NCBI GenBank assembly: GCA_902555065.1
Contig: CACDQQ010000002.1
Coordinates: 1-64,000, forward strand
Length of the DNA: 64,000 nt
DNA from: an uncultured Pelagibacteraceae bacterium
GTDB lineage: Bacteria > Pseudomonadota > Alphaproteobacteria > Pelagibacterales > Pelagibacteraceae
Direction: 5' to 3'
In this document: positions 1-64,000 of the stretch, in pieces
How the letters are laid out: each line of letters begins with the position of its first letter
Position numbering within the stretch: position 1 is the first letter of the stretch
Notes under the pieces: generated by a model
Seen by the model: only the letters and a program-made list of their open reading frames with translations
The model's database searches: none
What the model was told of the DNA's origin: nothing
Program-made: the position numbers and the translations under genes

Positions 1-768
1 GTAAGCGACATCATTGAAAATTTGTGTTGCTACAAATACAGCTAAAGTTCCATTTTGTAATCCACATTCTAAAGAAATACATTTTCTCTGTGGTATTCCA
101 GTTGCAAAACCTTTTGCAATATAAAATGCCAAAGTCATCATGACAACGTTTAATATTAAAACAGCTAAACCCGCTTGACCTAAGTATGATATTATATTTT
201 CTCTTTCCTCAATCCATATTGCTGCAAATACAACAATAAATAAAATACCTGTAATTCTATTTACAATATTAATATTAGACGAAATAAAGTTTTCAGCGAA
301 TCTTCTAATTATCATTCCAAGAATTACGGGCACAGTTACAACTAGTGCCATTTTAAGAGCAATACCAGTCATCGTAATATCTGAGGATAAATCAGTTACA
401 CCTAATAATTTGGCTGAAGAAAAAACAATAAATGGAACAGAAAAAATACTAATTAAACTACCAATTGCTGTTAACGAAATAGATAATGCAACATCTCCAT
501 TTGCAAATTTTGTTAAGACATTTGATGTTACTCCTCCAGGAGCAGCAGCAATAATCATTAATCCTAAAGCTAATTCAACTGGTAATCTTAATATTAAAAG
601 TAAAATATAAGCGACGATTGGGAGAAGGATTAATTGACAAATTATTCCGACTGTAAAATCTTTTGGATTATTTATAACTCTTAAAAAATCTCTAGTTGAT
701 AAGCCCAATCCAAGACCTAACATTATAAGGGCTAACGCTATAGGTGCAATTTTTGTAACTATCTCCAT
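1..768 (-). CDS. Bile acid:sodium symporter (BASS) family transporter, 3' end cut by window
   Basis: The reverse strand from an ATG at 768 reads open to the window edge, 256 codons without a stop, so the C-terminus is missing. It is a polytopic membrane protein with eight or more hydrophobic segments. The conserved BASS elements are visible: a Pro-Gly-Gly segment (AAPGGVTSNV) near residue 75 and the second-bundle motif ECGLQNGTLA near residue 240. The family imports organic anions such as bile acids, pyruvate or other carboxylates with sodium; the substrate here cannot be read from sequence. An in-frame TAG lies seven codons upstream of the chosen ATG. It is transcribed divergently from the phosphate acyltransferase gene across 84 bases, so a link to that gene is possible but unproven. 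Confidence 0.85.
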   Translation of the reverse strand, partial: MEIVTKIAPIALALIMLGLGLGLSTRDFLRVINNPKDFTVGIICQLILLPIVAYILLLILRLPVELALGLMIIAAAPGGVTSNVLTKFANGDVALSISLTAIGSLISIFSVPFIVFSSAKLLGVTDLSSDITMTGIALKMALVVTVPVILGMIIRRFAENFISSNINIVNRITGILFIVVFAAIWIEERENIISYLGQAGLAVLILNVVMMTLAFYIAKGFATGIPQRKCISLECGLQNGTLAVFVATQIFNDVAY

Positions 769-852
769 CGTTTGTTCAATTTTAAACTATTTTTATATCG
801 AACGTAATAAAAAATATTGATATTTAGAACCATAACAAATATTTAAACTCAT

Positions 853-1764
853 ATGTTATCTGATAAATCCACAGTTTGCCCTGTTAATCTACTTAATATA
901 GCTCATCAAAAAAGAGGAGTAAAAGCAGCCATTGTAAATGCAGGTAAAAAACTACCAATGATGTCGGTAATGGATGCTGTCTCTGAAAAATTGATCACCC
1001 CAATATTAATAGGTGATAAACAAAAAATACAAGAATGCGCAGATGAACTTAAATTTGATATATCAAATTTTGAAATAATTAATGAGCCAGTTGAAAATAA
1101 TACAGCAAGTATTGCAACAAAACTTGCATCGGAAGATAAAGTAAAAATTATTGTAAAAGGACATATTCATACTGATATATTGATGAAAGAAGTTCTTAAA
1201 AGAGAATATAAATTAATTGGTAAAACAAGACTTAGTCATATTTGGCATATGACATTACAAAAAGATGATAAACCATTAATCATAACCGATGGAGCATTAA
1301 ATGTTTCTCCTAACTTAAAAACTAAAATGCATATTTTAAGAAATGTTATAGATTTTAGTCATAGAATTAATATTCCAAGACCAAAGATTTCTATCCTTTC
1401 TGCAACAGAAGAAGTTATTGATAGTGTGCAGAGTTCGGTTGAAGCTAAAGAATTAACTGAATTAGCAAGTAAAGAAAATTTTAATGCTGATATTTTTGGA
1501 CCATTGGCATTTGATAATAGCATTTCAAAAAAATCTGCTTCTATAAAGGGAATTGAGAATATAGTCGCTGGGGAAGCTGATGTATTATTAGTTCCAAATG
1601 TCGAAACTGGAAATGCGCTTGTAAAAATGATGATTTATTTTATGGGAGCATGTGCAGCAGGAGTAGTTGTTGGAGGTAAAGTACCTGTTGTTATAACAAG
1701 TAGATCAGATGATGCGACAGCAAGACTTGCTTCTATAGCTGCAGCTGTTGTTGCTTTAGATTAA
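853..1764 (+). CDS. Phosphate acetyl/butyryltransferase family protein
   Basis: This 303-residue protein matches the phosphate acetyl/butyryl transferase family, which interconverts acyl-phosphate and acyl-CoA in the cytoplasm. The C-terminal signature VVITSRSDDATARLAS and the segment GNALVKMMIYFMGACAAG are typical of the Pta/Ptb catalytic domain, and the length fits the stand-alone domain rather than the long Pta with an N-terminal DRTGG region. The gene is followed 59 bases later by a HisD-family dehydrogenase. A shared role in breakdown of a small organosulfonate that yields acetyl phosphate is possible, but that is inference from family knowledge. No clear Shine-Dalgarno precedes the ATG. 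The family assignment is secure; the choice between acetyl and butyryl substrate is open. Confidence 0.82.
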   Translation: MLSDKSTVCPVNLLNIAHQKRGVKAAIVNAGKKLPMMSVMDAVSEKLITPILIGDKQKIQECADELKFDISNFEIINEPVENNTASIATKLASEDKVKIIVKGHIHTDILMKEVLKREYKLIGKTRLSHIWHMTLQKDDKPLIITDGALNVSPNLKTKMHILRNVIDFSHRINIPRPKISILSATEEVIDSVQSSVEAKELTELASKENFNADIFGPLAFDNSISKKSASIKGIENIVAGEADVLLVPNVETGNALVKMMIYFMGACAAGVVVGGKVPVVITSRSDDATARLASIAAAVVALD

Positions 1765-1823
1765 ACTTCTATTGAATAAACATCTTATATAATTTAAACA
1801 TTTGTAAAATTAGAGGAAAAATA

Positions 1824-3110
1824 ATGGCAATTACTTATATAAAAAAAGCTGAAAAAACTGCATTTACAGGAGAAGATGAAACAAGAACTAAGGTAAGTTC
1901 TATTTTAAAAGATTTAGAAAAAACTAAGGACCAAGGGGTTAAAGACATTTTAAAAAAATTTGATAATTATGAAGGTGATATAATTGTTAGCAAAGAAAAA
2001 ATTGAAGAAATAAATAAAACGTTAGATCAAAAGATTAAAGACGATATTCAGTTTTCTCATGAAAGAGTTAGGAAGTTTGCAGAACACCAGCTTGAAAATC
2101 TTGGAAAAGACTCAGAAGTTGAATTATCACCTGGTTTAATAGCAGGACAAAAATTAATACCTGTAAATACTGTTGGGTGTTATGTTCCAGGTGGAAGATA
2201 CAATAATATCGCCTCTGCTATAATGAGTGTGACAACTGCAAAAGTTGCAGGAGTAAAGAATGTAATTGCAACAAGTCCACCAAAAGATTCAAATGGTGCA
2301 AACCCAATTATAATTTATACAGCTAACCTATGTGGTGCAGATGTAATTATGAATATAGGTGGAATAGGAGCAATTGGTGCACTAGCTTATGGTTGCTTTG
2401 GTAATCCTGAAGTAGATATGATTGTTGGACCTGGAAATAAATTTGTAGCAGAGTCTAAAAGAATTTTATTTGGAAAAGTTGGAATTGATTTATTTGCAGG
2501 ACCAACCGAAATAGGCATTATTGCAGATCATACAGCTGACAAAGAAATAATCGCATATGATTTAGTTGGACAGGCTGAACATGGTCCTGACTCTCCATCT
2601 TGGCTTTACACTACTGATAAATCTTTATGTGATTATGTTATGAAAAGAGTTCCAGAAATTATTCAAGAACTACCTGAACATAACAGAAATAATGCTGATG
2701 CTGCATGGAGAGATTATGGAGAAGTAATTATGTGTGATACCAAAGAAGAAATGATGAAAGTGAGTGATGAATATGCACCTGAACATTTGGAGGTTCAAGC
2801 TGAAAACTTAGACTGGTATTTAAAAAATCTTAAAAATTATGGTTCTTTATTTTTAGGTGAAGAAACAACAGTTGCATATGGAGATAAATGCTCTGGACCA
2901 AATCATATTCTACCAACAAAAGGTGCAGGAAAATATACTGGAGGCTTATACGTTGGAAAATTTATAAAAACAGTTACTTACCAAAAGATGAATAAAGAAT
3001 CTAACAAAGAAGTTGGTGCTGCAGCAGCTAGAATTTCTAGATATGAAGGTATGGAAGCTCATGCTAGAACTGGCGATGTGAGATTACGAAAATATGGATT
3101 CTCTAACTAA
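1824..3110 (+). CDS. HisD-family zinc dehydrogenase (histidinol dehydrogenase or sulfopropanediol dehydrogenase-like)
   Basis: This 428-residue protein covers the whole histidinol dehydrogenase fold. The expected zinc ligands are present: Q250 and H253 in GQAEHGPDS, D354 in GDKCSGPNH and H413 in EGMEAH. The catalytic pair E320-H321 is in YAPEHLEV. The enzyme is therefore probably an active NAD-dependent alcohol or aldehyde dehydrogenase. It is not in a histidine operon, and it has SGPNH where canonical HisD usually has SGTNH, plus a YTGGLYVGKF segment. That fits the HisD paralogues that oxidise 2,3-dihydroxypropane-1-sulfonate (HpsN) better than biosynthetic HisD. The SD sequence GAGGAAAA supports this start. 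The fold is certain; the substrate is not. Confidence 0.8.
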   Translation: MAITYIKKAEKTAFTGEDETRTKVSSILKDLEKTKDQGVKDILKKFDNYEGDIIVSKEKIEEINKTLDQKIKDDIQFSHERVRKFAEHQLENLGKDSEVELSPGLIAGQKLIPVNTVGCYVPGGRYNNIASAIMSVTTAKVAGVKNVIATSPPKDSNGANPIIIYTANLCGADVIMNIGGIGAIGALAYGCFGNPEVDMIVGPGNKFVAESKRILFGKVGIDLFAGPTEIGIIADHTADKEIIAYDLVGQAEHGPDSPSWLYTTDKSLCDYVMKRVPEIIQELPEHNRNNADAAWRDYGEVIMCDTKEEMMKVSDEYAPEHLEVQAENLDWYLKNLKNYGSLFLGEETTVAYGDKCSGPNHILPTKGAGKYTGGLYVGKFIKTVTYQKMNKESNKEVGAAAARISRYEGMEAHARTGDVRLRKYGFSN

Positions 3111-3164
3111 ATAAATAATTTTATTTTTTTCTATTACACTCAAAAACTATAAACTTATTTAAAT

Positions 3165-4253
3165 CTAAGTATTTTTAATTTTTTCAAACACATCAATACC
3201 TATTTGTTTTAAAATATGAACTATATCTATAGGTACCCAGTTCTCTCTAATTAATCCTTCATCATGATGATAAAAGTCCATAACTCTCATAACAACGTCT
3301 TGGTTATCTGCTGTATATCCAAGCCAATCATTTGATCCATACTTTGCCTTTAAACTATGCCATCCACCACATAAAGAAAATTTTCCGTCTCCAATTTCGC
3401 AATAATGTCCTAATTCCCAATAATTTCTCTCAGAAAATGATTTTCTAAAAGGTAGCTGATGCATATCTACAAATCCTTCTAATGACCTTGATGTTCCAAT
3501 TCCACAAGGACCGTACCAAATCATATCTTTGTGCCAAAACTCTTTTTGAGGATGATTTATTAACCTTTGTCTTAATTCATCTTTAGGAATATTTTCTTTC
3601 TCAGGTTTAATATCTAAACTTCTATTCATGCTTAAAGCCTGTTGTAATGAATTTTTAGATTTACTCATGTCTTCTTCAAAAAAATTTACTCCATCTGTAT
3701 TAAACGGAGGTAACCATACTCCTTCGGATCCTCTTGATGGATTAATAACCCATTTGTCAGCTTGTCTTAAAAAATCCATCACATCAATTAAGATATGACT
3801 TTCAATAATTCTTTCATTTTTAATTTCATGAATTTCACAACATTTAAGATTAATCATTTTAAAATTTGGTTTTATACCTAACCAAGGTTTTAAAAAGAAA
3901 CCCGATAAAGTAGAATAAGAACCAACTTGGACTTTGTCTCTAAAAGAGCCTCCAAGGATAATATTTTCTCTTCTTTCGATGTCTGGAAATGCATCAAATA
4001 AAGGATTCCAAAAATTTTCTATAAAATTATCTATGCCATTAAATTCATTTAATGGTTCAAAACAATTAACTTTGATATCTTTGTCAAATATATTTAGTAA
4101 ATTTTTTTTAAGATTAATCTTTTTTAATCCATAAATATTTCTAAAATTCTCAATAACAAATTTTTTATTATTTAAGTTTTGGATAGGAGTAATTTCTACA
4201 TCTTCAATGTTTTTCTTAATTTTAAGACCTGTATCAAATTGTTCTATTTGCAT
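3165..4253 (-). CDS. Two-domain NTF2/SnoaL-like (ester cyclase-type) protein
   Basis: The protein is 362 residues from the ATG at 4253. A longer reading to 4313 exists, but it would overlap the divergent cupin gene starting at 4295, so I chose the internal start MQIEQF. The sequence resembles SnoaL-like polyketide or ester cyclases of the NTF2 fold, apparently as two copies: an N-terminal half with FWNPLFDAFPDIERR and a C-terminal half with WYGPCGIGTSRSLEGF and GDGKFSLCGGWHSL. Such domains isomerise, cyclise or hydrolyse small molecules, but the fold does not predict a substrate. It is divergent from a cupin and a second two-domain NTF2-like gene, so the three probably work on one compound. 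Function unknown. Confidence 0.7.
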   Translation of the reverse strand: MQIEQFDTGLKIKKNIEDVEITPIQNLNNKKFVIENFRNIYGLKKINLKKNLLNIFDKDIKVNCFEPLNEFNGIDNFIENFWNPLFDAFPDIERRENIILGGSFRDKVQVGSYSTLSGFFLKPWLGIKPNFKMINLKCCEIHEIKNERIIESHILIDVMDFLRQADKWVINPSRGSEGVWLPPFNTDGVNFFEEDMSKSKNSLQQALSMNRSLDIKPEKENIPKDELRQRLINHPQKEFWHKDMIWYGPCGIGTSRSLEGFVDMHQLPFRKSFSERNYWELGHYCEIGDGKFSLCGGWHSLKAKYGSNDWLGYTADNQDVVMRVMDFYHHDEGLIRENWVPIDIVHILKQIGIDVFEKIKNT

Positions 4254-4294
4254 AAATTGCAATTTATATTTAAATAGAGATAAATAACAAGAAT

Positions 4295-5233
4295 ATGATT
4301 GATAGATTGGCAAAATTTAATGAGCTCGTTCCGAGTAGTCTTCCTTTTGTAGAGGGTAGATTAGAAGGTCATAAAGAAAGAAAAAATTATACAATTATTG
4401 GACGTGGTGTCGCTGAAGACACCAAACAACTAATAAAAATACAGTCTTTACATGGGTATAATTTAGGAGCAGTGAGTGCTATGCCAAAAAATGGATCTGG
4501 TCTTCACAGTCATACTACGGCTGAAGTATTTGTAATTTACTCAGGTAAATGGAGATTTTATTGGGGTGCTGATGGAAAACAAGAAACAATATTAGAAGCT
4601 GGCGATATAATTTCAATGCCTACAAATATGTTCAGAGCATTTGAAAATGTTGGAGATAAAGAAAGTTTGATGTTTGTTGTACTAGGCGGTGATGATCCTG
4701 GTATAATAACATGGGTTCCAGAAATTTTAAAAAAGGCAAAAGAGACTGGTATGGCATTGCTTGATGATAATTCGTTAATAGATTTAAAAAAGGTTGAAGT
4801 GCCTAAAGGTAGAAAGATGATAGAGCCTATCACTCAAGATGAATTAGAAAGATTTGATAATTATTTGCCAGAAGAATTAGAAAAAAATATTTATAGAAAT
4901 AAACAAAACAATATTAGCGATGAAGTTAATGGTATTGAATTATATCAAATATTAGGAAACAAATTTAATAAAAAAACTTATGAACCTTCAATCAAACAAG
5001 ATACTGGATTTAATTTAACAACATTAAATTCTATATCTGGTGAAATTAAAGGTATTGAATGTATAAAGCCTACCGTTCTTTTTGCTCAAGAAGGTAATTG
5101 GGAAATAGTAATAGGAAACTCAAATATAAAATTAGAAAAAGGAGACACTTTTTCAGTTCCTTTAAGTAGCAAAATAGATATCTCTTGTAATAATTCAGAA
5201 AATAGTATTTTAAATTTTGTTAGTCAGATCTAA
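4295..5233 (+). CDS. Two-domain cupin protein
   Basis: This 312-residue protein has an N-terminal cupin domain. Cupin motif 1 is clear (GSGLHSHTTAEVFVIYSG, around residues 69-86) with the HxH and Glu metal ligands. Motif 2 (GDIISMPTNMFRAFEN) has Arg where the last metal His is usual, so metal binding may be altered. The C-terminal half (about residues 225-312) looks like a second, degenerate cupin with GNWEIVIGNSNIKLEKGDTF. Its stop overlaps the next start as TAATG, so it is translationally coupled to the NTF2-like gene. Cupins of this layout include dioxygenases and sugar-modifying enzymes; the substrate is unknown. Confidence 0.75.
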   Translation: MIDRLAKFNELVPSSLPFVEGRLEGHKERKNYTIIGRGVAEDTKQLIKIQSLHGYNLGAVSAMPKNGSGLHSHTTAEVFVIYSGKWRFYWGADGKQETILEAGDIISMPTNMFRAFENVGDKESLMFVVLGGDDPGIITWVPEILKKAKETGMALLDDNSLIDLKKVEVPKGRKMIEPITQDELERFDNYLPEELEKNIYRNKQNNISDEVNGIELYQILGNKFNKKTYEPSIKQDTGFNLTTLNSISGEIKGIECIKPTVLFAQEGNWEIVIGNSNIKLEKGDTFSVPLSSKIDISCNNSENSILNFVSQI

Positions 5234-6192
5234 TGAAAGGATTTGATAGTAATTATAAAAATTTAACTGATTACATTTTAAAAATTACTAAACAAATTTG
5301 GGAAGGAAAAGATGTCGAGTCGATATCTAAATATTATTCAGAGAATATCCCCGTAAGATCACCCTTTGGAATAACCTATGGTTTTAAACCTGTTATTGAT
5401 GCAACTTATAAAACTTTAGACGAATTTCCAGACAGACAATTATTAGGTGAAGATGTAATTTGGAGTGGAAATGACGATGAAGGATATCATTCATCTCACA
5501 GAATTCTGAGCAAAGCTACACATTTAAATGACGGGTATTACGGAAAAAAAACAGGAAACAAAATTGTTTATAGAGTTATAGCTGACTGTGCATGTAAAAA
5601 TAATCAGGTTTATGATGAGTGGATTGTGAGAGACCAAGGTGCAATGGTTCGACAGCTAGGTTATACACCTGAGCAATTCGCAAGGCATTTAATTGATAAA
5701 GAAGGTGGGGTATCTAAAGCTATCGAAGTTTTTAATAGATCTTCTGATAAAAAGTCAGATTATACTCCAGTAAAAGTTAATGAAGTTTCATCAGGTTATA
5801 TATATTCCAATATTTTAAAGAAAATATTTAATAATGATTATCATTTTGAAGATTATGATAGAGCGGCCAGTCTATTTTGGCCAAGTAACAAAGTTGGAAA
5901 TGGCAGTGAAGATATAATTAAATATTGGAGCTCTTTAAAAAATATATTTTCTGAAATAAAGTTTACAATCGAACATGTTGCATCATTAGATGAAAAAAAT
6001 AACAATCAAAAAGCTACAATCAGATGGTTTTTAAGTGGTAAGCATTCTAAAGACAGTGAAGAATTTGGGAAAAAGACTGACAAAGATTTATTTATAATGG
6101 GTATAAATCATGCAGAATTAAGAGATGATAAAATAATAAGAGAATGGGTATTGTTTGATGAAGTGGCTATTTGGAAACAAATATTAATGTAA
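5233..6192 (+). CDS. Two-domain NTF2/SnoaL-like protein
   Basis: This 319-residue protein starts inside the TAATG junction with the cupin gene. Two SnoaL-like halves can be seen. The first, about residues 10-155, has YYSENIPVRSPFGITYG and a conserved DEW (YDEWIVRDQGAMVRQLG). The second, about residues 185-319, has DYDRAASLFWPSN and again REWVLFDEVAIWKQ. The repeated (D/R)EW-x-LxDE pattern near the end of each half is typical of this NTF2-like subgroup. It is the second such two-domain protein in this cluster, but the two are clearly different in sequence. The MetE-like gene follows after five bases. Role unknown; enzymatic cyclase or hydrolase activity is the family expectation. Confidence 0.7.
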   Translation: MKGFDSNYKNLTDYILKITKQIWEGKDVESISKYYSENIPVRSPFGITYGFKPVIDATYKTLDEFPDRQLLGEDVIWSGNDDEGYHSSHRILSKATHLNDGYYGKKTGNKIVYRVIADCACKNNQVYDEWIVRDQGAMVRQLGYTPEQFARHLIDKEGGVSKAIEVFNRSSDKKSDYTPVKVNEVSSGYIYSNILKKIFNNDYHFEDYDRAASLFWPSNKVGNGSEDIIKYWSSLKNIFSEIKFTIEHVASLDEKNNNQKATIRWFLSGKHSKDSEEFGKKTDKDLFIMGINHAELRDDKIIREWVLFDEVAIWKQILM

Positions 6193-6197
6193 AAACT

Positions 6198-7325
6198 ATG
6201 TATAAAATTAAAACCACACATGTTGGAAGTCTGCCAAGATCAAAAAAGCTATCTGAGATACTATTTAAAAAAGATAAAAATGAATTATTTGATCAAGTTG
6301 AACTTGATAAGATAATTGAAGAAGATGTAAACAAAATTGTAAAAAAACAAATTGATATCGGAATTGACATTATAAGTGATGGTGAAATGTCAAAAATAAG
6401 TTACGCCACCTACGTCAAGGATCGATTACATGGCTTTAGCGGTGAAAGCGAAAGAAGAGCTCCTAAAGACTTGGATGATTTTCCATCATTTAAAGAAAAA
6501 ATTGCAAAATCAGGGGGTACGCCTACTTATACAAGACCATGTTGTACTGCTGATTTAAAAATCAAAGATACTACGTCTCTTACTAAAGATATCAGTAATT
6601 TAAAATCAGCGTTAAAAAAAAATAACCACCCTCAAGGATTTATTAACTCTGCTTCACCAGGAGTAATTTCAAATTTCCTTCCAAACAAATTCTATAAAAA
6701 TGATGATGATTATTTAGAGGCATTATCAAAAATGATGAAAACTGAATACGATGAAATAACAAAGAATGATTTATTATTGCAAATTGATTGCCCAGATCTT
6801 GCGCTAGCAAGACATATGACTTTTAAAAATGTATCAGATGAAGAATTTTTGGTTAGAGCTGAAAAACAAATCGAATGTCTCAATGAAGCAATCAAAGATA
6901 TCGATGCCTCTAAATTGAGAATGCATATCTGCTGGGGAAATTATGAAGGACCACATATTCACGATATTGGATTAGAAAAAATATTACCTATTGCTTTAAA
7001 AGCAAATATCCAAACTTATTTAATTGAGGCCTCAAATCCAAGGCATGCTCATGAGTGGAAGGTTTTTGAGAACATCAAACTTCCTAATGATAAAGTAATA
7101 GTTCCTGGTGTAATAGACTCAACATCAAACTTTGTAGAGCATGAAGAGTTAGTAAAAAATAGAATAATTCAGTATTCAAAAGTAATTGATAAAAATCAAT
7201 TAATGGCTGGAAGTGATTGTGGATTTAGTACTTTTGCTGGCTTTGGAAATGTGGATGAAAATGTTGTTTACAAAAAATTTGAATCTTTGGTCGCAGGTGC
7301 AGAGCTTGCGTCAAATGCGATTTAA
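6198..7325 (+). CDS. MetE-like cobalamin-independent methyl/alkyl transferase family protein
   Basis: The 375-residue protein starts at ATG 6198, five bases after the previous stop; a reading from 6171 would overlap the upstream gene. It is the length of the C-terminal catalytic half of MetE and lacks the N-terminal half. The zinc site of that family is visible: H243 and C245 in MHICWGN, E277 in LIEASN, and C341 in GSDCGF. The N-terminal THVGSLPR motif is also diagnostic. Relatives include core MetE-type methionine synthases and the epoxyalkane:coenzyme M transferase. These enzymes activate a thiol on zinc. Lying behind NTF2-like and cupin genes, it may transfer a group to or from a small thiol rather than make methionine. 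Confidence 0.78.
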   Translation: MYKIKTTHVGSLPRSKKLSEILFKKDKNELFDQVELDKIIEEDVNKIVKKQIDIGIDIISDGEMSKISYATYVKDRLHGFSGESERRAPKDLDDFPSFKEKIAKSGGTPTYTRPCCTADLKIKDTTSLTKDISNLKSALKKNNHPQGFINSASPGVISNFLPNKFYKNDDDYLEALSKMMKTEYDEITKNDLLLQIDCPDLALARHMTFKNVSDEEFLVRAEKQIECLNEAIKDIDASKLRMHICWGNYEGPHIHDIGLEKILPIALKANIQTYLIEASNPRHAHEWKVFENIKLPNDKVIVPGVIDSTSNFVEHEELVKNRIIQYSKVIDKNQLMAGSDCGFSTFAGFGNVDENVVYKKFESLVAGAELASNAI

Positions 7326-7398
7326 AAACTACTTTTAAATTCCCTAAGGAATATATATCCTTTCATACATAAATTTAAATTTAATGAGGGAAACAAAT

Positions 7399-8619
7399 AT
7401 GAAAAAAATATTAATATCTTTATTGTTTCTTCTTTTTGGAACTTCTACTTACGCAGATTGTAACATTAAGAGCGGATCAATAAATATTTTAGCTAATGAT
7501 TTTCCAGCTTTAAGAACTTTCGTGGAAACTGCTAAAGGATGTAAAGGAAGTGCGGATTTTAAAGTCACACACTCATCTGAGCACAATAAAATTGCTGTGC
7601 CAGCTCTAACTGCAAATCCATCAGAGTTTTCTGCAAGAATTGCAGCAAATAGCTCTATAGTTCCTTTAATGAACCAAGATTTAATTAGACCACTTGATGA
7701 TCTTGTTAAGAAATATGGAAAAGGAATACAAGACTCTCAATTGATAACAATTGATGGAAAAATAATGGCAGTTGCTTTTATGGCAAACACTCAGCATTTA
7801 TATTACAGAGAAGATGTTTTAAAAGAATTGGGTATAGCTATTCCTAAAACATATGAGGAAGTAGTTGCGGCATCAGAAAAAATAAGAGCATCAGGTAAAA
7901 TGCAATATCCTTACGCAGCAGCATACAAAGCTGGTTGGAATTTAGCAGAAGAATTCGTTAACATGTATATTGGACATGGAGGAGAATTCTTTAAAGCAGG
8001 AACTGCTCAACCAAGCATTAACAATGCAAAAGGTGTAGCAACATTAAATATGCTAAAAAAATTAGCAGGTTTAAGTAACCCAGATTATTTAACTCACGAT
8101 AGTGAAGCTATTAAAGTTGAATGGGAATCTGGAAATGTTGCATTAATGACTCTTTGGGCATCAAGATCAGGAACATTGCTTGATGATGATGGTGATGCAA
8201 AAATTACAGCTGCAACTAAATTAACTGGACCAGCAACAGTAGCTGGAGGAAACATACCAGCGGCGACTTTATGGTGGGACGGTTTCACATTAGCAAAAAA
8301 TAGATCTGACGCTGATGCTGAAGCAACATTTAGAGCTTTGGCACACGCAGCTGCTAACAAAAGGATGGTTGCTGATGCAGCAGATCAAGCTGTTTGGTTA
8401 ATTGAAGGTTTTAAACCTGGACCAAAATCAATTGGAGTTATCGAAGCTGTTAAAATGAAAGCTAAACCATATCCAATGTTACCACAAATGGGTTTAATGC
8501 ATGGTGCATTAGGAAGTGAGATTGTTGAATTTTTACAAGGTAAAGAGTCAGCAGAACAAGCTTTAAAAGATGTTGAAGCAGCTTACATGAGTAAAGCAAA
8601 AGAACAAGGCTTTCTATAA
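7399..8619 (+). CDS. Sugar ABC transporter substrate-binding protein
   Basis: The protein is 406 residues from ATG 7399, which has the SD GAGGGAAA; an upstream start would add five residues before an otherwise complete signal peptide. The N-terminus MKKILISLLFLLFGTSTYADC is a Sec signal with cleavage expected after TYA. It is a periplasmic extracellular solute-binding protein of the family-1 (maltose/glycerol-3-phosphate/polyol) type, with YREDVLKELGIAIPKTYEE and many Trp and aromatic residues. It is followed by a stem-loop at 8634-8653 and then two MalF/MalG-type permease genes, so this is the binding component of that importer. The substrate is probably a carbohydrate or polyol; it cannot be set from sequence. 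Confidence 0.88.
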   Translation: MKKILISLLFLLFGTSTYADCNIKSGSINILANDFPALRTFVETAKGCKGSADFKVTHSSEHNKIAVPALTANPSEFSARIAANSSIVPLMNQDLIRPLDDLVKKYGKGIQDSQLITIDGKIMAVAFMANTQHLYYREDVLKELGIAIPKTYEEVVAASEKIRASGKMQYPYAAAYKAGWNLAEEFVNMYIGHGGEFFKAGTAQPSINNAKGVATLNMLKKLAGLSNPDYLTHDSEAIKVEWESGNVALMTLWASRSGTLLDDDGDAKITAATKLTGPATVAGGNIPAATLWWDGFTLAKNRSDADAEATFRALAHAAANKRMVADAADQAVWLIEGFKPGPKSIGVIEAVKMKAKPYPMLPQMGLMHGALGSEIVEFLQGKESAEQALKDVEAAYMSKAKEQGFL

Positions 8620-8633
8620 TCAATAAATTTTAG

Positions 8634-8653
8634 GTGGGGATGAAAATCCCCAC
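8634..8653 (+). terminator. Intercistronic stem-loop between binding protein and permease genes
   Basis: The arms GTGGGGAT and ATCCCCAC pair perfectly over 8 bp around a GAAA tetraloop. The hairpin sits 14 bases after the binding-protein stop and 11 bases before the permease start. No T-run follows, so it is more likely an mRNA stabiliser or partial attenuator than a full terminator. Confidence 0.75.
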
Positions 8654-8664
8654 TTATTACATTA

Positions 8665-9693
8665 ATGCCTAACAAAACTTTTTTTTGGTTTTTCTTGCCA
8701 ACTGGATTGGCAATGATTTTATTTATAGGTCTTCCTATTATTTCAACAGGGATACAATCATTTTATGCGCAGCACGACCAAGTTGTTAAGGAAGTAAAAA
8801 AATGTGATCCTTTTGGATGTACAGTTTCAATAGTTGTTGACCAAGAAAAAACCTCTAAAATTCGAGAAGAAAAGCCTTTAGGAAAATTCAACGGATTTGG
8901 GACTTATGTCGATAGAAATCATCTTGCAATAGAAGAAATTGGAAAATTTTGGAATGAAACTAATAGTTTTGGGGAATTTGTAGATCAAGTTACCAATCTA
9001 CCCTTTTACAAGGCTCTAATTTTTACTTTGACTTATTGTTTGTTTGTAACGCCTAACGTCTTACTTTTAGGATTTATAATTGCATTAAGTCTTAATGCAG
9101 TAACTAGAAGAATTAGAGGACCATTAATATTTGGAACCATATTGCCGATGATTGTTACTCCATTGGTAGGTTCCTTAGTTTTATTTTGGATGATAGATGC
9201 AGAAGGAATTATTGGCGCGAATTTGCAAATGTTAATGGATGATCCTTATTTATCGTTAAAATCTTCAAAAACTCTTACTTGGATAACTATAATAATATAT
9301 GGAATTTGGCACCATTCACCATTTGCTTTTGTAGTATTTTATGCAGCTTTACAAACTGTTCCCCAAGAACCTGTTGAAGCAGCTATTATTGATGGAGCAT
9401 CAAGATGGCAGAGAGTAAGACATATTGTTTTGCCTCATATTTATCCTGTAGTTACATTTGTTGCTCTCATTTCATTGATGGATAATTTTAGAGTTTTTGA
9501 GCCTATAATTGGTTTCAGTGCTGAAGGGAGCGCTCAATCTTTGTCTTGGTTAATTTATGATAACCTCGTTAATGAGGAAGTAATATTATTTGGTTCGGCC
9601 GCAGCCACCTCAATGATGACAATTGTTGGGATAGCCATACTTTTAGCGCCAGTTTTAATAAGAACATGGAAGGAATTTAGGACAGCGAGATAA
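8665..9693 (+). CDS. Sugar ABC transporter permease (MalF/UgpA-like)
   Basis: This 342-residue inner-membrane protein has about six membrane segments and a periplasmic loop after the first helix (about residues 35-105, rich in charged residues and Lys/Cys). The binding-protein-dependent permease EAA loop is present near residues 240-260 as EPVEAAIIDGASRWQRVRHIVLPHI. The next permease gene starts directly after its stop with no gap, which implies tight coupling. Together with its partner it forms the translocation pore for the upstream binding protein. No ATPase gene lies in this operon, so the energy subunit must be supplied from elsewhere. Confidence 0.88.
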   Translation: MPNKTFFWFFLPTGLAMILFIGLPIISTGIQSFYAQHDQVVKEVKKCDPFGCTVSIVVDQEKTSKIREEKPLGKFNGFGTYVDRNHLAIEEIGKFWNETNSFGEFVDQVTNLPFYKALIFTLTYCLFVTPNVLLLGFIIALSLNAVTRRIRGPLIFGTILPMIVTPLVGSLVLFWMIDAEGIIGANLQMLMDDPYLSLKSSKTLTWITIIIYGIWHHSPFAFVVFYAALQTVPQEPVEAAIIDGASRWQRVRHIVLPHIYPVVTFVALISLMDNFRVFEPIIGFSAEGSAQSLSWLIYDNLVNEEVILFGSAAATSMMTIVGIAILLAPVLIRTWKEFRTAR

Positions 9694-10575
9694 ATGGAAT
9701 ACGGACTTGATAAAAGATCAAATGCTTTAAAAATTTTTAATACAACCTTTATAGTAGTTTGGTTGTTGGTTGCATGCTTTCCCTTTATTTGGACTTTCTG
9801 GGGATCATTTAAAGTAAGAGCTGACTTTTTTTCAAGAGCTGACTGGTGGTATGCTATTACAGCATTCAATACGTTGATAGAAACTGGAGGAAAATTTACA
9901 ACAGATGCTTATAGTCAAGCATGGACTGAAGGAGAGTTTTGGAAGGCATCAAGGAATACAGTTATAGTTACATTTTTTGTTGTAACCATTTCATTGTTCC
10001 TCGGGACCTTAGGAGCTTATGCTTTATCTAGATCAACGAGAAATTATGCATTTTGGATTTTAATTGCAGCATTAATTTTTAGAGCAATGCCACATATTAC
10101 ATTAGTCTCTGGTTATTTATTTCCGTTTTTTCAATTACAAATTTGGGGAATACTACCCACGACCATTGTTGTTCTTGTTGCAATAAATCAACCATTTACC
10201 TTATGGTTATTATATTCATTTTTTAAAACTGTTCCTAAAGAACTTGATGAAAGTGCTTTAATTGATGGCTGTTCTTATTTTCAAGCATTTAGACATATCA
10301 TTATGCCAGTTATGTGGCCTGGAGTAATAACAGCTGGATTATTTAGTTTAATGCTTGCGTATAACGATTTTACAGTGACTGCTCTTTTATTGAATCAGGA
10401 AAATCATACTATGGTACCCAAAATCCAAAGTTATCTTGGAACAAATCAACATGAAGGTAATTTGATGTGGGCTGTTTCTGCAGTTGTATCAGCAACTGCT
10501 CCTTTATTTATGTTAGTTATGTTTTTCCAAAGACAAGTAATCAGTGGATTAACAGCTGGTGCTGTGAAGGGATAA
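9694..10575 (+). CDS. Sugar ABC transporter permease (MalG/UgpE-like)
   Basis: This 293-residue, six-helix permease carries the EAA motif as ELDESALIDGCSYFQAFRHIIMP, near residues 188-210. It is the second half of the heterodimeric pore with the preceding gene. The start codon follows the previous stop directly, and its own stop overlaps the HAD gene start as TAATG. This makes the HAD protein a co-translated member of the transporter operon. MalG-type C-terminal features (FFQRQVISGLTAGAVKG) are intact. Confidence 0.88.
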   Translation: MEYGLDKRSNALKIFNTTFIVVWLLVACFPFIWTFWGSFKVRADFFSRADWWYAITAFNTLIETGGKFTTDAYSQAWTEGEFWKASRNTVIVTFFVVTISLFLGTLGAYALSRSTRNYAFWILIAALIFRAMPHITLVSGYLFPFFQLQIWGILPTTIVVLVAINQPFTLWLLYSFFKTVPKELDESALIDGCSYFQAFRHIIMPVMWPGVITAGLFSLMLAYNDFTVTALLLNQENHTMVPKIQSYLGTNQHEGNLMWAVSAVVSATAPLFMLVMFFQRQVISGLTAGAVKG

Positions 10576-11234
10576 TGAGTTACAAAGCTGTTTTATTTGG
10601 TTCAATTGGAACTTTAGCTGAAACATCAGATCTTCAAAGAGATGCATTTAATGAAGCGTTTAAAATAAGTGGATTAGACTGGTTCTGGGATGAAGATATA
10701 TACAGAAAACTATTGTCAAAATCAGGTGGAACTTCAAGAATTAATGATTACGCAAAAGATACTAGTATTGAAATAGATGGAAAAAAAATAAGAAATTTAA
10801 AAACCAAAATTTTTAATGAATATTTAAACAAACACAAAGTTGAGCCTAGAGACGGTGTAAAAGAAATAATTCAATTTTGCAAAAAGAACAAAATAAAAAT
10901 TGGGCTTGCTAGTTCAACAACGAGTAACAATATCAATTCTATTTTTAACTCGTTAAGAGGAAGAATTGAAAAAAAAGATTTTGATTTTATCGGCAACAAT
11001 GAATTCATATTAAGAGAAAAACCATATCCCGATATTTATAATTATGCTTTAAAATACTTGAATATTAACTCAGAGGAATGTGTTGCAATTGAAGATACAG
11101 AAGAAAGTTTAAATTCTGCTTTAAGTGCAGATATAAAATGCATTGCGTTTCCTGGAAAATATCACACTCAATACGAATTTGATGGAAACTATTTAAAGGT
11201 TAATAAATTATCAAAAAAAATCTTTAATAAATAA
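10575..11234 (+). CDS. HAD-superfamily protein with a degenerate catalytic motif I
   Basis: This 219-residue protein has the overall plan of a beta-phosphoglucomutase/CbbY-type HAD phosphatase. Motif II is LASST, motif III lysine is in REKPYPDIY, and motif IV is IEDTEESL. Motif I, normally DxDGT, reads FGSIGTLAE: the nucleophile Asp is G9 and the acid/base Asp is I11. Phosphatase or mutase chemistry through an aspartyl-phosphate therefore looks impossible, so the protein may bind a sugar phosphate as a sensor or act by another mechanism. The start is fixed by the TAATG overlap with the permease gene; a longer frame from 10467 lies inside the permease. Its 3' end overlaps the convergent LysE-type gene by 11 bases. 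Confidence 0.8.
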   Translation: MSYKAVLFGSIGTLAETSDLQRDAFNEAFKISGLDWFWDEDIYRKLLSKSGGTSRINDYAKDTSIEIDGKKIRNLKTKIFNEYLNKHKVEPRDGVKEIIQFCKKNKIKIGLASSTTSNNINSIFNSLRGRIEKKDFDFIGNNEFILREKPYPDIYNYALKYLNINSEECVAIEDTEESLNSALSADIKCIAFPGKYHTQYEFDGNYLKVNKLSKKIFNK

Positions 11235-11838
11235 TATCTCTAATAATGTAAAAAATTATACCTAACATAAATATTATAATAAAAATATTTATGTATTTCC
11301 AAAAGCTTCTGTTATTTAATTTGTTCGAAAAAATCTTAGATAAATATCCTAAAGAAAAAAAAAATAAAAAAGAGGCTATTGAAGCACCTATTCCAAAGTA
11401 AATTTTGTTTTCAATATTAAAAGATTTTGAGAAATTTCCTAAAAAAAATACTGTATCAGAATATACGTGAGGATTTAAATATGTAAAACCTAAAGTCTTA
11501 ATAAAAATATTAAATGAACTCTGTGCTATAACATTATTTTTAAATTCTAACGATTTAAATTTAAATATTTCTTTAATTTTTCCATAAATAAAAAAAGATA
11601 AAAAAATAATTAAAAGGATATTTAAAATCAGCTCCACTACATTATTAAAATAATTAGAAAAATAATTAAATAAGAAGATACCTAAGAAAATTAAAATCAA
11701 ATCAGATAATGTACAGACTAAGCAAACTAAAAATATATATTGTCTCTTTAGTCCTTGCTCTATTACAAAAACATTTTGTGGTCCTATTGCAAAAATTAAT
11801 GTTAAACCCGTCAAAAAACCTAAAAAAAGAAAAGACAT
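11224..11838 (-). CDS. LysE/ArgO family amino acid exporter
   Basis: This 204-residue membrane protein has about six helices. Family signatures are IGPQNVFVIEQGL near residue 18 and the LNPHVYSDTV motif near residue 121. LysE/ArgO proteins export basic amino acids, mainly arginine or lysine, from the cytoplasm. The start lies two bases after the upstream MFS stop, so the two exporter genes form one transcription unit. Its end overlaps the HAD gene on the other strand by 11 bases. The ArgO-type motifs are well kept, although the exact amino acid exported cannot be told. Confidence 0.85.
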   Translation of the reverse strand: MSFLFLGFLTGLTLIFAIGPQNVFVIEQGLKRQYIFLVCLVCTLSDLILIFLGIFLFNYFSNYFNNVVELILNILLIIFLSFFIYGKIKEIFKFKSLEFKNNVIAQSSFNIFIKTLGFTYLNPHVYSDTVFFLGNFSKSFNIENKIYFGIGASIASFLFFFSLGYLSKIFSNKLNNRSFWKYINIFIIIFMLGIIFYIIRDIIY

Positions 11839-11840
11839 GT

Positions 11841-13010
11841 TTAAGAAACTGATTTTTTATCAGCGACAAAACTTACTAAAATAATTAATATTAAAAAAGG
11901 AATACAAATAAGATTCATCATTTTCCATCCAATAGAATTTAGTAAAATTCCAGCCGATAAACTAGCCAAAGCCATAGTTGAAAAAACAATTAAATCATTT
12001 ATCCCTTGTACTTTAAATTTTTCTTCTTTGTTATAAGTCAAAACTACTAAGCTGGTACCTGATATAAACAAAAAATTCCAACCGAGACCTAAAAAAATTA
12101 ATGAGAGCATATAATTAAGATATGTCTGTTCAAATAAACTTAAAAGAACTGTGATGAAAAAAAATAAAACTCCACCATAAATTATTGCACTGTGTCCAAA
12201 TTTTTTTATTAAATTACCTGTTATTAGCGAAGGTAAAAACATTGCAACCACATGAAATTGTAATACTAATCCAGTTTCTTTTAAGCTCATATTTTCCATA
12301 ACATGCATACTTAAAGGAGTTGCTGTCATTAAAAATGACATTACTGCATAAGCAAAAGCAGCTGCAGTAATTGCTTGTAAAAATCTTGGTTGTAATACGA
12401 TAGATTTTAGATTTCTTATATTTCCTTCATTTAAACTATCCTCTTGAACATTTTCGACATTTTTAAAAAAAAATAAAAAAACTCCTGGCATAAAAGATAG
12501 GAAAGATAATAAAAGATAAGAACCAACATACAATTGATCTTGGATTAAATCTTTCGTGTAATTTGCAAGACTTATGCCTAAAAATGCAGAAACAATTCCT
12601 GCCATTAGAAGGGTAGAAATTGCTTTTGGTATTTTATCTTTTTCAACACTTTCGGCTGCTGCAAATCTATATTGATGATTAAATGCAGCTCCCATTCCAA
12701 GAATTAAGCAAGATAAACAAAATAAATTAAAACTTTTCTGACTGATTGCAAAAGCGGCAAGAAGGGCTGAAAAAGAACTTCCTATTGCCGCAAAGACAAA
12801 ACCATTTCTTCTACCAATTTTACTCATGATATTTGCTGCCAAAACTGTAAAGCTTGCTGTTCCAACTACGAATAAAGCAGTTGGTAAGGTTGATAAAGAT
12901 TGATTTGAACTAATTTGGGAACCAACTATTCCACTGAGAAATACTGTTATTGTTGCTGTGGTAAAACCGAATATCTGACTTAAAGTAAGTAAGGATAAAT
13001 TTCTATTCAT
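11841..13010 (-). CDS. MFS transporter
   Basis: This 389-residue, roughly twelve-helix major facilitator protein begins at ATG 13010; a TTG four codons upstream is possible but less likely. The loop between helices 2 and 3 has the MFS-like motif SKIGRRNGF. It resembles the drug-efflux and YcaD/proline-permease-like group. No substrate can be assigned. It is first in a two-gene unit with the LysE-type exporter and divergent from the racemase gene over 85 AT-rich bases. Confidence 0.82.
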   Translation of the reverse strand: MNRNLSLLTLSQIFGFTTATITVFLSGIVGSQISSNQSLSTLPTALFVVGTASFTVLAANIMSKIGRRNGFVFAAIGSSFSALLAAFAISQKSFNLFCLSCLILGMGAAFNHQYRFAAAESVEKDKIPKAISTLLMAGIVSAFLGISLANYTKDLIQDQLYVGSYLLLSFLSFMPGVFLFFFKNVENVQEDSLNEGNIRNLKSIVLQPRFLQAITAAAFAYAVMSFLMTATPLSMHVMENMSLKETGLVLQFHVVAMFLPSLITGNLIKKFGHSAIIYGGVLFFFITVLLSLFEQTYLNYMLSLIFLGLGWNFLFISGTSLVVLTYNKEEKFKVQGINDLIVFSTMALASLSAGILLNSIGWKMMNLICIPFLILIILVSFVADKKSVS

Positions 13011-13095
13011 AATTAGCGTCAATATATATATCTACTGTTATTTAAATATCTATATAGATGTTTTGATTTTTAATATAGAAGATATTATTTAGATT

Positions 13096-13794
13096 ATGAT
13101 TGGAATATTAGGTGGCATGGGAACTCAAGCGGGCTTAGACTTTTGTGATAAGCTTGCAAAATTAAACAGGGGTAAATTAGATCAAAAATATCCAATGTTT
13201 GTTCTTTATAATAAATCAAATACACCGCGCAGAGCAGAAAATTTAAAACAATACAAAAATGTTTTAAAAGAATTAATTGCTGGCTGTCGGATGTTGGAAA
13301 GAAACAAATGCAAATTTATTGTAATGCCTTGTAACACGGCGCATTACTGGCATGAAGATATTCAAAAAAAAATATCTGTACCATTTTTAAGCATGCCAAA
13401 AGAAGTTTATTTAAATACAAAAAAAAAATTTAAGAAAAATTCAACTATAGGATTATTAAGCACTGAAGCCACTTTAGATACAAAAATATATCATAAATAT
13501 TTTGAAAAAAATTATAATTTAATAAGTCCAAATGAAAGATTGCAAAAAAATTCGGTAAATATTGCTATAAAATATGTCAAAAAAGGTAAAGTAAAAGATG
13601 CCGAAAAAGTGTTAAGACCTGCAGTTAGATTTTTAATGAAAAAAAAATGTAAGAAAATAATACTCGGTTGCACCGAGCTTCCAATTGCAATTTTTGCATA
13701 TAAATCGTTTAAAAGAGCAAAAGATTCCAAATTATTTATAGACCCAAATCTTTTGTTAGCTCAAGTTTGTATGAAAAAATATAAAAAATATTAA
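13096..13794 (+). CDS. Aspartate/glutamate racemase family protein
   Basis: This 232-residue protein of the Asp/Glu/hydantoin racemase superfamily has both catalytic cysteines in their usual settings: MPCNTAH (about residue 79) and LGCTELP (about residue 194). The N-terminal GILGGMGTQAG is the phosphate or carboxylate loop of aspartate racemase. It would interconvert L- and D-amino acids without a cofactor in the cytoplasm. It lies 21 bases before the gpgP-like gene and may share its mRNA, although a metabolic link is not evident. The exact substrate (Asp, Glu or another) is not fixed by sequence. Confidence 0.85.
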   Translation: MIGILGGMGTQAGLDFCDKLAKLNRGKLDQKYPMFVLYNKSNTPRRAENLKQYKNVLKELIAGCRMLERNKCKFIVMPCNTAHYWHEDIQKKISVPFLSMPKEVYLNTKKKFKKNSTIGLLSTEATLDTKIYHKYFEKNYNLISPNERLQKNSVNIAIKYVKKGKVKDAEKVLRPAVRFLMKKKCKKIILGCTELPIAIFAYKSFKRAKDSKLFIDPNLLLAQVCMKKYKKY

Positions 13795-13815
13795 TTTTTA
13801 AAAACAAAACAAAGA

Positions 13816-14610
13816 GTGAAAAAAAATCTTATAATTATATTTTCTGATCTTGATGGTACCATACTTCATAAAAGAAACTTCAAGTTTGACAAAATAAAAA
13901 AATATATAAAAGAATTAATTTCTCACAAAATTATTCTTGTTCCAAATACTAGTAAAACAGAACTTGAAATTAAGGATTTTATGAAAGAATTAGGTATAAA
14001 ATTGCCTTTTATTTGTGAAAATGGATCTGCGATTCATAATTTAAATCTAATCAATTCTAAATTACCAAAAAAAATAATACTCAGCAGAAATATCAAAAAT
14101 ATTTTAGAAATATTGAATGAAATTCCTTATAAATTTAGAAAAAAAATTGTTGATTTGAGGAAAATTGATAAAAAAAAACAATTAAAAATTTTTGGACTTC
14201 CAAAAAATAAACTTAATAATGCATTGAAAAGAAAGTTTACAATTCCCATAAAATTTAATGGAAATATTAATGAAAAAAGAAAATTTCATACTCAAATAAA
14301 AAAATTAGGTCTTATAATTCAGTATGGAGGTAGAGTCTCTAACCTTGGTGATAAAGTTGATAAATCTAAATCAATTAAGTTATTCTTAAAATTGGTTAAA
14401 AGTAAAATTAAAGATCCTATCAAAACTATTGGTGTTGGGGATAATCATAATGATATAAACATGCTTAAAAATACTGATATTCCATGCTTAGTTTTTAATC
14501 AGCATTTTAAAACAACTAACTTAAATATAAGAAAATTAATAATTTCTAGTAAGCCATCTCCCCAGGGCTGGGCTGATGTGATCAAAAAGGCGGTGTTTAA
14601 AATTAAATAA
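13816..14610 (+). CDS. gpgP: Glucosyl/mannosyl-3-phosphoglycerate phosphatase (HAD family)
   Basis: The 264-residue protein begins at a GTG at 13816. HAD motif I is intact (FSDLDGTIL, D11 and D13), and motif IV reads GVGDNHNDINML near residue 213. The ENGSAIH segment near residue 69 is characteristic of the mannosyl-3-phosphoglycerate phosphatase family (Cof-type cap). The next gene encodes a GpgS-like glucosyltransferase, so the likely reaction is removal of phosphate from glucosyl-3-phosphoglycerate to give the compatible solute glucosylglycerate. The mannosyl form is the alternative. The gene is very lysine- and AT-rich. Confidence 0.8.
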   Translation: MKKNLIIIFSDLDGTILHKRNFKFDKIKKYIKELISHKIILVPNTSKTELEIKDFMKELGIKLPFICENGSAIHNLNLINSKLPKKIILSRNIKNILEILNEIPYKFRKKIVDLRKIDKKKQLKIFGLPKNKLNNALKRKFTIPIKFNGNINEKRKFHTQIKKLGLIIQYGGRVSNLGDKVDKSKSIKLFLKLVKSKIKDPIKTIGVGDNHNDINMLKNTDIPCLVFNQHFKTTNLNIRKLIISSKPSPQGWADVIKKAVFKIK

Positions 14611-14627
14611 TATGATTAATAGCTGCC

Positions 14628-15848
14628 ATGAGTGAATTTTCACAAAATGGAATTATCTCAACATTGCATGATTTTGGGACCAAATCCACCAAAGAAATAG
14701 AAAGTGAACTATTAAAATTTTCTAGTGAGAGAAAAATGGAATTAATTTTACCATGTCTCTTCTCAGAAATTGAAGGTGATGCTTTACCCAATATCGTTTC
14801 AGAAATAAAAAAAACTAATTATTTAAATCACATAATTATAGGTCTCGATAAGGCTAATGAGGATCAAGCTAGAAAGGCATGGACTTTTTTCGAGCAACTT
14901 GAAACACCTTTTACAATTTTATGGAATGACGGACCCAATTTAAAAAAGTTAGATAAAGAATTAAAAAAAAAGGATTTAGCCCCAAGTGAAAAAGGTAAAG
15001 GTAGAAATGTATGGTATTGTATAGGAATGTCCATTGCTAGAGATACGGCAAGATCTGTGGCTTTACATGATTGTGATATAAAAACTTATGACAGGCGAAT
15101 GCTAGCTAAATTGTTTTATCCTGTTGTAAATCCTCTTTTTAATTTTGAGTTTTGTAAAGGATATTATCCAAGAGTTGCTGATGGTAAAATGAATGGCAGA
15201 GTTGCAAGATTATTGGTTTTTCCTTTACTGACAGCTTTGGAAAAAACTATTGGTAAAAGTGATTATCTAGATTTCATGAAATCCTTCAAATATCCTCTCG
15301 CAGGGGAATTTTCATTTAGGCGTAACGTTCTACCTGAATTAAGGATTTCCTCTGACTGGGGTATAGAAATTGGAATTTTATCTGAAATGCAAAGGAGTTA
15401 TTCTCCACAAAACATATGTCAGGTTGATCTTGCAGAAACTTACGATCACAAGCACCAGAAACTATCAATTGATGATGAAACAAAAGGTTTATCTAGAATG
15501 TCTATAGACATAATAAAAACTTTTATTAAAAAATTAGCCACGCAAGGACATTCTTTTAGTAGAGAAAAATTTAGATCTTTGAAAGCAACTTATTATAGGT
15601 CAGCTTTAGATTTAATTGATATATATAGAAGTGATGCACAAATGAATGGTCTAAAATTCGATTCTCATACCGAAGAAAAGGCGGTTGAACTTTTTGCGAT
15701 AAATATAATGAAAGCTGGTGAAGCATTTTATTTAAATCCTATGGATACACCATTTATTCCAACTTGGAGCAGAGTTAAAAGTGCTATTCCTGATTTTTTA
15801 GATAGGCTTCAAGATGCTGTAAATGAAGATAACAAGCAATACATTTAA
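14628..15848 (+). CDS. gpgS: Glucosyl-3-phosphoglycerate synthase-like glycosyltransferase
   Basis: This 406-residue GT-A glycosyltransferase resembles GpgS, which joins glucose from an NDP-glucose to 3-phosphoglycerate. The metal-binding DxD is seen as D148-C-D150 in ALHDCDIKTY, and further landmarks are FEFCKGYYPRV and PLAGEFSFRR near residues 225 and 252. The last motif matches the LAGE/GEF segment of the family. It follows the phosphatase gene by 17 bases, completing a two-step glucosylglycerate route, an osmolyte free of nitrogen that suits a marine cell short of nitrogen. Its stop shares a TTAA with the stop of the convergent methyltransferase gene. Confidence 0.82.
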   Translation: MSEFSQNGIISTLHDFGTKSTKEIESELLKFSSERKMELILPCLFSEIEGDALPNIVSEIKKTNYLNHIIIGLDKANEDQARKAWTFFEQLETPFTILWNDGPNLKKLDKELKKKDLAPSEKGKGRNVWYCIGMSIARDTARSVALHDCDIKTYDRRMLAKLFYPVVNPLFNFEFCKGYYPRVADGKMNGRVARLLVFPLLTALEKTIGKSDYLDFMKSFKYPLAGEFSFRRNVLPELRISSDWGIEIGILSEMQRSYSPQNICQVDLAETYDHKHQKLSIDDETKGLSRMSIDIIKTFIKKLATQGHSFSREKFRSLKATYYRSALDLIDIYRSDAQMNGLKFDSHTEEKAVELFAINIMKAGEAFYLNPMDTPFIPTWSRVKSAIPDFLDRLQDAVNEDNKQYI

Positions 15849-16501
15849 TTTTTTTTTTTATTACAAACAAAAAATAATTTTCTTGGAAAAGAACCCTCCT
15901 CGAAATAATCAATAGACAAATTTTCATATCCATTTATTAAATTTTGAATTGTCTTTTTTGAAAAAAAATGAATTATAAAACCATCTATTTCATATAAATC
16001 TTCTCCTCTATGAATTCCTTTTTTATAGTCCCCATCATCAGTATTTCTGACTGTGTAAATATTAATTCCTCCTGGTTTTAAAATTCTATGAATCTCGCTA
16101 TTAAGTTTGTCCAAATCTTTCTGAGTTAAAGCCATGCAATAAAGCATATGTGAATAACAAGCATCAACTGAATTACTATCAAATGGCAAGTCCTCTCTTA
16201 TATCAAATTTTAATGTAGAAATTGAGGATGTTAGATTTTCTTTTTTTATTTTTTCATTGATAACTTTAATTCCATTTTCACTGTAGTCTAATGCTGTAAT
16301 ATTTATCGAATTTTTTCCAAAGTAAATGCTATCTCTTCCTAGGCCTGCTCCTAACTCAACAATTTTAGAGCAATTGTTTTCTTTGAAAATATTTAAAGCT
16401 TTTTTTGCAGGTAAACTTGGTTCTAAACCAAACATCTCAGGCTTATTTGAGAAATTAGTTTCCCAATGCTGAGATTGTCGGTTTAAAATATTTTTATCCA
16501 A
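15845..16501 (-). CDS. Class I SAM-dependent methyltransferase
   Basis: This 218-residue methyltransferase has SAM motif I VELGAGLGRDSIYF (about residues 47-60) and an acidic residue in TALDYSE (motif II). A later ILKPGGINIYTVRN marks post-motif III. No substrate can be deduced; the general form matches tellurite-resistance/TehB-like and small-molecule methyltransferases. The start is a TTG directly behind the peroxiredoxin stop; an ATG 22 codons in would delete the conserved HWETNF region, so the TTG is preferred. It is the second gene of a peroxiredoxin operon, which hints at a stress or sulfur role. Confidence 0.78.
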   Translation of the reverse strand: MDKNILNRQSQHWETNFSNKPEMFGLEPSLPAKKALNIFKENNCSKIVELGAGLGRDSIYFGKNSINITALDYSENGIKVINEKIKKENLTSSISTLKFDIREDLPFDSNSVDACYSHMLYCMALTQKDLDKLNSEIHRILKPGGINIYTVRNTDDGDYKKGIHRGEDLYEIDGFIIHFFSKKTIQNLINGYENLSIDYFEEGSFPRKLFFVCNKKKN

Positions 16502-16502
16502 T

Positions 16503-17162
16503 TTACTTAGAAGGGTCTGGGACCTTTCTTAGATAAGGTTTTACAGTTTCCCATCCATCTGGATATATTTTTTTAGCTTCGTCATCTTTAATCGCTGGCA
16601 AAATAACAACATCCTCTCCCTTTTTCCAATTTGCAGGAGTAGCTACTTTATGTTTAGCTGTTAGCTGCATAGAGTCTATTGCACGCAAAATCTCTAAAAA
16701 GTTTCTTCCAGTTGCCATAGGATATGTAAGATATAATCCAATTCTCTTATCAGGTCTGATTACAAAAATAGTTCTTACAGTTTCATTATCAACTGCAGTT
16801 CTACCCATTGATGTTGTTCCAGCATCTGCTTCCAACATATTAAACAATTTTGCTACTTTTAAATCTTCATCAGCAATAATTGGATAATTTGGTTTTGTAC
16901 CAGATACATCTTTAATATCATCTAGCCATTTTTTATGATCCTCTACCCCATCAACGCTTAAACCAATTACTTTGACATTTCTTTTATCGAATTCATCTTT
17001 CATTAATCCTAAAGCACCAAGTTCTGTAGTACAAACTGGTGTAAAATCTTTAGGGTGTGAAAAAATAACTCCCCAACTATCACCTAACCATTCGTGAAAA
17101 GAAATATCTCCTTCAGTTGTTTTAGCTTGAAAATCAGGACACATACTATTTATTTTTAACAT
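16503..17162 (-). CDS. 1-Cys peroxiredoxin (Prx6-type)
   Basis: This 219-residue peroxiredoxin reduces peroxides through C44 in DFTPVCTTELG, with the family Arg in MGRTAVDNETVR. The long C-terminal region with PANWKKGEDVVILPAI and the length fit the Prx6/1-Cys group rather than AhpC. A strong SD (GGAGGAG) precedes the ATG. It is divergent from the ETHE1-like persulfide dioxygenase over 74 bases and leads a two-gene operon with a methyltransferase. Its placement suggests joint protection against peroxide and reactive sulfur species, which is inference. Confidence 0.9.
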   Translation of the reverse strand: MLKINSMCPDFQAKTTEGDISFHEWLGDSWGVIFSHPKDFTPVCTTELGALGLMKDEFDKRNVKVIGLSVDGVEDHKKWLDDIKDVSGTKPNYPIIADEDLKVAKLFNMLEADAGTTSMGRTAVDNETVRTIFVIRPDKRIGLYLTYPMATGRNFLEILRAIDSMQLTAKHKVATPANWKKGEDVVILPAIKDDEAKKIYPDGWETVKPYLRKVPDPSK

Positions 17163-17236
17163 TGTCTCCTCCTTATAAAAAAAATATTATATGAAAGATT
17201 GTTTTACTAAGCAAACTTTTATAAGGTTAAGTATTT

Positions 17237-17932
17237 ATGATATTTGAACAACTTTTCGATCAAAAATCTTCTACATACACTTATATAATTGCAAGTGGTG
17301 AAGGTAGAGAAGCATTAATAATTGATCCAGTCATTGAACATTCTGATGAGTATTCAACTATATTAAATAATTTAGATCTTAAACTTGTAAAAGTAATTGA
17401 TACTCACATTCATGCTGATCACATCTCAGCATTAAATGAATTAAATAAAAGAACAAACTGTATAAGAGTTATGGGAGAAAAATCTAAATCAGAAGTGATA
17501 GATCTAAGAATTAAAGATGGTGAAAAAATTAAAGTTGAAGAAGTTGAACTTCAAGCAATTTATACTCCTGGTCATACTGACTGCTCTTATAGTTTTTTGA
17601 TGAATGATAGAGTTTTTACTGGAGATACACTTTTAATAAATGGAAGTGGTAGAACAGATTTTCAAAATGGTAATGCTTACGATGCTTACGACTCTATATT
17701 TAATAAATTATTAAAATTACCCGAAAAAACTCTCGTATTTCCAGCTCATGATTATAATGGCAAGAAATTTTCCACTATCGAAAATGAAAAAAATAATAAT
17801 CCAAGATTACAAGTAAGTTCAAAAGAAGAATACGCAGACATAATGAATAATCTAAATCTTGCAAATCCAAAAATGATGGATGTCGCAGTGCCTGCTAATG
17901 TAAAAGGGCTTACTTTAGACAATATTAATTAA
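17237..17932 (+). CDS. ETHE1-like metallo-beta-lactamase-fold persulfide dioxygenase
   Basis: This 231-residue protein has the metal motif H57-x-H59-x-D61-H62 in THIHADHISAL. A further ligand region is TPGHTDCSYSF, and the ETHE1-type GDTLLINGSGRTDFQNG segment follows. That last motif (GRTDFQ) is typical of glutathione persulfide dioxygenases, mononuclear iron enzymes oxidising GSSH to sulfite. It lies 37 bases before cysE and cysK, which supports a role in handling sulfane sulfur near cysteine formation. The rhodanese domain found in some relatives is absent. A glyoxalase II-like thioesterase is the main alternative and less likely. Confidence 0.82.
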   Translation: MIFEQLFDQKSSTYTYIIASGEGREALIIDPVIEHSDEYSTILNNLDLKLVKVIDTHIHADHISALNELNKRTNCIRVMGEKSKSEVIDLRIKDGEKIKVEEVELQAIYTPGHTDCSYSFLMNDRVFTGDTLLINGSGRTDFQNGNAYDAYDSIFNKLLKLPEKTLVFPAHDYNGKKFSTIENEKNNNPRLQVSSKEEYADIMNNLNLANPKMMDVAVPANVKGLTLDNIN

Positions 17933-17969
17933 CTTTAAATTTCAACATTAATAACTATATAGGCAGTCT

Positions 17970-18545
17970 ATGAATGACTATTTGCAATCAATTATTGATA
18001 GGGATCCAGCAGCAAGATCAAAGCTAAGTGTAATTTTAACATACCCTGGCGTTAAGGCTGTATTTTTTCACAGAATTGCAAATTTTTTTGCTACTGCAAA
18101 ATTTGATCTTATCGCAAGAATTATTTCTCAGTTTTCCCGTTTCTTGACTGGTATTGAAATTCACCCTAAAGCAAAAATCGGAAAAAATTTATTTATTGAT
18201 CATGGTATGGGAGTTGTAATTGGAGAAACATCAGACATCGCAGACAATGTAACTATTTATCATATGGTTACTTTAGGTGGAATATCCCCTAGTATTAATT
18301 CTAATGATCAAAGAGAAGTTAAGAGACACCCTACTCTTCGTGACAATGTTGTAGTTGGTTCAGGTGCTCAAATTTTAGGGCCAGTAATAGTTGGAAAAAA
18401 TGCTAAAATTGGTGCGAATGCAGTTGTCACAAAAAATGTTCCTGAAAATGCTGTTATGGTAGGAATACCTGCTAAGAATGTTGGAACAGCAACTGAAGAA
18501 TTTAAACCTTATGCTGTAACTAATGGCAGTGAGGAAAACGAATAA
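17970..18545 (+). CDS. cysE: Serine O-acetyltransferase
   Basis: This 191-residue protein is the short EpsC/CysE form. The left-handed hexapeptide repeat region begins at [18 protein letters not shown], with the active-site His in [14 protein letters not shown] and a second in IYHMVTLGG. It makes O-acetylserine from serine and acetyl-CoA for cysteine synthesis. Its stop overlaps the cysK start as TAATG, so the two enzymes are produced together, as expected for a cysteine synthase complex. The C-terminal tail ends in EENE, not Ile; an Ile end is common where CysE docks into CysK. Confidence 0.92.
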
Positions 18546-19546
18546 TGAAAAATTACAAGGATGATTTTATCCAATCAATTGGAAATACTCCTTTAATAAA
18601 ACTAAAAGCTGCATCTGAGATAACTGGTTGTAATATTTATGGTAAAGCTGAATTTTTAAATCCAGGAGGATCTGTAAAAGACAGAGCAGCACTTGCTCTT
18701 ATAAAAGACGCTGAAGAAAAAAAATTAATATCTAAAGGCGGAATAATTGTGGAAGGTACTGCAGGAAATACTGGAATTGGATTATGTTTATTAGGAAATT
18801 CACTAGGTTACAAAACTATTATTGTAATGAACGATAATCAAACTCAAGAAAAAAAAGATACATTAAGAAATATTGGTGCAGATTTGAAATTGGTTCCACC
18901 AAAACCTTATAAAGATGAAAATAACTTTGTTAAAATTGCTGCTAGAATGGCTGAGGAGCTAAAAAGTTCAAATAATCATGGAGTTGTCTGGGCAAACCAA
19001 TTTGATAATACCGCAAACTCTAAAGGTCACTACTATACAACGGGTCCTGAGATATGGGAGCAAACGGAAGGAAAAGTTGATGGATTTGTATGTTCTTCTG
19101 GAACTGGAGGAACAATTGGTGGAGTAAGTAGTTTTTTAAAAGAAAAAAATAAAGATATAAAAATTTATCTATCAGATCCAAAGGGATCCTCTCTTTACAA
19201 TCACATTGAAAACGGCGAGTTAAAAGCTGAAGGTGGATCAATAACTGAGGGTATTGGATCCAGCAGAGTAACTGCTAATTTTGCAGAAGCAAAAATAGAT
19301 GGAGCCTTTTCAATTGAAGATAAAGAATCTTTGCCAATACTATATGATTTAATCAAAAATGAAGGTTTAAGTCTTGGAACAAGTTGTGGAGTAAATATTG
19401 CAGGTGCAATTAGATTGGGTAAAAAACTAGGCCCAGGAAAAACTATTGTCACTATTCTTTGCGACAAATCAGACAGATACAACTCAAAGATGTTTAATAA
19501 ACCTTTTTTAATTGAAAAAGGTTTACCTTATCCCGACTGGATATAA
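18545..19546 (+). CDS. cysK: Cysteine synthase A (O-acetylserine sulfhydrylase)
   Basis: This 333-residue PLP enzyme has its Schiff-base lysine at K45 in PGGSVKDRA. The substrate loop is GTAGNTGIG, the phosphate-binding loop SSGTGGTIGG and the cofactor pocket TSCGVN. It forms cysteine from O-acetylserine and sulfide. The GTAGNTGIG version, rather than TSGNTGI, marks a subgroup common in alphaproteobacteria. It is coupled to cysE by a one-base overlap and is followed by a weak terminator-like hairpin. With no sulfate-reduction genes nearby, the sulfide would have to come from reduced sulfur compounds. Confidence 0.92.
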   Translation: MKNYKDDFIQSIGNTPLIKLKAASEITGCNIYGKAEFLNPGGSVKDRAALALIKDAEEKKLISKGGIIVEGTAGNTGIGLCLLGNSLGYKTIIVMNDNQTQEKKDTLRNIGADLKLVPPKPYKDENNFVKIAARMAEELKSSNNHGVVWANQFDNTANSKGHYYTTGPEIWEQTEGKVDGFVCSSGTGGTIGGVSSFLKEKNKDIKIYLSDPKGSSLYNHIENGELKAEGGSITEGIGSSRVTANFAEAKIDGAFSIEDKESLPILYDLIKNEGLSLGTSCGVNIAGAIRLGKKLGPGKTIVTILCDKSDRYNSKMFNKPFLIEKGLPYPDWI

Positions 19547-19562
19547 TCACGCATACCAGCAC

Positions 19563-19585
19563 TGTAATAAAACCATTACATTTTT
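19563..19585 (+). terminator. Weak terminator-like hairpin after cysK
   Basis: TGTAAT and ATTACA form a 6-bp stem around AAAACC, followed directly by TTTTT. The stem is AT-rich and weak, but the stem-plus-T-run layout and its place between cysK and the small-protein operon support a transcription boundary. Confidence 0.45.
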
Positions 19586-19628
19586 AATTTAGAATAAATA
19601 AATATAATCTAATAATCAAAGGAATTTT

Positions 19629-20003
19629 ATGAACGCAAAAGAAGTAGTTAAAAAAGGATATGAACTTTTTGGCAAAGGAGATATGGAGGGATTTATGGAA
19701 ATGGTACATGATGATATCACTTGGATTTATCCTGGAGATAAGCATCCAATGTCAGGAACTCATAAAGGCAAAGAAGCATATATGAAAACCATGATGCGAG
19801 TTCCAGATCTATGGAGTAATTTTTCAGTAACCCCTGATATGATGATAAGTGAGGGGAATAAAGTGTTTGTTAAAGCAATTGCTAAGGCAGATGGCATGGA
19901 TACTATTTTTGGTCATTATTTTGAAGTAAGCGATGATGGTAAACTGACATTGTTTATTGCGTTTGACGACACATTGAGCATGTTCAATGCAATGAAAAAG
20001 TAA
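19629..20003 (+). CDS. SnoaL/NTF2-like small protein
   Basis: This 124-residue single-domain NTF2-fold protein begins the long small-protein operon; SD AAGGAA precedes the ATG. It shows the classical SnoaL-like start (VVKKGYELFGKGDMEGFMEMVHDDITWIYPG) and a later FGHYFEVSDDGKLT strand. The cavity of such proteins binds or isomerises hydrophobic small molecules. No signal peptide, so cytoplasmic. The next gene begins after 6 bases. Function unknown; it may be a non-enzymatic binding protein. Confidence 0.78.
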   Translation: MNAKEVVKKGYELFGKGDMEGFMEMVHDDITWIYPGDKHPMSGTHKGKEAYMKTMMRVPDLWSNFSVTPDMMISEGNKVFVKAIAKADGMDTIFGHYFEVSDDGKLTLFIAFDDTLSMFNAMKK

Positions 20004-20009
20004 GAGTTT

Positions 20010-20477
20010 ATGAAAAAATTATATTTTTTTTTAATTATCATATTTATGTCGAGCACAGCTTTTGCTGAACAAGGACAAATTAAACAAAACGGTTTTTTTG
20101 CAGGTACATCAAAGGTTTTAGGTGACGATAAAGGTAATTTTACAATTATCTATGATGGTATGTTGGGTTTAAAAGCATTAGATGGAACGACTTTTGGAGA
20201 TAAATCTTCAATGAGATGCGTAGGTTCAATAGTTGTTTTTGCAGGAAAAGGATATGAAAGTGGTACTTGCGTAAATAAATTTGAAGATGGTGGAACAGCA
20301 ACTTCGCAATATAAAGGTGTTTTTGGAAAAATGTTGAGATGGAAATATGTAAGTGGAACTGGAAAGTATGAAAATATATCAGGTGGTGGAACTGCGACTA
20401 TAAAAGGTATGAATTCTGCACAAGAAGGGATAGTTCATTCTTACAATGAAATTACAGGAAATTATAATTTAAACTAA
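20010..20477 (+). CDS. Secreted beta-barrel-like protein of unknown function
   Basis: The 155-residue protein has a Sec signal peptide (MKKLYFFLIIIFMSSTAFA, cleavage expected after AFA). The mature part is rich in Gly, Thr and aromatic residues in alternating beta-strand patterns. WKYVSGTGKYENISGGGTAT, near residues 111-130, is the motif seen in allene-oxide-cyclase/dirigent-like barrels. C70 and C87 could form a disulfide in the periplasm. It sits between two cytoplasmic NTF2-like genes with gaps of 6 and 8 bases. It may bind or cyclise a lipid-like compound in the periplasm; that is inference from fold resemblance. Confidence 0.65.
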   Translation: MKKLYFFLIIIFMSSTAFAEQGQIKQNGFFAGTSKVLGDDKGNFTIIYDGMLGLKALDGTTFGDKSSMRCVGSIVVFAGKGYESGTCVNKFEDGGTATSQYKGVFGKMLRWKYVSGTGKYENISGGGTATIKGMNSAQEGIVHSYNEITGNYNLN

Positions 20478-20485
20478 GGAGAAAT

Positions 20486-20815
20486 ATGTCAATTTTAGAA
20501 AAACTTAATAAATCAATTTTGGAAAAGGATGGGGCTGCAGCTGGAGAGTTAGTGCATGAAGAATATAAGATGTTTTCTCATCTTAAAGGTGAATATGTGC
20601 ATATGGGTAAAGAAGGTATGATAGAGGCTGTAAGTAAAGGAATGATGAGTCCTGTTAAACATAGAATTCTTTTTGAAAATGATGAGATAGGTTTTGATCA
20701 TTCTTATGTGACTTATCAAGATGGAAACACAGAGGCGTTAATGTGTTGTTGGAAGTTCAAAGATGGAAAAATCATCGAAGTAGAAACAGGCGCAACAAAA
20801 TTACCAAAAGAATAA
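20486..20815 (+). CDS. NTF2-like small protein, paralogue of the gene at 23124
   Basis: This 109-residue protein has SD AAGGAG before the ATG. It shares with the protein at 23124-23444 the start MSILEK, the middle ENDE(I/V)G-H-(S/A)(Y/F)VT-DGN-EA, and the end KDGK(I/M)I-ETGAT. The two are therefore duplicated copies within one operon. The fold prediction is a minimal NTF2/SnoaL-like domain. No catalytic residues stand out. Having both copies kept side by side in a streamlined genome suggests separate ligands or a heteromeric complex. Confidence 0.7.
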   Translation: MSILEKLNKSILEKDGAAAGELVHEEYKMFSHLKGEYVHMGKEGMIEAVSKGMMSPVKHRILFENDEIGFDHSYVTYQDGNTEALMCCWKFKDGKIIEVETGATKLPKE

Positions 20816-20828
20816 ATTAAGGAAGATT

Positions 20829-21185
20829 ATGAGTGGCGCAGAAACAAAAAGTTTTGATAAACCAGATCAGGAATTTAAACAATTTGACAATGCAGACATG
20901 TACCATGTGAATGTTGGTGGACAGAGGTTAGTACAAATTAAACTTCAACCAGGTTGGAAATGGTCAAAAGATGTTAAACCAAAAATAGACTCCGACGCTG
21001 CAAGTTGTCAGGCAAATCATATTGGGGTTATTGTAAAAGGAACTGTGTGTGCAAAACATGACGATGGAACAGAAATTACTTATACCGCCGGTAGCGCTTA
21101 CTCAGTTAAACCAGGTCATGATGCATGGGTAGTTGGTGATGAGCCAGTTATTGCATACGAGTTTGGTGGAGTGTGGGGCGAATAA
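20829..21185 (+). CDS. Small cupin-domain protein
   Basis: This 118-residue cytoplasmic cupin has the features LQPGWKWSKDVKP, CQANHIGVIVKGTV and PGHDAWVVGDEPV. These define a cupin subgroup in which the usual HxH motif is reduced to one His (H58 in ANHIG) and motif 2 has GHDAW. Metal binding may therefore be weak or different. Its stop overlaps the next start by one base (TAATG), so it is coupled to the small barrel protein that follows. Substrate unknown. Confidence 0.78.
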   Translation: MSGAETKSFDKPDQEFKQFDNADMYHVNVGGQRLVQIKLQPGWKWSKDVKPKIDSDAASCQANHIGVIVKGTVCAKHDDGTEITYTAGSAYSVKPGHDAWVVGDEPVIAYEFGGVWGE

Positions 21186-21454
21186 TGGTGAAGATGGTAG
21201 GTAGTTTTGAAGTAAAAGATTGGGATCACTGGAAAAAATCTTTTGATGCCCATAAAGAACCTAGGGAAGCTGCTGGTATAAAAACAGTTTATGTTGGAAA
21301 TGAAATAGATAATCCAAATAAAGTTCATATAGTCATGGAGACTCCCGCAGCAGATACAATGCAAAAATTTATGCAAGACCCAGATAATGCTAAAGTAATC
21401 GAAGAATCTGGACACAAACAAGAAACAACAATGATGAGCGTTTGCTCAGATTAA
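21185..21454 (+). CDS. Small ferredoxin-like alpha/beta-barrel protein (ABM/DUF3764-like)
   Basis: This 89-residue protein starts at the ATG overlapping the cupin stop; an earlier in-frame start at 21173 is inside the cupin gene. The pattern strand, helix (VKDWDHWKKSFDAHKE), strand, strand (PNKVHIVMETP), helix (DTMQKFMQDPDNAKVIEESG) fits the dimeric alpha/beta-barrel superfamily that includes ABM monooxygenases and EthD/DUF proteins. No catalytic residues are recognisable. It resembles the proteins at 22190 and 22508 in order of elements, though sequence identity is low. Confidence 0.62.
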   Translation: MVKMVGSFEVKDWDHWKKSFDAHKEPREAAGIKTVYVGNEIDNPNKVHIVMETPAADTMQKFMQDPDNAKVIEESGHKQETTMMSVCSD

Positions 21455-21472
21455 AACAAACTGAAAGGTAAT

Positions 21473-21760
21473 ATGAAATACTATATGGTAACTCACACGT
21501 TTAAATCTAAAGAAATGAAAAAAAAATTTAATGAAACTTTAGGCGGAATGACTAGAGAACAAATAATTGAATCATCAACAAGTGATAAGGCCAAATGTCA
21601 AATGACATACTACACTCCTGATGAGACAATGACTATGTTCTGTCATTGGATGGCTGAAAGCACCGATGCTATTAATGAGCAACTTTCTGCTATGAATGAT
21701 TTTTTTGAACCACATCAATTTACAGAGGTAAAAGAGGAAGTATTCAATTTTAATAGTTAA
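21473..21760 (+). CDS. Small uncharacterised protein, ferredoxin-like fold suspected
   Basis: This 95-residue protein has no signal peptide. The layout MKYYMVTHTFKSKEMKKKF, then a KCQMTYYTPDETMTMFCHWMAES strand pair, then a DAINEQLSAMNDFFEPHQF helix, again suggests a short beta-alpha-beta-beta-alpha-beta barrel. The Met, Cys and His-rich centre is unusual. SD AAGG lies ahead of the ATG. I do not recognise a family. Its place among similar short proteins is the only functional clue. Confidence 0.55.
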   Translation: MKYYMVTHTFKSKEMKKKFNETLGGMTREQIIESSTSDKAKCQMTYYTPDETMTMFCHWMAESTDAINEQLSAMNDFFEPHQFTEVKEEVFNFNS

Positions 21761-21777
21761 ACAATATAGGAAAATTT

Positions 21778-22176
21778 ATGAAAAAAATTATAGTCGTATT
21801 ATTCTTAAGTATCTTTACTTCAAATTGCTTTGCAGATGGTCATGTAAAGAGAATATTATCAACAAGTGAAACTGGTATGGGAAATGAAATTGTTTATCCA
21901 TCGGGTAAAGCAAAAATAACAGCTTTTGAATTTACTGTCCCTGTAGGAGCTCCAGTAAAACCTCACACACATTCCTTTCCAGTATTAATAATGATCCAAC
22001 AAGGTGAAATTGAGCTTACGATGGATGGCAAAACCAAAGTTTATAAGGCTGGTGATGCATTTGTTGAAGATGTCGGTATTGCACATGAATCTCGAAATAT
22101 AGGAAATGTGCCTGCTAAAGCAATAGTGGTTGCAATCGGTGTTGAAGGTCAGAAGATTGTAAATCCAGTTAAATAG
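21778..22176 (+). CDS. Secreted small cupin
   Basis: This 132-residue protein has a Sec signal peptide (MKKIIVVLFLSIFTSNCFA, cut expected before DGH), so this cupin acts in the periplasm, unlike the one at 20829. Motif 1 is KPHTHSFPVLIMIQQGEI, keeping HxH but lacking the usual Glu. Motif 2 is KAGDAFVEDVGIAHESRN with the last His. Three metal ligands are thus present. It may bind a small ligand or carry out a simple oxygenation. It is the second secreted member of the operon. Confidence 0.75.
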   Translation: MKKIIVVLFLSIFTSNCFADGHVKRILSTSETGMGNEIVYPSGKAKITAFEFTVPVGAPVKPHTHSFPVLIMIQQGEIELTMDGKTKVYKAGDAFVEDVGIAHESRNIGNVPAKAIVVAIGVEGQKIVNPVK

Positions 22177-22189
22177 AGAGGAAACAGAA

Positions 22190-22480
22190 ATGATAATTAA
22201 AATAGAAGAAAATATAAAATCACTTTCATCATGGATGAATATGGTAAAAGCGAATGCTGAAAAAATTAAAGGATTTGGTGCTACGATTATTTTTGCAGGT
22301 GTATCAAAAGAAGACCCTACAAAATTTACTGTAATCGTTAAGTATGCAACCATGGAAGGTTTTGAAGCATTTAAAAATGACAAAGAACTTCATGCAGCAA
22401 GAGCTGAAGCAGGCGTGGATTTAGATTCAGCAAAGGTTACGCCGATGCATGAAGATTTTATGGAAAATTTTAGTGGATAA
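22190..22480 (+). CDS. Small alpha/beta-barrel protein (ABM/DUF3764-like)
   Basis: This 96-residue protein has SD GAGGAAA ahead of the ATG. The order is strand (MIIKIEENI), helix (LSSWMNMVKANAEKIKG), strand (ATIIFAGVSKEDPTKFTVIVKY), helix (EGFEAFKNDKELHAARAEAG), strand. It matches the plan of the proteins at 21185 and 22508. Such proteins usually dimerise into a barrel with a hydrophobic pocket. No active-site residue can be named. Confidence 0.6.
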   Translation: MIIKIEENIKSLSSWMNMVKANAEKIKGFGATIIFAGVSKEDPTKFTVIVKYATMEGFEAFKNDKELHAARAEAGVDLDSAKVTPMHEDFMENFSG

Positions 22481-22507
22481 ACAATCAATATAAAGAAAGG
22501 ATAAAAT

Positions 22508-22798
22508 ATGGAAACAGAAACACTAGTAGTAGCTCATTTAAAAGAAGGTATGTTAGAAAAATTTATGGGCTTTATGCAATCAGATGCTGGTATGGCAGAA
22601 AGATCGAAAGTTGCAAATGTATCAAAAACAATTGGAACAGTTGCACCTGACAAAAAAACAGTAATGTTTAAAATTTTTGTGACCGATAAAGCTGCCCTTA
22701 AAGCTTTTATAGATGGAAGCAATCCAGTATCAGCTCCAGTTATGAAAGAAGTTATGGAAAGTTACAGTGTCTACGAATTAAATAAAGTAGATATGTAA
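22508..22798 (+). CDS. Small alpha/beta-barrel protein (ABM/DUF3764-like)
   Basis: This 96-residue protein is preceded by SD AAAGGA. It begins METETLVVAHLKEGMLEKFMGFM, followed by a KKTVMFKIFVTD strand and a KAALKAFIDGSNPVSAPVMKEV helix. It is the third protein of this shape in the operon. Three distant copies kept together suggest either a hetero-oligomer or parallel steps on related ligands. I cannot assign a reaction. Confidence 0.6.
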   Translation: METETLVVAHLKEGMLEKFMGFMQSDAGMAERSKVANVSKTIGTVAPDKKTVMFKIFVTDKAALKAFIDGSNPVSAPVMKEVMESYSVYELNKVDM

Positions 22799-22821
22799 TA
22801 ATTTTTGTAATAAGGTTTGTA

Positions 22822-23112
22822 ATGCCTTCAGGATATATCATATTAAATATTAATGTGTTAAATCCTGAAAATTACAAAGAGTATTTGGAAAAAGCTCCTC
22901 CAACTGCTCAAATGTTTGGTGGCGAATACATTATAAGAGGTGGCGAAAATGAAGTCATTGAAGGTGAGTGGAAATATCCAAGAACTGTTGTAATTAAATT
23001 CCCATCTTATGAAAAAGTTTTTGAGTGGTACAATTCCGAAATATATAAACCTATCAGACAGATTAGATTAGATAATACTGTATCAAATACATTAATAATT
23101 AAAGGAGCATAA
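22822..23112 (+). CDS. DUF1330 family protein
   Basis: This 96-residue protein matches DUF1330: GYIILNINVLNPENYKEYLEKAPPT at the start, a GGEYIIRGGENEVIEGEW centre, and VVIKFPSYEKVFEWYNSEIYKPIRQIR. The family has the same dimeric alpha/beta-barrel fold as ABM monooxygenases but no established reaction. This is the most confidently placed of the short barrel proteins here. It has a weak SD (AAGG) and an 11-base gap to the next gene. Confidence 0.85.
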   Translation: MPSGYIILNINVLNPENYKEYLEKAPPTAQMFGGEYIIRGGENEVIEGEWKYPRTVVIKFPSYEKVFEWYNSEIYKPIRQIRLDNTVSNTLIIKGA

Positions 23113-23123
23113 AGGAGAAAAAA

Positions 23124-23444
23124 ATGTCAATATTAGAAAAATATAGTGCTGCAATTAAAAATAAAGATGAAGCAGCAATGAATGAACTTTTGCATGATGA
23201 TTTTAAATTCACAATGCATAAATCAGGGAGTGTTTTAACTAAAAGTGATGTTATCAAATGGGCAATGAGTGGTGACATTAAGCAAGATAAAACTAGAATT
23301 GTTTATGAAAATGATGAAGTTGGTGTTCACCATGCGTTTGTAACATTTGATGACGGTAATGTAGAAGCAGTTATGGCAGTCTACAAATACAAAGATGGCA
23401 AAATGATTAGTTTAGAAACTGGCGCAACGCCAATGCCAAAATAA
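23124..23444 (+). CDS. NTF2-like small protein, paralogue of the gene at 20486
   Basis: This 106-residue protein has SD AAAGGAG. It aligns along its whole length with the protein at 20486-20815 (shared MSILEK start, YENDEVGVHHAFVTFDDGN centre and LETGAT end). In this copy the middle carries HH where the other has DH. The fold is NTF2/SnoaL-like. The next gene starts at the base after its stop. The role is presumably related to its paralogue but not identical. Confidence 0.7.
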   Translation: MSILEKYSAAIKNKDEAAMNELLHDDFKFTMHKSGSVLTKSDVIKWAMSGDIKQDKTRIVYENDEVGVHHAFVTFDDGNVEAVMAVYKYKDGKMISLETGATPMPK

Positions 23445-24041
23445 GTGAACAACATAGATTTTTATTTTTCTATTGGAAGTACTTATACTTATCTTTCGGT
23501 TACTCGAGCACTAGAAGCAGAAAAACAACATCAAATTAAGTTTAACTGGACACCTTTTAGTGTGAGAGCAATAATGAAAGAAATGAACAATGTTCCCTTT
23601 CCTAAAGAAAAAAAAAATAAAGTAGATTACATGTGGAGAGACATAGAAAGACGAGCAAAAAATTATGGATTTTTTGCCAAAACACCTGTTCCTTATCCTT
23701 TAACAGAATTTGATTTAGCTAATAAAATTGCAATATTAGGTTTAAAAAATAATTGGGGTGTAGATTACATTCAGCTTACGTATAAACGATGGTTTCAAGA
23801 AGGAAAAGAGCCTGCTGTTGAACCAAACTTGAGTGAAATCTGCGAAAAACTAAGCTTAGATAAAGAAAAGATTGTTTCAGAGGCAAGCTCTGAGGAAGTT
23901 AATAATATTTATTTATCAAATACAGAAAAGGCTAGAAAAAATAAAATATTTGGAAGTCCGTCATTTATTGTAAAAAATGAAATATTCTGGGGAGATGATA
24001 GAATGGAAGATGCAATCAAATGGTCGAAGGCAAATGAATAA
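23445..24041 (+). CDS. 2-hydroxychromene-2-carboxylate isomerase/DsbA-family protein
   Basis: This 198-residue kappa-class GST/DsbA-fold protein begins at a GTG directly after the previous stop. The family start FYFSIGSTYTYLSV contains the active Ser region (S11 or near), there is no CxxC, and the C-terminal signature IFGSPSFIVKNEIFWGDDRMED is typical. HCCA isomerases use glutathione to isomerise an aromatic ring-cleavage product. This is the only clear enzyme in the twelve-gene run, so it points to an aromatic or polyketide-like substrate for the set. It overlaps the first SMR gene by 8 bases. Confidence 0.82.
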   Translation: MNNIDFYFSIGSTYTYLSVTRALEAEKQHQIKFNWTPFSVRAIMKEMNNVPFPKEKKNKVDYMWRDIERRAKNYGFFAKTPVPYPLTEFDLANKIAILGLKNNWGVDYIQLTYKRWFQEGKEPAVEPNLSEICEKLSLDKEKIVSEASSEEVNNIYLSNTEKARKNKIFGSPSFIVKNEIFWGDDRMEDAIKWSKANE

Positions 24042-24369
24042 TATAACTGCTTATATAATTTTATTAATCGCAGTAATTCTTGGAACAGCTTCAAATAGTT
24101 TTGCTAAAAGTGCTCAAGGTTTTACATTATTAATACCTAGCATAATCACAGCAGTAACAATTGTTGGATGCATGTATACTTTGTCTTTAGTTATGAAAAG
24201 TATACCAGTTGGAATAACATATGCCTCTTTTGCAGGCTTATGTATAATTGCAACAGCTGCCGTTGGTGTTATAAAATTTAATCAAGTACCAAATTTTTAT
24301 ACAATAATTGGATTGATTTTAATTATCTCGGGTGTCTTAATAGTTAACTTATTAGGAACAAATAAGTGA
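24034..24369 (+). CDS. SMR-family small multidrug transporter subunit 1
   Basis: This 111-residue protein has four membrane helices. The true start is the ATG at 24034, overlapping the isomerase gene by 8 bases; an earlier frame start is inside that gene. SMR features are the helix-1 AVILGTASNSFAKSAQGF (position of the membrane Glu of EmrE taken by other residues) and PVGITYASFAG. Its stop overlaps the next SMR gene as GTGA. Two adjacent, different SMR genes typically give a heterodimer (EbrAB or MdtIJ type) exporting cations, polyamines or small amides. Confidence 0.8.
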   Translation: MNNITAYIILLIAVILGTASNSFAKSAQGFTLLIPSIITAVTIVGCMYTLSLVMKSIPVGITYASFAGLCIIATAAVGVIKFNQVPNFYTIIGLILIISGVLIVNLLGTNK

Positions 24370-24701
24370 AACCGTTATCTGGTTACATTTATTTAGTATT
24401 AGCTATATCAACAGGAATAGCTGCAAATAGTTTTGCTAAAATTTCAGATGGATTTTCAAAATTAACTCCAACGATATTATCAATAGCTTTTATGTGTATA
24501 ACTATGTATGGACTTGCAAAAGCTATGTCTATGATACCAGTAGGTTTTACTTATGCCACTTATAGTGGGATAACAGTGGCTGCTATTTTAGTCTTCGGTA
24601 TGATTAAATATAACCAGATACCAAATATGTATGGGTTAATTGGGATTTTTTTAATTATTATTGGTGTTGTAATGGTTAATTATCTTGGAAGAATTAATTA
24701 G
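24366..24701 (+). CDS. SMR-family small multidrug transporter subunit 2
   Basis: This 111-residue, four-helix protein starts at GTG 24366, four bases before its partner's stop ends. Like subunit 1 it lacks the canonical helix-1 Glu14 of EmrE (it has STGIAANSFAKISDGF) but keeps PVGFTYATYSGI. Both subunits share NSFAK-(S/I)-GF, so they form a related pair. The absent Glu suggests a coupling mechanism different from EmrE, or a role other than drug/H+ exchange. The 3' end overlaps the convergent EamA gene by four bases. Confidence 0.8.
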   Translation: MKPLSGYIYLVLAISTGIAANSFAKISDGFSKLTPTILSIAFMCITMYGLAKAMSMIPVGFTYATYSGITVAAILVFGMIKYNQIPNMYGLIGIFLIIIGVVMVNYLGRIN

Positions 24702-25597
24702 CTCTTATTTAATAATAAAATTAGTACTCCTACTACAAATATAATTATCCCTAAAATTTCTGTAATTTTAACTTTTTCTTTAAACATATACTTTGAAGAC
24801 ACATAGCTAAATAATAATTCTATTTGGCCGATAGCTCTAACAAATGAAGATTGTATTAATGTAAAAGCATAAAACCAAGATAATGTTGCGAGAAATCCAG
24901 CTAACCCTGCTGTCAAACATTCATACTTGTTTTCATATAATTTTTTAAACTGCGACTTTTCAAATATAATTAAATAAATAGTAACTAATGTTGTTTGTAT
25001 AACTAGACCAAAAAATAGTGTTGCTATAGCTTTTTCAAAGTTATTACTAAAATTTTCCAATGTTAATGCTGCTGCTCTAAAATATACAACGCTTAAACCT
25101 AGGAATAGTCCTGCGGATAAACCAATTAAAGTTGTTTTTGAAAATAAGTTTTTTAGAAATAAACTTAAATCTTTAATCGATAGTATAATTACTCCAATTG
25201 TAGATACAATAATTCCTGTTATTCCAAATTTATTTAATTTGTCCCCTATTATTAAATATTCAAAAATTGCAACTTGAATAACTTCAGTCTTGCTCAATGA
25301 AGTTCCAACTACAAAATTAGCAAATCTAAATAAATAGAGTAAAACAAATGTAAAAATTATTTGGAAAATTGAACCTAATAATACGTTAAATATAAATTTT
25401 TTTTGACTAAGGATTTCAGGAATTACATTTAAGTCTTGAAAATACAAAAAAAATAAAATTGTCCCAAATGGTAATGCAAAAGCAAATCTTACATAGGTAG
25501 ATGCAATAGTTGATACTTTTTGATTAAGTTTTTTCTGTAAAGTTGATCTAAGATTTTGAAAAAAAGCCCCAGAAATAGCTACAATTATCCAATTCAT
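24698..25597 (-). CDS. EamA/DMT-family transporter
   Basis: This 299-residue protein with about ten membrane helices is in the two-repeat EamA arrangement (helices 1-5 and 6-10). C-terminal features such as LAGFLATLSWFYAFTLIQSS and IIIFVVGVLILL are typical of drug/metabolite transporters. It is the only minus-strand gene between 17163 and 30472 and has its own promoter region, shared divergently with the TRAP operon (75 bases). It may export amino acids or metabolites; the substrate is unknown. Its end overlaps the SMR gene on the other strand by four bases. Confidence 0.8.
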   Translation of the reverse strand: MNWIIVAISGAFFQNLRSTLQKKLNQKVSTIASTYVRFAFALPFGTILFFLYFQDLNVIPEILSQKKFIFNVLLGSIFQIIFTFVLLYLFRFANFVVGTSLSKTEVIQVAIFEYLIIGDKLNKFGITGIIVSTIGVIILSIKDLSLFLKNLFSKTTLIGLSAGLFLGLSVVYFRAAALTLENFSNNFEKAIATLFFGLVIQTTLVTIYLIIFEKSQFKKLYENKYECLTAGLAGFLATLSWFYAFTLIQSSFVRAIGQIELLFSYVSSKYMFKEKVKITEILGIIIFVVGVLILLLNKS

Positions 25598-25672
25598 TGA
25601 TGATTATTAATATTGTATTTAATTTTAAAGTCGACTTAAATAGTCTCATTTAACAAAAAAGAGGGAAATAAC

Positions 25673-26662
25673 ATGAAAATCTTTAAAAGAATAATATTTT
25701 CTCTAATTTTCGTTTCTTTTGCTAGTGCAAGTTTGGCAGAAACAAAAATGAGAATTACACTTCAATTACCATTAAAGGCTCACTTAGGTCAGAACCTTTT
25801 GGTATTTAAAAAAGAATTAGAATCAAGATCAGATATTAAAGTAGAGATTTACGACTCTGCACAACTTTACAAAGATAAAGAGGTTCCGCAAGCAGTAGGT
25901 TCAGGAGCGATCGAAGCTGGTGTTGCATCTATAACAAGATTTGCAGGAACTAATCCTGAAGTTGATGTTTTCTATCTTCCATTCTTATTTGACTCAGAAC
26001 AAAAAGTAAGAAAAGCAACTCAAGCTGGATCTGAGATAAGAGCTATCCTTGATCCTGCAATAGCAAAGACTGGAGCAGTTCCACTTTATTATCAAGCTTA
26101 TGGATCAGCAATAATGTTATCTAATGGTGGTCCGATGAAAACTCCGGCTGACTTTAAAGATAAAAAAATTAGAGTATTTGGAAAAACACTTGGAGCTTTT
26201 GTGAGTTCTTTAGGTGGTAAACCAGCATTAATATCTGGATCTGAGCAATATTTAGCTTACCAAAGAAATACAGTTGATGCAGGTATGACTGGTGTATCTG
26301 GTGTAAAATCTAGAAAATTATATCAAGTAATGGATACTTTAACAGTTACAAATCATGGCGATATCGAATTCGTTGTTGTTGCTAATGATAAATGGCTAAG
26401 CTCATTAACTCAAAAACAAAGAGACGCTATAGCTGAAGCATCAAAAGTAGCTGAAAAAGCTGTTAGAGATGACATGGCTAACATCGAAGCTGGCGCTTAC
26501 AAAGAAGCAAAAGCAAATGGAATGAACATTGTAAACCTAAGTGGTTCTGAAGTTTCTGCTCTTAAAAAAGCATCGTCATCTGTTATTGATGATTACATTT
26601 CTAGAACAGGTGGAGCTGGTGGAGTTGGTGATCAACTTGTAAAAGCTGCAAACAAACTTTAA
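25673..26662 (+). CDS. dctP: TRAP transporter substrate-binding protein
   Basis: This 329-residue periplasmic protein has a signal peptide (MKIFKRIIFSLIFVSFASASLA) and strong SD GAGGGAAA. The DctP signature region KKIRVFGKTLGAFVSSLGGKP (about residues 164-184) contains the Arg that usually clamps a substrate carboxylate, followed by QYLAYQRNTVDAGMTG. It delivers an organic acid to the DctQM membrane pair. A strong hairpin separates it from dctQ, which should make it more abundant than the membrane subunits. Downstream lyase and dehydrogenase genes suggest a small branched or hydroxy acid substrate. Confidence 0.92.
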   Translation: MKIFKRIIFSLIFVSFASASLAETKMRITLQLPLKAHLGQNLLVFKKELESRSDIKVEIYDSAQLYKDKEVPQAVGSGAIEAGVASITRFAGTNPEVDVFYLPFLFDSEQKVRKATQAGSEIRAILDPAIAKTGAVPLYYQAYGSAIMLSNGGPMKTPADFKDKKIRVFGKTLGAFVSSLGGKPALISGSEQYLAYQRNTVDAGMTGVSGVKSRKLYQVMDTLTVTNHGDIEFVVVANDKWLSSLTQKQRDAIAEASKVAEKAVRDDMANIEAGAYKEAKANGMNIVNLSGSEVSALKKASSSVIDDYISRTGGAGGVGDQLVKAANKL

Positions 26663-26674
26663 ATCGTATAAATA

Positions 26675-26698
26675 CCCCGCACTTAAGTGCGGGGTTTT
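26675..26698 (+). terminator. Strong stem-loop with T-run between dctP and dctQ
   Basis: CCCCGCAC and GTGCGGGG pair over 8 bp around TTAA, followed by TTTT. It lies 12 bases after the dctP stop and ends just before the dctQ ATG. It looks like an intrinsic attenuator that lets only part of the transcripts run on to the membrane genes. The 3' arm GCGGGG could also overlap the dctQ ribosome-binding region. Confidence 0.8.
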
Positions 26699-26701
26699 CA
26701 A

Positions 26702-27178
26702 ATGAATACCTACGACAAAATTGTAAAATATTCTGGCTATTTAGCTTCAGCGTTATTTATTATGATAGGCTTTATAGTTTCTTATGAAGTTATCATGAGA
26801 TACATATTTAATTCACCTACTATTTGGGTAAACGAAATTTCTCGATTTTTACAAATTTGGGCTACTTATTTAGCTTTAACTTATACTTTTCATAAAAATG
26901 ATTTTATCAGAATAACAGTTATATATGACAAAGTAGGAGATAAAGGAAAAAAGATATTAGATTTAATAAGTGCAATATTCATTTTAATTTTTAGTGGATT
27001 TGTACTTTATTATGGATGGTTAATTGCTTACGACTCTCTTAAAGTTGGAAGAACAAGCTCTACAATTTTAGATGTTCCATCCTTTCTTACAGAATTTGCA
27101 ATACCATTATGTTTTGCATTTTTGGTATTAAGAGTGCTTTTCGAAGTACCTAAATACATCAAAGATATAATTAAATGA
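26702..27178 (+). CDS. dctQ: TRAP transporter small permease
   Basis: This 158-residue protein has four helices and the family pattern FIVSYEVIMRYIFNSPTIWVNEISRFLQIW. ATG 26702 is chosen; a GTG at 26687 would place the start inside the hairpin. Only SD-like bases within the hairpin arm precede it, so folding may reduce translation. Its stop overlaps dctM by four bases (ATGA). With DctM it forms the sodium-driven membrane unit for DctP. Confidence 0.9.
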   Translation: MNTYDKIVKYSGYLASALFIMIGFIVSYEVIMRYIFNSPTIWVNEISRFLQIWATYLALTYTFHKNDFIRITVIYDKVGDKGKKILDLISAIFILIFSGFVLYYGWLIAYDSLKVGRTSSTILDVPSFLTEFAIPLCFAFLVLRVLFEVPKYIKDIIK

Positions 27179-28446
27179 CAGTAGCAATAATCTTATTTTT
27201 GTTATTTTTTGTGCTTTTTTTAGGAGTGCCAATAGCATTTGGTTTAGGTTCTATAGGATTGGGTTTAATGTTATTTGGAGATATTTCTCCTTTAATGATC
27301 CCACAAACTTTTTACAGTGTGGCAGATAACTTTATTTTATTAGCTGTTCCGATGTTTTTGATGATGTCTAATATATTATTAAAAGCAGGTGTTGGAGAAG
27401 ATCTTTTTAATTTTGCTCAAAGCTGGGTTGGAAATTTTCCAGGCGGTTTAGCAATAGCAACTATAGTTTCTTGCAGTATTTTTGCTGCTATATCTGGATC
27501 ATCAGTGGCTACTGCAGCAACAATCTCAACTGTAGCATTTCCTGCAATGATTAATAGAGGTTATCACAGAAACTTTACTTTAGGTATTTTGGCAGCGGGT
27601 GGAACTTTAGGGATTTTAATTCCTCCATCAATTCCAATGATTGTTTATGCATTTGTTGTTGAAGAGTCTGTACTAAGTATGTTTCTTGCAGGAATTGGGC
27701 CAGGAATAGTTTTAGCATTATTTTTTATTATCTTTTCAGTTTTTTACGTAAAATTTTTTAATAAAGAAGTTCAAAATGTATCCAGTACTTTAGAAGAAAA
27801 AATTAAGTACACAAAAAGAGGTTTGCCAATATTATTAATGGCCTTCATCATGCTAGGTGGAATTTATGCTGGAATTTATACACCAACAGAAGCAGGTGGT
27901 ATTGGTTTTTTAATATCATTTATCTATGTTGTGGCTAAAAAAAGATTAGATTTTAAAGGTTTTATCGAAGCTGGTTTGGAGACAATGAAAACTACAGTTA
28001 CAATATTTATAATTATTGCAGGAGCAAAAGTTTTTGGTAAAGCAATTTCTCTTTATAGAATTCCTCAAGATTTATCATCTTTCATAGTTACTAATATTAA
28101 TGAGACTGGTCTATTTATACTTGTTGTTTGTATTACTTTGTTAATCTTAGGATTTATAATGGAAACCCTTTCATTAATTTTAATTATGATGCCTATATTT
28201 TCGATTTCAATCGCTGCAATGAATATTGATTTAATTTGGTTTGGAATAATTTTTACTTTAATGATTGAATGTGCATTAATTACACCGCCAGTTGGACTAA
28301 ATATTTATGTTCTCCAAGCAATCGGTAAAGCAAAAATGTCAGAAATAGCTAAAGGTGTGATACCTTTTGTCATTATAATGTTATTTACAGTATTTGTTAT
28401 TTACTTATTCCCTGACCTAGCATTATATATACCTTTTAAATTATAA
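27175..28446 (+). CDS. dctM: TRAP transporter large permease
   Basis: This 423-residue protein with about twelve membrane helices is the transport subunit. Hallmarks are VPIAFGLGSIGLGLMLFG, GSSVATAATISTVAFPAM and the GGTLGILIPPSIPMIVYAF motif near residue 142. The second-half repeat ends CALITPPVGLNIYVLQAIG. It is coupled to dctQ by a four-base overlap and to the lyase gene by a two-base gap, so catabolic genes share the transporter mRNA. Confidence 0.93.
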   Translation: MTVAIILFLLFFVLFLGVPIAFGLGSIGLGLMLFGDISPLMIPQTFYSVADNFILLAVPMFLMMSNILLKAGVGEDLFNFAQSWVGNFPGGLAIATIVSCSIFAAISGSSVATAATISTVAFPAMINRGYHRNFTLGILAAGGTLGILIPPSIPMIVYAFVVEESVLSMFLAGIGPGIVLALFFIIFSVFYVKFFNKEVQNVSSTLEEKIKYTKRGLPILLMAFIMLGGIYAGIYTPTEAGGIGFLISFIYVVAKKRLDFKGFIEAGLETMKTTVTIFIIIAGAKVFGKAISLYRIPQDLSSFIVTNINETGLFILVVCITLLILGFIMETLSLILIMMPIFSISIAAMNIDLIWFGIIFTLMIECALITPPVGLNIYVLQAIGKAKMSEIAKGVIPFVIIMLFTVFVIYLFPDLALYIPFKL

Positions 28447-28448
28447 AT

Positions 28449-29324
28449 ATGTTTTCAAAAATAAAATCAAAAGATAAAGCAGAACAACTAAGACAATTAT
28501 TAAATGGACCAGAAATAATTGTAATGCCTGGATGCTTTGATGCATTATCAGCAAAATTAATTGAAAGAGAAGGTTTGAAAGTTGGTTTTATGTCTGGCTT
28601 CAGTGTTTCATCAACAAAACTTGGTATGCCGGACACGGGTCTGATTTCCTTTTCTGAAATGGCAGATCAAGTAAGAAATATATGCAATGCAACATCAATT
28701 CCAATAATATTTGATGGGGATACTGGATATGGAAATTCAGTGAACGTATTTAGAACTGTAAGAGGATATGCGGATGCAGGAGCAGCTGGTGTGATGATTG
28801 AAGACCAAAAGTGGCCAAAAAAATGTGGTCACACAAAGGGCAAAGATGTTGTCGATCTTGATGAGGCAAACTCAAGAATTAAAGCTGCGGTGGATGCAAG
28901 AGAATATGGAAATAAAGATATCTTAATAATGGCAAGAACTGATGCCATAGCAACTAGAGGATTAGATGATGCAATTAAAAGAATGCAATCATTTTCAAAA
29001 CTTGGTGTTGATATTTTATTTATTGAAGCTGTTAAAAATAAAGAAGATATGAAAAGAATTATCAAAGAAGTTCCAGGTCATCATATGTTAAATTTGATCG
29101 AAGATGGTGAAACCCCATTATTAGAAATTAATGAAATAGAGGAAATTGGTTATAAAATTGCTGTAATGCCTCTAACCCTAATGAGTGCATCAGTAAAAAC
29201 GATGCAAGAATGTTTGAATAATATGAAAAATAAAGTTTATAATAAAAATGTTTCTAAATTTTCAGACTTAAGAGATATAGTTGGCTTCAACGAATATTAC
29301 GATATTGAAGACAAATATAAATAA
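28449..29324 (+). CDS. Isocitrate lyase/PEP mutase-superfamily lyase
   Basis: This 291-residue protein is of the PEP mutase/2-methylisocitrate lyase group. Metal and substrate residues are visible in FDGDTGYGNS (D89, D91) and MIEDQ (E118). The catalytic loop WPKKCGHTKGK carries C126, which distinguishes true C-C lyases from the phosphonate mutases. It would cleave a 2-hydroxy (alkyl) di- or tricarboxylate to succinate- or propionate-type products plus a keto acid. Candidates include 2-methylisocitrate or 2,3-dimethylmalate lyase; sequence alone does not decide. It is in the TRAP operon, so its substrate may be related to the imported acid. Confidence 0.85.
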   Translation: MFSKIKSKDKAEQLRQLLNGPEIIVMPGCFDALSAKLIEREGLKVGFMSGFSVSSTKLGMPDTGLISFSEMADQVRNICNATSIPIIFDGDTGYGNSVNVFRTVRGYADAGAAGVMIEDQKWPKKCGHTKGKDVVDLDEANSRIKAAVDAREYGNKDILIMARTDAIATRGLDDAIKRMQSFSKLGVDILFIEAVKNKEDMKRIIKEVPGHHMLNLIEDGETPLLEINEIEEIGYKIAVMPLTLMSASVKTMQECLNNMKNKVYNKNVSKFSDLRDIVGFNEYYDIEDKYK

Positions 29325-29545
29325 TGTTTCCAAAAAAATTTTCTAAAATTCTTTTCGTTTTTTTTATGGGTTTAGGAATGAGTTTGTTAATGACCCTAAT
29401 TATTACATTTATAAATACAGGTTATGATGAATTTTATTATAAAAGATTTTTCAAAGCTTGGTCTATTAGTTTGCCAGTTGCATTAGTTGCAACGACTTTT
29501 GTTGCACCATTGGTTAATAAATTAGTTGAAAAAATTACTAAATAG
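29324..29545 (+). CDS. DUF2798 small membrane protein
   Basis: This 73-residue protein has two helices: LFVFFMGLGMSLLMTLIITFI and a second around RFFKAWSISLPVALVATTFVAPLV. The second pattern is the DUF2798 signature. No function is known for the family. Its ATG overlaps the lyase stop as TAATG, so it belongs to the TRAP operon. It may assist membrane assembly or transport, but nothing in the sequence proves it. Confidence 0.8.
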   Translation: MFPKKFSKILFVFFMGLGMSLLMTLIITFINTGYDEFYYKRFFKAWSISLPVALVATTFVAPLVNKLVEKITK

Positions 29546-29557
29546 AGAGGATGTCAT

Positions 29558-30472
29558 ATGAGTGAAAATATAGCTTTTATAGGAGTTGGTAATATGGGAA
29601 ACCCAATGGCCTGTAATTTAAAAAATGCTGGGAAAAAAGTTAAGGTTTTTGATGTTTCTAAAGAGATGATTGATAAAGCCATTGAAAATAATCTTGATGT
29701 TGAGAAGGATTTTGGAAAGCTAATCAATAGTGAAACGTCTGTTGTAATCACTATGCTGCCTGAGGGTAAACATTCGAAAGAAGTTTATTTAAAAGAAAAT
29801 GGTATTCTAGATAAAGTTTCTAAAAATTGTCTACTAATAGATTGTTCAACAATCGATATAGATACTTCTAAAGAAATAGGAAAAAAAGCAAATGAAAAAG
29901 GTATTAAGATGATTGATGCACCAGTAAGCGGTGGGGTGATGGGTGCACAAAAAGCAACTTTAAATATTATGGTCGGTGGATCAAATGATGCATTTAATCA
30001 AGCTTTACCTATTTTAAAATTAATGGGTAAAAACATATACCATGCTGGAGAAATAGGAAGCGGAAACGGCGCAAAAATTTGTAACAACATGTCTCTTGGA
30101 ATAACAATGATTGCTGCTTCAGAGTCATTAATGTTAGCAAGAAGATTGAATATAGATTTAAAGAAAGTTCATGAAATTATGAAAAATGCCTCTGGAAATA
30201 GCTGGCCTATTTCAGTTTATCCACCCTTACCTGGATTAATTGAAGGAACTCCATCTAACAACAAATATAAGCCTGGCTTTTCTGCAGGTATGATGAACAA
30301 AGATTTAAAACTTGCAAATGAATGTGCTAAAAATGCAAATGCATCTACTCCATTAGGAGAGATGGCATTAGAAATATATTCAAAGTTTTGTGAAGATGGA
30401 AATGGTTCGAAAGATTTTTCCGCTATATCAAAAGTTATTGGTGGAGATGCTTGGGATTATCCAATAGAATAA
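29558..30472 (+). CDS. 3-hydroxyisobutyrate dehydrogenase-family protein
   Basis: This 304-residue beta-hydroxyacid dehydrogenase has the NAD(P) site GVGNMGNPMA at the N-terminus, the substrate motif DAPVSGGVMGAQKATLNIMVGG, and the catalytic Lys in GNGAKICNNM (about residue 172). SD GAGAGGA precedes it. Family members oxidise 3-hydroxyisobutyrate, tartronate semialdehyde or similar. It ends the TRAP operon, with the lyase two genes upstream, so it could act on an intermediate of the same route. A second paralogue lies at 44273. Confidence 0.88.
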   Translation: MSENIAFIGVGNMGNPMACNLKNAGKKVKVFDVSKEMIDKAIENNLDVEKDFGKLINSETSVVITMLPEGKHSKEVYLKENGILDKVSKNCLLIDCSTIDIDTSKEIGKKANEKGIKMIDAPVSGGVMGAQKATLNIMVGGSNDAFNQALPILKLMGKNIYHAGEIGSGNGAKICNNMSLGITMIAASESLMLARRLNIDLKKVHEIMKNASGNSWPISVYPPLPGLIEGTPSNNKYKPGFSAGMMNKDLKLANECAKNANASTPLGEMALEIYSKFCEDGNGSKDFSAISKVIGGDAWDYPIE

Positions 30473-31033
30473 TTACCAAGAAGAATTTGGACTCTCCAAA
30501 AATTTTAACTCATCTGTTGTAGATTTTCTCCCCATAACTTTATTTCGATGAGGATATCTATGAAATCGTTTAATTGCAGCGGTATGATCTTTCCAAAATT
30601 TTTTTATCTCATTATAGTTTGGATGATTAGATAAATAGTTATCCAACAATTTATATGCTCTATCATGATCTATAACTTCTTCACTGTGAATGTATGGCAA
30701 TAGCATGAAAAAACGTTGATATTCATCCATTTGATCAAGATACCCGTTATAGACTGCATCATTTACAATCAGTCTTGCTTTATGATCAAACTCAAAAGCT
30801 TTTTTATCATCTCTATATAAATTTCTTGAAAATTGATCCAATAAAATAACTAAAGCTAGAGTGCTTAATGGTTCATCTTGCCAATCATCATATTCATTTA
30901 AAGTAGCTTTTTCATGATCATCTTTGAATTTGTCTCTAATCAATTGATCAAAATTATCATCTCTTTTAAATCGCTTTTCAACGACCATATCATCAAACCA
31001 AAAATCTAATATTGCTTTGGCTCTATCATTCAT
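30473..31033 (-). CDS. DUF924 family protein
   Basis: This 186-residue protein has the DUF924 pattern ILDFWFDD at the start, LVILLDQFSRNLYRDDKKAFEFD in the middle and MLLPYIHSEE later. The fold is an all-helical TPR-like one; no function is established. The ATG at 31033 overlaps the CMD gene end by eight bases; a TTG at 31045 is a less likely start. It is the last gene of the peptide-ABC operon, and its stop meets the HIBADH stop of the opposite strand with no gap. Confidence 0.85.
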   Translation of the reverse strand: MNDRAKAILDFWFDDMVVEKRFKRDDNFDQLIRDKFKDDHEKATLNEYDDWQDEPLSTLALVILLDQFSRNLYRDDKKAFEFDHKARLIVNDAVYNGYLDQMDEYQRFFMLLPYIHSEEVIDHDRAYKLLDNYLSNHPNYNEIKKFWKDHTAAIKRFHRYPHRNKVMGRKSTTDELKFLESPNSSW

Positions 31034-31418
31034 AAACTTTGTCAACTTTTACCTGATATGATTCAACAAGTCTGTTAGTTTCATTTGCCATTGCAACAAC
31101 TGCAATAAGTTCGCTTAACATCTCTGTAGTAGCACCTTTAGATTTAGCAGCGATACTGTGAGATTTAATACAATACTCACAACTATTTGTCATTGAAACT
31201 GCTACATAAATAAGCTCTTTTGTCATTTCATCCAAAGCACCTTTTTTCATCACTTGCTGTATAGAAGTCCAAGTTCTCTCTAAAGTTTCTGGATTGTTGG
31301 CTAACATTTTCCAAAAATTGTTTATGTAGTCTGTATTTCTCTTCTTTTTAATATCTTCAAATACCTCTTTTACCTTTCCTGTAGCATCAGCTTCTTCAAT
31401 CATATTAAAAACTGCCAT
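31026..31418 (-). CDS. Carboxymuconolactone decarboxylase-family (AhpD-like) protein
   Basis: This 130-residue helical protein has the AhpD-like CxxC-xxxH motif in TNSCEYCIKSHSIAAKSKG (about residues 74-92), which supports peroxidase-linked disulfide chemistry rather than lactone decarboxylation. A strong SD (GGAGGTG) precedes the ATG. It follows the ABC ATPase stop by nine bases, so it is expressed with that transporter. The family is often involved in oxidative defence; the direct partner is unknown. Confidence 0.85.
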   Translation of the reverse strand: MAVFNMIEEADATGKVKEVFEDIKKKRNTDYINNFWKMLANNPETLERTWTSIQQVMKKGALDEMTKELIYVAVSMTNSCEYCIKSHSIAAKSKGATTEMLSELIAVVAMANETNRLVESYQVKVDKVYE

Positions 31419-31427
31419 TTCACCTCC

Positions 31428-33110
31428 TTAATTGTAAATTGTTTCTATTTTAGGCATTAATCTTAATAATTCCTTAGTATATTCATGATTTGGATTTTTA
31501 AACAACTCTTCTGTCTCAGAAACCTCACATAGTTTTCCATTCCTTAAAACTCCAATGTCATCACACATTTGTCTTACAACTGGTAGATCATGACTTATAA
31601 AAAGTATAGTTAAATTAAGTTGTTCTTGTAAATCTTTAAGTAAATTTAGTATTTGAGCCTGGATACTCACATCCAAAGCAGATGTTGGTTCATCACAAAC
31701 TAACAGTCTTGGTTTTGTTGCTAACGCTCTTGCAATAGAAATTCTTTGTCTTTGCCCTCCCGAAAACTCATGCGGATATCTTTCAGCTGAAGACTTAGAT
31801 AACTCTACCGAGTCTAAGAGATCATTTATATATTCATTTAATTCATTAGAGCTAATATTTGCATCATGTAACTTTATAGGTTCAGCAATGATATCTTTAA
31901 CTTTAAGCCTACCATTCAACGAAGAGTATGGATCTTGAAATATCATTTGAATTTGTTTTCTGAATTTAAGTAATTTTTTGTTACTTTTTATATTATTAAT
32001 ACATACATCATCAAAATAAATTTCACCTGAAGTGGGTTTAAATAAATTAACAATCATTTTTGCAATTGTGGTCTTTCCACTGCCACTTTCACCAACAAGT
32101 CCAAAAGATTTTCCTTCTTGTATATTAAAAGAAACAGTATCAACTGCTAATACATTATTTTGAGATTTTTCTGTAAAAAAACCTTCATTAAAAGTTTTAG
32201 AAAGATTTTTTATTTGAACTAAATTTTTTTTTAAAATTTCTCTTTTATTCCATCTGTTTAAAATTTTTAAATTAATATTTTCCTGGTTATTATTTTCTTT
32301 CTCTATAATTTTAAATCTGGATATCTTTTTATTTGTGGGAGGAACAGAACTAACTAAACTTTTTGTATAAGTTTCTTTTGGTTCTGTTAATATTTGCTTT
32401 GTTGTTCCCAATTCTACCAAATTACCATTTTTCATTACAGCAACTCTATTGGTAGTCTCTGCTATAACTCCCATATCATGTGTAATTAATATAACTGCTA
32501 AATTTCTTTCTTTAGTCAGCTTTTTGATAAGTTCTAATATTTGTGATTGTATTGATACATCAAGTGCAGTTGTGGGCTCGTCTGCAATTAACAACTCTGG
32601 TTCACAACACAGAGAAAGCGATATAACAACTCTTTGTCTCATGCCTCCTGAAAATTGATGAGGATAATCATTAAATCTTTTTTCAGCATCTTTTATACCT
32701 ACTTCTTTTAAAAGATTTATTGATTTTTCTTTTGCTTCTGAGTTACTGAGGTTTAGATGCGTTTGGATTGTTTCAATAAGTTGTTGTCCAATTGTTAATA
32801 TAGGATTTAAAGACGTCTGGGGATCTTGAAAAATAAATCCAATTTTTTTTCCTCGTAAACTTAGAATATTTTTTTTATTTTCATGAATATTTATGTCACT
32901 TAAATAAATTGATCCTTTAGATACTTTCCCTGGTTCGTCAATTAAATCAATTATTGCATTTGCTACAGTGCTTTTTCCAGACCCAGATTCCCCAACTAAT
33001 CCTACAATTTCTCCTCTTTTTATCTCAATATTAATATCTTTTGCAGCATGAACCGTCTCTTTTCTCAATTTATAATCCACGCTTAAATTTTGTATTTTTA
33101 AAAAATTCAT
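31428..33110 (-). CDS. Dipeptide/oligopeptide-type ABC transporter ATPase, two domains fused
   Basis: This 560-residue protein carries two full ATPase domains. Domain 1 has Walker A GESGSGKSTV and signature FSGGMRQRV; domain 2 (from about residue 290) has Walker A GESGSGKTTI and signature FSGGQRQRI. Both have Walker B and the H-loop (LITHDMG, FISHDLP). This is the fused DppD-DppF form (GsiA/YejF-like). It powers the permeases encoded upstream, whose gene overlaps by four bases. The imported substrate may be a peptide, opine or nickel-like complex; the family does not decide. Confidence 0.92.
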   Translation of the reverse strand: MNFLKIQNLSVDYKLRKETVHAAKDINIEIKRGEIVGLVGESGSGKSTVANAIIDLIDEPGKVSKGSIYLSDINIHENKKNILSLRGKKIGFIFQDPQTSLNPILTIGQQLIETIQTHLNLSNSEAKEKSINLLKEVGIKDAEKRFNDYPHQFSGGMRQRVVISLSLCCEPELLIADEPTTALDVSIQSQILELIKKLTKERNLAVILITHDMGVIAETTNRVAVMKNGNLVELGTTKQILTEPKETYTKSLVSSVPPTNKKISRFKIIEKENNNQENINLKILNRWNKREILKKNLVQIKNLSKTFNEGFFTEKSQNNVLAVDTVSFNIQEGKSFGLVGESGSGKTTIAKMIVNLFKPTSGEIYFDDVCINNIKSNKKLLKFRKQIQMIFQDPYSSLNGRLKVKDIIAEPIKLHDANISSNELNEYINDLLDSVELSKSSAERYPHEFSGGQRQRISIARALATKPRLLVCDEPTSALDVSIQAQILNLLKDLQEQLNLTILFISHDLPVVRQMCDDIGVLRNGKLCEVSETEELFKNPNHEYTKELLRLMPKIETIYN

Positions 33111-34036
33111 TTTTTCAATTTAGGATTAAGTGTATCTCTCATCCAGTCTCCTAATAGATTAATGGAAAAAGCTAAAACAACCAAGAATATTGCTGGGAAA
33201 AAGGTAATCCACCATTCACCAGAAAATAAAAAGTCATTTCCAAGTCTAATTAAAGTTCCTAAAGAAGGAGTAGTTGGAGGAACGCCAACACCCAAGAAAC
33301 TCAGTGTAGCTTCAGCAATGATTGCTAGTGCAAGACCTATAGTTCCAATAACAAGCACAGGTCTCATTATATTTGGAAGAATATGCTTAAACATTACTAT
33401 AAAATTAGAAACTCCAATGATTGTTGAAGCTGAAACATAATCTTTATTTTTTTCAACTAAAGTTGCTGCTCTTGATACTCTTGCAAACTGTGGCCATTCT
33501 GAAATACCAATTGCAAAAATTAAAACATATATTGCCATCTCGTCATGAAGTTCTCGTGAAATTATACCTCGAGCAATACCATCAACCAGAAGAGCCATCA
33601 AAATACTTGGAACTGTTAACTGAACATCAGTTAATCTCATAACAATCATTTCATACTTGCCACCAAAAAAACCAGCCGTAAGACCTAATCCAACTCCTAA
33701 AATTAAACTAAATAAAATTGCTGAGAAACCAACTATTAAAGATATTCTAGATCCATAAAGAATAGTCGATAACATATCTCTTCCTTGTCCATCAGTACCA
33801 AGTAAAAATTCTACTTTTCCTTCACTAGTCCAAGATGGTGGAGTGAATGCATCCATTAAAGATAAAGAAGATGGATCGAATGGATTATAAGGTGTGATAA
33901 ATTCTACAAAAAATGAACAGAAAAATATTATTGCTAATAAAATCGATGAAACTATTGCTGTAGGAGATTTTATAAAACTAAAATAAATTTCACTATCTTT
34001 TATTTTATCCCAAGTTGTTAAATCTTTATTATCCAC
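33107..34036 (-). CDS. Peptide-type ABC transporter permease (DppC-like)
   Basis: This 309-residue inner-membrane protein has an N-terminal OppC-type segment and a permease domain with about five to six helices. The EAA-like loop near residues 204-224 reads KNKDYVSASTIIGVSNFIVMFKHI, and the C-terminal GVGVPPTTPSLGTLI is diagnostic of DppC. It overlaps the DppB-like gene by eight bases and the ATPase gene by four. It forms the pore with DppB. Confidence 0.92.
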   Translation of the reverse strand: MDNKDLTTWDKIKDSEIYFSFIKSPTAIVSSILLAIIFFCSFFVEFITPYNPFDPSSLSLMDAFTPPSWTSEGKVEFLLGTDGQGRDMLSTILYGSRISLIVGFSAILFSLILGVGLGLTAGFFGGKYEMIVMRLTDVQLTVPSILMALLVDGIARGIISRELHDEMAIYVLIFAIGISEWPQFARVSRAATLVEKNKDYVSASTIIGVSNFIVMFKHILPNIMRPVLVIGTIGLALAIIAEATLSFLGVGVPPTTPSLGTLIRLGNDFLFSGEWWITFFPAIFLVVLAFSINLLGDWMRDTLNPKLKK

Positions 34037-35012
34037 TAGCTGAATCTCCTTTAACTCTAATCCTTGGATCTATAAAGTAATACAAGATATCAACTATAAA
34101 ATTTATCATTACAAAAACGAATGCTATAAAAACTAAATACGCTGACATGATTGGAATATCTACAAACTGGACAGCTTGAATAAAAAGAAATCCCATACCT
34201 GGCCATTGAAATACTGTTTCCGTAATTATTGAAAATGCAATTAATGTTCCAATATTTATACCAGCAATAGTTATTACTGGAATTAGTCCATTTTTAAGTG
34301 CGTGCTTGTAATTAATGCTTTTTTCATTAATACCTCTAGCTCTTGCGAACTTTATATAGTCAGTCTGAAGTATTTCCATCATTTCAGCTCTAACGAGTCT
34401 GATTATATAAGTCATTTGAAAAAGGCTTAAAGTAACTGATGGTAATATAATTGCTTTTAAACCTGACATGGTTAAAAAGCCTGTCGACCAAAACCCAAGG
34501 TCTACCACATCGCCTCTTCCAAACGATGGTAGAACGCCCAATATAACTGCAAAAAGATAAATAAATAAAATACCAATTACGAAAGTTGGAAGAGAAACAC
34601 CTAATAAAGAAACTGCTAAGATAAAATCACTCAAAAAACCTTTTCTTTTTATGCCTGTATACACTCCCAATAAAGTACCTGAAACCAATGCAATTAGAGC
34701 AGATATTAAAACTAATTCAATTGTTGCCGGCAATCTTTCAATGATTAATTCTGATACAGGTCTTCTTAATTGATAAGATATTCCAAATTCTCCTTTTGAA
34801 GCATTGATTATAAACCTAGTAAATTGTACATGAATTGGGTCCATTAAACCCAAGGTTTCTCTTAACTCAGCTCTTTCTTCATCTGATGTTTCCTCACCTA
34901 CCATGTTATTTATTGGGTCTCCTACAAAATTAAAAAGAGAGAAAGATACAAAAGCTACGACAAGCATAACCATTGCAGATTGAAACAATCGTTTAAAAAA
35001 ATACTTTATCAA
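34029..35012 (-). CDS. Peptide-type ABC transporter permease (DppB-like)
   Basis: This 327-residue permease starts with a TTG (there is no ATG in frame nearby). Its N-terminus IKYFFKRLFQSAMVMLVVA fits DppB, and the C-terminal half has TDYIKFARARGINEKSINYKHALKN (EAA loop) and FQWPGMG. It is the first membrane gene after the binding protein, separated from it by a stem-loop at 35034-35061. The rare start may further lower its translation relative to the binding protein. Confidence 0.9.
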   Translation of the reverse strand: MIKYFFKRLFQSAMVMLVVAFVSFSLFNFVGDPINNMVGEETSDEERAELRETLGLMDPIHVQFTRFIINASKGEFGISYQLRRPVSELIIERLPATIELVLISALIALVSGTLLGVYTGIKRKGFLSDFILAVSLLGVSLPTFVIGILFIYLFAVILGVLPSFGRGDVVDLGFWSTGFLTMSGLKAIILPSVTLSLFQMTYIIRLVRAEMMEILQTDYIKFARARGINEKSINYKHALKNGLIPVITIAGINIGTLIAFSIITETVFQWPGMGFLFIQAVQFVDIPIMSAYLVFIAFVFVMINFIVDILYYFIDPRIRVKGDSASG

Positions 35013-35033
35013 TTTATGAAATTTTATTTTTAT

Positions 35034-35061
35034 ACAAGCCCTTTAATTAAAAAGGGCTTGT
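35034..35061 (-). terminator. Intercistronic stem-loop between binding protein and DppB-like permease
   Basis: ACAAGCCCTTT and AAAGGGCTTGT pair over 11 bp with a six-base loop. On the transcribed minus strand it lies ten bases after the binding-protein stop and 21 bases before the permease start. It is not followed by a T-run, so it is probably a stabiliser or pause site rather than a complete terminator. Confidence 0.72.
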
Positions 35062-35071
35062 AATAAATTGT

Positions 35072-36634
35072 TTAGTCAAAGCTCGCAAAACGGAATAACG
35101 GCTCGTTATTCGGTCTTATCGGAACATTAACATCTTTTTTTGCAGCCCAAGATATAACTTGGTGATGTAAAGGAAGATAAGAAATATCATCTTTTACTAT
35201 TTTCCAAGCTTTAGCTATCGCAGCATTTCTCTTATCTAGGTTAACTTCACCTTCCATAACTCTTATCGCTGAATCTACATCAGAGTTACTAAAGTTAACT
35301 CTGTTCCAGCTTGCTCCACTTTCATATAAGTAATGGAAAACATAATGACTATCTAAAGTTGGAACTCCCCAACCTAACATATAAAAGTCACCTTGATTAT
35401 CTTTTAGTTCTTTAAAGTGCTTACTTTTTGTTTGGGCAAATAAATTTACTTTAACACCGATTTTACCTAACATACCAACAACAGCTGTACATATAGCTTC
35501 ATCATTTACATATCTGTCATTTGGACATCTTAGCTCAACTTCAAATCCATTCGGATATCCAGCATCAGCTAGAAGTTTTTTTGCAGCAGCTACATCATAA
35601 GGAAGTCTTTTATCAAGTTCTTCTGTGTATCCGTTAACACCTGGAAAAGTAATTATTCCAGCAGGTTCACTTAAACCTCTCATTACTTTTTTCTTAATAG
35701 CTTCAATATCTATAGCTTGATAAAGAGCTTGTCTAACTGCTTTCTTTTTAAATGGGTTATCACCTGTATTACCTGTTCTAAGTTTATCTGCTCCCTGATC
35801 CATACCAAGGAATATAGTTCTCATTTGAGCAGTGCTTTCAACTTTGTGAGCAGGTGAATTTTTAATTCTAGCTAAATCTTGCACAGGTGCATCAGTAACA
35901 ACATCAATTTCACCAGATAAAAGAGCTGCAACTCTAGTAGCTGCATTTTTTATAGGTAGTAGATGAATTTCTGTTACTTTGTCATCTTTCATAGTACCCC
36001 ACCATTTTTTATTACGTTTGAAAACTGTTTTAGTATTTGGTTCTCTTAATGTAATTTTAAATGGTCCAGTTCCCATAGCATTCGTAGCTGAAAATGTTTC
36101 TTGTCCAGCATCCCAGTTCTGCGCCATAACTGCAAAATTCTTTTCACTCCATTTTTTTGACATTATAAAAATGTTTGAAAGTTGGTTTAAAAGAATTGGA
36201 TTTGGTTTACTTGTTGTAATTTCTACCGTGTAGTCATTAACTGCTTTTACACCTGATACTGTACTAATATATTCTTTAAAATCAGATGTTCTTTGTTTTG
36301 CTCTTAAAATACTAAATACAACGTCTTCAGATGTAAATGGAGTTCCATCAGAAAATTTAACATCTTCTCTTAATTTAAAGATCCAAGTATTAGGACCTTG
36401 AGTTCTCCACTCTGTTGCTAGTTGAGGTCCAATTTTCATATCTAATCCTCTGGTAACTAGAGCTTCGTATACTTGTCTAGACACTTGAGTGGTAGGACCT
36501 TCGTTTTGAGCATGAGGATCAAGTGTTAAACTATCACCCTGCATTGACCATTTAATAGTTTTTGCAAATGATTGTGATGGAGCAAAAGCTAGAAAAAAAG
36601 CCAATAAAATTTTTATAAAATACCCATACTTCAT
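35072..36634 (-). CDS. Peptide-type ABC transporter substrate-binding protein (family 5)
   Basis: This 520-residue periplasmic protein has a Sec signal (MKYGYFIKILLAFFLAFAPSQSFA) and SD GGAGAGAG. The family-5 marks are KTIKWSMQGDSLTLDPHAQNEG at the mature start, KFSDGTPFTSEDVVFSI near residue 100, and VRQALYQAIDIEAI in the middle. It delivers oligopeptides or similar large ligands to the DppBC-like pore. It is the first gene of the operon 36634-30473 and is separated from dppB by a hairpin. Confidence 0.92.
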   Translation of the reverse strand: MKYGYFIKILLAFFLAFAPSQSFAKTIKWSMQGDSLTLDPHAQNEGPTTQVSRQVYEALVTRGLDMKIGPQLATEWRTQGPNTWIFKLREDVKFSDGTPFTSEDVVFSILRAKQRTSDFKEYISTVSGVKAVNDYTVEITTSKPNPILLNQLSNIFIMSKKWSEKNFAVMAQNWDAGQETFSATNAMGTGPFKITLREPNTKTVFKRNKKWWGTMKDDKVTEIHLLPIKNAATRVAALLSGEIDVVTDAPVQDLARIKNSPAHKVESTAQMRTIFLGMDQGADKLRTGNTGDNPFKKKAVRQALYQAIDIEAIKKKVMRGLSEPAGIITFPGVNGYTEELDKRLPYDVAAAKKLLADAGYPNGFEVELRCPNDRYVNDEAICTAVVGMLGKIGVKVNLFAQTKSKHFKELKDNQGDFYMLGWGVPTLDSHYVFHYLYESGASWNRVNFSNSDVDSAIRVMEGEVNLDKRNAAIAKAWKIVKDDISYLPLHHQVISWAAKKDVNVPIRPNNEPLFRFASFD

Positions 36635-36695
36635 TTCTCTCTCCTATATTATTAAAATAAAAATCTAACTTATTAATTATGTAAACTAAAGTGAT

Positions 36696-37421
36696 TTAAT
36701 TGACTATTTTTTTGAAGTTTTCGTAAAGAATTTTAGAATATTTGTTCATAGATTGAATGTTGTCTTTCGCATCACTATCAAATTTATCAAGAGCTCCTTG
36801 TCCTAACTGACTCTCTAAAGCAGACTTATATTCTGGCACACATCCCCATTCTCCTACAGTAGTATCTTTTATCTCTATATGAAATTGAATACCGTAAGCA
36901 TGTTTTTTGTATTTAAAAATTTGGTATTTCGTTTCAGGAGATGATGCTAAAAGAGTTATATCATTATTATTTTCAAGATTTTGAACTTCATATGAATGCC
37001 ATTGGAGTGATTTAATAATATCAGGATATTCTTTAAATAATAAATCGTCCTTTTTACTGTTTAAAAAATTAATGTCTAAAATACCTATCTCTGGATTTTT
37101 TGATTTAACTACTTTACCTCCAACTACCTCTCCTAATAATTGACAACCTAAACAAAAACCTAAATATGGTTTATTTAAGTCTACTACAAATTCTTTGATT
37201 TTTTTTTTCTCTTCTATTAACCAAGGGTAATCTTTTTCCATCCAAGTATCCATTGGTCCGCCCATACAAAACATTGCATCAAATCCAGTTAAATCATCAG
37301 GTATTTTTTCTCCTTCGTCAAGTTCTACAGTTTTAATATGAACTTTATCCTTTAACATTAAATCTTTAATATAACCAGGATCCTCAATTTTAATGTGTTG
37401 AAGAACAATTATATTTTTCAT
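36696..37421 (-). CDS. Class I glutamine amidotransferase-like protein
   Basis: This 241-residue protein has the triad of the GMP-synthase amidotransferase group: the nucleophile Cys in GFCLGCQLLGEVVGG (about residue 95) and the His-x-Glu pair in YGIQFHIEIK (about residue 180). The CMGGPMDTW turn near residue 52 and the LQWHSYEV strand agree. It may hydrolyse glutamine or a gamma-glutamyl amide; no partner synthetase is adjacent. It overlaps the IMPase gene by four bases (ATGA), so the two are co-translated. Confidence 0.85.
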   Translation of the reverse strand: MKNIIVLQHIKIEDPGYIKDLMLKDKVHIKTVELDEGEKIPDDLTGFDAMFCMGGPMDTWMEKDYPWLIEEKKKIKEFVVDLNKPYLGFCLGCQLLGEVVGGKVVKSKNPEIGILDINFLNSKKDDLLFKEYPDIIKSLQWHSYEVQNLENNNDITLLASSPETKYQIFKYKKHAYGIQFHIEIKDTTVGEWGCVPEYKSALESQLGQGALDKFDSDAKDNIQSMNKYSKILYENFKKIVN

Positions 37422-38221
37422 GTAGCTGGCTTGAGTAATTTTAAAATTTTTTTATGATTTGATAAATTATTTGAAACAATTATGTTTCCACCTAATGAAG
37501 CATCTTTATTATCCCATGTAGTAATTATTCCACCTGATGCTTTAATAATTGGTATTATCGGATGTATATCCCAAATTTTGTTTGCACATTGAGCTACAAT
37601 ATCTAGTCTTCCCTCTGCTAATTGGCAATATGTTAGTGCATCGAAACATGGAAACTGCATTCTCTTAATAAATTTCATTATTTTTTTTTGTTTTTGAAAA
37701 GACAAAGTTCCGTGAAAAGCAGCAGCTAATTTCAAATAATTAAATTTTATTTTTTTGTTAACTTTTAATTTTCTTTTTTTTCCATTTTCAAACACAAAAG
37801 CAGATTTATCATCTTGATTTAAATAGTATCTTTTCATTCTTGGAAAATTTGCTAAACCAACTATAGGGGCGTCGTTATAATTTAGAGAAATTAAATTGCT
37901 CCATGTAGGATTTCCAGCGACAAATGATCTTGTCCCATCAATTGGGTCAATTATCCATGAAAATAGACTTTTTGTCTTTTTTGCTCCAAACTCTTCACCG
38001 ATAATTTGATGATCTGGGAACTTATCATTAATCTTTTTTCTTATAAATTTTTCAAAAGCTTTATCAGCACTGGTAACAGGATCATAACCTTTACCTTTTA
38101 ACTTGTTATTAATTGTAAAAGTTTTGTTAAGTTTAGTGTAATAAAAATTAGTTAAATCCTTAGCAAGCTTATTCAAAAAAGTGTAATAAATCTTGAAATC
38201 TTTTGTTTTTTTGAAGGTCAT
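37418..38221 (-). CDS. Inositol monophosphatase-family phosphatase
   Basis: This 267-residue protein has the IMPase metal site: GEEFGAK near residue 76, WIIDPIDGTRSF near residue 90 (DPxDGT), and a C-terminal WDIHPIIPIIKASGG (W-D). The family includes inositol, fructose-1,6-bis-, PAP and histidinol phosphatases; histidinol phosphatase (HisN) is a common role in alphaproteobacteria and is plausible, but the gene is not in a histidine operon. It leads the two-gene unit with the amidotransferase. Confidence 0.85.
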   Translation of the reverse strand: MTFKKTKDFKIYYTFLNKLAKDLTNFYYTKLNKTFTINNKLKGKGYDPVTSADKAFEKFIRKKINDKFPDHQIIGEEFGAKKTKSLFSWIIDPIDGTRSFVAGNPTWSNLISLNYNDAPIVGLANFPRMKRYYLNQDDKSAFVFENGKKRKLKVNKKIKFNYLKLAAAFHGTLSFQKQKKIMKFIKRMQFPCFDALTYCQLAEGRLDIVAQCANKIWDIHPIIPIIKASGGIITTWDNKDASLGGNIIVSNNLSNHKKILKLLKPAT

Positions 38222-38308
38222 TTATCTGATGAGTAATAGTTAAAATATACAACTAGTTCAAATAAAATATCTTGAAAATTTTAGAATTTGATAGAAGAAT
38301 CCAGATAG

Positions 38309-39412
38309 ATGAAAATAGAAATCGATTCTAAAAAAGTATTTATAAATAGTGGAAATAATAAAGAAGAAATACATCCATTTTGGCTTAGAGAAAGAATAAA
38401 TAACGAAGATGCTCTGGATAAAGGAAATCAACAAAGATTATTTGATCCAAATTCTATAAATACTAACATTGATATAGAAAAAATTGAGAATGAAGATGGA
38501 TTACTAAATTTATTTTTCAATGATGGAACCAATTATAAAATAAAAGAAGATCAAATATTAAATGAGTATAAATTGCAAAATCTTGATCCTATTTCAATTG
38601 ATAAAATTAAATGGGATTCAAATTTTAATAATTTTCAAAAATTTAAATTTGAAAATGATATTTTTGAAAAAAAAATCATGTATGATTTATTAGTATCATT
38701 CTATAAATATGGTTTTGTAGTTTTAACTAATGTACCAACTGAAGATAATTTTATTATTAAATTTGCAAATTCAATTGGCAGTGTCAGAAGAACTAATTTT
38801 GGGGAATTTTTTAATGTAAGATCTGTGCCTAATCCAAATGATTTAGCTTATACATCATTAGCATTATCTCCACATACAGATAATCCGTATAGAAAACCAG
38901 TTCCTTGTGTTCAATTATTGCATTGTATTACTAATAATGTGAGTGGAGGAAATTCTACCTTGGTTGACGGCTACACTGTAAGTGAAAAAATCAAAGAGGA
39001 TTATCCAGAATATTATGAAATTTTATCTTCAGTTAAAGTAAAATTTAAATTTATAGACAATACAGTTGTTTTAGAAGATATGTCTGAGTTAATTAAATTG
39101 GATGAAAAAAATAATTTTAAACAAGTTAGATTTAGTCCAAGATTAGATTATGCTCCGATATTAGAAAAATCAAAATTGGATTTATTCTATAAAGCTAGAA
39201 ATAAAATTTCTGAATTATACAACTCTGATAAATATAAAGTTGAATTTAAATTAGAAACCGGAGATTTATTAATGATGGACAATCATAGATTGCTTCACGG
39301 AAGAACAAAGTATGATGTTAACGAAGGTGATAGATATTTACAAGGATGCTACATTGATTTCGACAGTACAGAAGGTAAACTTAGACATTTAAAAAGAAAA
39401 TTTAATCTTTGA
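38309..39412 (+). CDS. TauD/BBOX-like Fe(II)/2-oxoglutarate dioxygenase
   Basis: This 367-residue protein has the gamma-butyrobetaine hydroxylase layout: a short N-terminal domain (about residues 1-90) and a TauD core. Iron ligands are H189 and D191 in SPHTDNPYR and the distal His at H330 in DNHRLLHGRT; R332 would bind 2-oxoglutarate. The N-terminal domain keeps HPFWLRER but has none of the Cys residues that bind zinc in BBOX. It therefore resembles betaine- or trimethyllysine-type hydroxylases with an altered N-terminus. It stands alone, its 3' end overlapping the convergent flavoprotein gene by 11 bases. The substrate may be a quaternary amine. Confidence 0.82.
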   Translation: MKIEIDSKKVFINSGNNKEEIHPFWLRERINNEDALDKGNQQRLFDPNSINTNIDIEKIENEDGLLNLFFNDGTNYKIKEDQILNEYKLQNLDPISIDKIKWDSNFNNFQKFKFENDIFEKKIMYDLLVSFYKYGFVVLTNVPTEDNFIIKFANSIGSVRRTNFGEFFNVRSVPNPNDLAYTSLALSPHTDNPYRKPVPCVQLLHCITNNVSGGNSTLVDGYTVSEKIKEDYPEYYEILSSVKVKFKFIDNTVVLEDMSELIKLDEKNNFKQVRFSPRLDYAPILEKSKLDLFYKARNKISELYNSDKYKVEFKLETGDLLMMDNHRLLHGRTKYDVNEGDRYLQGCYIDFDSTEGKLRHLKRKFNL

Positions 39413-39989
39413 ATAATTCTTTTATTTTTTCTTCAGCGTTTTTTATCGACTTTTCATAATCTAAAGCCATTTGATCTGCTGCAACTATATCGATTTTTTT
39501 AATACCAAAAAAATTTAACATATGTATCAACCACGGAGTTAAAAAGTCTTCTTCACCTTGTATTTTTGTTCCGCCAGAAGTAATTACTAAATAGACCTGC
39601 TTATCTTCTAATAAACCTTTTCTTCTTCCGTCATCCCCATATTTAAATGTCAACTTTACTCTGGCTGCAAGATCAGCCCAAGCTTTAAGTGTTGCTGGTG
39701 GGCCAAAATTATAAATTGGCACTGATATAATAATTACATCACATTCTTTTAACTCTGATACTAACTTATCAGATAATTCAAACATTTTTTTATGTTCATC
39801 TGTTTGCTCATTTTCTGGAATTTTCATTCCAGACTCAGTTAAACCAGATATAAAAAGCATTTCGTCATCTAGATCTCTATAAATGACTTCATCATCATCT
39901 TTTTTAACTTTATCAAGTATTTTTTTTGCAAGCATCCTTGAGGTAGAACCTTCTTTTCTAGCACTGCAATCAATTTGATATATTTTCAT
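39402..39989 (-). CDS. FMN-dependent NADH-azoreductase/flavodoxin-fold oxidoreductase (AzoR-like)
   Basis: This 195-residue flavodoxin-fold protein has the N-terminal phosphate loop CSARKEGSTSRMLA and the AzoR-type VPIYNFGPPATLKAWADLA motif (about residues 106-124), which lines the FMN site. It would reduce quinones or azo compounds with NADH. It follows ccdA by two bases in the ppc-ccdA operon, so a redox role in that operon is reasonable. Confidence 0.85.
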   Translation of the reverse strand: MKIYQIDCSARKEGSTSRMLAKKILDKVKKDDDEVIYRDLDDEMLFISGLTESGMKIPENEQTDEHKKMFELSDKLVSELKECDVIIISVPIYNFGPPATLKAWADLAARVKLTFKYGDDGRRKGLLEDKQVYLVITSGGTKIQGEEDFLTPWLIHMLNFFGIKKIDIVAADQMALDYEKSIKNAEEKIKELFKD

Positions 39990-39991
39990 TT

Positions 39992-40699
39992 TTATCCAAG
40001 TTTTTGAAGCATAGGAAAATACTTTAATATGTAAAATCCTAAAGCTTGCAACTGGTTTGTAATCATTAATATTCCTGTTATCAATAATAATCCTCCACCA
40101 ACTCTTGAAATAGTTATCATTTTTGATTTTAGATTTTTTGTTACAACCATAAAACGTTGAATCAAATAACCTGATGCAATAAAAGGCAGTGCTAAACCAA
40201 GTGAATAGAACACAAGTAACAATATACCTCGGTTCAAACTTTGCTCAATTGAAGCTAGAGCTAATATTGATCCTAAAATAGGTCCAATACATGGAGTCCA
40301 TCCAAATCCAAATGCCATACCAACTAATATTGAGCTAAAATTTCCTGATTTAATCTCAGTATTAATTCTTTTTTCATAATTTAAAAACTTAATATTAATT
40401 AATCCCATAATATGAAGGGAGAAAATAATTATAATACTTCCTGCAATAATTCTTAGTTCAAAAGAGTTACTTAAAATTAAAGAACCTAAAAAAGTTGCGG
40501 TAGCTCCGAAGCTTATAAAAACAATTGAAAAACCAAAAGTAAATAAAACTATAGGGAATATATTAATCGTTTTTTTTTCTAATAATTCATTTAAAGAGCT
40601 TCCAGAAATATAAGATATATATCCAGGTATTAATGGAAGTACACATGGAGACAAAAAGCTTATCAATCCAGCTCCAAATGCAACAAATAATTCTATCAT
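39992..40699 (-). CDS. ccdA: CcdA-family cytochrome c biogenesis/thiol-disulfide transfer protein
   Basis: This 235-residue, six-helix protein of the CcdA/DsbD-beta family has two membrane cysteines, one in FLSPCVLPLIPGY (near residue 19) and the other in FGWTPCIGPILG (near residue 136). It passes electrons from cytoplasmic thioredoxin across the membrane for cytochrome c maturation or periplasmic thiol reduction. It starts at the base after the ppc stop, which shows tight coupling. Confidence 0.92.
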   Translation of the reverse strand: MIELFVAFGAGLISFLSPCVLPLIPGYISYISGSSLNELLEKKTINIFPIVLFTFGFSIVFISFGATATFLGSLILSNSFELRIIAGSIIIIFSLHIMGLINIKFLNYEKRINTEIKSGNFSSILVGMAFGFGWTPCIGPILGSILALASIEQSLNRGILLLVFYSLGLALPFIASGYLIQRFMVVTKNLKSKMITISRVGGGLLLITGILMITNQLQALGFYILKYFPMLQKLG

Positions 40700-43381
40700 T
40701 TAACCAGTATTTTTCATTGCAGCTGAAATACCTGCAATAGATGTTAATAATGCATCATTAAGATCATTTTTTTTATCTGAATTTAATTTTTTGTTTTTAA
40801 TTTTATTCATAACTACTGCTTGAATTATATTTAAAACCTCTGTGTAAATATTTCTTACAATAATTCCTGATCTAAATTTTTTTCTTTCATTTATAATTTC
40901 TTTTGGCGTAATCTTTTTATTTAATTTCTTAATAACTTCGAATTGGAACCTAAGTTTTTTTCCAACTCTTTTTAAATCTTTGTCTGCTAAATACTCCTCA
41001 TATATTTTTGAAATATCTGGGTCCACTTTTGAAATTACCATATCCAAAATATCCATCATTGAATTGAAGAAAGGCCAATTTTTTTCCATATCTATTAGTG
41101 TTTTCTCAAATTTTTCTATCGATGAATATCTTAAAGCTTCTGCACTTCCAAGCCATGCTGGGAGCATTAGTCTTATTTGTGTCCATGCAAATACCCAGGG
41201 TATTGCTCTTAAACCTTTGATATTATCAATATTCTTTCTTTTAGACGGTCTTGATCCAATTGAAAGTTTTCCTAAAGACACATGTGGCGTAACGGTTTTG
41301 AAATATTTAATAAAATCCGAACTTTGATTAATATTTTTTCTATATGAACTTTTTGAAATATCAGACATTTTTTCAATTAGATTTCTCCAATCTTTTTTAG
41401 GGACTGGCGGTGGGGTTAATGTTGCCTCCATTACCGCTCCTATATAGCTACATAAATTGTAAATTGCTAAAGGTTGATATCCATATTTCTGTTGAATTAC
41501 TTCTCCTTGATCGGTTATTCTAATTTTTCCATTAACTGTATTTGGCGGCTGAGATTTTAAAGTAGCTTGAATTGGGCCTCCACCTCTACCTGCTGAACCA
41601 CCTCTTCCATGAAAGAAGGTAACATCTATTTTATATTTTTTAGCAATTTTAATAATTTCTTCTTGAGCCTTATATTGATGCCAACTTGCACAAATTTTTC
41701 CAGCATCTTTGCTTGAGTCTGAATATCCAATCATGACTTCTTGTTTATTTTTTATTAAATCTCTGTACCACTTTAATGAAAACAAACTGTCCATTATTGA
41801 TTTTGCATTAATTAAGTCATCTAATGTTTCAAATAATGGGACAACTCTTAATCTATTCTTAATATTTGCTTCTTTTTGCAAATATAAAACGGAGAGAATG
41901 TCAGATGCAGATGATGTCATTGAAATAACATAAGCCCCTAAACATTCAGGCGGCTCTTCAGATAAAATTTTAAATGTTGACCAAACTTCTTTATTTTCTT
42001 TATTTTTAAAATTAAAATTTTTTATGAAATTTGATTTTTTTTTCATCTTAGATGATAAAAATTTAATTTTTTCCTCCTCACTCCATTTTAAATAATTAAG
42101 TTTATTTTTTTTCTTAATTAGTTCATTAATTAACTGTGAGTGTCTAGATGACTCTTGTCTAATATCTAGTTTTGCCAGATTAATTCCAAAACATTTTGCT
42201 CTTCTCATTAAATCTAATAATTCACCACTTGCTATATTTTCACTTTGATTTTCTTCTAAGGACTCACGGACAATTCTAAGAGGTTTTAAAATTTCCTCTT
42301 TTGAGCTTAGCAATTTTTTGTAGTCCAAAGGTTTTTTATTCACTATGAACTGTTCAATTGCTCGGTGAGTAAATCGCATTTTATCCCTTAGAGGTCTTAA
42401 GAAAACTCTGTAAGGCTCAAATGATTTTCCTGTAAGTTTTTGAATTTTTTTTGAACATTTTCTCATTGAATACGATCTAATTAATTTAGTGAGTTCTTTT
42501 TCATACAATTTTGCTGCTTCCCATCTTGATAATAACAAAACTTTTTTAGTTACTTTTGAAGTTACATTTGGATTTCCATCTCTATCACCACCCATCCATG
42601 ATCCAAACTCAATAGGATTAAAATTTTTTGGCAAACCTTTACCCATATTTTTCAAAAATATATCATTGAGTCTTCTGTAGACTTTTGGAATAGTTTCCCA
42701 AAGACTATCCTCTATTATTGCAAGACCCCATCGCGCTTCATCGGGTGGAGACGGTTTTGATCTTTTTAAGTCATCTGTATTCCAGATAATGGTAAATTCA
42801 TCATGAATTTTTTTATTTAAAGATTTTATTTTTGAAGAGTGATCTTTAAATAACTCTCTATCCTCAAGTATTTCTGTAATTTTATGGTATTTTTGAATTA
42901 AAGTTCTTCTTTTGACCTCTGTTGGATGGGCTGTCAAAACTATTCCAATATTTAAATTTTTTGCGAAACTATATATTTTATTATTATTAATTTTTTTATT
43001 TTTAAATAATTTCTCAAAAATTTCTTCTATAAAAATATTTTTTTGATTTTTGCCGTCTCTTTTATTTTCATATTGGTTTAGTTGTCTAGATGCATCAATA
43101 GACTCAGCTAGATTTATAAAATTCATAAAATGATTAAATGCTCTTGCAAGCTTGTAAGTATTTTTAGGATTAATACTTTTTATTTCACTAGAAATTTTTT
43201 TATATGATTTTTTTTGGATTTTATTTGCTTTTGATAACTTTCTAATTTTCTCAACAAGATTATAAAAGCTTTTACCTTCTTGTTCTTTAATTACATTTCC
43301 TAATGAATTTCCTAAAAACCTAACATCCTCTCTTAATGATTTTGTAGGAATTCTTTCGTAGTATAGGTCTCTTTTGATCAC
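40700..43381 (-). CDS. ppc: Phosphoenolpyruvate carboxylase
   Basis: This 893-residue protein is full length. Catalytic His H152 is in LTAHPTE, GSWMGGDRDGNP is near residue 264, and FHGRGGSAGRGGGP (about residue 590) holds the conserved Arg. The C-terminus ends in KNTG as in bacterial Ppc. It adds bicarbonate to PEP to form oxaloacetate, an anaplerotic step. The start is a GTG at 43381. It is first in the ppc-ccdA-azoreductase unit. Confidence 0.97.
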   Translation of the reverse strand: MIKRDLYYERIPTKSLREDVRFLGNSLGNVIKEQEGKSFYNLVEKIRKLSKANKIQKKSYKKISSEIKSINPKNTYKLARAFNHFMNFINLAESIDASRQLNQYENKRDGKNQKNIFIEEIFEKLFKNKKINNNKIYSFAKNLNIGIVLTAHPTEVKRRTLIQKYHKITEILEDRELFKDHSSKIKSLNKKIHDEFTIIWNTDDLKRSKPSPPDEARWGLAIIEDSLWETIPKVYRRLNDIFLKNMGKGLPKNFNPIEFGSWMGGDRDGNPNVTSKVTKKVLLLSRWEAAKLYEKELTKLIRSYSMRKCSKKIQKLTGKSFEPYRVFLRPLRDKMRFTHRAIEQFIVNKKPLDYKKLLSSKEEILKPLRIVRESLEENQSENIASGELLDLMRRAKCFGINLAKLDIRQESSRHSQLINELIKKKNKLNYLKWSEEEKIKFLSSKMKKKSNFIKNFNFKNKENKEVWSTFKILSEEPPECLGAYVISMTSSASDILSVLYLQKEANIKNRLRVVPLFETLDDLINAKSIMDSLFSLKWYRDLIKNKQEVMIGYSDSSKDAGKICASWHQYKAQEEIIKIAKKYKIDVTFFHGRGGSAGRGGGPIQATLKSQPPNTVNGKIRITDQGEVIQQKYGYQPLAIYNLCSYIGAVMEATLTPPPVPKKDWRNLIEKMSDISKSSYRKNINQSSDFIKYFKTVTPHVSLGKLSIGSRPSKRKNIDNIKGLRAIPWVFAWTQIRLMLPAWLGSAEALRYSSIEKFEKTLIDMEKNWPFFNSMMDILDMVISKVDPDISKIYEEYLADKDLKRVGKKLRFQFEVIKKLNKKITPKEIINERKKFRSGIIVRNIYTEVLNIIQAVVMNKIKNKKLNSDKKNDLNDALLTSIAGISAAMKNTG

Positions 43382-43415
43382 AATTTATTATATCAAAAAA
43401 GAGATTATATTTGGA

Positions 43416-44258
43416 TTAAATTGCTACTACTTTTGATTTTTGTTCACCAAGAAGTTCAATTGAAAGCCTCATTTCATCACCTGCTTTTAAAAATTTTTGT
43501 GGCTTCATTCCCATTCCAACTCCTGGGGGTGTTCCTGTGGTAATGATATCTCCAGGTTGAAGAGACATATATCTGCTAACATATGAAACAATATGATCTA
43601 CATTAAAAATCATTGTTTTTGTATTACCCGTTTGCATTCGTTCACCATTTAAATCTAATTCCATATTTAGGTTGTTTACATCATTAATCTCATCTTTGGT
43701 CACAAGATATGGACCAACAGGACCAAATGTATCGTGCGACTTTCCTTTTACCCACTGTCCCATTTTTTCTATTTGCCACTCCCTCTCACTTACATCATTC
43801 ACTAAACAATAGCCTAAGATATAATCTTGTGAATTTTTCTCTGGAATATTTTTAGCATTTTTTCCAATAACTAAACCTAGCTCAACTTCCCAATCTAGTT
43901 TGTTTGAATAGCTTGTAATTTCAATATCATCATTTGGTCCATTGATTGAACTAGTGGCTTTCATAAATATAATTGGTTCTGTTGGTGGTTTTGCTCCAGT
44001 TTCCGCTGCATGGTCAGAAAAATTTAATCCAATTGCAATAAATTTTCCTGGTTTAGTTATGCATGAACCAATTCTTGTATTATTTGAAATCTCGGGCTGT
44101 GATGATAAATCAATTTGTTTAATTTTTTCAAATGTTTCAAAATTTAAATGAGTTGGATCTAAATCAATTATATGTTTGGATATATCTCTCAACTTTCCAT
44201 CTTTATCTAATATAGCTGGCTTTTCTTTATTTTTTTCTCCTACTCTTAGTAATTTCAT
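43416..44258 (-). CDS. FAH-family hydrolase, 2,4-diketo-3-deoxy-L-fuconate/rhamnonate hydrolase-like
   Basis: This 280-residue FAH-superfamily protein has metal ligands in DWEVELGLVIG and VSEREWQ, plus KGKSHDTFGPVGP and the closing TTGTPPGVGMG. The N-terminus (MKLLRVGEKNKEKPAILD) and the C-terminal GEQ are like the diketo-deoxy-sugar acid hydrolases of the non-phosphorylative L-fucose and L-rhamnose routes, which split the acid into pyruvate and lactate. SD GGAGATGA. It shares a minus-strand run with a beta-hydroxyacid dehydrogenase, ROK and AKR genes. An alternative is another 2-oxo-acid hydrolase. Confidence 0.83.
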   Translation of the reverse strand: MKLLRVGEKNKEKPAILDKDGKLRDISKHIIDLDPTHLNFETFEKIKQIDLSSQPEISNNTRIGSCITKPGKFIAIGLNFSDHAAETGAKPPTEPIIFMKATSSINGPNDDIEITSYSNKLDWEVELGLVIGKNAKNIPEKNSQDYILGYCLVNDVSEREWQIEKMGQWVKGKSHDTFGPVGPYLVTKDEINDVNNLNMELDLNGERMQTGNTKTMIFNVDHIVSYVSRYMSLQPGDIITTGTPPGVGMGMKPQKFLKAGDEMRLSIELLGEQKSKVVAI

Positions 44259-44272
44259 TTCATCTCCAATAA

Positions 44273-45127
44273 TTATTTATAGCTTTTGTATAACGAACTA
44301 TGATCATAATTACCTAAACCCTTTTTAACAAGTTTATTATACATTTTTTTTACTATTTTAGATAAAGGTAATTCTAACTTTTTATTTTTTGCACAATCAA
44401 GGATGTTATTCATGTCTTTTAATTGCGAAAAATTTTTTCCTCTTGGTTTAAAATCATTTTTGATCATTCTTAGTCCGTGAGTTTGTAATACTTTACTGTC
44501 AGCCCATCCTCCTTTCAATGCTTTGAGAATATTAATTGGATTTACGTTATTTTTTTGTGATAGTTTAATTGCTTCTGAAACAGATCCTATTGTAATTCCA
44601 ACTATTATTTGATTAGCTAATTTTGCTATTTGACCTGCGGAATTTTTTCCAACTAAAACAGGATTGCCTAATTTCTTAAGTACATTTAAATTTTTAGAAA
44701 AAACTTTCTTATCTCCACCAACCATTATGGCGAGCTCTGCATTCTCTGCGCCATTGGTGCCTCCGGAAACTGGTGCGTCTAAAAAATTAATTTTATATTT
44801 TTTTAATAATTTTGATAAATTAATTGCTGTTCTAGGGTTTGCAGAACTCATATCAATGACTGTAGATCCTTTTTTTAAATTTTTTAAAAATTCTGAATTA
44901 AAATATATTTTTTTTATAGCCTTATCATCGGATAACATTGTAATTATTAGATCTCGGTCTGAAACAACTTCCTTTAAAGAATTACATACTTCTGCGCCAA
45001 ATTTTTTTAATTTAAGGGCTTTATTTTTAGTTCTATTAAAAACTTTAACTTGATATTTTGATTTCAGTAGATTTTTTGCCATAGGAGCGCCCATTAATCC
45101 AATTCCTATAAAACCTATTTTTGTCAT
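44273..45127 (-). CDS. 3-hydroxyisobutyrate dehydrogenase/tartronate semialdehyde reductase-family protein
   Basis: This 284-residue protein has the dinucleotide motif GFIGIGLMGAPMAKNL at the start, DAPVSGGTNGAENAELAIMVGG for the substrate site, and the catalytic Lys in GQIAKLANQI (about residue 170). It is a paralogue of the protein at 29558 but clearly divergent. GarR-type enzymes reduce tartronate semialdehyde to glycerate. It has a two-base gap to the ROK gene, so both share one mRNA. Confidence 0.87.
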   Translation of the reverse strand: MTKIGFIGIGLMGAPMAKNLLKSKYQVKVFNRTKNKALKLKKFGAEVCNSLKEVVSDRDLIITMLSDDKAIKKIYFNSEFLKNLKKGSTVIDMSSANPRTAINLSKLLKKYKINFLDAPVSGGTNGAENAELAIMVGGDKKVFSKNLNVLKKLGNPVLVGKNSAGQIAKLANQIIVGITIGSVSEAIKLSQKNNVNPINILKALKGGWADSKVLQTHGLRMIKNDFKPRGKNFSQLKDMNNILDCAKNKKLELPLSKIVKKMYNKLVKKGLGNYDHSSLYKSYK

Positions 45128-45128
45128 A

Positions 45129-46004
45129 TTAATAATTCAACCGTGCCGCCCCTCTTACTCCACTTGCATCTCCATACTTAGCTTTTAAAAATTTCGTATT
45201 TATGTGTTTAATTTCCATATTTTTAGTTACCATTTTCTTTAATTCATTTAATGATGAGATTTCATTAGATAATCCACCTCCAAATACAAATACATCGGGA
45301 TCAATTGTATAAATTAAGTTAACAAGTGCTCTAGCCAACCGAATTTTAAAATGTTTAATAAAAATTGATTTTGTAAACTTATCAGATTTATTAAATATTT
45401 CTCTCGCAGTAATTTTTTTATGATAAAGTTTTTCCAAACCCTTTCCTGAGGTAAATTTTTGAATTTGCATAAGTGATATCTTTTTTTTAATATACTTTTT
45501 ATCGTTTAGACTACCAAAAATTGGTAGAGGAAGATGTCCCCACTCTCCAGAAATATAATTTGCACCTTTTAAGATTTTATTATTAATTACAATTCCACCT
45601 CCAGTGCCTGATCCAATAATTATGCCGAATACAACATTATAATTTTTTGCAGCTCCATCTATTGCTTCAGACAATGCAAAACAATTTGCATCATTTTCAC
45701 ATTTTATATTTCTTTTCAAAGCTTTTGATAAATCTATATTTAATTTTTTATTATTTAATTGTTTGGCATTTACTGAATTTTTAAGTAGTCCAGTTTTATA
45801 GTCTATAGATCCAGGATGACATACACCTACTTGAAATTTTTTTTTATATTTCTTATCTAATGTAAAAACTATTTTTGTTACATCTTTTATTATTTTTTTG
45901 TAGCTTTTAGGACAAGGAACTCTTGATCTTTCAATTTCATCTCCGTTTTTTTTTAAAATGACGCTTTCAATTTTTGTTGCCCCAATATCTATTCCAATTT
46001 TCAT
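45129..46004 (-). CDS. ROK-family sugar kinase lacking the zinc-cysteine motif
   Basis: This 291-residue ROK protein uses the ATG at 46004, two bases before the AKR stop; an upstream start at 46046 overlaps that gene. ATP and sugar sites are visible: GIDIGATKIES, CENDANCF (catalytic D105), GIIIGSGTGGG and GEWGHLPL (H157). The normal ROK zinc motif CxCGxxGCxE after that His is missing; the region reads FGSLNDKKYIKKKISLMQ. Family members phosphorylate glucose, fructose or N-acetyl-hexosamines. The loss of zinc ligands may change the specificity. Confidence 0.82.
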   Translation of the reverse strand: MKIGIDIGATKIESVILKKNGDEIERSRVPCPKSYKKIIKDVTKIVFTLDKKYKKKFQVGVCHPGSIDYKTGLLKNSVNAKQLNNKKLNIDLSKALKRNIKCENDANCFALSEAIDGAAKNYNVVFGIIIGSGTGGGIVINNKILKGANYISGEWGHLPLPIFGSLNDKKYIKKKISLMQIQKFTSGKGLEKLYHKKITAREIFNKSDKFTKSIFIKHFKIRLARALVNLIYTIDPDVFVFGGGLSNEISSLNELKKMVTKNMEIKHINTKFLKAKYGDASGVRGAARLNY

Positions 46005-46005
46005 T

Positions 46006-47034
46006 TTAATAAGAACTTGATTGCTTCCAGATGTTAATATTACCATCTTTTGCAGTTTTATTAATTATTTTCATTTCAGAAGCTGAAAAACTAAGTTTGT
46101 TTAGACTTTCCAAATTCTCTTTTAATTGATTTAAACTTCTAACCCCTATTAGAGCAGATGTTACATAATTATTTGATAAAACCCAAGAGATTGCCATTTG
46201 AGATAAAGATTGCCCTCTTTTAATTGCAATCTTATTTAATTCCGAGACTATCTTTAAGTTTTTTTTTGTTATTAATGATTTATCTAGGTATGATGTAATA
46301 TCACTTGCTCTTGAAACTTTAGGTATCTTTTTTAAATATTTATCTGATAGCATTCCTTGAGCTAGTGGAGAAAAAGCAATACATCCAATTTTTAGTTTTC
46401 TTATTGTCTTAGTTAAATCTTTTTCAATCCATCTATTTATTAACGAATATGATGGTTGATGAATAAACAATTTAATATTTCTTGATTTTAAAATTTTGTA
46501 AATTTGATTTGTCTTTTTAGAGGAATAAGATGAAATTCCAATATATAAGGCTTTTCCTGATTTATAGATACTTTCTAGAGCATCTGCTGTCTCTTCTAAA
46601 GGTGTATTTGGGTCAAATCTATGTGAATAAAATATGTCAAAATAATCAACTTTCATTCTTTTTAAACTTTGATCACAACTTGCAATAATATGTTTTTTTG
46701 ATCCCCATTCTCCATAAGGTCCTTCCCACATATCATAACCAGCTTTAGATGATATAATGAGTTCGTCTCTATATTTTTTTAAGTCTTTACTTATTATTTT
46801 TCCAAAATTAATTTCAGTACTTCCATATGGTGGGCCATAATTATTTGCCAAATCAAAATGAGTAATACCTCTATCAAAAGCGTAAAATAAGATTTTTTTT
46901 ATATTTGAAAGTGGGGTTTTGGCTCCAAAATTATGCCAAAGACCCAAGCTGATTAAAGGTAATTTCACACCGCTGTCACCGCATGTCCTATATAACATAT
47001 TTGAGTATCTATTTTTAGATGCAGAGTATTTCAT
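46006..47034 (-). CDS. Aldo/keto reductase (YghZ/L-glyceraldehyde-3-phosphate reductase-like)
   Basis: This 342-residue AKR has the catalytic tetrad visible: D and Y in DLANNYGPPYGS, K in SSKAGYDMW and H in FYSHRFD. The N-terminal YRTCGDSGVKLPLISLGLW and MWEGPYGEWGSKKHI are characteristic of the YghZ group. It reduces small aldehydes (methylglyoxal, L-glyceraldehyde-3-phosphate) with NADPH. The next gene begins at its stop. In this setting it could act on an aldose or aldehyde of the sugar route. Confidence 0.88.
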   Translation of the reverse strand: MKYSASKNRYSNMLYRTCGDSGVKLPLISLGLWHNFGAKTPLSNIKKILFYAFDRGITHFDLANNYGPPYGSTEINFGKIISKDLKKYRDELIISSKAGYDMWEGPYGEWGSKKHIIASCDQSLKRMKVDYFDIFYSHRFDPNTPLEETADALESIYKSGKALYIGISSYSSKKTNQIYKILKSRNIKLFIHQPSYSLINRWIEKDLTKTIRKLKIGCIAFSPLAQGMLSDKYLKKIPKVSRASDITSYLDKSLITKKNLKIVSELNKIAIKRGQSLSQMAISWVLSNNYVTSALIGVRSLNQLKENLESLNKLSFSASEMKIINKTAKDGNINIWKQSSSY

Positions 47035-47058
47035 ATGAAAAATATTAAATTAAATACA

Positions 47059-47808
47059 TTAATAAGTAGCTCTTCCCCCGCTTAGATCAAACACTGCTGC
47101 AGTCGCAAAAGAGTTTTCTTCACTAGCTAAATAAGTTACTAAAGAAGCCAATTCATTAACTTTTGCAAACTTATTTCTTGGTATCTTTGAAAGCATGTAA
47201 TTTATATGTTCTTCTGTCATTTGATCAAATATTCTTGTTTTTGCAGCCGCCGGTGTTACGCAATTTACTGCTATATTTTTTAATGCCAATTCTTTTCCTA
47301 GAGATTTTGTTAAACCAATAACTCCAGCTTTTGATGTACTATAAGCTCCAGCATTAGGATTGCCTTCTTTTCCAGCAATTGATGCAATATTAACTATTCT
47401 TCCATAATTATTTTTTTCCAAATAAGGGACAACTGCTTTGCAACAGTAAAATACTGCATTTAAATTTAATTGAATTACTTTTTCCCATTCCTCTAAAGGA
47501 TATTCTGCAACTGTTTTGTTCATACCAGTTATCCCAGCATTATTTACAAAGATATCTATTTTATTATGTTCAGTCTCAATATCTTTTAAGCTTTTAGAAA
47601 TCTCTTCAAAGTTACATACATTTACAATTTTATAACTTATGTTTTCTGAATTTATTTTTTCAACGGCTTTCTTTGCTTCTTGTTCATCAATATCCCATAT
47701 AATAACTTTTGCACCTGATTGAATGAATCTTTCTGCTATTGCAAATCCAAAACCTTGAGCACCACCTGTTATAACTGCAACTCTATTACTTAGATCAAAC
47801 TTTATCAT
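47059..47808 (-). CDS. SDR oxidoreductase, 2-keto-3-deoxy-sugar acid dehydrogenase-like
   Basis: This 249-residue classical SDR has the cofactor loop TGGAQGFGFA, NNAG and the catalytic Ser and YSTSKAG (Tyr-xxx-Lys). The stretch IASIAGKEGNPNAGAYSTS and the C-terminal FDLSGGRATY are the marks of the SDR subgroup that includes 2-keto-3-deoxy-L-rhamnonate/fuconate 4-dehydrogenases, often mis-named FabG. It directly follows tctA by one base, so the imported acid may be its substrate. Assignment to the sugar-acid role rests on subgroup resemblance and the adjacent FAH and enolase genes. Confidence 0.83.
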   Translation of the reverse strand: MIKFDLSNRVAVITGGAQGFGFAIAERFIQSGAKVIIWDIDEQEAKKAVEKINSENISYKIVNVCNFEEISKSLKDIETEHNKIDIFVNNAGITGMNKTVAEYPLEEWEKVIQLNLNAVFYCCKAVVPYLEKNNYGRIVNIASIAGKEGNPNAGAYSTSKAGVIGLTKSLGKELALKNIAVNCVTPAAAKTRIFDQMTEEHINYMLSKIPRNKFAKVNELASLVTYLASEENSFATAAVFDLSGGRATY

Positions 47809-47809
47809 T

Positions 47810-49273
47810 TTATTTCTTTCTCTTTATTAATGGAAAACTTAAAGCAATTAAAGATAAAACAAAAAATGTTAATACAATAGGTCTTTGAAGAAACATTAAC
47901 CAGTTTCCATCGAAAATAACAAGCGATTGTCTTAAAGTTCCCTCTACCAATTCACCCAAAATTAAACCTATAATTACAGGCACAACTGAAAATCCATATC
48001 TTCTCATAAAGAAACCAATAACTCCAAATAATAGCATCAACCAAACATCAATAATTGACTGATTTAAAGAATATGTTCCACAAACAGAAACTGCAAAAAT
48101 CATCGGCCATAATAATTTATTCGGAACTAGAGTGATTCTTGCAAATATTTTAGCTCCAAAAAATCCTAATACAAAGAATAAAATATTTGCAATTAGCATC
48201 GATCCAAATATTCCATAAAGAAACTCAGGTTGCTCTCTAAATAAATCTGGACCCGGTCTTACACCATGTATAATTAATCCTGTAAGTATAACCGCTGTAG
48301 TCGCACTACCTGGAATACCCAATGCTAGTGTTGGAACCATAGCTCCTCCGGTAGCAGCATTATTTGCTGCTTCAGCTCCAGCTATTCCTTCAATTGATCC
48401 TTTTCCAAAATCCTCAGGTTTTTTTGACCATCTTTTTGCTTCAGCATATCCTATTAATGATGCAACAGTTCCTCCCTCTGCTGGCAAAACACCAATAAAT
48501 GATCCTATCCCGCTAGATCTTATAATTGTTTTCCAAGTTTTTTTATAATCATCGATTGATGGAAGTTTAACTGCCTTTAAAGCTACTCTATTAAATATTT
48601 GATTTATTAGAGTAGATTGAGTTAACATTTCACTAATAGCAAATAAACCTACTACTACTGGAATAAAACCAATACCTTCAGTCAATTCATTAATTCCAAA
48701 TGTAAACCTATCTATAGATGTCATAAAATCTTTACCAACAGTTGAAATTAGAATTCCAAAAGCACCAGCAATTAAATTTTTAATAGGACTGCCCTCACCA
48801 ATTGATGCAAGCATAGTTAATCCAAAAATTGCTAGCGCAAAATATTCAGGTTGACCGAATTCGTAAGCTAAATTTGCAAGTAAAGGAGCAAAAAATATAA
48901 GAACTATTACACTAGCAATTCCACCAATTACGCTTGAGACAGTTGCCATACCTAAAGCTCTACCAGCTTCTCCTTTTTGTGCTAAAGGATAACCATCTAA
49001 ACATGTGGCTGCTGCTGCAGGGGTTCCAGGGGTATTTATTAAAATTGCGGTAATCGCCCCTCCATAAGTTCCTGCACAATAAATTGCAGTTAGTAATACA
49101 ATTGCAGAGAGTGGATCTAGTGTCATCGTAAATGGTAATATTAAAGCACCACCTGTTGTTGGTCCTAGTCCAGGAAGAACTCCAAGAATTAATCCAAAAA
49201 TTGTTCCAAAAAATAAAACAATTAATAATTTATAACTAAATAAAGGAGCAAAGATTAAACCTAAATTTTCCAT
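47810..49273 (-). CDS. tctA: Tripartite tricarboxylate transporter large permease
   Basis: This 487-residue integral membrane protein of the TctA family has about ten to twelve helices. Motifs are LGVLPGLGPTTGGALILPFT near residue 32, GGAITAILINTPGTPAAAATCLDG near residue 70 and IAGAEAANNAATGGAMVPTLALGIPGSATTAV near residue 300. It forms the membrane channel that takes up a carboxylate bound by TctC. It is separated from tctB by one base. Confidence 0.95.
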   Translation of the reverse strand: MENLGLIFAPLFSYKLLIVLFFGTIFGLILGVLPGLGPTTGGALILPFTMTLDPLSAIVLLTAIYCAGTYGGAITAILINTPGTPAAAATCLDGYPLAQKGEAGRALGMATVSSVIGGIASVIVLIFFAPLLANLAYEFGQPEYFALAIFGLTMLASIGEGSPIKNLIAGAFGILISTVGKDFMTSIDRFTFGINELTEGIGFIPVVVGLFAISEMLTQSTLINQIFNRVALKAVKLPSIDDYKKTWKTIIRSSGIGSFIGVLPAEGGTVASLIGYAEAKRWSKKPEDFGKGSIEGIAGAEAANNAATGGAMVPTLALGIPGSATTAVILTGLIIHGVRPGPDLFREQPEFLYGIFGSMLIANILFFVLGFFGAKIFARITLVPNKLLWPMIFAVSVCGTYSLNQSIIDVWLMLLFGVIGFFMRRYGFSVVPVIIGLILGELVEGTLRQSLVIFDGNWLMFLQRPIVLTFFVLSLIALSFPLIKRKK

Positions 49274-49274
49274 T

Positions 49275-49781
49275 TTATCCGTAATAAAGGTTTGTAATAA
49301 TTCCAGGTGGAAATCGTAATCCTAAAATTGTTTCAAAAAATACAAAAACAATTAAAGGAAATATAATTGATACGATTATTAAATAGGCAACTCTTCTTTC
49401 TCCCCAAAAGTAAGAAACTATGATTGAAAGTAATGCTATGCCTAAAAAGAAATCTAAAAATTTTGAAACAGTTATAAAAACAACAAATGAAAGCAAAGTA
49501 ATATAAAATGAATTAGGTAATTTTTTTTCACTTTTCCAGGGTTTTTTAAGAGAAATAAAATAAGTTAATAAAGTTAGGGTAATAATTAAAATTAATAGAG
49601 CCTTTGGAAATGTTGCTGGCTGTATACCTCTATTTAATATAGGAGGCACTATGTCAAATGTAAAAGTAAAGTATAATAAAATTGAAGAAATAACTATTAT
49701 TACAACCGAAACAATGAATGAACTTTTAAAAAAAAGGGACAAACTTTTGTTTGTCCCTTTTTCGTTATGTACATCATTCAT
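49275..49781 (-). CDS. tctB: Tripartite tricarboxylate transporter small permease
   Basis: This 168-residue protein has about four helices and a short cytoplasmic N-terminus of about 20 residues. The start is the only in-frame Met (49781); no later Met precedes the first membrane helix. The first codons contain a hairpin with a T-run (49731-49762), so a transcription-attenuation signal overlaps the beginning of the gene. It pairs with TctA in the sodium-driven transporter and is linked to it by a one-base gap. The sequence itself is poorly conserved, as usual for TctB. Confidence 0.87.
   Translation of the reverse strand: MNDVHNEKGTNKSLSLFFKSSFIVSVVIIVISSILLYFTFTFDIVPPILNRGIQPATFPKALLILIITLTLLTYFISLKKPWKSEKKLPNSFYITLLSFVVFITVSKFLDFFLGIALLSIIVSYFWGERRVAYLIIVSIIFPLIVFVFFETILGLRFPPGIITNLYYG
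49731..49762 (-). terminator. Intrinsic-terminator-like hairpin inside the 5' end of tctB
   Basis: On the minus strand, GGGACAAAC and GTTTGTCCC pair over 9 bp with a four-base loop. Flanking A and T tracts extend the stem, and on the transcribed strand about eight T follow. The signal begins about 38 bases after the tctC stop and about 20 bases after the tctB start codon. It should reduce read-through from tctC into tctBA. Confidence 0.78.
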
Positions 49782-49799
49782 TTAAATGTACAAAATTTA

Positions 49800-50774
49800 T
49801 TAATTTATGTAACCCAATGCTTTGAGTTGAGCTGTCATTTCAGCAAGCATTTCTTCCATTTGCTTGCCCCATTCATCTGCACCTACAACACTAGTCTCAT
49901 CTAGACCAATTTCTGTTAGGAAATTTTTATAGTAGTTGTGACTCATAGCTTTCATCATTCCAGCTTCTAGTTGTTTAACTCTGTCTGCTGGAGCACCTTT
50001 TTTAGTTACGAAACCTCTAACAGTAGATAAAGAAACAGGTATCCCTAATTCTTTTGCCGTTGGAGAGTCTCCTATTTTAGCCATTCTATTATTTGCTAAT
50101 ACAACTGAAACACAAAGTTTGCCTTCATTAATTTCAGTTAGGGCCTCACCTAAATTTAAAACTCCTACATCAATATCTCCCTTGATTAGATTAGTTTTAA
50201 TTGGCGCAACACCTTTGTAAGCAACAATAGTTGGATCTTTTAATCCACCTTTTTTAGTAAATGCAATTGCACTAACATCATCAATTCCACCAGTGTGTGT
50301 TGTTCCATATTTTAGTGATTTTGATTTTTGCGTGCTAATAAATTTCTTAGCATCTTTAATGTCATTATTACAGTTAACAACAAATAGTTGAGGATCATCA
50401 GTTCCTCTAGCTAGCGGTTGCATATCACTTATTTTGACTTTTGTTTTACCTAAAGCCATTGATACAGCGTGACCAGTAGTCCAAGTCAAAGTATGATTAC
50501 CATCAGCAGGAAGTGTCATCATATAGTCCATAGATGCAGCTCCACCACCACCTTTTTTATTAACTAATTGCATGTCTTGTTTTAAAACTCTTCTTGCTCT
50601 TAACAACATCATTCTCGTAGTAACATCTGTTCCACCACCAAAACCAGCGTGAGTAATTGCTTGTATTGGATGACCATCTGCTTTTGCAGATGTAATCATA
50701 AGTGGAAGTGCTACAACGAAAAATTCAGTTACTAAAAAAGCAGCAGCTAAAAATAGTTTAAAGCTTTTTTTCAT
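49800..50774 (-). CDS. tctC: Tripartite tricarboxylate transporter substrate-binding protein
   Basis: This 324-residue periplasmic protein has an N-terminal signal (MKKSFKLFLAAAFLVTEFFV, continuing to SAKA) and SD GAGGGAAA. The Bug/TctC features are AITHAGFGGGTDVTTRMM at the mature start, LKYGTTHTGGIDDVSAIAF near residue 155 and AYKGVAPIKTNLIKGDID near residue 185. It binds a carboxylate. The downstream SDR, AKR and FAH genes suggest a sugar acid such as an aldonate. It is the first gene of the operon and divergent from pdxA over 69 bases. Confidence 0.93.
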   Translation of the reverse strand: MKKSFKLFLAAAFLVTEFFVVALPLMITSAKADGHPIQAITHAGFGGGTDVTTRMMLLRARRVLKQDMQLVNKKGGGGAASMDYMMTLPADGNHTLTWTTGHAVSMALGKTKVKISDMQPLARGTDDPQLFVVNCNNDIKDAKKFISTQKSKSLKYGTTHTGGIDDVSAIAFTKKGGLKDPTIVAYKGVAPIKTNLIKGDIDVGVLNLGEALTEINEGKLCVSVVLANNRMAKIGDSPTAKELGIPVSLSTVRGFVTKKGAPADRVKQLEAGMMKAMSHNYYKNFLTEIGLDETSVVGADEWGKQMEEMLAEMTAQLKALGYIN

Positions 50775-50843
50775 TATTTCCCTCTTAAGTTAATTTATAT
50801 TTAAATATTTAATCATAATCTGTTAGAAACAGTAAGAAAAAAG

Positions 50844-51836
50844 ATGACAAATAAGAAAAAAAATATTGCTTTATTACTAGGAGATCCATCAGGTATTGGA
50901 CCAGAACTTATATCAAAACTTTTGACCCAAAACGAACTATCGAATGCAAACATTACTATAATTGGTGAAAAAAATATTTTAAACGCTGGAGATAAAATTT
51001 CAGGAAATAATTCAGACCTAGAAATTGTTACTGATTTTGATGAAATAAATTTTGATAAAAAAAGTAAGTATTTTTTAGATATCTCTAAGGGTAAAAACAA
51101 AGATTATAATTTATCAGAGTGCTCTGCAGAATCTGGGGAAACAGTTTTAAATGCATTAAATTTAGCACTAGAACTTGCGAAAGAAAAAAAAATTGATGCT
51201 ATTAATTTCGGTCCTTTTAATAAGACAAGCTTAAAACTAGGTGGATGTAAATTTGATGACGAATTACATCATATGGCTGATAAATTAAATGTAAAAAGTT
51301 TTTTTTGTGAATTTAATGTAGTAGATAATTTTTGGACTGCACGAGTGACATCTCATATACCTATCAAAGAAGTTCCAGAACATATTAAGAAAGATAAAAT
51401 AATGAAGCCAATAAAATTGATTAATGAAGCAATGAAATTAAACGGTATAGAAAATCCAAGAGTTGCGGTTCAAGCTCTTAACCCTCATGCAGAGTTTGGT
51501 AATGAAGAAAAAGATGAGATAATACCAGCAATAGAGGAAGCAAAAAAACTTGGTATTAATGCTGATGGTCCTTTGCCATGTGATACTTCTTTCATTACAG
51601 CATTTAAAAATAAAAATCATGATTGTATTGTTGGAATGTATCATGATGCTCTTCAATCTGGACTAAAGGCTTTTGGATTTGATAGAGGGGTAACAGTTCA
51701 AGGTGGTCTTCCAATTCCAATAACAACACCTGCGCATGGAACTGCGTTTGATATTGCTGGAAAAAATCAGGCAAATTTGGAGCCAACATTGCAATCGTTT
51801 AAAATTGCATTAAGAATGGCTCAAAATTTAAATTAA
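50844..51836 (+). CDS. pdxA: 4-hydroxythreonine-4-phosphate dehydrogenase family protein (PdxA/PdxA2)
   Basis: This 330-residue PdxA-family protein begins ALLLGDPSGIGPEL, and metal His residues are seen in DELHHMADKL, MYHDALQ and TPAHGTAFDIAG. PdxA oxidises 4-phospho-hydroxythreonine in vitamin B6 synthesis; the PdxA2 branch acts on D-threonate or erythronate 4-phosphates in sugar-acid catabolism. Here the gene is not with ksgA or surA, the usual housekeeping neighbours, and instead abuts a sugar-acid dehydratase with no gap. The catabolic branch is therefore likely. No DUF1537 kinase, its usual partner, is visible in the window. Confidence 0.85.
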   Translation: MTNKKKNIALLLGDPSGIGPELISKLLTQNELSNANITIIGEKNILNAGDKISGNNSDLEIVTDFDEINFDKKSKYFLDISKGKNKDYNLSECSAESGETVLNALNLALELAKEKKIDAINFGPFNKTSLKLGGCKFDDELHHMADKLNVKSFFCEFNVVDNFWTARVTSHIPIKEVPEHIKKDKIMKPIKLINEAMKLNGIENPRVAVQALNPHAEFGNEEKDEIIPAIEEAKKLGINADGPLPCDTSFITAFKNKNHDCIVGMYHDALQSGLKAFGFDRGVTVQGGLPIPITTPAHGTAFDIAGKNQANLEPTLQSFKIALRMAQNLN

Positions 51837-53012
51837 ATGTCTAAAATTAAAGATATAAGAACAAAAGTATATCAATGGAATGGCAAAACAGTTCCTCCAC
51901 AAAATAATTTTTGCACAAATGCATCAGATTTACTTTATGAAAAATCAGATGCCATGGGCTCTTTCAGATTTCATGAATGGTTAATTTGTGAAATTGAAAC
52001 TGATGATGGTCATATTGGAATCGGTAATGCAGCTCTTGCACCTCAGTTAGTAAAAAAAACTATTGATGAGTATCTTAAACCATTAGTTACAGGAGAAGAT
52101 CCTTTTGATTACGCTTACATCTGGGAAAAAATGTATAGAAGAACTCATGCATGGGGAAGAAGAGGTTTGGGCATGGTTGCAATATCTGCAATTGATATTG
52201 CTATTTGGGATATATTAGGAAAGTTAACTAACAAACCCGTATTTAAATTGTTAGGGGGTAGAACAAAAGAAAAGATACCTGTTTATGCATCAAAACTTTA
52301 TAGCCAACCTATCAAAGATTTACAAAATGAAGCTGAAAAATATAAAAAACAAGGTTTTAAAATGTTTAAGATGAGATTTGGTTGGGGGCCAAAAGATGGT
52401 CCTGAAGGTATGAGAAAAAACATTGAACTTGTAGAAGCTGTAAGAGAAGTAATCGGGGATGATACTGACTTAATGTTAGAATGTTATATGGGTTGGAACC
52501 TAGATTATTCTAAAAGAATGATACCTAAATTGGTAAAATTTAATCCAAGATGGTTAGAAGAACCAGTTATTGCTGATGATATTCATGGGTATGCGGAACT
52601 GAACAATATGAACGCTATACCAATTTCTGGGGGAGAACATGAATTTAATCTATTTGGTTTTAAACAATTGTTAGAACTCAAAGCAGTTAGCTACATTCAA
52701 TATGATAATAATAGAGTTGGTGGATTTACAATCGCTCAGAAAATAAATGCTCTTGCAGAGGCTTATCAAGTTCCAGTAATTCCACATGCAGGTCAAATGC
52801 ATAACTATCATTTAACAATGTCGAATTTTAATTGTCCTATCTCAGAGTTTTTTCCAGTTCATGATGTAGAAATTGGTAACGAACTATTTTATTATATTTT
52901 TGAAGGTGATCCTGCTCCAATAGATGGAATGATAGATCTAGATGATAATGTTCCAGGTCTTGGGCTTAAGATTACAGATAAATATAAATCAGAATTTAAA
53001 ATTATTGAGTAA
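51837..53012 (+). CDS. Enolase-superfamily sugar-acid dehydratase, L-rhamnonate dehydratase-like
   Basis: This 391-residue protein of the mandelate racemase group has metal ligands E215 (LMLECY), E241 (WLEEP) and E267 (GGEHEF). The catalytic pair is D290 and H317, in YIQYDNN and [12 protein letters not shown]. The D-H spacing of 27 and [18 protein letters not shown] match L-rhamnonate dehydratase (RhmD). It would remove water from L-rhamnonate or a similar 6-deoxy-sugar acid to give a 2-keto-3-deoxy acid. It directly follows pdxA with no gap. Its end meets the convergent ribokinase gene without any gap. Confidence 0.86.
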
Positions 53013-53927
53013 TTAATAATTTTCTACTTCATTGATACTTGGCATTGAATTTGCAGCCCCTTCTTTAGTTGTAGAAATGCCAGCAACTTTGTTAGAAAAT
53101 TCTAATGCATCAACAATTTTTAACGATTTAGCTAATGCCACACTAAAAGCTCCATTAAATGCATCTCCTGCTCCAGTAGTATCTTTTACATCATCTTTTA
53201 ATTTATGAACATCTACAAAATAGCTATCGGTTCCATTTGAAAAATAAACTCCTTTAGAACCTAGAGTTATTAGAATATTTTTTACTCCTTTTTTTAAAAA
53301 TTCTTTAGCTGCATTCTCTATTTCAGATTTTGTTTCTATTTTTTTTTCTAAATAAAAACTAGCCTCAGTTTCATTTGGTGTAAAATAGTCTATGTTTTTA
53401 AAGTCATTCTCAGATATTTTTGAAGCCGGAGCTGGATTTAAAATAGTAATTGATCCAGTATCTTTAGCTTTTTGTAAAGCATAACTAGTAACATCATATG
53501 GTGTTTCTAATTGTGTTAAGAATATATCTGACTTCTCGATTGCTTTTAAATTATTATCTATATCAGAACTATTTAAAGTGCCGGCAGCGCCTGGTATGAT
53601 GTTTATTGCATTATCACCTGTATTAGCATTAATCATAATACCAGCAACACCAGTTGAATGATTTTTGTCTTTAATAATATAATCGGTATTTACTCCAGAG
53701 GATTTATATAAATTTAGTGCCATTTCAGCATTATTATCATCACCTACTTTTGTAATAAAACTTATTTTTCCGCCAAGTCTTGCTGCGGCAATGGCTTGGT
53801 TAGATCCTTTTCCACCAGGTCCTATTAAGTGTTTTGTTCCTAAAATAGTTTGCCCCACTTCAGGAATTTTTTCACCAATAAAACATAAGTCTGCAACAAA
53901 TACTCCAAATACACATATAGATTTCAT
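53013..53927 (-). CDS. rbsK: Ribokinase (PfkB family)
   Basis: This 304-residue PfkB kinase has the ribokinase start VFGVFVADLCFIGEKIPEVGQTI, the GPGGKGSNQAIAAARLGG region (about residues 36-53) and the C-terminal DTTGAGDAFNGAF with the catalytic Asp. It phosphorylates ribose or a related sugar with ATP. The fucU-type mutarotase gene is directly upstream (four-base gap), which is a classical pair. Ribose is the default substrate, although deoxyribose or another pentose is possible. Confidence 0.9.
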   Translation of the reverse strand: MKSICVFGVFVADLCFIGEKIPEVGQTILGTKHLIGPGGKGSNQAIAAARLGGKISFITKVGDDNNAEMALNLYKSSGVNTDYIIKDKNHSTGVAGIMINANTGDNAINIIPGAAGTLNSSDIDNNLKAIEKSDIFLTQLETPYDVTSYALQKAKDTGSITILNPAPASKISENDFKNIDYFTPNETEASFYLEKKIETKSEIENAAKEFLKKGVKNILITLGSKGVYFSNGTDSYFVDVHKLKDDVKDTTGAGDAFNGAFSVALAKSLKIVDALEFSNKVAGISTTKEGAANSMPSINEVENY

Positions 53928-53931
53928 TTAA

Positions 53932-54393
53932 TTAAGACCAGACTTTACCGTCAGGAAGAATAACTCCTTTAGTAATAATAAAACATCCAAAAGGTCGAGC
54001 ATCTGTAGTGGCTACAATACAATATGCTTTTTTTGCTTCTTCATAAAAATTTTGTCTTGAAATTGATCCAACTTTCCATTGGGGACCAGAATTATTTTTT
54101 ACTGCTTCAATAAACTCATTATGAGTTTCAGTTAGTTCCTCTGGTTTATCATCTACTTCCATTCTAAGTGCAGGAGAGCCACCTTGTGATATAACAAAAC
54201 TATCTAATGGAAAGACAGATAAAATTGCATTTGCTGCACTTTTAATGTCTACACCATCTAATCGAATTACATTTTTGTTCATTGAGTTTGCAGGAAAATT
54301 AGCATCGGCAAGTATAATTTTCTCACCGTGACCCATGGATCTTAAATTAAAAAGTAATTCAGGACTTAAAACTGGGTCAATATTTATTAACAT
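53932..54393 (-). CDS. fucU: FucU/RbsD-family sugar mutarotase, L-fucose mutarotase-like
   Basis: This 153-residue protein of the RbsD/FucU family has LLFNLRSMGHGEKIILADANFPA, whose His and Asp form the sugar pocket, and near residue 124 YCIVATTDARPFGCFI. The ADANFPA wording favours FucU over RbsD. It interconverts sugar anomers, L-fucose or D-ribose. It is co-transcribed with rbsK. In this region a fucose role would agree with the deoxy-sugar catabolic genes nearby. Confidence 0.87.
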   Translation of the reverse strand: MLINIDPVLSPELLFNLRSMGHGEKIILADANFPANSMNKNVIRLDGVDIKSAANAILSVFPLDSFVISQGGSPALRMEVDDKPEELTETHNEFIEAVKNNSGPQWKVGSISRQNFYEEAKKAYCIVATTDARPFGCFIITKGVILPDGKVWS

Positions 54394-54524
54394 TTTATAA
54401 TTATATTATATTCTTTTTAAGATTTCTAACATTACTTGAATTTATTAATTTACATAACTATTTTAACAAAAATTTTAAAAAAATATTTTCTTTTGATTAT
54501 TTATACATTGAATTTTAATGTTAT

Positions 54525-54537
54525 GTTATAATATAAC
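54525..54537 (+). promoter_or_regulatory. TATAAT box within an imperfect palindrome upstream of the DsrE-like gene
   Basis: GTTATA-A-TATAAC is a 13-base palindrome with one central base, and it contains TATAAT (54527-54532). It lies about 30 bases before the gene start, a suitable place for a -10 element. A clear -35 is not visible at normal spacing. This is the longest gene-free stretch in the window (171 bases). Confidence 0.4.
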
Positions 54538-54564
54538 AAATTAAATATAAAATTAGGAGAAAAT

Positions 54565-54942
54565 ATGAAAATTGCTTATGTATTTAAAACAAGTATGGCT
54601 AGTACTTTCCAACTTGCTACGATGATATTGCCACAACTGGAAAAAAACTCACACGTAGTTGATGTTGCTGGAATGTTTTTTTTTGATGATAACCTTTTTT
54701 GTTTAAAAAAAGGAGATCCCATCGGTGAAAGATTAGCAAAAATTGCTAATGAGAAGAAAATGCTGTTGATGGTATGTGATGCCTGCGCTGTTAGACGAGG
54801 TTTTGCTGATGAAACTTTAGAACAATGCGGAAGTGGAGACGTTAAAGCAAAAGGTTTGGTTGATGGTGTGGTGGCCGGATGCTTTCCACAATTATATACT
54901 GCACTTGGATCAAATCCACCTGATCAAGTAATCACTCTTTAA
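54565..54942 (+). CDS. DsrE-like sulfur-relay-type protein
   Basis: This 125-residue protein has the DsrE/DsrF-like alpha/beta plan. The CxxC in MVCDACAVRRG is C71/C74, with further Cys at residues 46, 88 and 106 that could carry sulfane sulfur. SD AGGAGA lies ahead of the ATG. It stands alone on the plus strand and is not part of a dsr operon. Downstream a bidirectional terminator separates it from the RbsB-type gene. A role in sulfur transfer or redox sensing is possible; the exact partner is unknown. Confidence 0.7.
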   Translation: MKIAYVFKTSMASTFQLATMILPQLEKNSHVVDVAGMFFFDDNLFCLKKGDPIGERLAKIANEKKMLLMVCDACAVRRGFADETLEQCGSGDVKAKGLVDGVVAGCFPQLYTALGSNPPDQVITL

Positions 54943-54952
54943 AATAAATAAA

Positions 54953-54985
54953 AAAAAAGGGTGGAATAAAACTCCACCCTTTTTT
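54953..54985. terminator. Bidirectional intrinsic terminator
   Basis: GGGTGGA and TCCACCC pair over 7 bp around a seven-base loop, flanked by an A-run on the left and a T-run on the right. Both strands therefore show a stem followed by T. It serves the convergent DsrE-like gene (plus) and the binding-protein gene (minus). Confidence 0.88.
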
Positions 54986-55004
54986 AAATGTTATAAACTA
55001 ATGA

Positions 55005-55937
55005 TTATTTAAAATCGTTAGCGTTTTCTTTTGTTACTAATTGTGTTCCAGTATCAATGTTTGGATCAATACTTCCACCATTAGCTAGCTCAAGTGCATA
55101 TTTAACACCGTAAGCACCCATGTTATATGAGAACTGAGCAATAGTTGCAGTCATTTCACCTTTTAAGATACTTGTAGCAGCATCTGGAGTTGCATCAAAA
55201 CCAACAACAACCACATCATTCATATCTGCATCTTTAAGAGCTTGCATAGCACCTAAGCCCATATTGTCATTTGAAGCAAATATTGCTTTGATGTTAGGAT
55301 TTTTCAAAATAATAGACTCAGTGACCGATCTACCTTTTGCAGTATCCCACTCAGCTGTTTGAGTAGCAACTATATTTAAACCACAATTTTTAAATCCTTT
55401 AATTGCACCGTCTCTTCTTAGTAAAGCTGTTGATTGAGACTCTATTCCAGTCAAAATAGCAACATCTGAACCTTTTGGAGTTTTGTCACAAATGAATTTA
55501 GCAGCTAATTCTGCTCCATTCATGTTGTTAGTACCAATAAAAGTAACTCCTTCGTTTATTCCTTTTGTATCTACGAATACAACTGGAACACCGCTTTTGA
55601 TAGCGTCATCTACAATTGGAGCAAATGCATTTGGATCTCCTGGTGCAAGAGCTAAGGCATCAACACCTTTAGCAAGTTGGTCTTCAACTTGGTTAATTTG
55701 AGCTTGAACATCACCTTCTTGAGGTGGTGCAACCAAAATTAACTTAACACCTAATTTTTTAGCTTCTTCTTCAGCACCTTTTGTAACAGAAGCCCAGAAA
55801 GGATTTCCAGACCCAGGACCTTTAATACTGAACAAGATTTTTTTACCATGACCATCAGCAAAAGAAGCTGAAATCATGCTTATCGATAAAAAAATTGCTG
55901 ATACTAAAACAACAATTTTTCTTGATAGTTCTTTCAT
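55005..55937 (-). CDS. Ribose-type ABC transporter substrate-binding protein
   Basis: This 310-residue periplasmic-binding protein has a Sec signal (MKELSRKIVVLVSAIFLSISMISASFA) and SD AAGGGGAAA. The family has GSGNPFWASVTKGAEEEAKKLG at the mature N-terminus, VFVDTKGINEGVTFIGTNN in the middle and ASNDNMGLGAMQAL later, all of the RbsB/type I fold. It carries a sugar or cyclitol to the RbsC/RbsA-like pair. It is the last gene of the operon, unlike the common binding-protein-first order, and is preceded by an 18-bp palindrome. Confidence 0.9.
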   Translation of the reverse strand: MKELSRKIVVLVSAIFLSISMISASFADGHGKKILFSIKGPGSGNPFWASVTKGAEEEAKKLGVKLILVAPPQEGDVQAQINQVEDQLAKGVDALALAPGDPNAFAPIVDDAIKSGVPVVFVDTKGINEGVTFIGTNNMNGAELAAKFICDKTPKGSDVAILTGIESQSTALLRRDGAIKGFKNCGLNIVATQTAEWDTAKGRSVTESIILKNPNIKAIFASNDNMGLGAMQALKDADMNDVVVVGFDATPDAATSILKGEMTATIAQFSYNMGAYGVKYALELANGGSIDPNIDTGTQLVTKENANDFK

Positions 55938-55946
55938 AAATTTCCC

Positions 55947-55964
55947 CTTTAATAATTATTAAAG
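55947..55964 (-). promoter_or_regulatory. Perfect 18-bp palindrome upstream of the RbsB-type gene
   Basis: CTTTAATAATTATTAAAG is its own reverse complement. It lies about ten bases upstream of the start codon and partly overlaps the SD region. It may be an operator or a hairpin that hides the ribosome-binding site, though palindromes made only of A and T arise easily at this composition. Confidence 0.4.
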
Positions 55965-56044
55965 CTTAATTTAATAAAATTTTTAAAAAAAATTCAACTG
56001 TTTAGAGGGTCTCTAATGAGAGCAACTATTCAACTATGACGTGT

Positions 56045-57058
56045 TTATTTTCTCGTACCGAAATCTCTTCTTAAAACATCTACGTAAACTGCTAATACAA
56101 TGATCGAGCCAATCAATACTTGTTGCCAGAAAGAGCTTACATCCATCAAATTAAGTCCATTTCTTAAAATTCCCATAATCATTACTCCGGCGAAAACTCC
56201 AAGAACAGTTCCTCTACCACCAAAGAAACTAGCTCCACCAATTATACATGCCGCGATAGCATCCAATTCAGATTGTAATCCTGCATTAGGATAACCAGAG
56301 TCTGTTCTTCCTGCTAAAATTAATGCTCCAATACCTGATAAAAATCCACAAAGTGAATAAACAATTATTAAAATTTTATTAACATTAATTCCTGAAGCTC
56401 TTGCTGCACTTGGGTTACCTCCAATTGCATAAATCCACTTTCCTGTTCGACTATGATTCAAGAAAACCCAAAAAACAAAATATACAACAGCGATTAAAAC
56501 TAAGCTTACGGGAAGATATTGAGATTTCTCTAATCCTAACCAAGTAAGATCTATTCTACCATGACCTAAGTACCTAACTTCATCGGTAAATCCACTTATG
56601 GGTGTTCCGCCTGATATTAAGTTTCCTGTTCCTCTAAAAATATAAAGAGTTCCTAAAGTCATTATAAAAGGATGAGGCATTCTTAAAAGTGTTATCCCTA
56701 AACCATTTATCAACCCGCATAAAAATCCAGCAAATAAAGGTACTAGAACAACTATAAACCAAGGTGCTCCAGCTTTAGCTACAATTGCTAAAATCATTAA
56801 TGAAAGCATCATTATTGAGCCAACTGATAGATCTATACCCGCAGTCACAATAACCATAAAAACACCTAAAGCTAACATTGATTGCCAAGATATTTGTTTA
56901 AATACGTTTGTTACATTTCTCCAAGACAAGAAGACATCTGGTTGTAAAATATGCATTACCAAGATCATGATAACTAATAATAGTAAAATCCCATATTTTT
57001 CAAAATATGGAATAAGTTTTACGTATAAGCTATCTTGTTTTTTTTCTTTATCTTCCAT
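56045..57058 (-). CDS. Ribose-type ABC transporter permease
   Basis: This 337-residue inner-membrane protein of the RbsC family has eight to ten helices. The marks are IVTAGIDLSVGSIMML near residue 75, TLGTLYIFRGTGNLISGG near residue 134 and GGASFFGGRGTVLGVFAGVM in the C-terminal half. The ATG at 57058 is two bases after the ATPase stop; the longer reading overlaps that gene. It forms a homodimeric pore with the ATPase and the binding protein. Confidence 0.92.
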   Translation of the reverse strand: MEDKEKKQDSLYVKLIPYFEKYGILLLLVIMILVMHILQPDVFLSWRNVTNVFKQISWQSMLALGVFMVIVTAGIDLSVGSIMMLSLMILAIVAKAGAPWFIVVLVPLFAGFLCGLINGLGITLLRMPHPFIMTLGTLYIFRGTGNLISGGTPISGFTDEVRYLGHGRIDLTWLGLEKSQYLPVSLVLIAVVYFVFWVFLNHSRTGKWIYAIGGNPSAARASGINVNKILIIVYSLCGFLSGIGALILAGRTDSGYPNAGLQSELDAIAACIIGGASFFGGRGTVLGVFAGVMIMGILRNGLNLMDVSSFWQQVLIGSIIVLAVYVDVLRRDFGTRK

Positions 57059-57060
57059 AT

Positions 57061-57810
57061 TTATTTTTTTCCCATAATCCAACCAATGACTTCATCTCTT
57101 GAAGTTTTAACTAATTGAGACTCTGCAAAGTTTGTTCCTTGAAAAAGTGCCATTACTCTGTCGCAAACAGTAAAAATATCATCCATTCTATGACTTATTA
57201 CTATAACACCTACACCAGTACTTTTTAATTTATTAATTAAATCTAATACTTTTCCAACTTCTTTTATTGCTAAAGCAGCAGTTGGTTCATCCATTATAAC
57301 AACTTTGGCATTAAATGCTGTTGACCTAGCTATTGCAACCGCTTGTCTTTGTCCTCCAGATAATTCCTCTACTTTCTGATCAGCACTTTTAACATTTATT
57401 TTTAGTTTCTCTAAGTGTGCGCTTGTCATTTCTTGAATTTTTTTAAAATCTAGAAATTTTAAGAAGCCAATATTTTTTGTTGGCTCTCTTCCTAAGAATA
57501 TATTTTCTCCAATGGGTAAATTACCTGCCAATGCAAGATCTTGATAAACCATTTCTAAACCTAAATTTTGAGAGTCTTTTGGGCTATTTAACACATGTTC
57601 TTTGCCCTCAAAAAATAAAGCACCTGCACTTGGTTTGTACAAACCAGATAAAACTTTCATTAGAGTAGATTTGCCTGCACCATTATCTCCCACTACACCT
57701 AAACATTCACCTTCGTGCACTTTTAAATTTACATTTTCTAAAGCAGTTATTGTTCCAAAATACTTTGTGATACCTTTAGCCTCTAAGAGCAATTTATTTG
57801 TTGAAGTCAT
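57061..57810 (-). CDS. Ribose-type ABC transporter ATP-binding protein, single domain
   Basis: This 249-residue protein has one ATPase domain with Walker A GDNGAGKSTLMK, signature LSGGQRQAV and Walker B VVIMDEPTAAL. RbsA is normally a duplicated protein of about 500 residues; this form has one domain (FrcA-like), so it must act as a homodimer. It follows the 2-hydroxyacid dehydrogenase gene by 22 bases, and the permease gene begins two bases after it. Confidence 0.92.
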   Translation of the reverse strand: MTSTNKLLLEAKGITKYFGTITALENVNLKVHEGECLGVVGDNGAGKSTLMKVLSGLYKPSAGALFFEGKEHVLNSPKDSQNLGLEMVYQDLALAGNLPIGENIFLGREPTKNIGFLKFLDFKKIQEMTSAHLEKLKINVKSADQKVEELSGGQRQAVAIARSTAFNAKVVIMDEPTAALAIKEVGKVLDLINKLKSTGVGVIVISHRMDDIFTVCDRVMALFQGTNFAESQLVKTSRDEVIGWIMGKK

Positions 57811-57832
57811 TTAATTTAAATTAAAAAAAAAA

Positions 57833-58852
57833 TTAATTAATTGCAACAGGTTTTGACCTTAAAAGATGAACAGTTTTTCTTAGAGCTTTTTTACAAAATC
57901 TTGGATTAAGATTTTTTGAAATTAATTTCATATCTTCAAAAACAATGTTGCCCATTTCCTTGAATGCCTCGTCTAAAGCACCCGCTCTATGTGCAGAAAA
58001 TAAAACATTTTTTAATTTTCTTATTGGGTCATTTTTTTTAACTGGTTCCTCCGGAAAAACATCAAGCGCTGCAAAAATATCACCTTTTTTAAGTCTATTT
58101 TTTAAATCTTTAAAATTTACTATTGCAGCTCTACTCATTAGTATAAAAAGTGAGTTTGATTTCATAAGATTGAGTAATTTTTTATCAATCAGTCCTTTGT
58201 TTTTTGTAGTAATTGCAGCAAGTACATAAATAACTTCACATTCTTTAAACATTTTTTTTAAAGTAATTGGTCTAAATCCTTGATTAATAATTTTTTTGTT
58301 TGGTATCCAAGGATCATAGATATTTATTTTACTCGAAAATGGTCTCAATAATGGAACCAACGCTTTCCCTAGGTCTCCATATCCCAATAATCCAATTTTT
58401 TTATCTGATAACAATGAAGCCTTAAGATTTCCATCTAGTCCATACTTTTCCTTTTTATTAATGAAATCCTGATTTGCTCCATGAATATTTCTAAGAAGAG
58501 AGAGTGTAAATCCAAGTGCAATTTCTGCGACTGGTTTTGAGAAAACAGGTGAAGTTGCAATAACGTGAATACCTTTATCAAAACAGTAATTATAATCCAT
58601 ATTATCTAAAAAGTTGCTTTCGACATTTATTACTGCTTTCAACTTTTTTGCTTTAATTAATAAAAATTTAGGAAGATCAGGCTGTCCAATTATAAATTTC
58701 GCTTTATGAATATTATTAATATAAAATTTTTGTTTATTTATTTTTGGTGCGAAAATAAGCTTAAATTTATTTTTTAACTCATTTAATTTTGGTTTTGAGA
58801 AAATAAGCTCCATAGTTCTTGGATATGGATCAACTATTGCAATATCTTTCAT
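57833..58852 (-). CDS. D-isomer-specific 2-hydroxyacid dehydrogenase
   Basis: This 339-residue protein has the NAD-binding loop GLLGYGDLGKAL (about residues 154-165). The catalytic Arg is in MSRAAIVNF, the Glu in PEEPV and the His in SAHRAGALDE (near residue 290). All four required residues are present. The substrate is unknown; candidates include glycerate, phosphoglycerate or another hydroxy acid. It is part of the iolD operon, with small gaps on both sides. Confidence 0.87.
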   Translation of the reverse strand: MKDIAIVDPYPRTMELIFSKPKLNELKNKFKLIFAPKINKQKFYINNIHKAKFIIGQPDLPKFLLIKAKKLKAVINVESNFLDNMDYNYCFDKGIHVIATSPVFSKPVAEIALGFTLSLLRNIHGANQDFINKKEKYGLDGNLKASLLSDKKIGLLGYGDLGKALVPLLRPFSSKINIYDPWIPNKKIINQGFRPITLKKMFKECEVIYVLAAITTKNKGLIDKKLLNLMKSNSLFILMSRAAIVNFKDLKNRLKKGDIFAALDVFPEEPVKKNDPIRKLKNVLFSAHRAGALDEAFKEMGNIVFEDMKLISKNLNPRFCKKALRKTVHLLRSKPVAIN

Positions 58853-58855
58853 GAT

Positions 58856-60010
58856 CTATAAGAGAATTTTTTTTACTTCTTCTTCTGTAAATCTTTTTGG
58901 CTTTTCACACTTAGTTTTTATTTTTTGAGGTACTCCAGTTGTTGCAGCTTTCATAGTAGACTCAATTATATCTAAAACATGAAGAGATAGCTCTCCGGAA
59001 CATCGATTTTTTTTCTTTTTTTCGATTGCATATAACATCTCAGACATTCCAACACTTCTATAGTTTGCATTTGTAGGTGATTCATTAGATCTACCACTTG
59101 AAGATGTAATATTTATTTTTCCTAAATGCATTTTATCAGTTTTATGTTCACCCCAGCGACCGCCTTCTGTAACAGAAATATAAACAGATCCACCAAACAT
59201 ATTCGGATCAGGAACGATAATTGATCCTTTAGTTCCATAAAGTTCCATATGATTTCTTTGATGATTAATAACATCAAAGGATAGAGTGACTTGAATAATT
59301 GCTTCATTATGAAATTGAATTGTTGCTAAATAAGTAGTTGGTGTTTCAACCTTAAATGTTTTTCCTTTATTCGGACCCGCTCTATAATTTCTTCTTTTAA
59401 ACGCCGTTAATGTTCTACCTTGCACCTGTTTAGCTGGCCCTAAAAGATTAACAAGCGTTGTAAAAAAATAAGGACCCATATCTATTACTGGTCCTCCCTC
59501 TTTTTTATACCAAGACTCTGGTTTTGGATGAAAGTTTTCAACTCCAGGAAATGCAAAGATTGCATTTCCAAGTTTGATTTGTCCAATCAAATCTGAGTCA
59601 ATTAATTCCTTTGCTTTTTGTCCACCTCCTCCAAGAAAGGTATCCGGTGCGTTACCAATATATAATTTTTTTTGTTTTGCCAAAGCCACTAACTCTTTTC
59701 CTTTTTGAAAGTATGTTGCTAATGGTTTTTCTGAATAAACATGCTTGCCTGCATTTAATACTTTTTTTGATACAGAATAATGTGATTGAGGAATTGTTAA
59801 ATTTAAAATTACCTCAATATCTTTATCTTTTAGTATTTCATTAACAGTCATTGATTTGATGTTGTATAATTTCGCACATTTTTCAGCTGCTTTTTGATTA
59901 ATATCCGCACAAGCAACGATTTTGAAATTATTAAAATATTGGTGTCCCCTAAAATATGTTTCTGCGATATGGCCACATCCTATGAGACCAACCTTAAAAA
60001 CTTTATTCAT
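58856..60010 (-). CDS. Gfo/Idh/MocA-family oxidoreductase
   Basis: This 384-residue dehydrogenase has the N-terminal NAD(P) loop GLIGCGHIAETYF and the EKPLA motif (YSEKPLATYF, about residue 95) with the catalytic Lys. A C-terminal region of Gfo/Idh type follows, with GPYFFTTLVNLLGPAKQVQGRT. It would oxidise a sugar or cyclitol such as myo-inositol. It comes directly after iolD (gap of five bases), which makes an inositol- or inosose-type substrate plausible, although the family is broad. Confidence 0.86.
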   Translation of the reverse strand: MNKVFKVGLIGCGHIAETYFRGHQYFNNFKIVACADINQKAAEKCAKLYNIKSMTVNEILKDKDIEVILNLTIPQSHYSVSKKVLNAGKHVYSEKPLATYFQKGKELVALAKQKKLYIGNAPDTFLGGGGQKAKELIDSDLIGQIKLGNAIFAFPGVENFHPKPESWYKKEGGPVIDMGPYFFTTLVNLLGPAKQVQGRTLTAFKRRNYRAGPNKGKTFKVETPTTYLATIQFHNEAIIQVTLSFDVINHQRNHMELYGTKGSIIVPDPNMFGGSVYISVTEGGRWGEHKTDKMHLGKINITSSSGRSNESPTNANYRSVGMSEMLYAIEKKKKNRCSGELSLHVLDIIESTMKAATTGVPQKIKTKCEKPKRFTEEEVKKILL

Positions 60011-60015
60011 GAATT

Positions 60016-61860
60016 TTAGACACCTTGTCTTTGCTTTGATTTTCCTTCTTTATGAAGTTTTAATGCCTCTTCATTTTCTTTTGTTGATGGCATTTCTAAA
60101 GTAGGACTTTCCCAGTAAGCTGAACCTTCTAGCCACTCATAAGAATGAGTTTTTATTGAAATTAAGTAAGTTACATCAGATTTTTTAGCTCTTTTAAATG
60201 CTTCCTCTAACTCAGAAATAGAGGATACTTCTTCTGATTTTGCCCCCATACTCTCTGCATGTTTAGCAAAATTAACAGGGACTAGATTTGGAGCTTTTGA
60301 ACTGTTAAATAGACAATTAAATTCTTTTCCACCTTTAAATAATTGTAGCCTGTTAATAACAGCATGGCCTCCATTATCACATAAAACTATTATTAATTTA
60401 TTATTTGTTATAACTGATGAATAAATATCTGAATTAAAAAGTAAATAAGATCCATCTCCTACAAAAGCTATTACTTCTTTATCTGGGTTTGCCATTTTAA
60501 CTCCTAATGCACCAGAAATTTCATAACTCATACAGCTAAAACCCCATTCGGTTTCATGTGTATTTAATTCTTTTGGCCTCCAAATTTGTACAACTTCTCC
60601 GACCAATCCACCTGCTGCAGTAACAGCAATGTCTGTTGGATCTGAATTACGATATATTGCTCCTACAGCGTGTGCATAACTAGGTAGTTCTTGATTAGTT
60701 GGACCGCTTTCTTTATCTACATAATCATTCCAATTTTTTAATTCATCTCTTGATTTTTTATGCCATTCATCAGGTGCTTTCCAATCTCCCAAAGCATTTG
60801 ATAGCTCTTGTAAGCTTACTTTTGCATCACCTATTACTGATTGCGCCAAATGTTTGCTAGCATCAAATCTAGAGACATTAACACTAACAAGTGAAAAGTC
60901 TGGGTTCTCAAAATTTGCCCACGAACCAGTTGTGAAATCAGCTAACTTTGTTCCAACAGCAATAGCTAGGTCAGTTTGTTTTGCTAAATTATTTGCTGCT
61001 TTGCCACCAAGACCACCTATTGGACCTAAAAAATGAGAGTGATCTCTCTTCATAGTAGAGTAACCCATAACTGTTTGCGTAACTGGTATATTGTGTTTAA
61101 TTGCAAAATTACTTAGATCTTCCATTGCATCAGAGTAGAAAACCCCTCCACCTGAAATCAATAAAGGATTTTTAGATTTTTTAATTTGCTCAGCTGCTTG
61201 TTTTATTTGAAAATCATCAGGTCTTGGTCGTCTAATATTATGAACTCTCTCTTTAAAAAATTCCTCAGGATATTCATATGTTTCACCTTGGACATCTTGT
61301 GATAATGATAAGCAAGCTGGTCCGCAATCTGCTGGATCTAACATTGTTTGGATTGCTTGAGGTAATGTTTGTAAGATTTGTTCTGGTCTTGTAATTCTAT
61401 CAAAATATTTTGTTACTGGTTTGAATGCATCATTCTGAGTAATGCCAGGATTATTAAAATGCTCTACTTGTTGTAGAACCGGGTCAGGCATTCTGTTTGC
61501 ATACGTATCTCCAGGTAAAAATAAAATTGGAAGTCTATTGCTCATAGCAACTGCCGAGGCTGTAACCATATTTGTAGATCCTGGTCCAACTGAACTAGTT
61601 GCAACAAAAAATTGTTTTCTTCTTTTAGCTCTAGCATATGCTATTCCAGTCAGAGCCATATTTTGCTCATGATGCCCTCTATAAGTTGGTAATTTATCTT
61701 GATTTTCTTGTAGAGCTTGTCCTAAACAAGCAACATTGCCATGTCCAAAAATACCAAAAGCTCCAGCAAATAACTGCTCTTTTTTACCATCTATTAAAAT
61801 TTTTTGAGCAATAAGATGTTTTATTATTGCATGTGCACAAGTGAGCTTTATTTTTTTCAT
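60016..61860 (-). CDS. iolD: 3D-(3,5/4)-trihydroxycyclohexane-1,2-dione acylhydrolase-like ThDP enzyme
   Basis: This 614-residue thiamine-diphosphate enzyme resembles IolD of myo-inositol breakdown: GAFGIFGHGNVACLGQAL at the N-terminus, SSVGPGSTNMVTASAVAMSNRLPILFLPGD later, and the ThDP motif FVGDGSYLLFNSD near residue 460. In IolD the ring of trihydroxycyclohexanedione is opened to 5-deoxy-glucuronate. It is first in the operon with Idh, 2-hydroxyacid dehydrogenase and sugar ABC genes. No iolB, iolC or iolE gene is present in the window, so the role here may differ. Confidence 0.85.
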   Translation of the reverse strand: MKKIKLTCAHAIIKHLIAQKILIDGKKEQLFAGAFGIFGHGNVACLGQALQENQDKLPTYRGHHEQNMALTGIAYARAKRRKQFFVATSSVGPGSTNMVTASAVAMSNRLPILFLPGDTYANRMPDPVLQQVEHFNNPGITQNDAFKPVTKYFDRITRPEQILQTLPQAIQTMLDPADCGPACLSLSQDVQGETYEYPEEFFKERVHNIRRPRPDDFQIKQAAEQIKKSKNPLLISGGGVFYSDAMEDLSNFAIKHNIPVTQTVMGYSTMKRDHSHFLGPIGGLGGKAANNLAKQTDLAIAVGTKLADFTTGSWANFENPDFSLVSVNVSRFDASKHLAQSVIGDAKVSLQELSNALGDWKAPDEWHKKSRDELKNWNDYVDKESGPTNQELPSYAHAVGAIYRNSDPTDIAVTAAGGLVGEVVQIWRPKELNTHETEWGFSCMSYEISGALGVKMANPDKEVIAFVGDGSYLLFNSDIYSSVITNNKLIIVLCDNGGHAVINRLQLFKGGKEFNCLFNSSKAPNLVPVNFAKHAESMGAKSEEVSSISELEEAFKRAKKSDVTYLISIKTHSYEWLEGSAYWESPTLEMPSTKENEEALKLHKEGKSKQRQGV

Positions 61861-61912
61861 TATTCTATATATAAATCTTTAACTTTTAACAATTAAACAC
61901 AATTTAAAAAAT

Positions 61913-63355
61913 ATGTATAGCAATTTTGGTCAATTCATTGATGGTCAGTGGCAACAAGCAGAAAAAAAAGAAACTTATAAAGTTATCAATCCAGCAACAG
62001 AAGAAGTTTTAGGAGAAGCATCAAAAGCGTCCTCTGTTGACGTTCAAAAAGCATTAAAATCAGCAGAGAAAGGACTCGAAACTTGGAAAAATACCACTCC
62101 ATGGCAGAGGTCTTATGTAATAAGAAAAATTGCAGATTTGATGCGTGAAAGAAAAGATGTATTAGCTAAATGGCTTACACTTGAAGTTGGAAAACCTCTT
62201 AAAGAAGCAATTGGAGAAGTTGGTGGTGGAGCAGATATATTTGAATGGAATGCAGAAGAAACTAAGAGAATTTATGGTGAAACATTACAAAGTAGATTTC
62301 CAGAAACAAGAGTTCATGTTTACTATCAGCCAGTAGGTGTTGTAGCAGCACTTGTGCCATGGAATTTTCCCATAGTTTTAGCATCTAGAAAAATTTCAAC
62401 TGCACTGGCTGCTGGTTGTTCAGTTATTTGTAAACCAGATGTAATTACGCCTGGAGCAGTTATGGAACTTGTAAATATTTGTAAAGATGCTGGAGTACCT
62501 GATGGAGTAGTCAATTTATTATCTGGAGACCCGGCTGAAATATCAAATGAATTACTTGAATCAGATATAATAAAAAAAGTTTCTATAACTGGCTCAACAC
62601 GTGTTGGAAAATTAATACTTAAAAAAGCTGCAGATAAAGTTCAAAGAGTTACAATGGAATTAAGTGGTCATTCTCCATTTATAGTATTTGACGATGTTGA
62701 CATGAATAAAGTTGCAGATATGGCAATAACAGCAAAATTTCGTAACAATGGTCAAGTTTGTATATCCCCAAATAGGTTTTACATTCAAGAAACAAGAAAA
62801 GAAGAATTTATAAATGCTTTCGTAGATAGAGCAAAAAAATTAAAAATTGGAAATGGTATGGATGAAGGTACTGACTTAGGACCTTTAACAACAGCAAAAC
62901 GTTTGGAGGAGATTGAAAAATTAGTTGAAACGACAAAGAGTGAAGGCGCAAAAGTTGTTTTAGGTGGGGGTAGACCTTCAGGATTTAATAAAGGTTATTA
63001 TTTTGAACCAACTGTATTTGATGAAGTGCAGGACAATTTTACAATTATGAAAGAAGAACCTTTTGGTCCCTTAGTGCCTGTTTTAACTTTCAAGGATTTT
63101 GACGAAGTAGTAGAGAGAGCAAATAATAATGACCTGGGACTTTGTAGCTATTTATATACAAACTCAATGGACAAAGCTAATAGAGCATCAGAGATGATGG
63201 AAACCGGTTGTGTAGCAGTAAATACAGCTGCAGTTGCAGTTGCTGAAGCTCCATTCGGTGGAATAAAACAAACCGGTTACGGTCGTGAAGGTGGATCTAT
63301 GGCTATAAAAGATTACCTGAATATAAAGTATACCCATATGGGTCTAAAAACCTGA
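61913..63355 (+). CDS. NAD(P)-dependent aldehyde dehydrogenase
   Basis: This 480-residue aldehyde dehydrogenase has SITGSTRVGK (about residue 225), the catalytic Glu in TMELSGHSPF and the catalytic Cys in NNGQVCISPNRF (about residue 284). The C-terminal motif EAPFGGIKQTGYGREGG belongs to the succinate-semialdehyde/lactaldehyde group. It oxidises a small aldehyde to its acid. It is divergent from iolD over 52 bases and followed after four bases by the aldolase gene, whose product could be its substrate (lactaldehyde). Confidence 0.92.
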   Translation: MYSNFGQFIDGQWQQAEKKETYKVINPATEEVLGEASKASSVDVQKALKSAEKGLETWKNTTPWQRSYVIRKIADLMRERKDVLAKWLTLEVGKPLKEAIGEVGGGADIFEWNAEETKRIYGETLQSRFPETRVHVYYQPVGVVAALVPWNFPIVLASRKISTALAAGCSVICKPDVITPGAVMELVNICKDAGVPDGVVNLLSGDPAEISNELLESDIIKKVSITGSTRVGKLILKKAADKVQRVTMELSGHSPFIVFDDVDMNKVADMAITAKFRNNGQVCISPNRFYIQETRKEEFINAFVDRAKKLKIGNGMDEGTDLGPLTTAKRLEEIEKLVETTKSEGAKVVLGGGRPSGFNKGYYFEPTVFDEVQDNFTIMKEEPFGPLVPVLTFKDFDEVVERANNNDLGLCSYLYTNSMDKANRASEMMETGCVAVNTAAVAVAEAPFGGIKQTGYGREGGSMAIKDYLNIKYTHMGLKT

Positions 63356-63359
63356 GTTA

Positions 63360-64000
63360 ATGAGAAAAAATAAAGCCAAAGAAATAATTAAAAATGGCAA
63401 AGCTGTAATCAATGGTTGGTTACAAATTCCAAGTACTGTTTCAGCAGAAACAATGGCTCAACAAGGATGGGACTCATTAACAATTGATATGCAACACGGG
63501 CTCGTTGATTACACAAATGCAATGCCAATGATGCAAGTGATTTCAGCGACAGAAGTCGTACCTTTGGCAAGAGTTAATTGGAATGAACCTGGTCAAATTA
63601 TGAAAATTTTAGATGCTGGATGTTATGGAATCATTTGCCCAATGGTTAGTAATCGGAAAGAAGCAGAAAGATTTGTTCAAGCATGTAAATATCCACCACA
63701 TGGATATAGAAGTTTTGGTCCAATGAGAGGGTTAATATATGGAGGGCCCGATTATGGAGATCATGCAAACGATGAAATATTAAAAATGGCTATGATTGAA
63801 ACTAAAGAAGCTTTAGAAAATCTTGATGAAATTATGAGTACCCCAGGCCTTGATGGTATCTACATAGGGCCTGCTGATTTAAGTTTGGCTATAGGAGAAA
63901 AGCCTGGTTTTGACAAAGGTGAGGATACTAAAGCTTATTCAGAAATACTTAGAATATTAGAGCATGCAAAAAAAAACAATATATTTGCTGGAATTCATAA
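63360..64000 (+). CDS. HpcH/HpaI-family aldolase, 3' end cut by window
   Basis: The reading frame is open to the window edge (213 codons plus two bases), beginning at an ATG four bases after the aldehyde dehydrogenase stop. The class II aldolase marks are seen: IDMQHGLVDY near residue 42 (the family QHG), a metal-binding Glu in MIETKEAL and Asp in YIGPADLSL. The family includes 2-keto-3-deoxy-L-rhamnonate aldolase (pyruvate plus lactaldehyde) and 4-hydroxy-2-oxo-heptanedioate aldolase. With the aldehyde dehydrogenase it forms a likely pair. Confidence 0.87.
   Translation, partial: MRKNKAKEIIKNGKAVINGWLQIPSTVSAETMAQQGWDSLTIDMQHGLVDYTNAMPMMQVISATEVVPLARVNWNEPGQIMKILDAGCYGIICPMVSNRKEAERFVQACKYPPHGYRSFGPMRGLIYGGPDYGDHANDEILKMAMIETKEALENLDEIMSTPGLDGIYIGPADLSLAIGEKPGFDKGEDTKAYSEILRILEHAKKNNIFAGIH

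Follow-up and report, generated by a model that had tools for sequence, protein, structure and literature searches.

The locus considered here raises the question of why a Pelagibacteraceae (SAR11) genome carries a densely packed row of twelve small, single-domain protein genes ahead of two SMR transporter genes, and whether these genes form one pathway. We refer to the whole stretch of DNA analyzed, 64 kb in length, as the window. The sequence-only reading had described a same-strand run of twelve genes and an SMR pair at 19629-24701, and the open reading frames are indeed found there: the twelve lie on the forward strand at 19629-24041 with 0 to 27 bases between neighbors, and the two overlapping SMR genes extend to 24701 (table 1). 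Its size range of 89-198 residues holds at the upper end; at the lower end, the smallest protein has 88-93 residues depending on whether g5 starts at the GTG at 21188 or at the GTG at 21173, which overlaps g4. The first SMR gene, from the ATG at 24034, overlaps g12 by 8 bases (a longer open reading frame reads from 23977), and the second overlaps the first by 4 bases. The protein encoded by g12, an HCCA isomerase/DsbA-like enzyme in the sequence-only reading, is assigned to DSBA by Pfam. A conserved leader just 5' of the originally described span is counted here as part of the feature.

Table 1. Features of the window array and its flanks (g1-g12, genes of the array and the families they represent).
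Feature	Position	Strand	Remarks
cysK (cysteine synthase), upstream flank	18545..19546	+	Precedes the array in most stretches from genus g1
Conserved leader CGCATACCAGCACTGTAATAAAACCATTACATTT, candidate promoter/operator	19550..19583	+	One copy per genome, 27/197 family genomes
Dyad TGTAAT-N6-ATTACA within leader	19563..19580	.	TGTAAC-N6-GTTACA in other strains
g1, NTF2-like SnoaL_2 protein, 124 aa	19629..20003	+	Pfam SnoaL_2 9.5e-12
g2, 155 aa, secreted (by eye), dirigent/allene-oxide-cyclase-type beta barrel	20010..20477	+	No Pfam family; AlphaFold and Foldseek
g3, NTF2-like, 109 aa, g11 paralogue (47% identity)	20486..20815	+	DUF4440/SnoaL_2 weakly, 2.4e-3
g4, cupin-like, 118 aa, without signal peptide	20829..21185	+	Weak Cupin_2, 5.6e-3
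g5, DUF3764, 88-93 aa, start uncertain	21188..21454	+	Pfam 6.1e-12
g6, SCO4226-like small protein, 95 aa	21473..21760	+	Weak Pfam 3.1e-4, under cut-off
g7, cupin, 132 aa, secreted (signal-peptide-like N-terminus by eye)	21778..22176	+	Cupin_2 2.8e-14
g8, DUF3764/ABM-like, 96 aa	22190..22480	+	Pfam DUF3764 just under cut-off
g9, dimeric alpha+beta-barrel-like, 96 aa	22508..22798	+	No Pfam family; AlphaFold and Foldseek
g10, DUF1330, 96 aa	22822..23112	+	Pfam 4e-29
g11, NTF2-like, 106 aa	23124..23444	+	Pfam DUF4440/SnoaL_2 1.9e-7
g12, DsbA/HCCA-isomerase-like, 198 aa	23445..24041	+	Pfam DSBA 6.7e-26
First SMR subunit, conserved downstream flank	24034..24369	+	Pfam Multi_Drug_Res
Second SMR subunit, conserved downstream flank	24366..24701	+	Pfam Multi_Drug_Res

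Arrays of this kind are fed by approximately 20 families of small single-domain proteins (herein referred to as the guild); the one that turns up in arrays most often is the g11/g3 family. Guild families beyond those of the window are coded f5, f6, f8, f14, and f20, SAR11 genera are coded genus g1, g3, and g4, taxonomic families of other Alphaproteobacteria are coded f31, f109, f120, and f141, and L and G numbers denote loci (or stretches) and genomes. What is conserved in genus g1 is the site itself, with cysE-cysK on one side and the SMR genes on the other; its content is not. Across the 43 loci that could be read to the downstream marker there are 36 guild gene orders, with 0 to 13 genes each (35 orders when f8 and orientation are ignored), and content differs even among close relatives. 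Among 55 loci with a g9 at least 90% identical, the stretch from g9 to the SMR pair is nearly constant and g1-g8 are gained or lost as whole genes, next to the leader. The contention that the genes form one dedicated pathway is not supported by these data, and on the variation across both sets of loci we reject a fixed twelve-gene pathway.

Comparison of the window with a related locus (L036) resolves this variation at finer scale: identity is 90-100% across g1 and into the first part of g2, falls to 62-82% over the remainder of g2, is interrupted where g3-g6 are missing, stands at 73-88% in g7, and returns to 92-100% from 22221 onward. Exchange by homologous recombination, with breaks of identity at the edges, is found in this one pair and in the g9 tree. 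The correlation of sequence identity with that of cysK is 0.85 for g12, 0.75 for g4, and 0.69 for g6 and 0.09-0.38 for the other array families, figures to be read against a value of just 0.28 for the control, cysE.

The constant element at the variable end is the leader, 34 bases directly behind cysK that lie 5' of whichever array gene comes first (g1, g7, g2, g9, or f5). Among 197 family genomes its pattern occurs in 27, each with one copy and each belonging to genus g1, and the reversed-pattern control gives 0. The leader is fixed in one of two array groups: it is absent from 18 of the 72 named loci with cysK, and the second group, in which f6 lies reversed behind cysK, is without it. One genome (G017) carries leader and array at another site, behind a 3' fragment of cysK of about 50 codons, and has an intact cysK without an array. 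Within the leader, the dyad follows TGTAAY-N6-RTTACA across strains; the only exact match in the window is the copy at 19563, and allowing up to 2 mismatches gives 12 matches against 12.0 expected. No sigma-70-like pair was called inside the leader, the nearest downstream forward-strand call beginning at 19588, and promoter-like calls in the region number 41 against a shuffle mean of 34.7 (sd 6.9). Considered as a possible strong terminator, the window leader has a weak RNA hairpin (-3.8 kcal/mol, z -1.4); at two other loci the fold reaches -13.5 (z -3.7, taking in cysK sequence; L067) and -7.3 (z -1.1; L165). Because the hairpin is weak and promoter calls are near the shuffle mean, operator and weak terminator are indistinguishable for this element. 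As a candidate promoter, the leader is predicted to be regulated through binding of a regulator to its dyad.

Guild families also gather, in other combinations, at other sites in other SAR11 genera, where a second guild gene lies no more than about 3 kb away at 11 of 12 g9 loci, and partly in four further alphaproteobacterial families: as g9-g4-(f20)-g11 in f31 (with g4 homologues in two f31 genomes), as g8-, g10-, g11-, and f14-like genes together in f141, as f14, ABM, g5, g4, g6, and g10 in f109, and as g10 and g11, with g1 at a distance of 6 kb, in f120. This co-location in several lineages and at differing chromosomal places, which the earlier reading had proposed as a check, upholds its view that the families belong together.

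The rival account that survives best treats the cysK-SMR interval as a passive insertion hot spot, a tolerated landing place for unrelated small accessory genes that have an operon in common and no common function. The high variability of content (36 orders in 43 loci) and the empty or one-gene sites (L158 and L163) would suit such an account, as would the absence of a guild neighbor within about 3 kb at seven of the 14 seed loci from outside the family and the collection of genes of unknown function in SAR11 hypervariable regions, as given in passages of an earlier study (PMC2217521). Against it, the same few families recur and gather elsewhere, in the 11 g9 loci above and in the other seven of the 14 seed loci. 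The background is also sparse: guild hits number 325 in 205 kb of genus g1 arrays versus 19 in 522 kb of array flanks, and 11 loci chosen by cysK, 172 kb in all, contain 1 (a count that omits the cysK stretches L180 and L181, with 4 and 2 guild hits, whose position had been set so as to include a g11 hit). The remainder of the window outside the array holds 1 guild-profile hit, so that the grouping within the array is not due to chance. Additionally, array genes lie mostly on one strand and closely packed, and the median dN/dS is <1 in every array family measured (medians 0.05-0.55; f5, f14, and g2 evolve fast, with medians of about 0.5 and a maximum of 1.16 in f5). We therefore regard a passive hot spot as unlikely.

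Array genes have also crossed between genera. The g9 tree rejects genus g1 as a single clade (AU p 4.6e-46), and a cluster at another place in genus g4 matches genus g1 at 91-93% identity in g9, 83-86% in g6, and 89% in one f5, versus 66-75% for most flanking genes. From the tree and the identity comparisons, single array genes have moved between genera.

A second rival retains the single pathway, in which a small molecule would be modified by the array proteins and exported via the SMR pair. The folds suit small-molecule work, and SMR genes are present in 41 of 42 other genus g1 stretches whatever the array content (14 of the 41 have a single SMR gene and 27 have two; the exception by tblastn is L170, and tblastn on nine stretches found SMR in eight). 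However, there is no fixed gene set, which already largely refutes a fixed pathway, and SMR persists with zero or one guild gene (L158 and L163, the former empty apart from SMR). Outside the genus, SMR was found at 1 of 31 loci tested (0 of 14 in a first set and 1 of 17 in a second), the lone case being L180 of genus g3, where it lies about 1 kb from guild genes on the opposite strand. The proposal that the SMR pair belongs to the pathway is not supported, its retention at empty arrays and rarity elsewhere leading us to reject it as a required part, and we consider one dedicated exporting pathway very improbable. The pair looks like a stable neighbor that may contribute to efflux.

What the array proteins might do is suggested by their folds. 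The AlphaFold model of g9 (pLDDT 95) matches ABM, LsrG, and SnoaB folds in Foldseek, indicating an ABM-type barrel, and the best g2 model (pLDDT 82; range over five models 52-82) matches dirigent, PloI4, and AOC structures; identity of g9 and g2 to the listed solved structures is at most 19%. By sequence, g10 has solved relatives (2fiu and 3lo3) and g11 a marginal one (2r4i, E 0.07), and a search for those of g4, g5, g6, and g9 found none. Together, the folds of the array proteins (ABM barrels, NTF2/SnoaL proteins, cupins, a dirigent/AOC-like barrel, and a DsbA/HCCA-isomerase-like enzyme) suggest that small molecules, which may be aromatic or reactive, are handled in a modular way. A third rival is a defense or competition island (anti-phage, or conferring immunity to neighbors' toxins) whose diversity phages or rivals maintain. 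Quick compositional turnover among close relatives, as in defense and surface islands, and the secreted appearance of several members might suggest one. It is very improbable given that none of 10 proteins (a set without g5, g7, and g10) matched a PADLOC model at E 0.01 and that no nuclease, kinase, or toxin Pfam match exceeded the curated cut-off among the array proteins searched. Searches for mobile or RNA elements gave weak PHROGs matches alone among 10 proteins (g6 and f6), no plasmid for g11, and no Rfam match in the window or in L232; 53 and 41 viral stretches match short g9 and g11 patterns, respectively, and none encodes a relative.

The array resembles several known systems in part. 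Like SAR11 hypervariable regions and flexible genomic islands (HVR1-4 and replacement islands), it combines constant flanks with content that varies from one close relative to the next and exchange by homologous recombination; unlike these islands of cell-surface, LPS, pilin, and phosphorus genes, it is a single operon, headed by one leader, whose genes encode small single-domain proteins, and Pfam assigns it no exposed-structure or nutrient-uptake function typical of them. Like integron cassette arrays, it is a row of small genes with a constant leader, strain-specific content, and a variable leader-proximal end; unlike them, gaps of 0-27 bases leave no room for attC. No shared junction repeat beyond paralogue similarity was found among the 20 largest of 33 repeat families, and none of the 20 proteins encoded from 17.2 to 27.2 kb is a tyrosine integrase. 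An integrase adjoins the array of L232. The folds of g9 and g2 and the families of g1, g3, and g11 recall tailoring enzymes of the ABM, SnoaL, dirigent, and AOC types that act in polyketide and aromatic pathways; no scaffold enzyme (PKS, NRPS, or terpene synthase) was found near the array among the 20 proteins searched. EbrAB, YkkCD, and MdtIJ are paired SMR exporters, which the two adjoining, overlapping SMR genes resemble at the level of the genes alone, and no Rfam family reaches its gathering score in the window, which indicates no guanidine riboswitch by the pair. No description of this array appears among the literature matches listed or in the passages of PMC2217521, PMC5069961, PMC7318151, PMC7542561, PMC12421898, and PMC10734472, and a word find in the main text of PMC2217521 returned no "cysK," "cysteine synthase," "multidrug," or "cupin."

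We consider the array to be, with reasonable probability, a modular, strain-variable operon drawn from the guild, rebuilt by horizontal gene transfer and homologous recombination, and serving small-molecule handling. Guild genes would be lined up behind the single leader after cysK and added or removed gene by gene, the array would be rebuilt as genes arrive by horizontal transfer and as array haplotypes recombine by homology, and binding of a regulator to the leader dyad would put the whole row under regulation. The oxygenase/isomerase-type barrels, NTF2-type isomerases or cyclases, cupins, periplasmic dirigent-like barrel, and GST-kappa/DsbA-like enzyme may bind, isomerize, or oxidize compounds, the targets being small, perhaps aromatic or reactive, compounds of seawater. 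Each strain's subset would fit the chemistry of its surroundings, whether for detoxification or for using planktonic metabolites, and not a fixed biosynthetic line. More tentatively, the arrays could represent a new combinatorial kind, in which a small-molecule guild spread across oceanic Alphaproteobacteria is shuffled without an integron to give each strain a chemical kit under one regulated leader.

According to passages of PMC12421898 and PMC2217521, SAR11 marks the extreme of streamlining among genomes, and the surface-related HVR2 houses most of the unique genes. An array of 0 to 13 genes for tiny enzyme-like proteins would be a further axis of SAR11 diversity and, if so, array diversity would point to chemical interaction with plankton, and not to phage escape or nutrient uptake. 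The role of the array is directly testable if, as is probable, cultured isolates with full and empty arrays exist. The arrays would also provide a biological setting for poorly understood families, such as DUF3764, DUF1330, SCO4226-like, GYD, and DUF4440 proteins.

The window genome (G000; 1.2 Mb, 82% complete, Pelagibacteraceae) encodes an uninterrupted array of genes g1 to g12, separated by gaps of 0–27 bases and followed by a pair of SMR genes; this twelve-gene row with its SMR pair, first recognized in the sequence-only reading, is borne out by ORFs, Pfam matches, and fold models. The families matched are SnoaL_2, DUF4440/SnoaL-like, Cupin_2, DUF3764, SCO4226-like, DUF1330, DSBA, and Multi_Drug_Res (with genes g3, g4, g6, and g8 under the curated cut-off), and no Pfam family was found for g9 or g2. 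AlphaFold models of these two, built on alignments that combine proteins of the window and of the other loci, adopt a dimeric alpha+beta barrel fold for g9 (11 rows, pLDDT 95) and a dirigent/allene-oxide-cyclase/Diels-Alderase barrel fold for g2 (5 rows; best pLDDT 82, 52–82 across five models). In Foldseek, the g9 model best matches 2bbe (1.6e-4), then LsrG and SnoaB (2e-3), with TM mostly 0.5–0.65, and the g2 model reaches a best E of 3.4e-5 at a TM of about 0.5. His, Asn, Asp, and Glu positions of g11 are invariant, which would be in keeping with a catalytic NTF2 pocket.

Coordinates of features in the window and in other fetched loci
Stretch	Positions	Strand	Feature
Window	19550-19583		leader CGCATACCAGCACTGTAATAAAACCATTACATTT, immediately after the cysK stop
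Window	19629-24041	+	twelve successive ORFs, genes g1-g12
Window	to 24701		two overlapping SMR genes
Window	22221 onward		92-100% DNA identity to L036
Window	29324-29545		f8 relative (DUF2798-type), outside the array
L002 (G000:C5)	1495-1785		second DUF1330 (g10) copy of the window's genome
L048 (G017)	8750-8960		cysK 3′ fragment (about 50 codons) and leader, upstream of displaced array
L180 (genus g3)	2632-6749		f6, g11, f8, and f54 close together
L201 (G226)	7420-9822		g9-g4-f20-g11 and one more ORF between the two RNA genes below
L201 (G226)	7420-7495		tRNA-Phe
L201 (G226)	9509-9822		tmRNA gene
L224	8694-8769		tRNA-Ala, second guild set on both sides
L232 (G496)	9726-10892		DUF6538/phage-integrase tyrosine recombinase adjoining guild array
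L232 (G496)	9321-9400/10870-10949		80-nt inverted repeat (98%)
L232 (G496)	6319/9009		103-nt direct repeat (97%)

Across the family sample, g9 is present in 65/197 genomes (38 of the 77 good ones), g11 in 85/197, and cysK (E 1e-60) in 125/197; genes in stretches around these three were called with a codon-usage script and their proteins clustered. Genus g1 (a genus code, as distinct from gene g1) contributes 51 genomes, from 47 of which 48 stretches were read (G017 twice; G146, G164, G178, and G196 excluded). In this genus the array site is fixed and its gene content variable. The array usually has cysE-cysK directly before it and the SMR genes after it, with exceptions that include a displaced array (L048), other genes in between (L069, L164), and reversed SMR genes (L159). 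Leaving out L037, which starts inside the array and has no cysK, and L046, L048, L166, and L175, which end before the downstream marker, we counted 36 distinct orders of guild genes (some 20 small single-domain families found in arrays) among 43 loci, with 0–13 guild genes per locus; 35 orders remain when f8 and orientation are ignored. The commonest families are g11/g3 (38 loci), g9 (29), f5 (27), f6 (25), g6 (24), g10 and f8 (22 each), and g12 (18). Recurrent families absent from the window array include f5 (secreted-looking, about 124 aa), f6 (a small membrane-like protein), f8 (DUF2798), f14 (GYD-like, under cut-off), f20, f37 (cupredoxin), f47 (g2-like, 32% to g2), and f54 (TPR). The gene caller overlooks some membrane genes; in tblastn, SMR genes were found in 41 of the 42 genus g1 stretches besides the window (exception L170). 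In seven genus g2 genomes (G001, G061, G077, G081, G091, G107, and G145), the g11 match starts at most 25 bases from a contig end, as if assembly broke at a variable array.

The same variability is seen among close relatives. Our named-locus comparison took the best 80 of 299 loci, 55 of them with a g9 identity of at least 90%. Window genes were the only tblastn queries used to score these 55, of which 51 span cysK to the SMR side (4 are incomplete). All twelve genes occur in 13/51, and g1-g2-g7-g8-g9 onward in 20 (21 counting L084, whose g12 match is split); other arrays start with g7-g8 (5), g1-g7-g8 (4), g2-g3, g9, or g7-g9 (2 each), and two are single forms. The variable part adjoins the leader, and little changes from g9 through the second SMR gene (in L128, neither g12 nor the first SMR gene is detectable). 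Compared with the window in 60-base steps, locus L036 is 90–100% identical over gene g1 and the start of g2, 62–82% over the remainder of g2, lacks g3–g6, and is 73–88% identical in g7 and 83% at the g7/g8 junction before the high-identity stretch (table), the pattern of a replaced block. The 5′ ends of the L039, L094, and L120 alignments are unreliable, and the conserved 3′ part alone was used. L139, from a record titled Flavobacteriaceae MAG, has a g9 66% identical to ours that falls among SAR11 records; it is probably a misbinned contig.

The leader is retained while the first gene behind it differs (g1, g7, g9, or g2, and f5 in many genus g1 genomes); in the named loci this gene is g1 in 39, g7 in 3, g2 in 3, g9 in 2, and another in 2. 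A scan allowing up to 3 mismatches found the leader in 27/197 genomes, all of genus g1 and in single copy, and the reversed-pattern control gave 0 matches in the same 197. A weight matrix, trained on 13 of the sequences scored, gave 29.9–63.6 for 25 sites in fetched loci and at most 3.7 on 2 Mb of random AT-rich DNA; among the 72 of 80 named loci that have cysK, 49 exceed 25 bits, 5 score 21–23, and 18 are negative. Of 25 distinct leaders, 19 are parseable, among them 14 perfect dyads split evenly between TGTAAT-N6-ATTACA and TGTAAC-N6-GTTACA (seven each), a paired base change that would fit an operator or hairpin; in the window, the leader RNA forms a weak fold. Where f6 lies reversed behind cysK, the divergent region of the array is a different one, and genus g4 clusters have, by eye, a look-alike GCATACCTGTAATAAA, or something near it, upstream. 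In G017 the intact cysK (L175) has no array, and the leader and displaced array lie behind an ORF whose last 50 or so codons are a cysK 3′ fragment, indicating that leader and array relocated as one unit together with part of cysK. For arrays that have it, a single regulated leader is likely.

The guild families belong together. Genus g1 arrays contain 325 guild matches in 205 kb vs 19 in 522 kb of flanks (42 loci; the 19 are 9 f14, 5 f8, 4 f37, and 1 f54), the window has 1 outside its array, and 11 SAR11 loci chosen by cysK have 1 in 172 kb, a control that excludes L180 and L181 (placed to reach g11; 4 and 2 matches). DUF3764 is rare (6/318 genomes, 5 above cut-off; 0/14 control genomes). The families also gather away from cysK: genus g4 (L065, L068, L073) has an f5-g10-g9-g6-f6-f111-f14 cluster, other SAR11 genera have g9 accompanied by f6, f5, or g11, and, outside genus g1, 11/12 SAR11 g9 loci have a guild neighbor no more than 3 kb away, L041 being the exception. 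The genus g3 group in L180 lies 7–11 kb from cysK with an SMR gene on the opposite strand, the only one in 31 loci tested outside genus g1. Class-wide, g9 occurs in 4/337 genomes (G000, G017, and two of taxonomic family f31) and g11, at 1e-10, in 10/337. In f31, g9-g4-(f20)-g11 lie next to one another on the same strand and are 55–73% identical to genus g1; the remaining matches to genus g1 in both stretches are at 24–33%, and neighboring genes are 44–57% (one 78–80%) identical to SAR11 locus L041. G453 (f31) has a second guild set with two copies of gene g1 (67–69%). Family f109 (G496, 47% GC) packs GYD, ABM, DUF3764, cupin, SCO4226-like, and DUF1330 genes into about 2.4 kb headed by a DUF3303 protein, the cupin frame apparently broken by a stop (by eye). 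This locus, L232, also has an HxlR regulator at a divergent start, besides the recombinase and repeats tabulated, and is possibly a mobile form of the array. Family f141 (G356) has g8-, g10-, g11-, and f14-like genes, and f120 (G315) has g10 and g11 with gene g1 6 kb off. Overall, an additional guild gene lies no more than about 3 kb from the seed in 7/14 seed loci outside the family, and none was found within that distance at the other seven (L216, L218, L220–L222, L233, and L234).

Array genes move one by one. A tree of g9 (46 rows) rejects genus g1 as a single clade (AU p 4.6e-46, the group having been chosen after the pattern was seen), and two g9 types occupy the same genus g1 site: the first, in 12 genus g1 rows, groups with the f31 pair, the three genus g4 copies, and six copies from genus g3; the second, in 20, groups with one copy each from genera g3, g13, and g14. 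Between genera g4 and g1, identity is 91–93% for g9, 83–86% for g6, and 89% for one f5; most flanking genes are 66–75% identical (exceptions: one f28 at 88%, f62 at 41%), and the other array members are less similar: g10 (69–73%), f6 (59%), f14 (47%, one 81%), and other f5 (47–51%). Counter to single-gene movement, identity correlates with that of cysK for g12 (0.85), g4 (0.75), and g6 (0.69); the control, however, is poor (cysE 0.28). Viral contigs yielded neither g9 nor g11, and plasmids no g11. Median dN/dS, from pairs with moderate dS and rough since clusters such as g11/g3 and f14 pool paralogues, is 0.05 for g4, 0.07 for g8 and f20, 0.09 for g12, 0.10 for g5 and g7, 0.12 for g6, 0.16 for g11/g3, 0.23 for g10, 0.27 for g1, 0.28 for f6, 0.29 for f47, 0.36 for g9, 0.49 for g2, 0.52 for f5, and 0.55 for f14, compared with 0.09 for cysK.

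SAR11 flexible islands and HVRs are already known, and the array, a genomic island, falls in their kind; its unusual cassette-like build sets it apart. The available passages on HVR1-4, SAR11 ecogenomics, Arctic SAR11, and HIMB59 islands do not describe it, and literature word searches pairing its families with SAR11 gave nothing relevant among the matches listed. We regard its architecture and modularity as practically certain. Most array members that could be given a family or fold belong to kinds whose ligands or substrates are small organic molecules, as is established for ABM, SnoaL/NTF2, cupin, and dirigent/AOC folds; others are membrane or secreted-looking. Our best guess, a tentative one, is that plankton-derived aromatics, quinones, or aldehydes are detoxified or used. 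We hypothesize that the genes would act as independent modules, one ligand each, co-expressed from the leader, and that the useful subset of modules would differ strain by strain.
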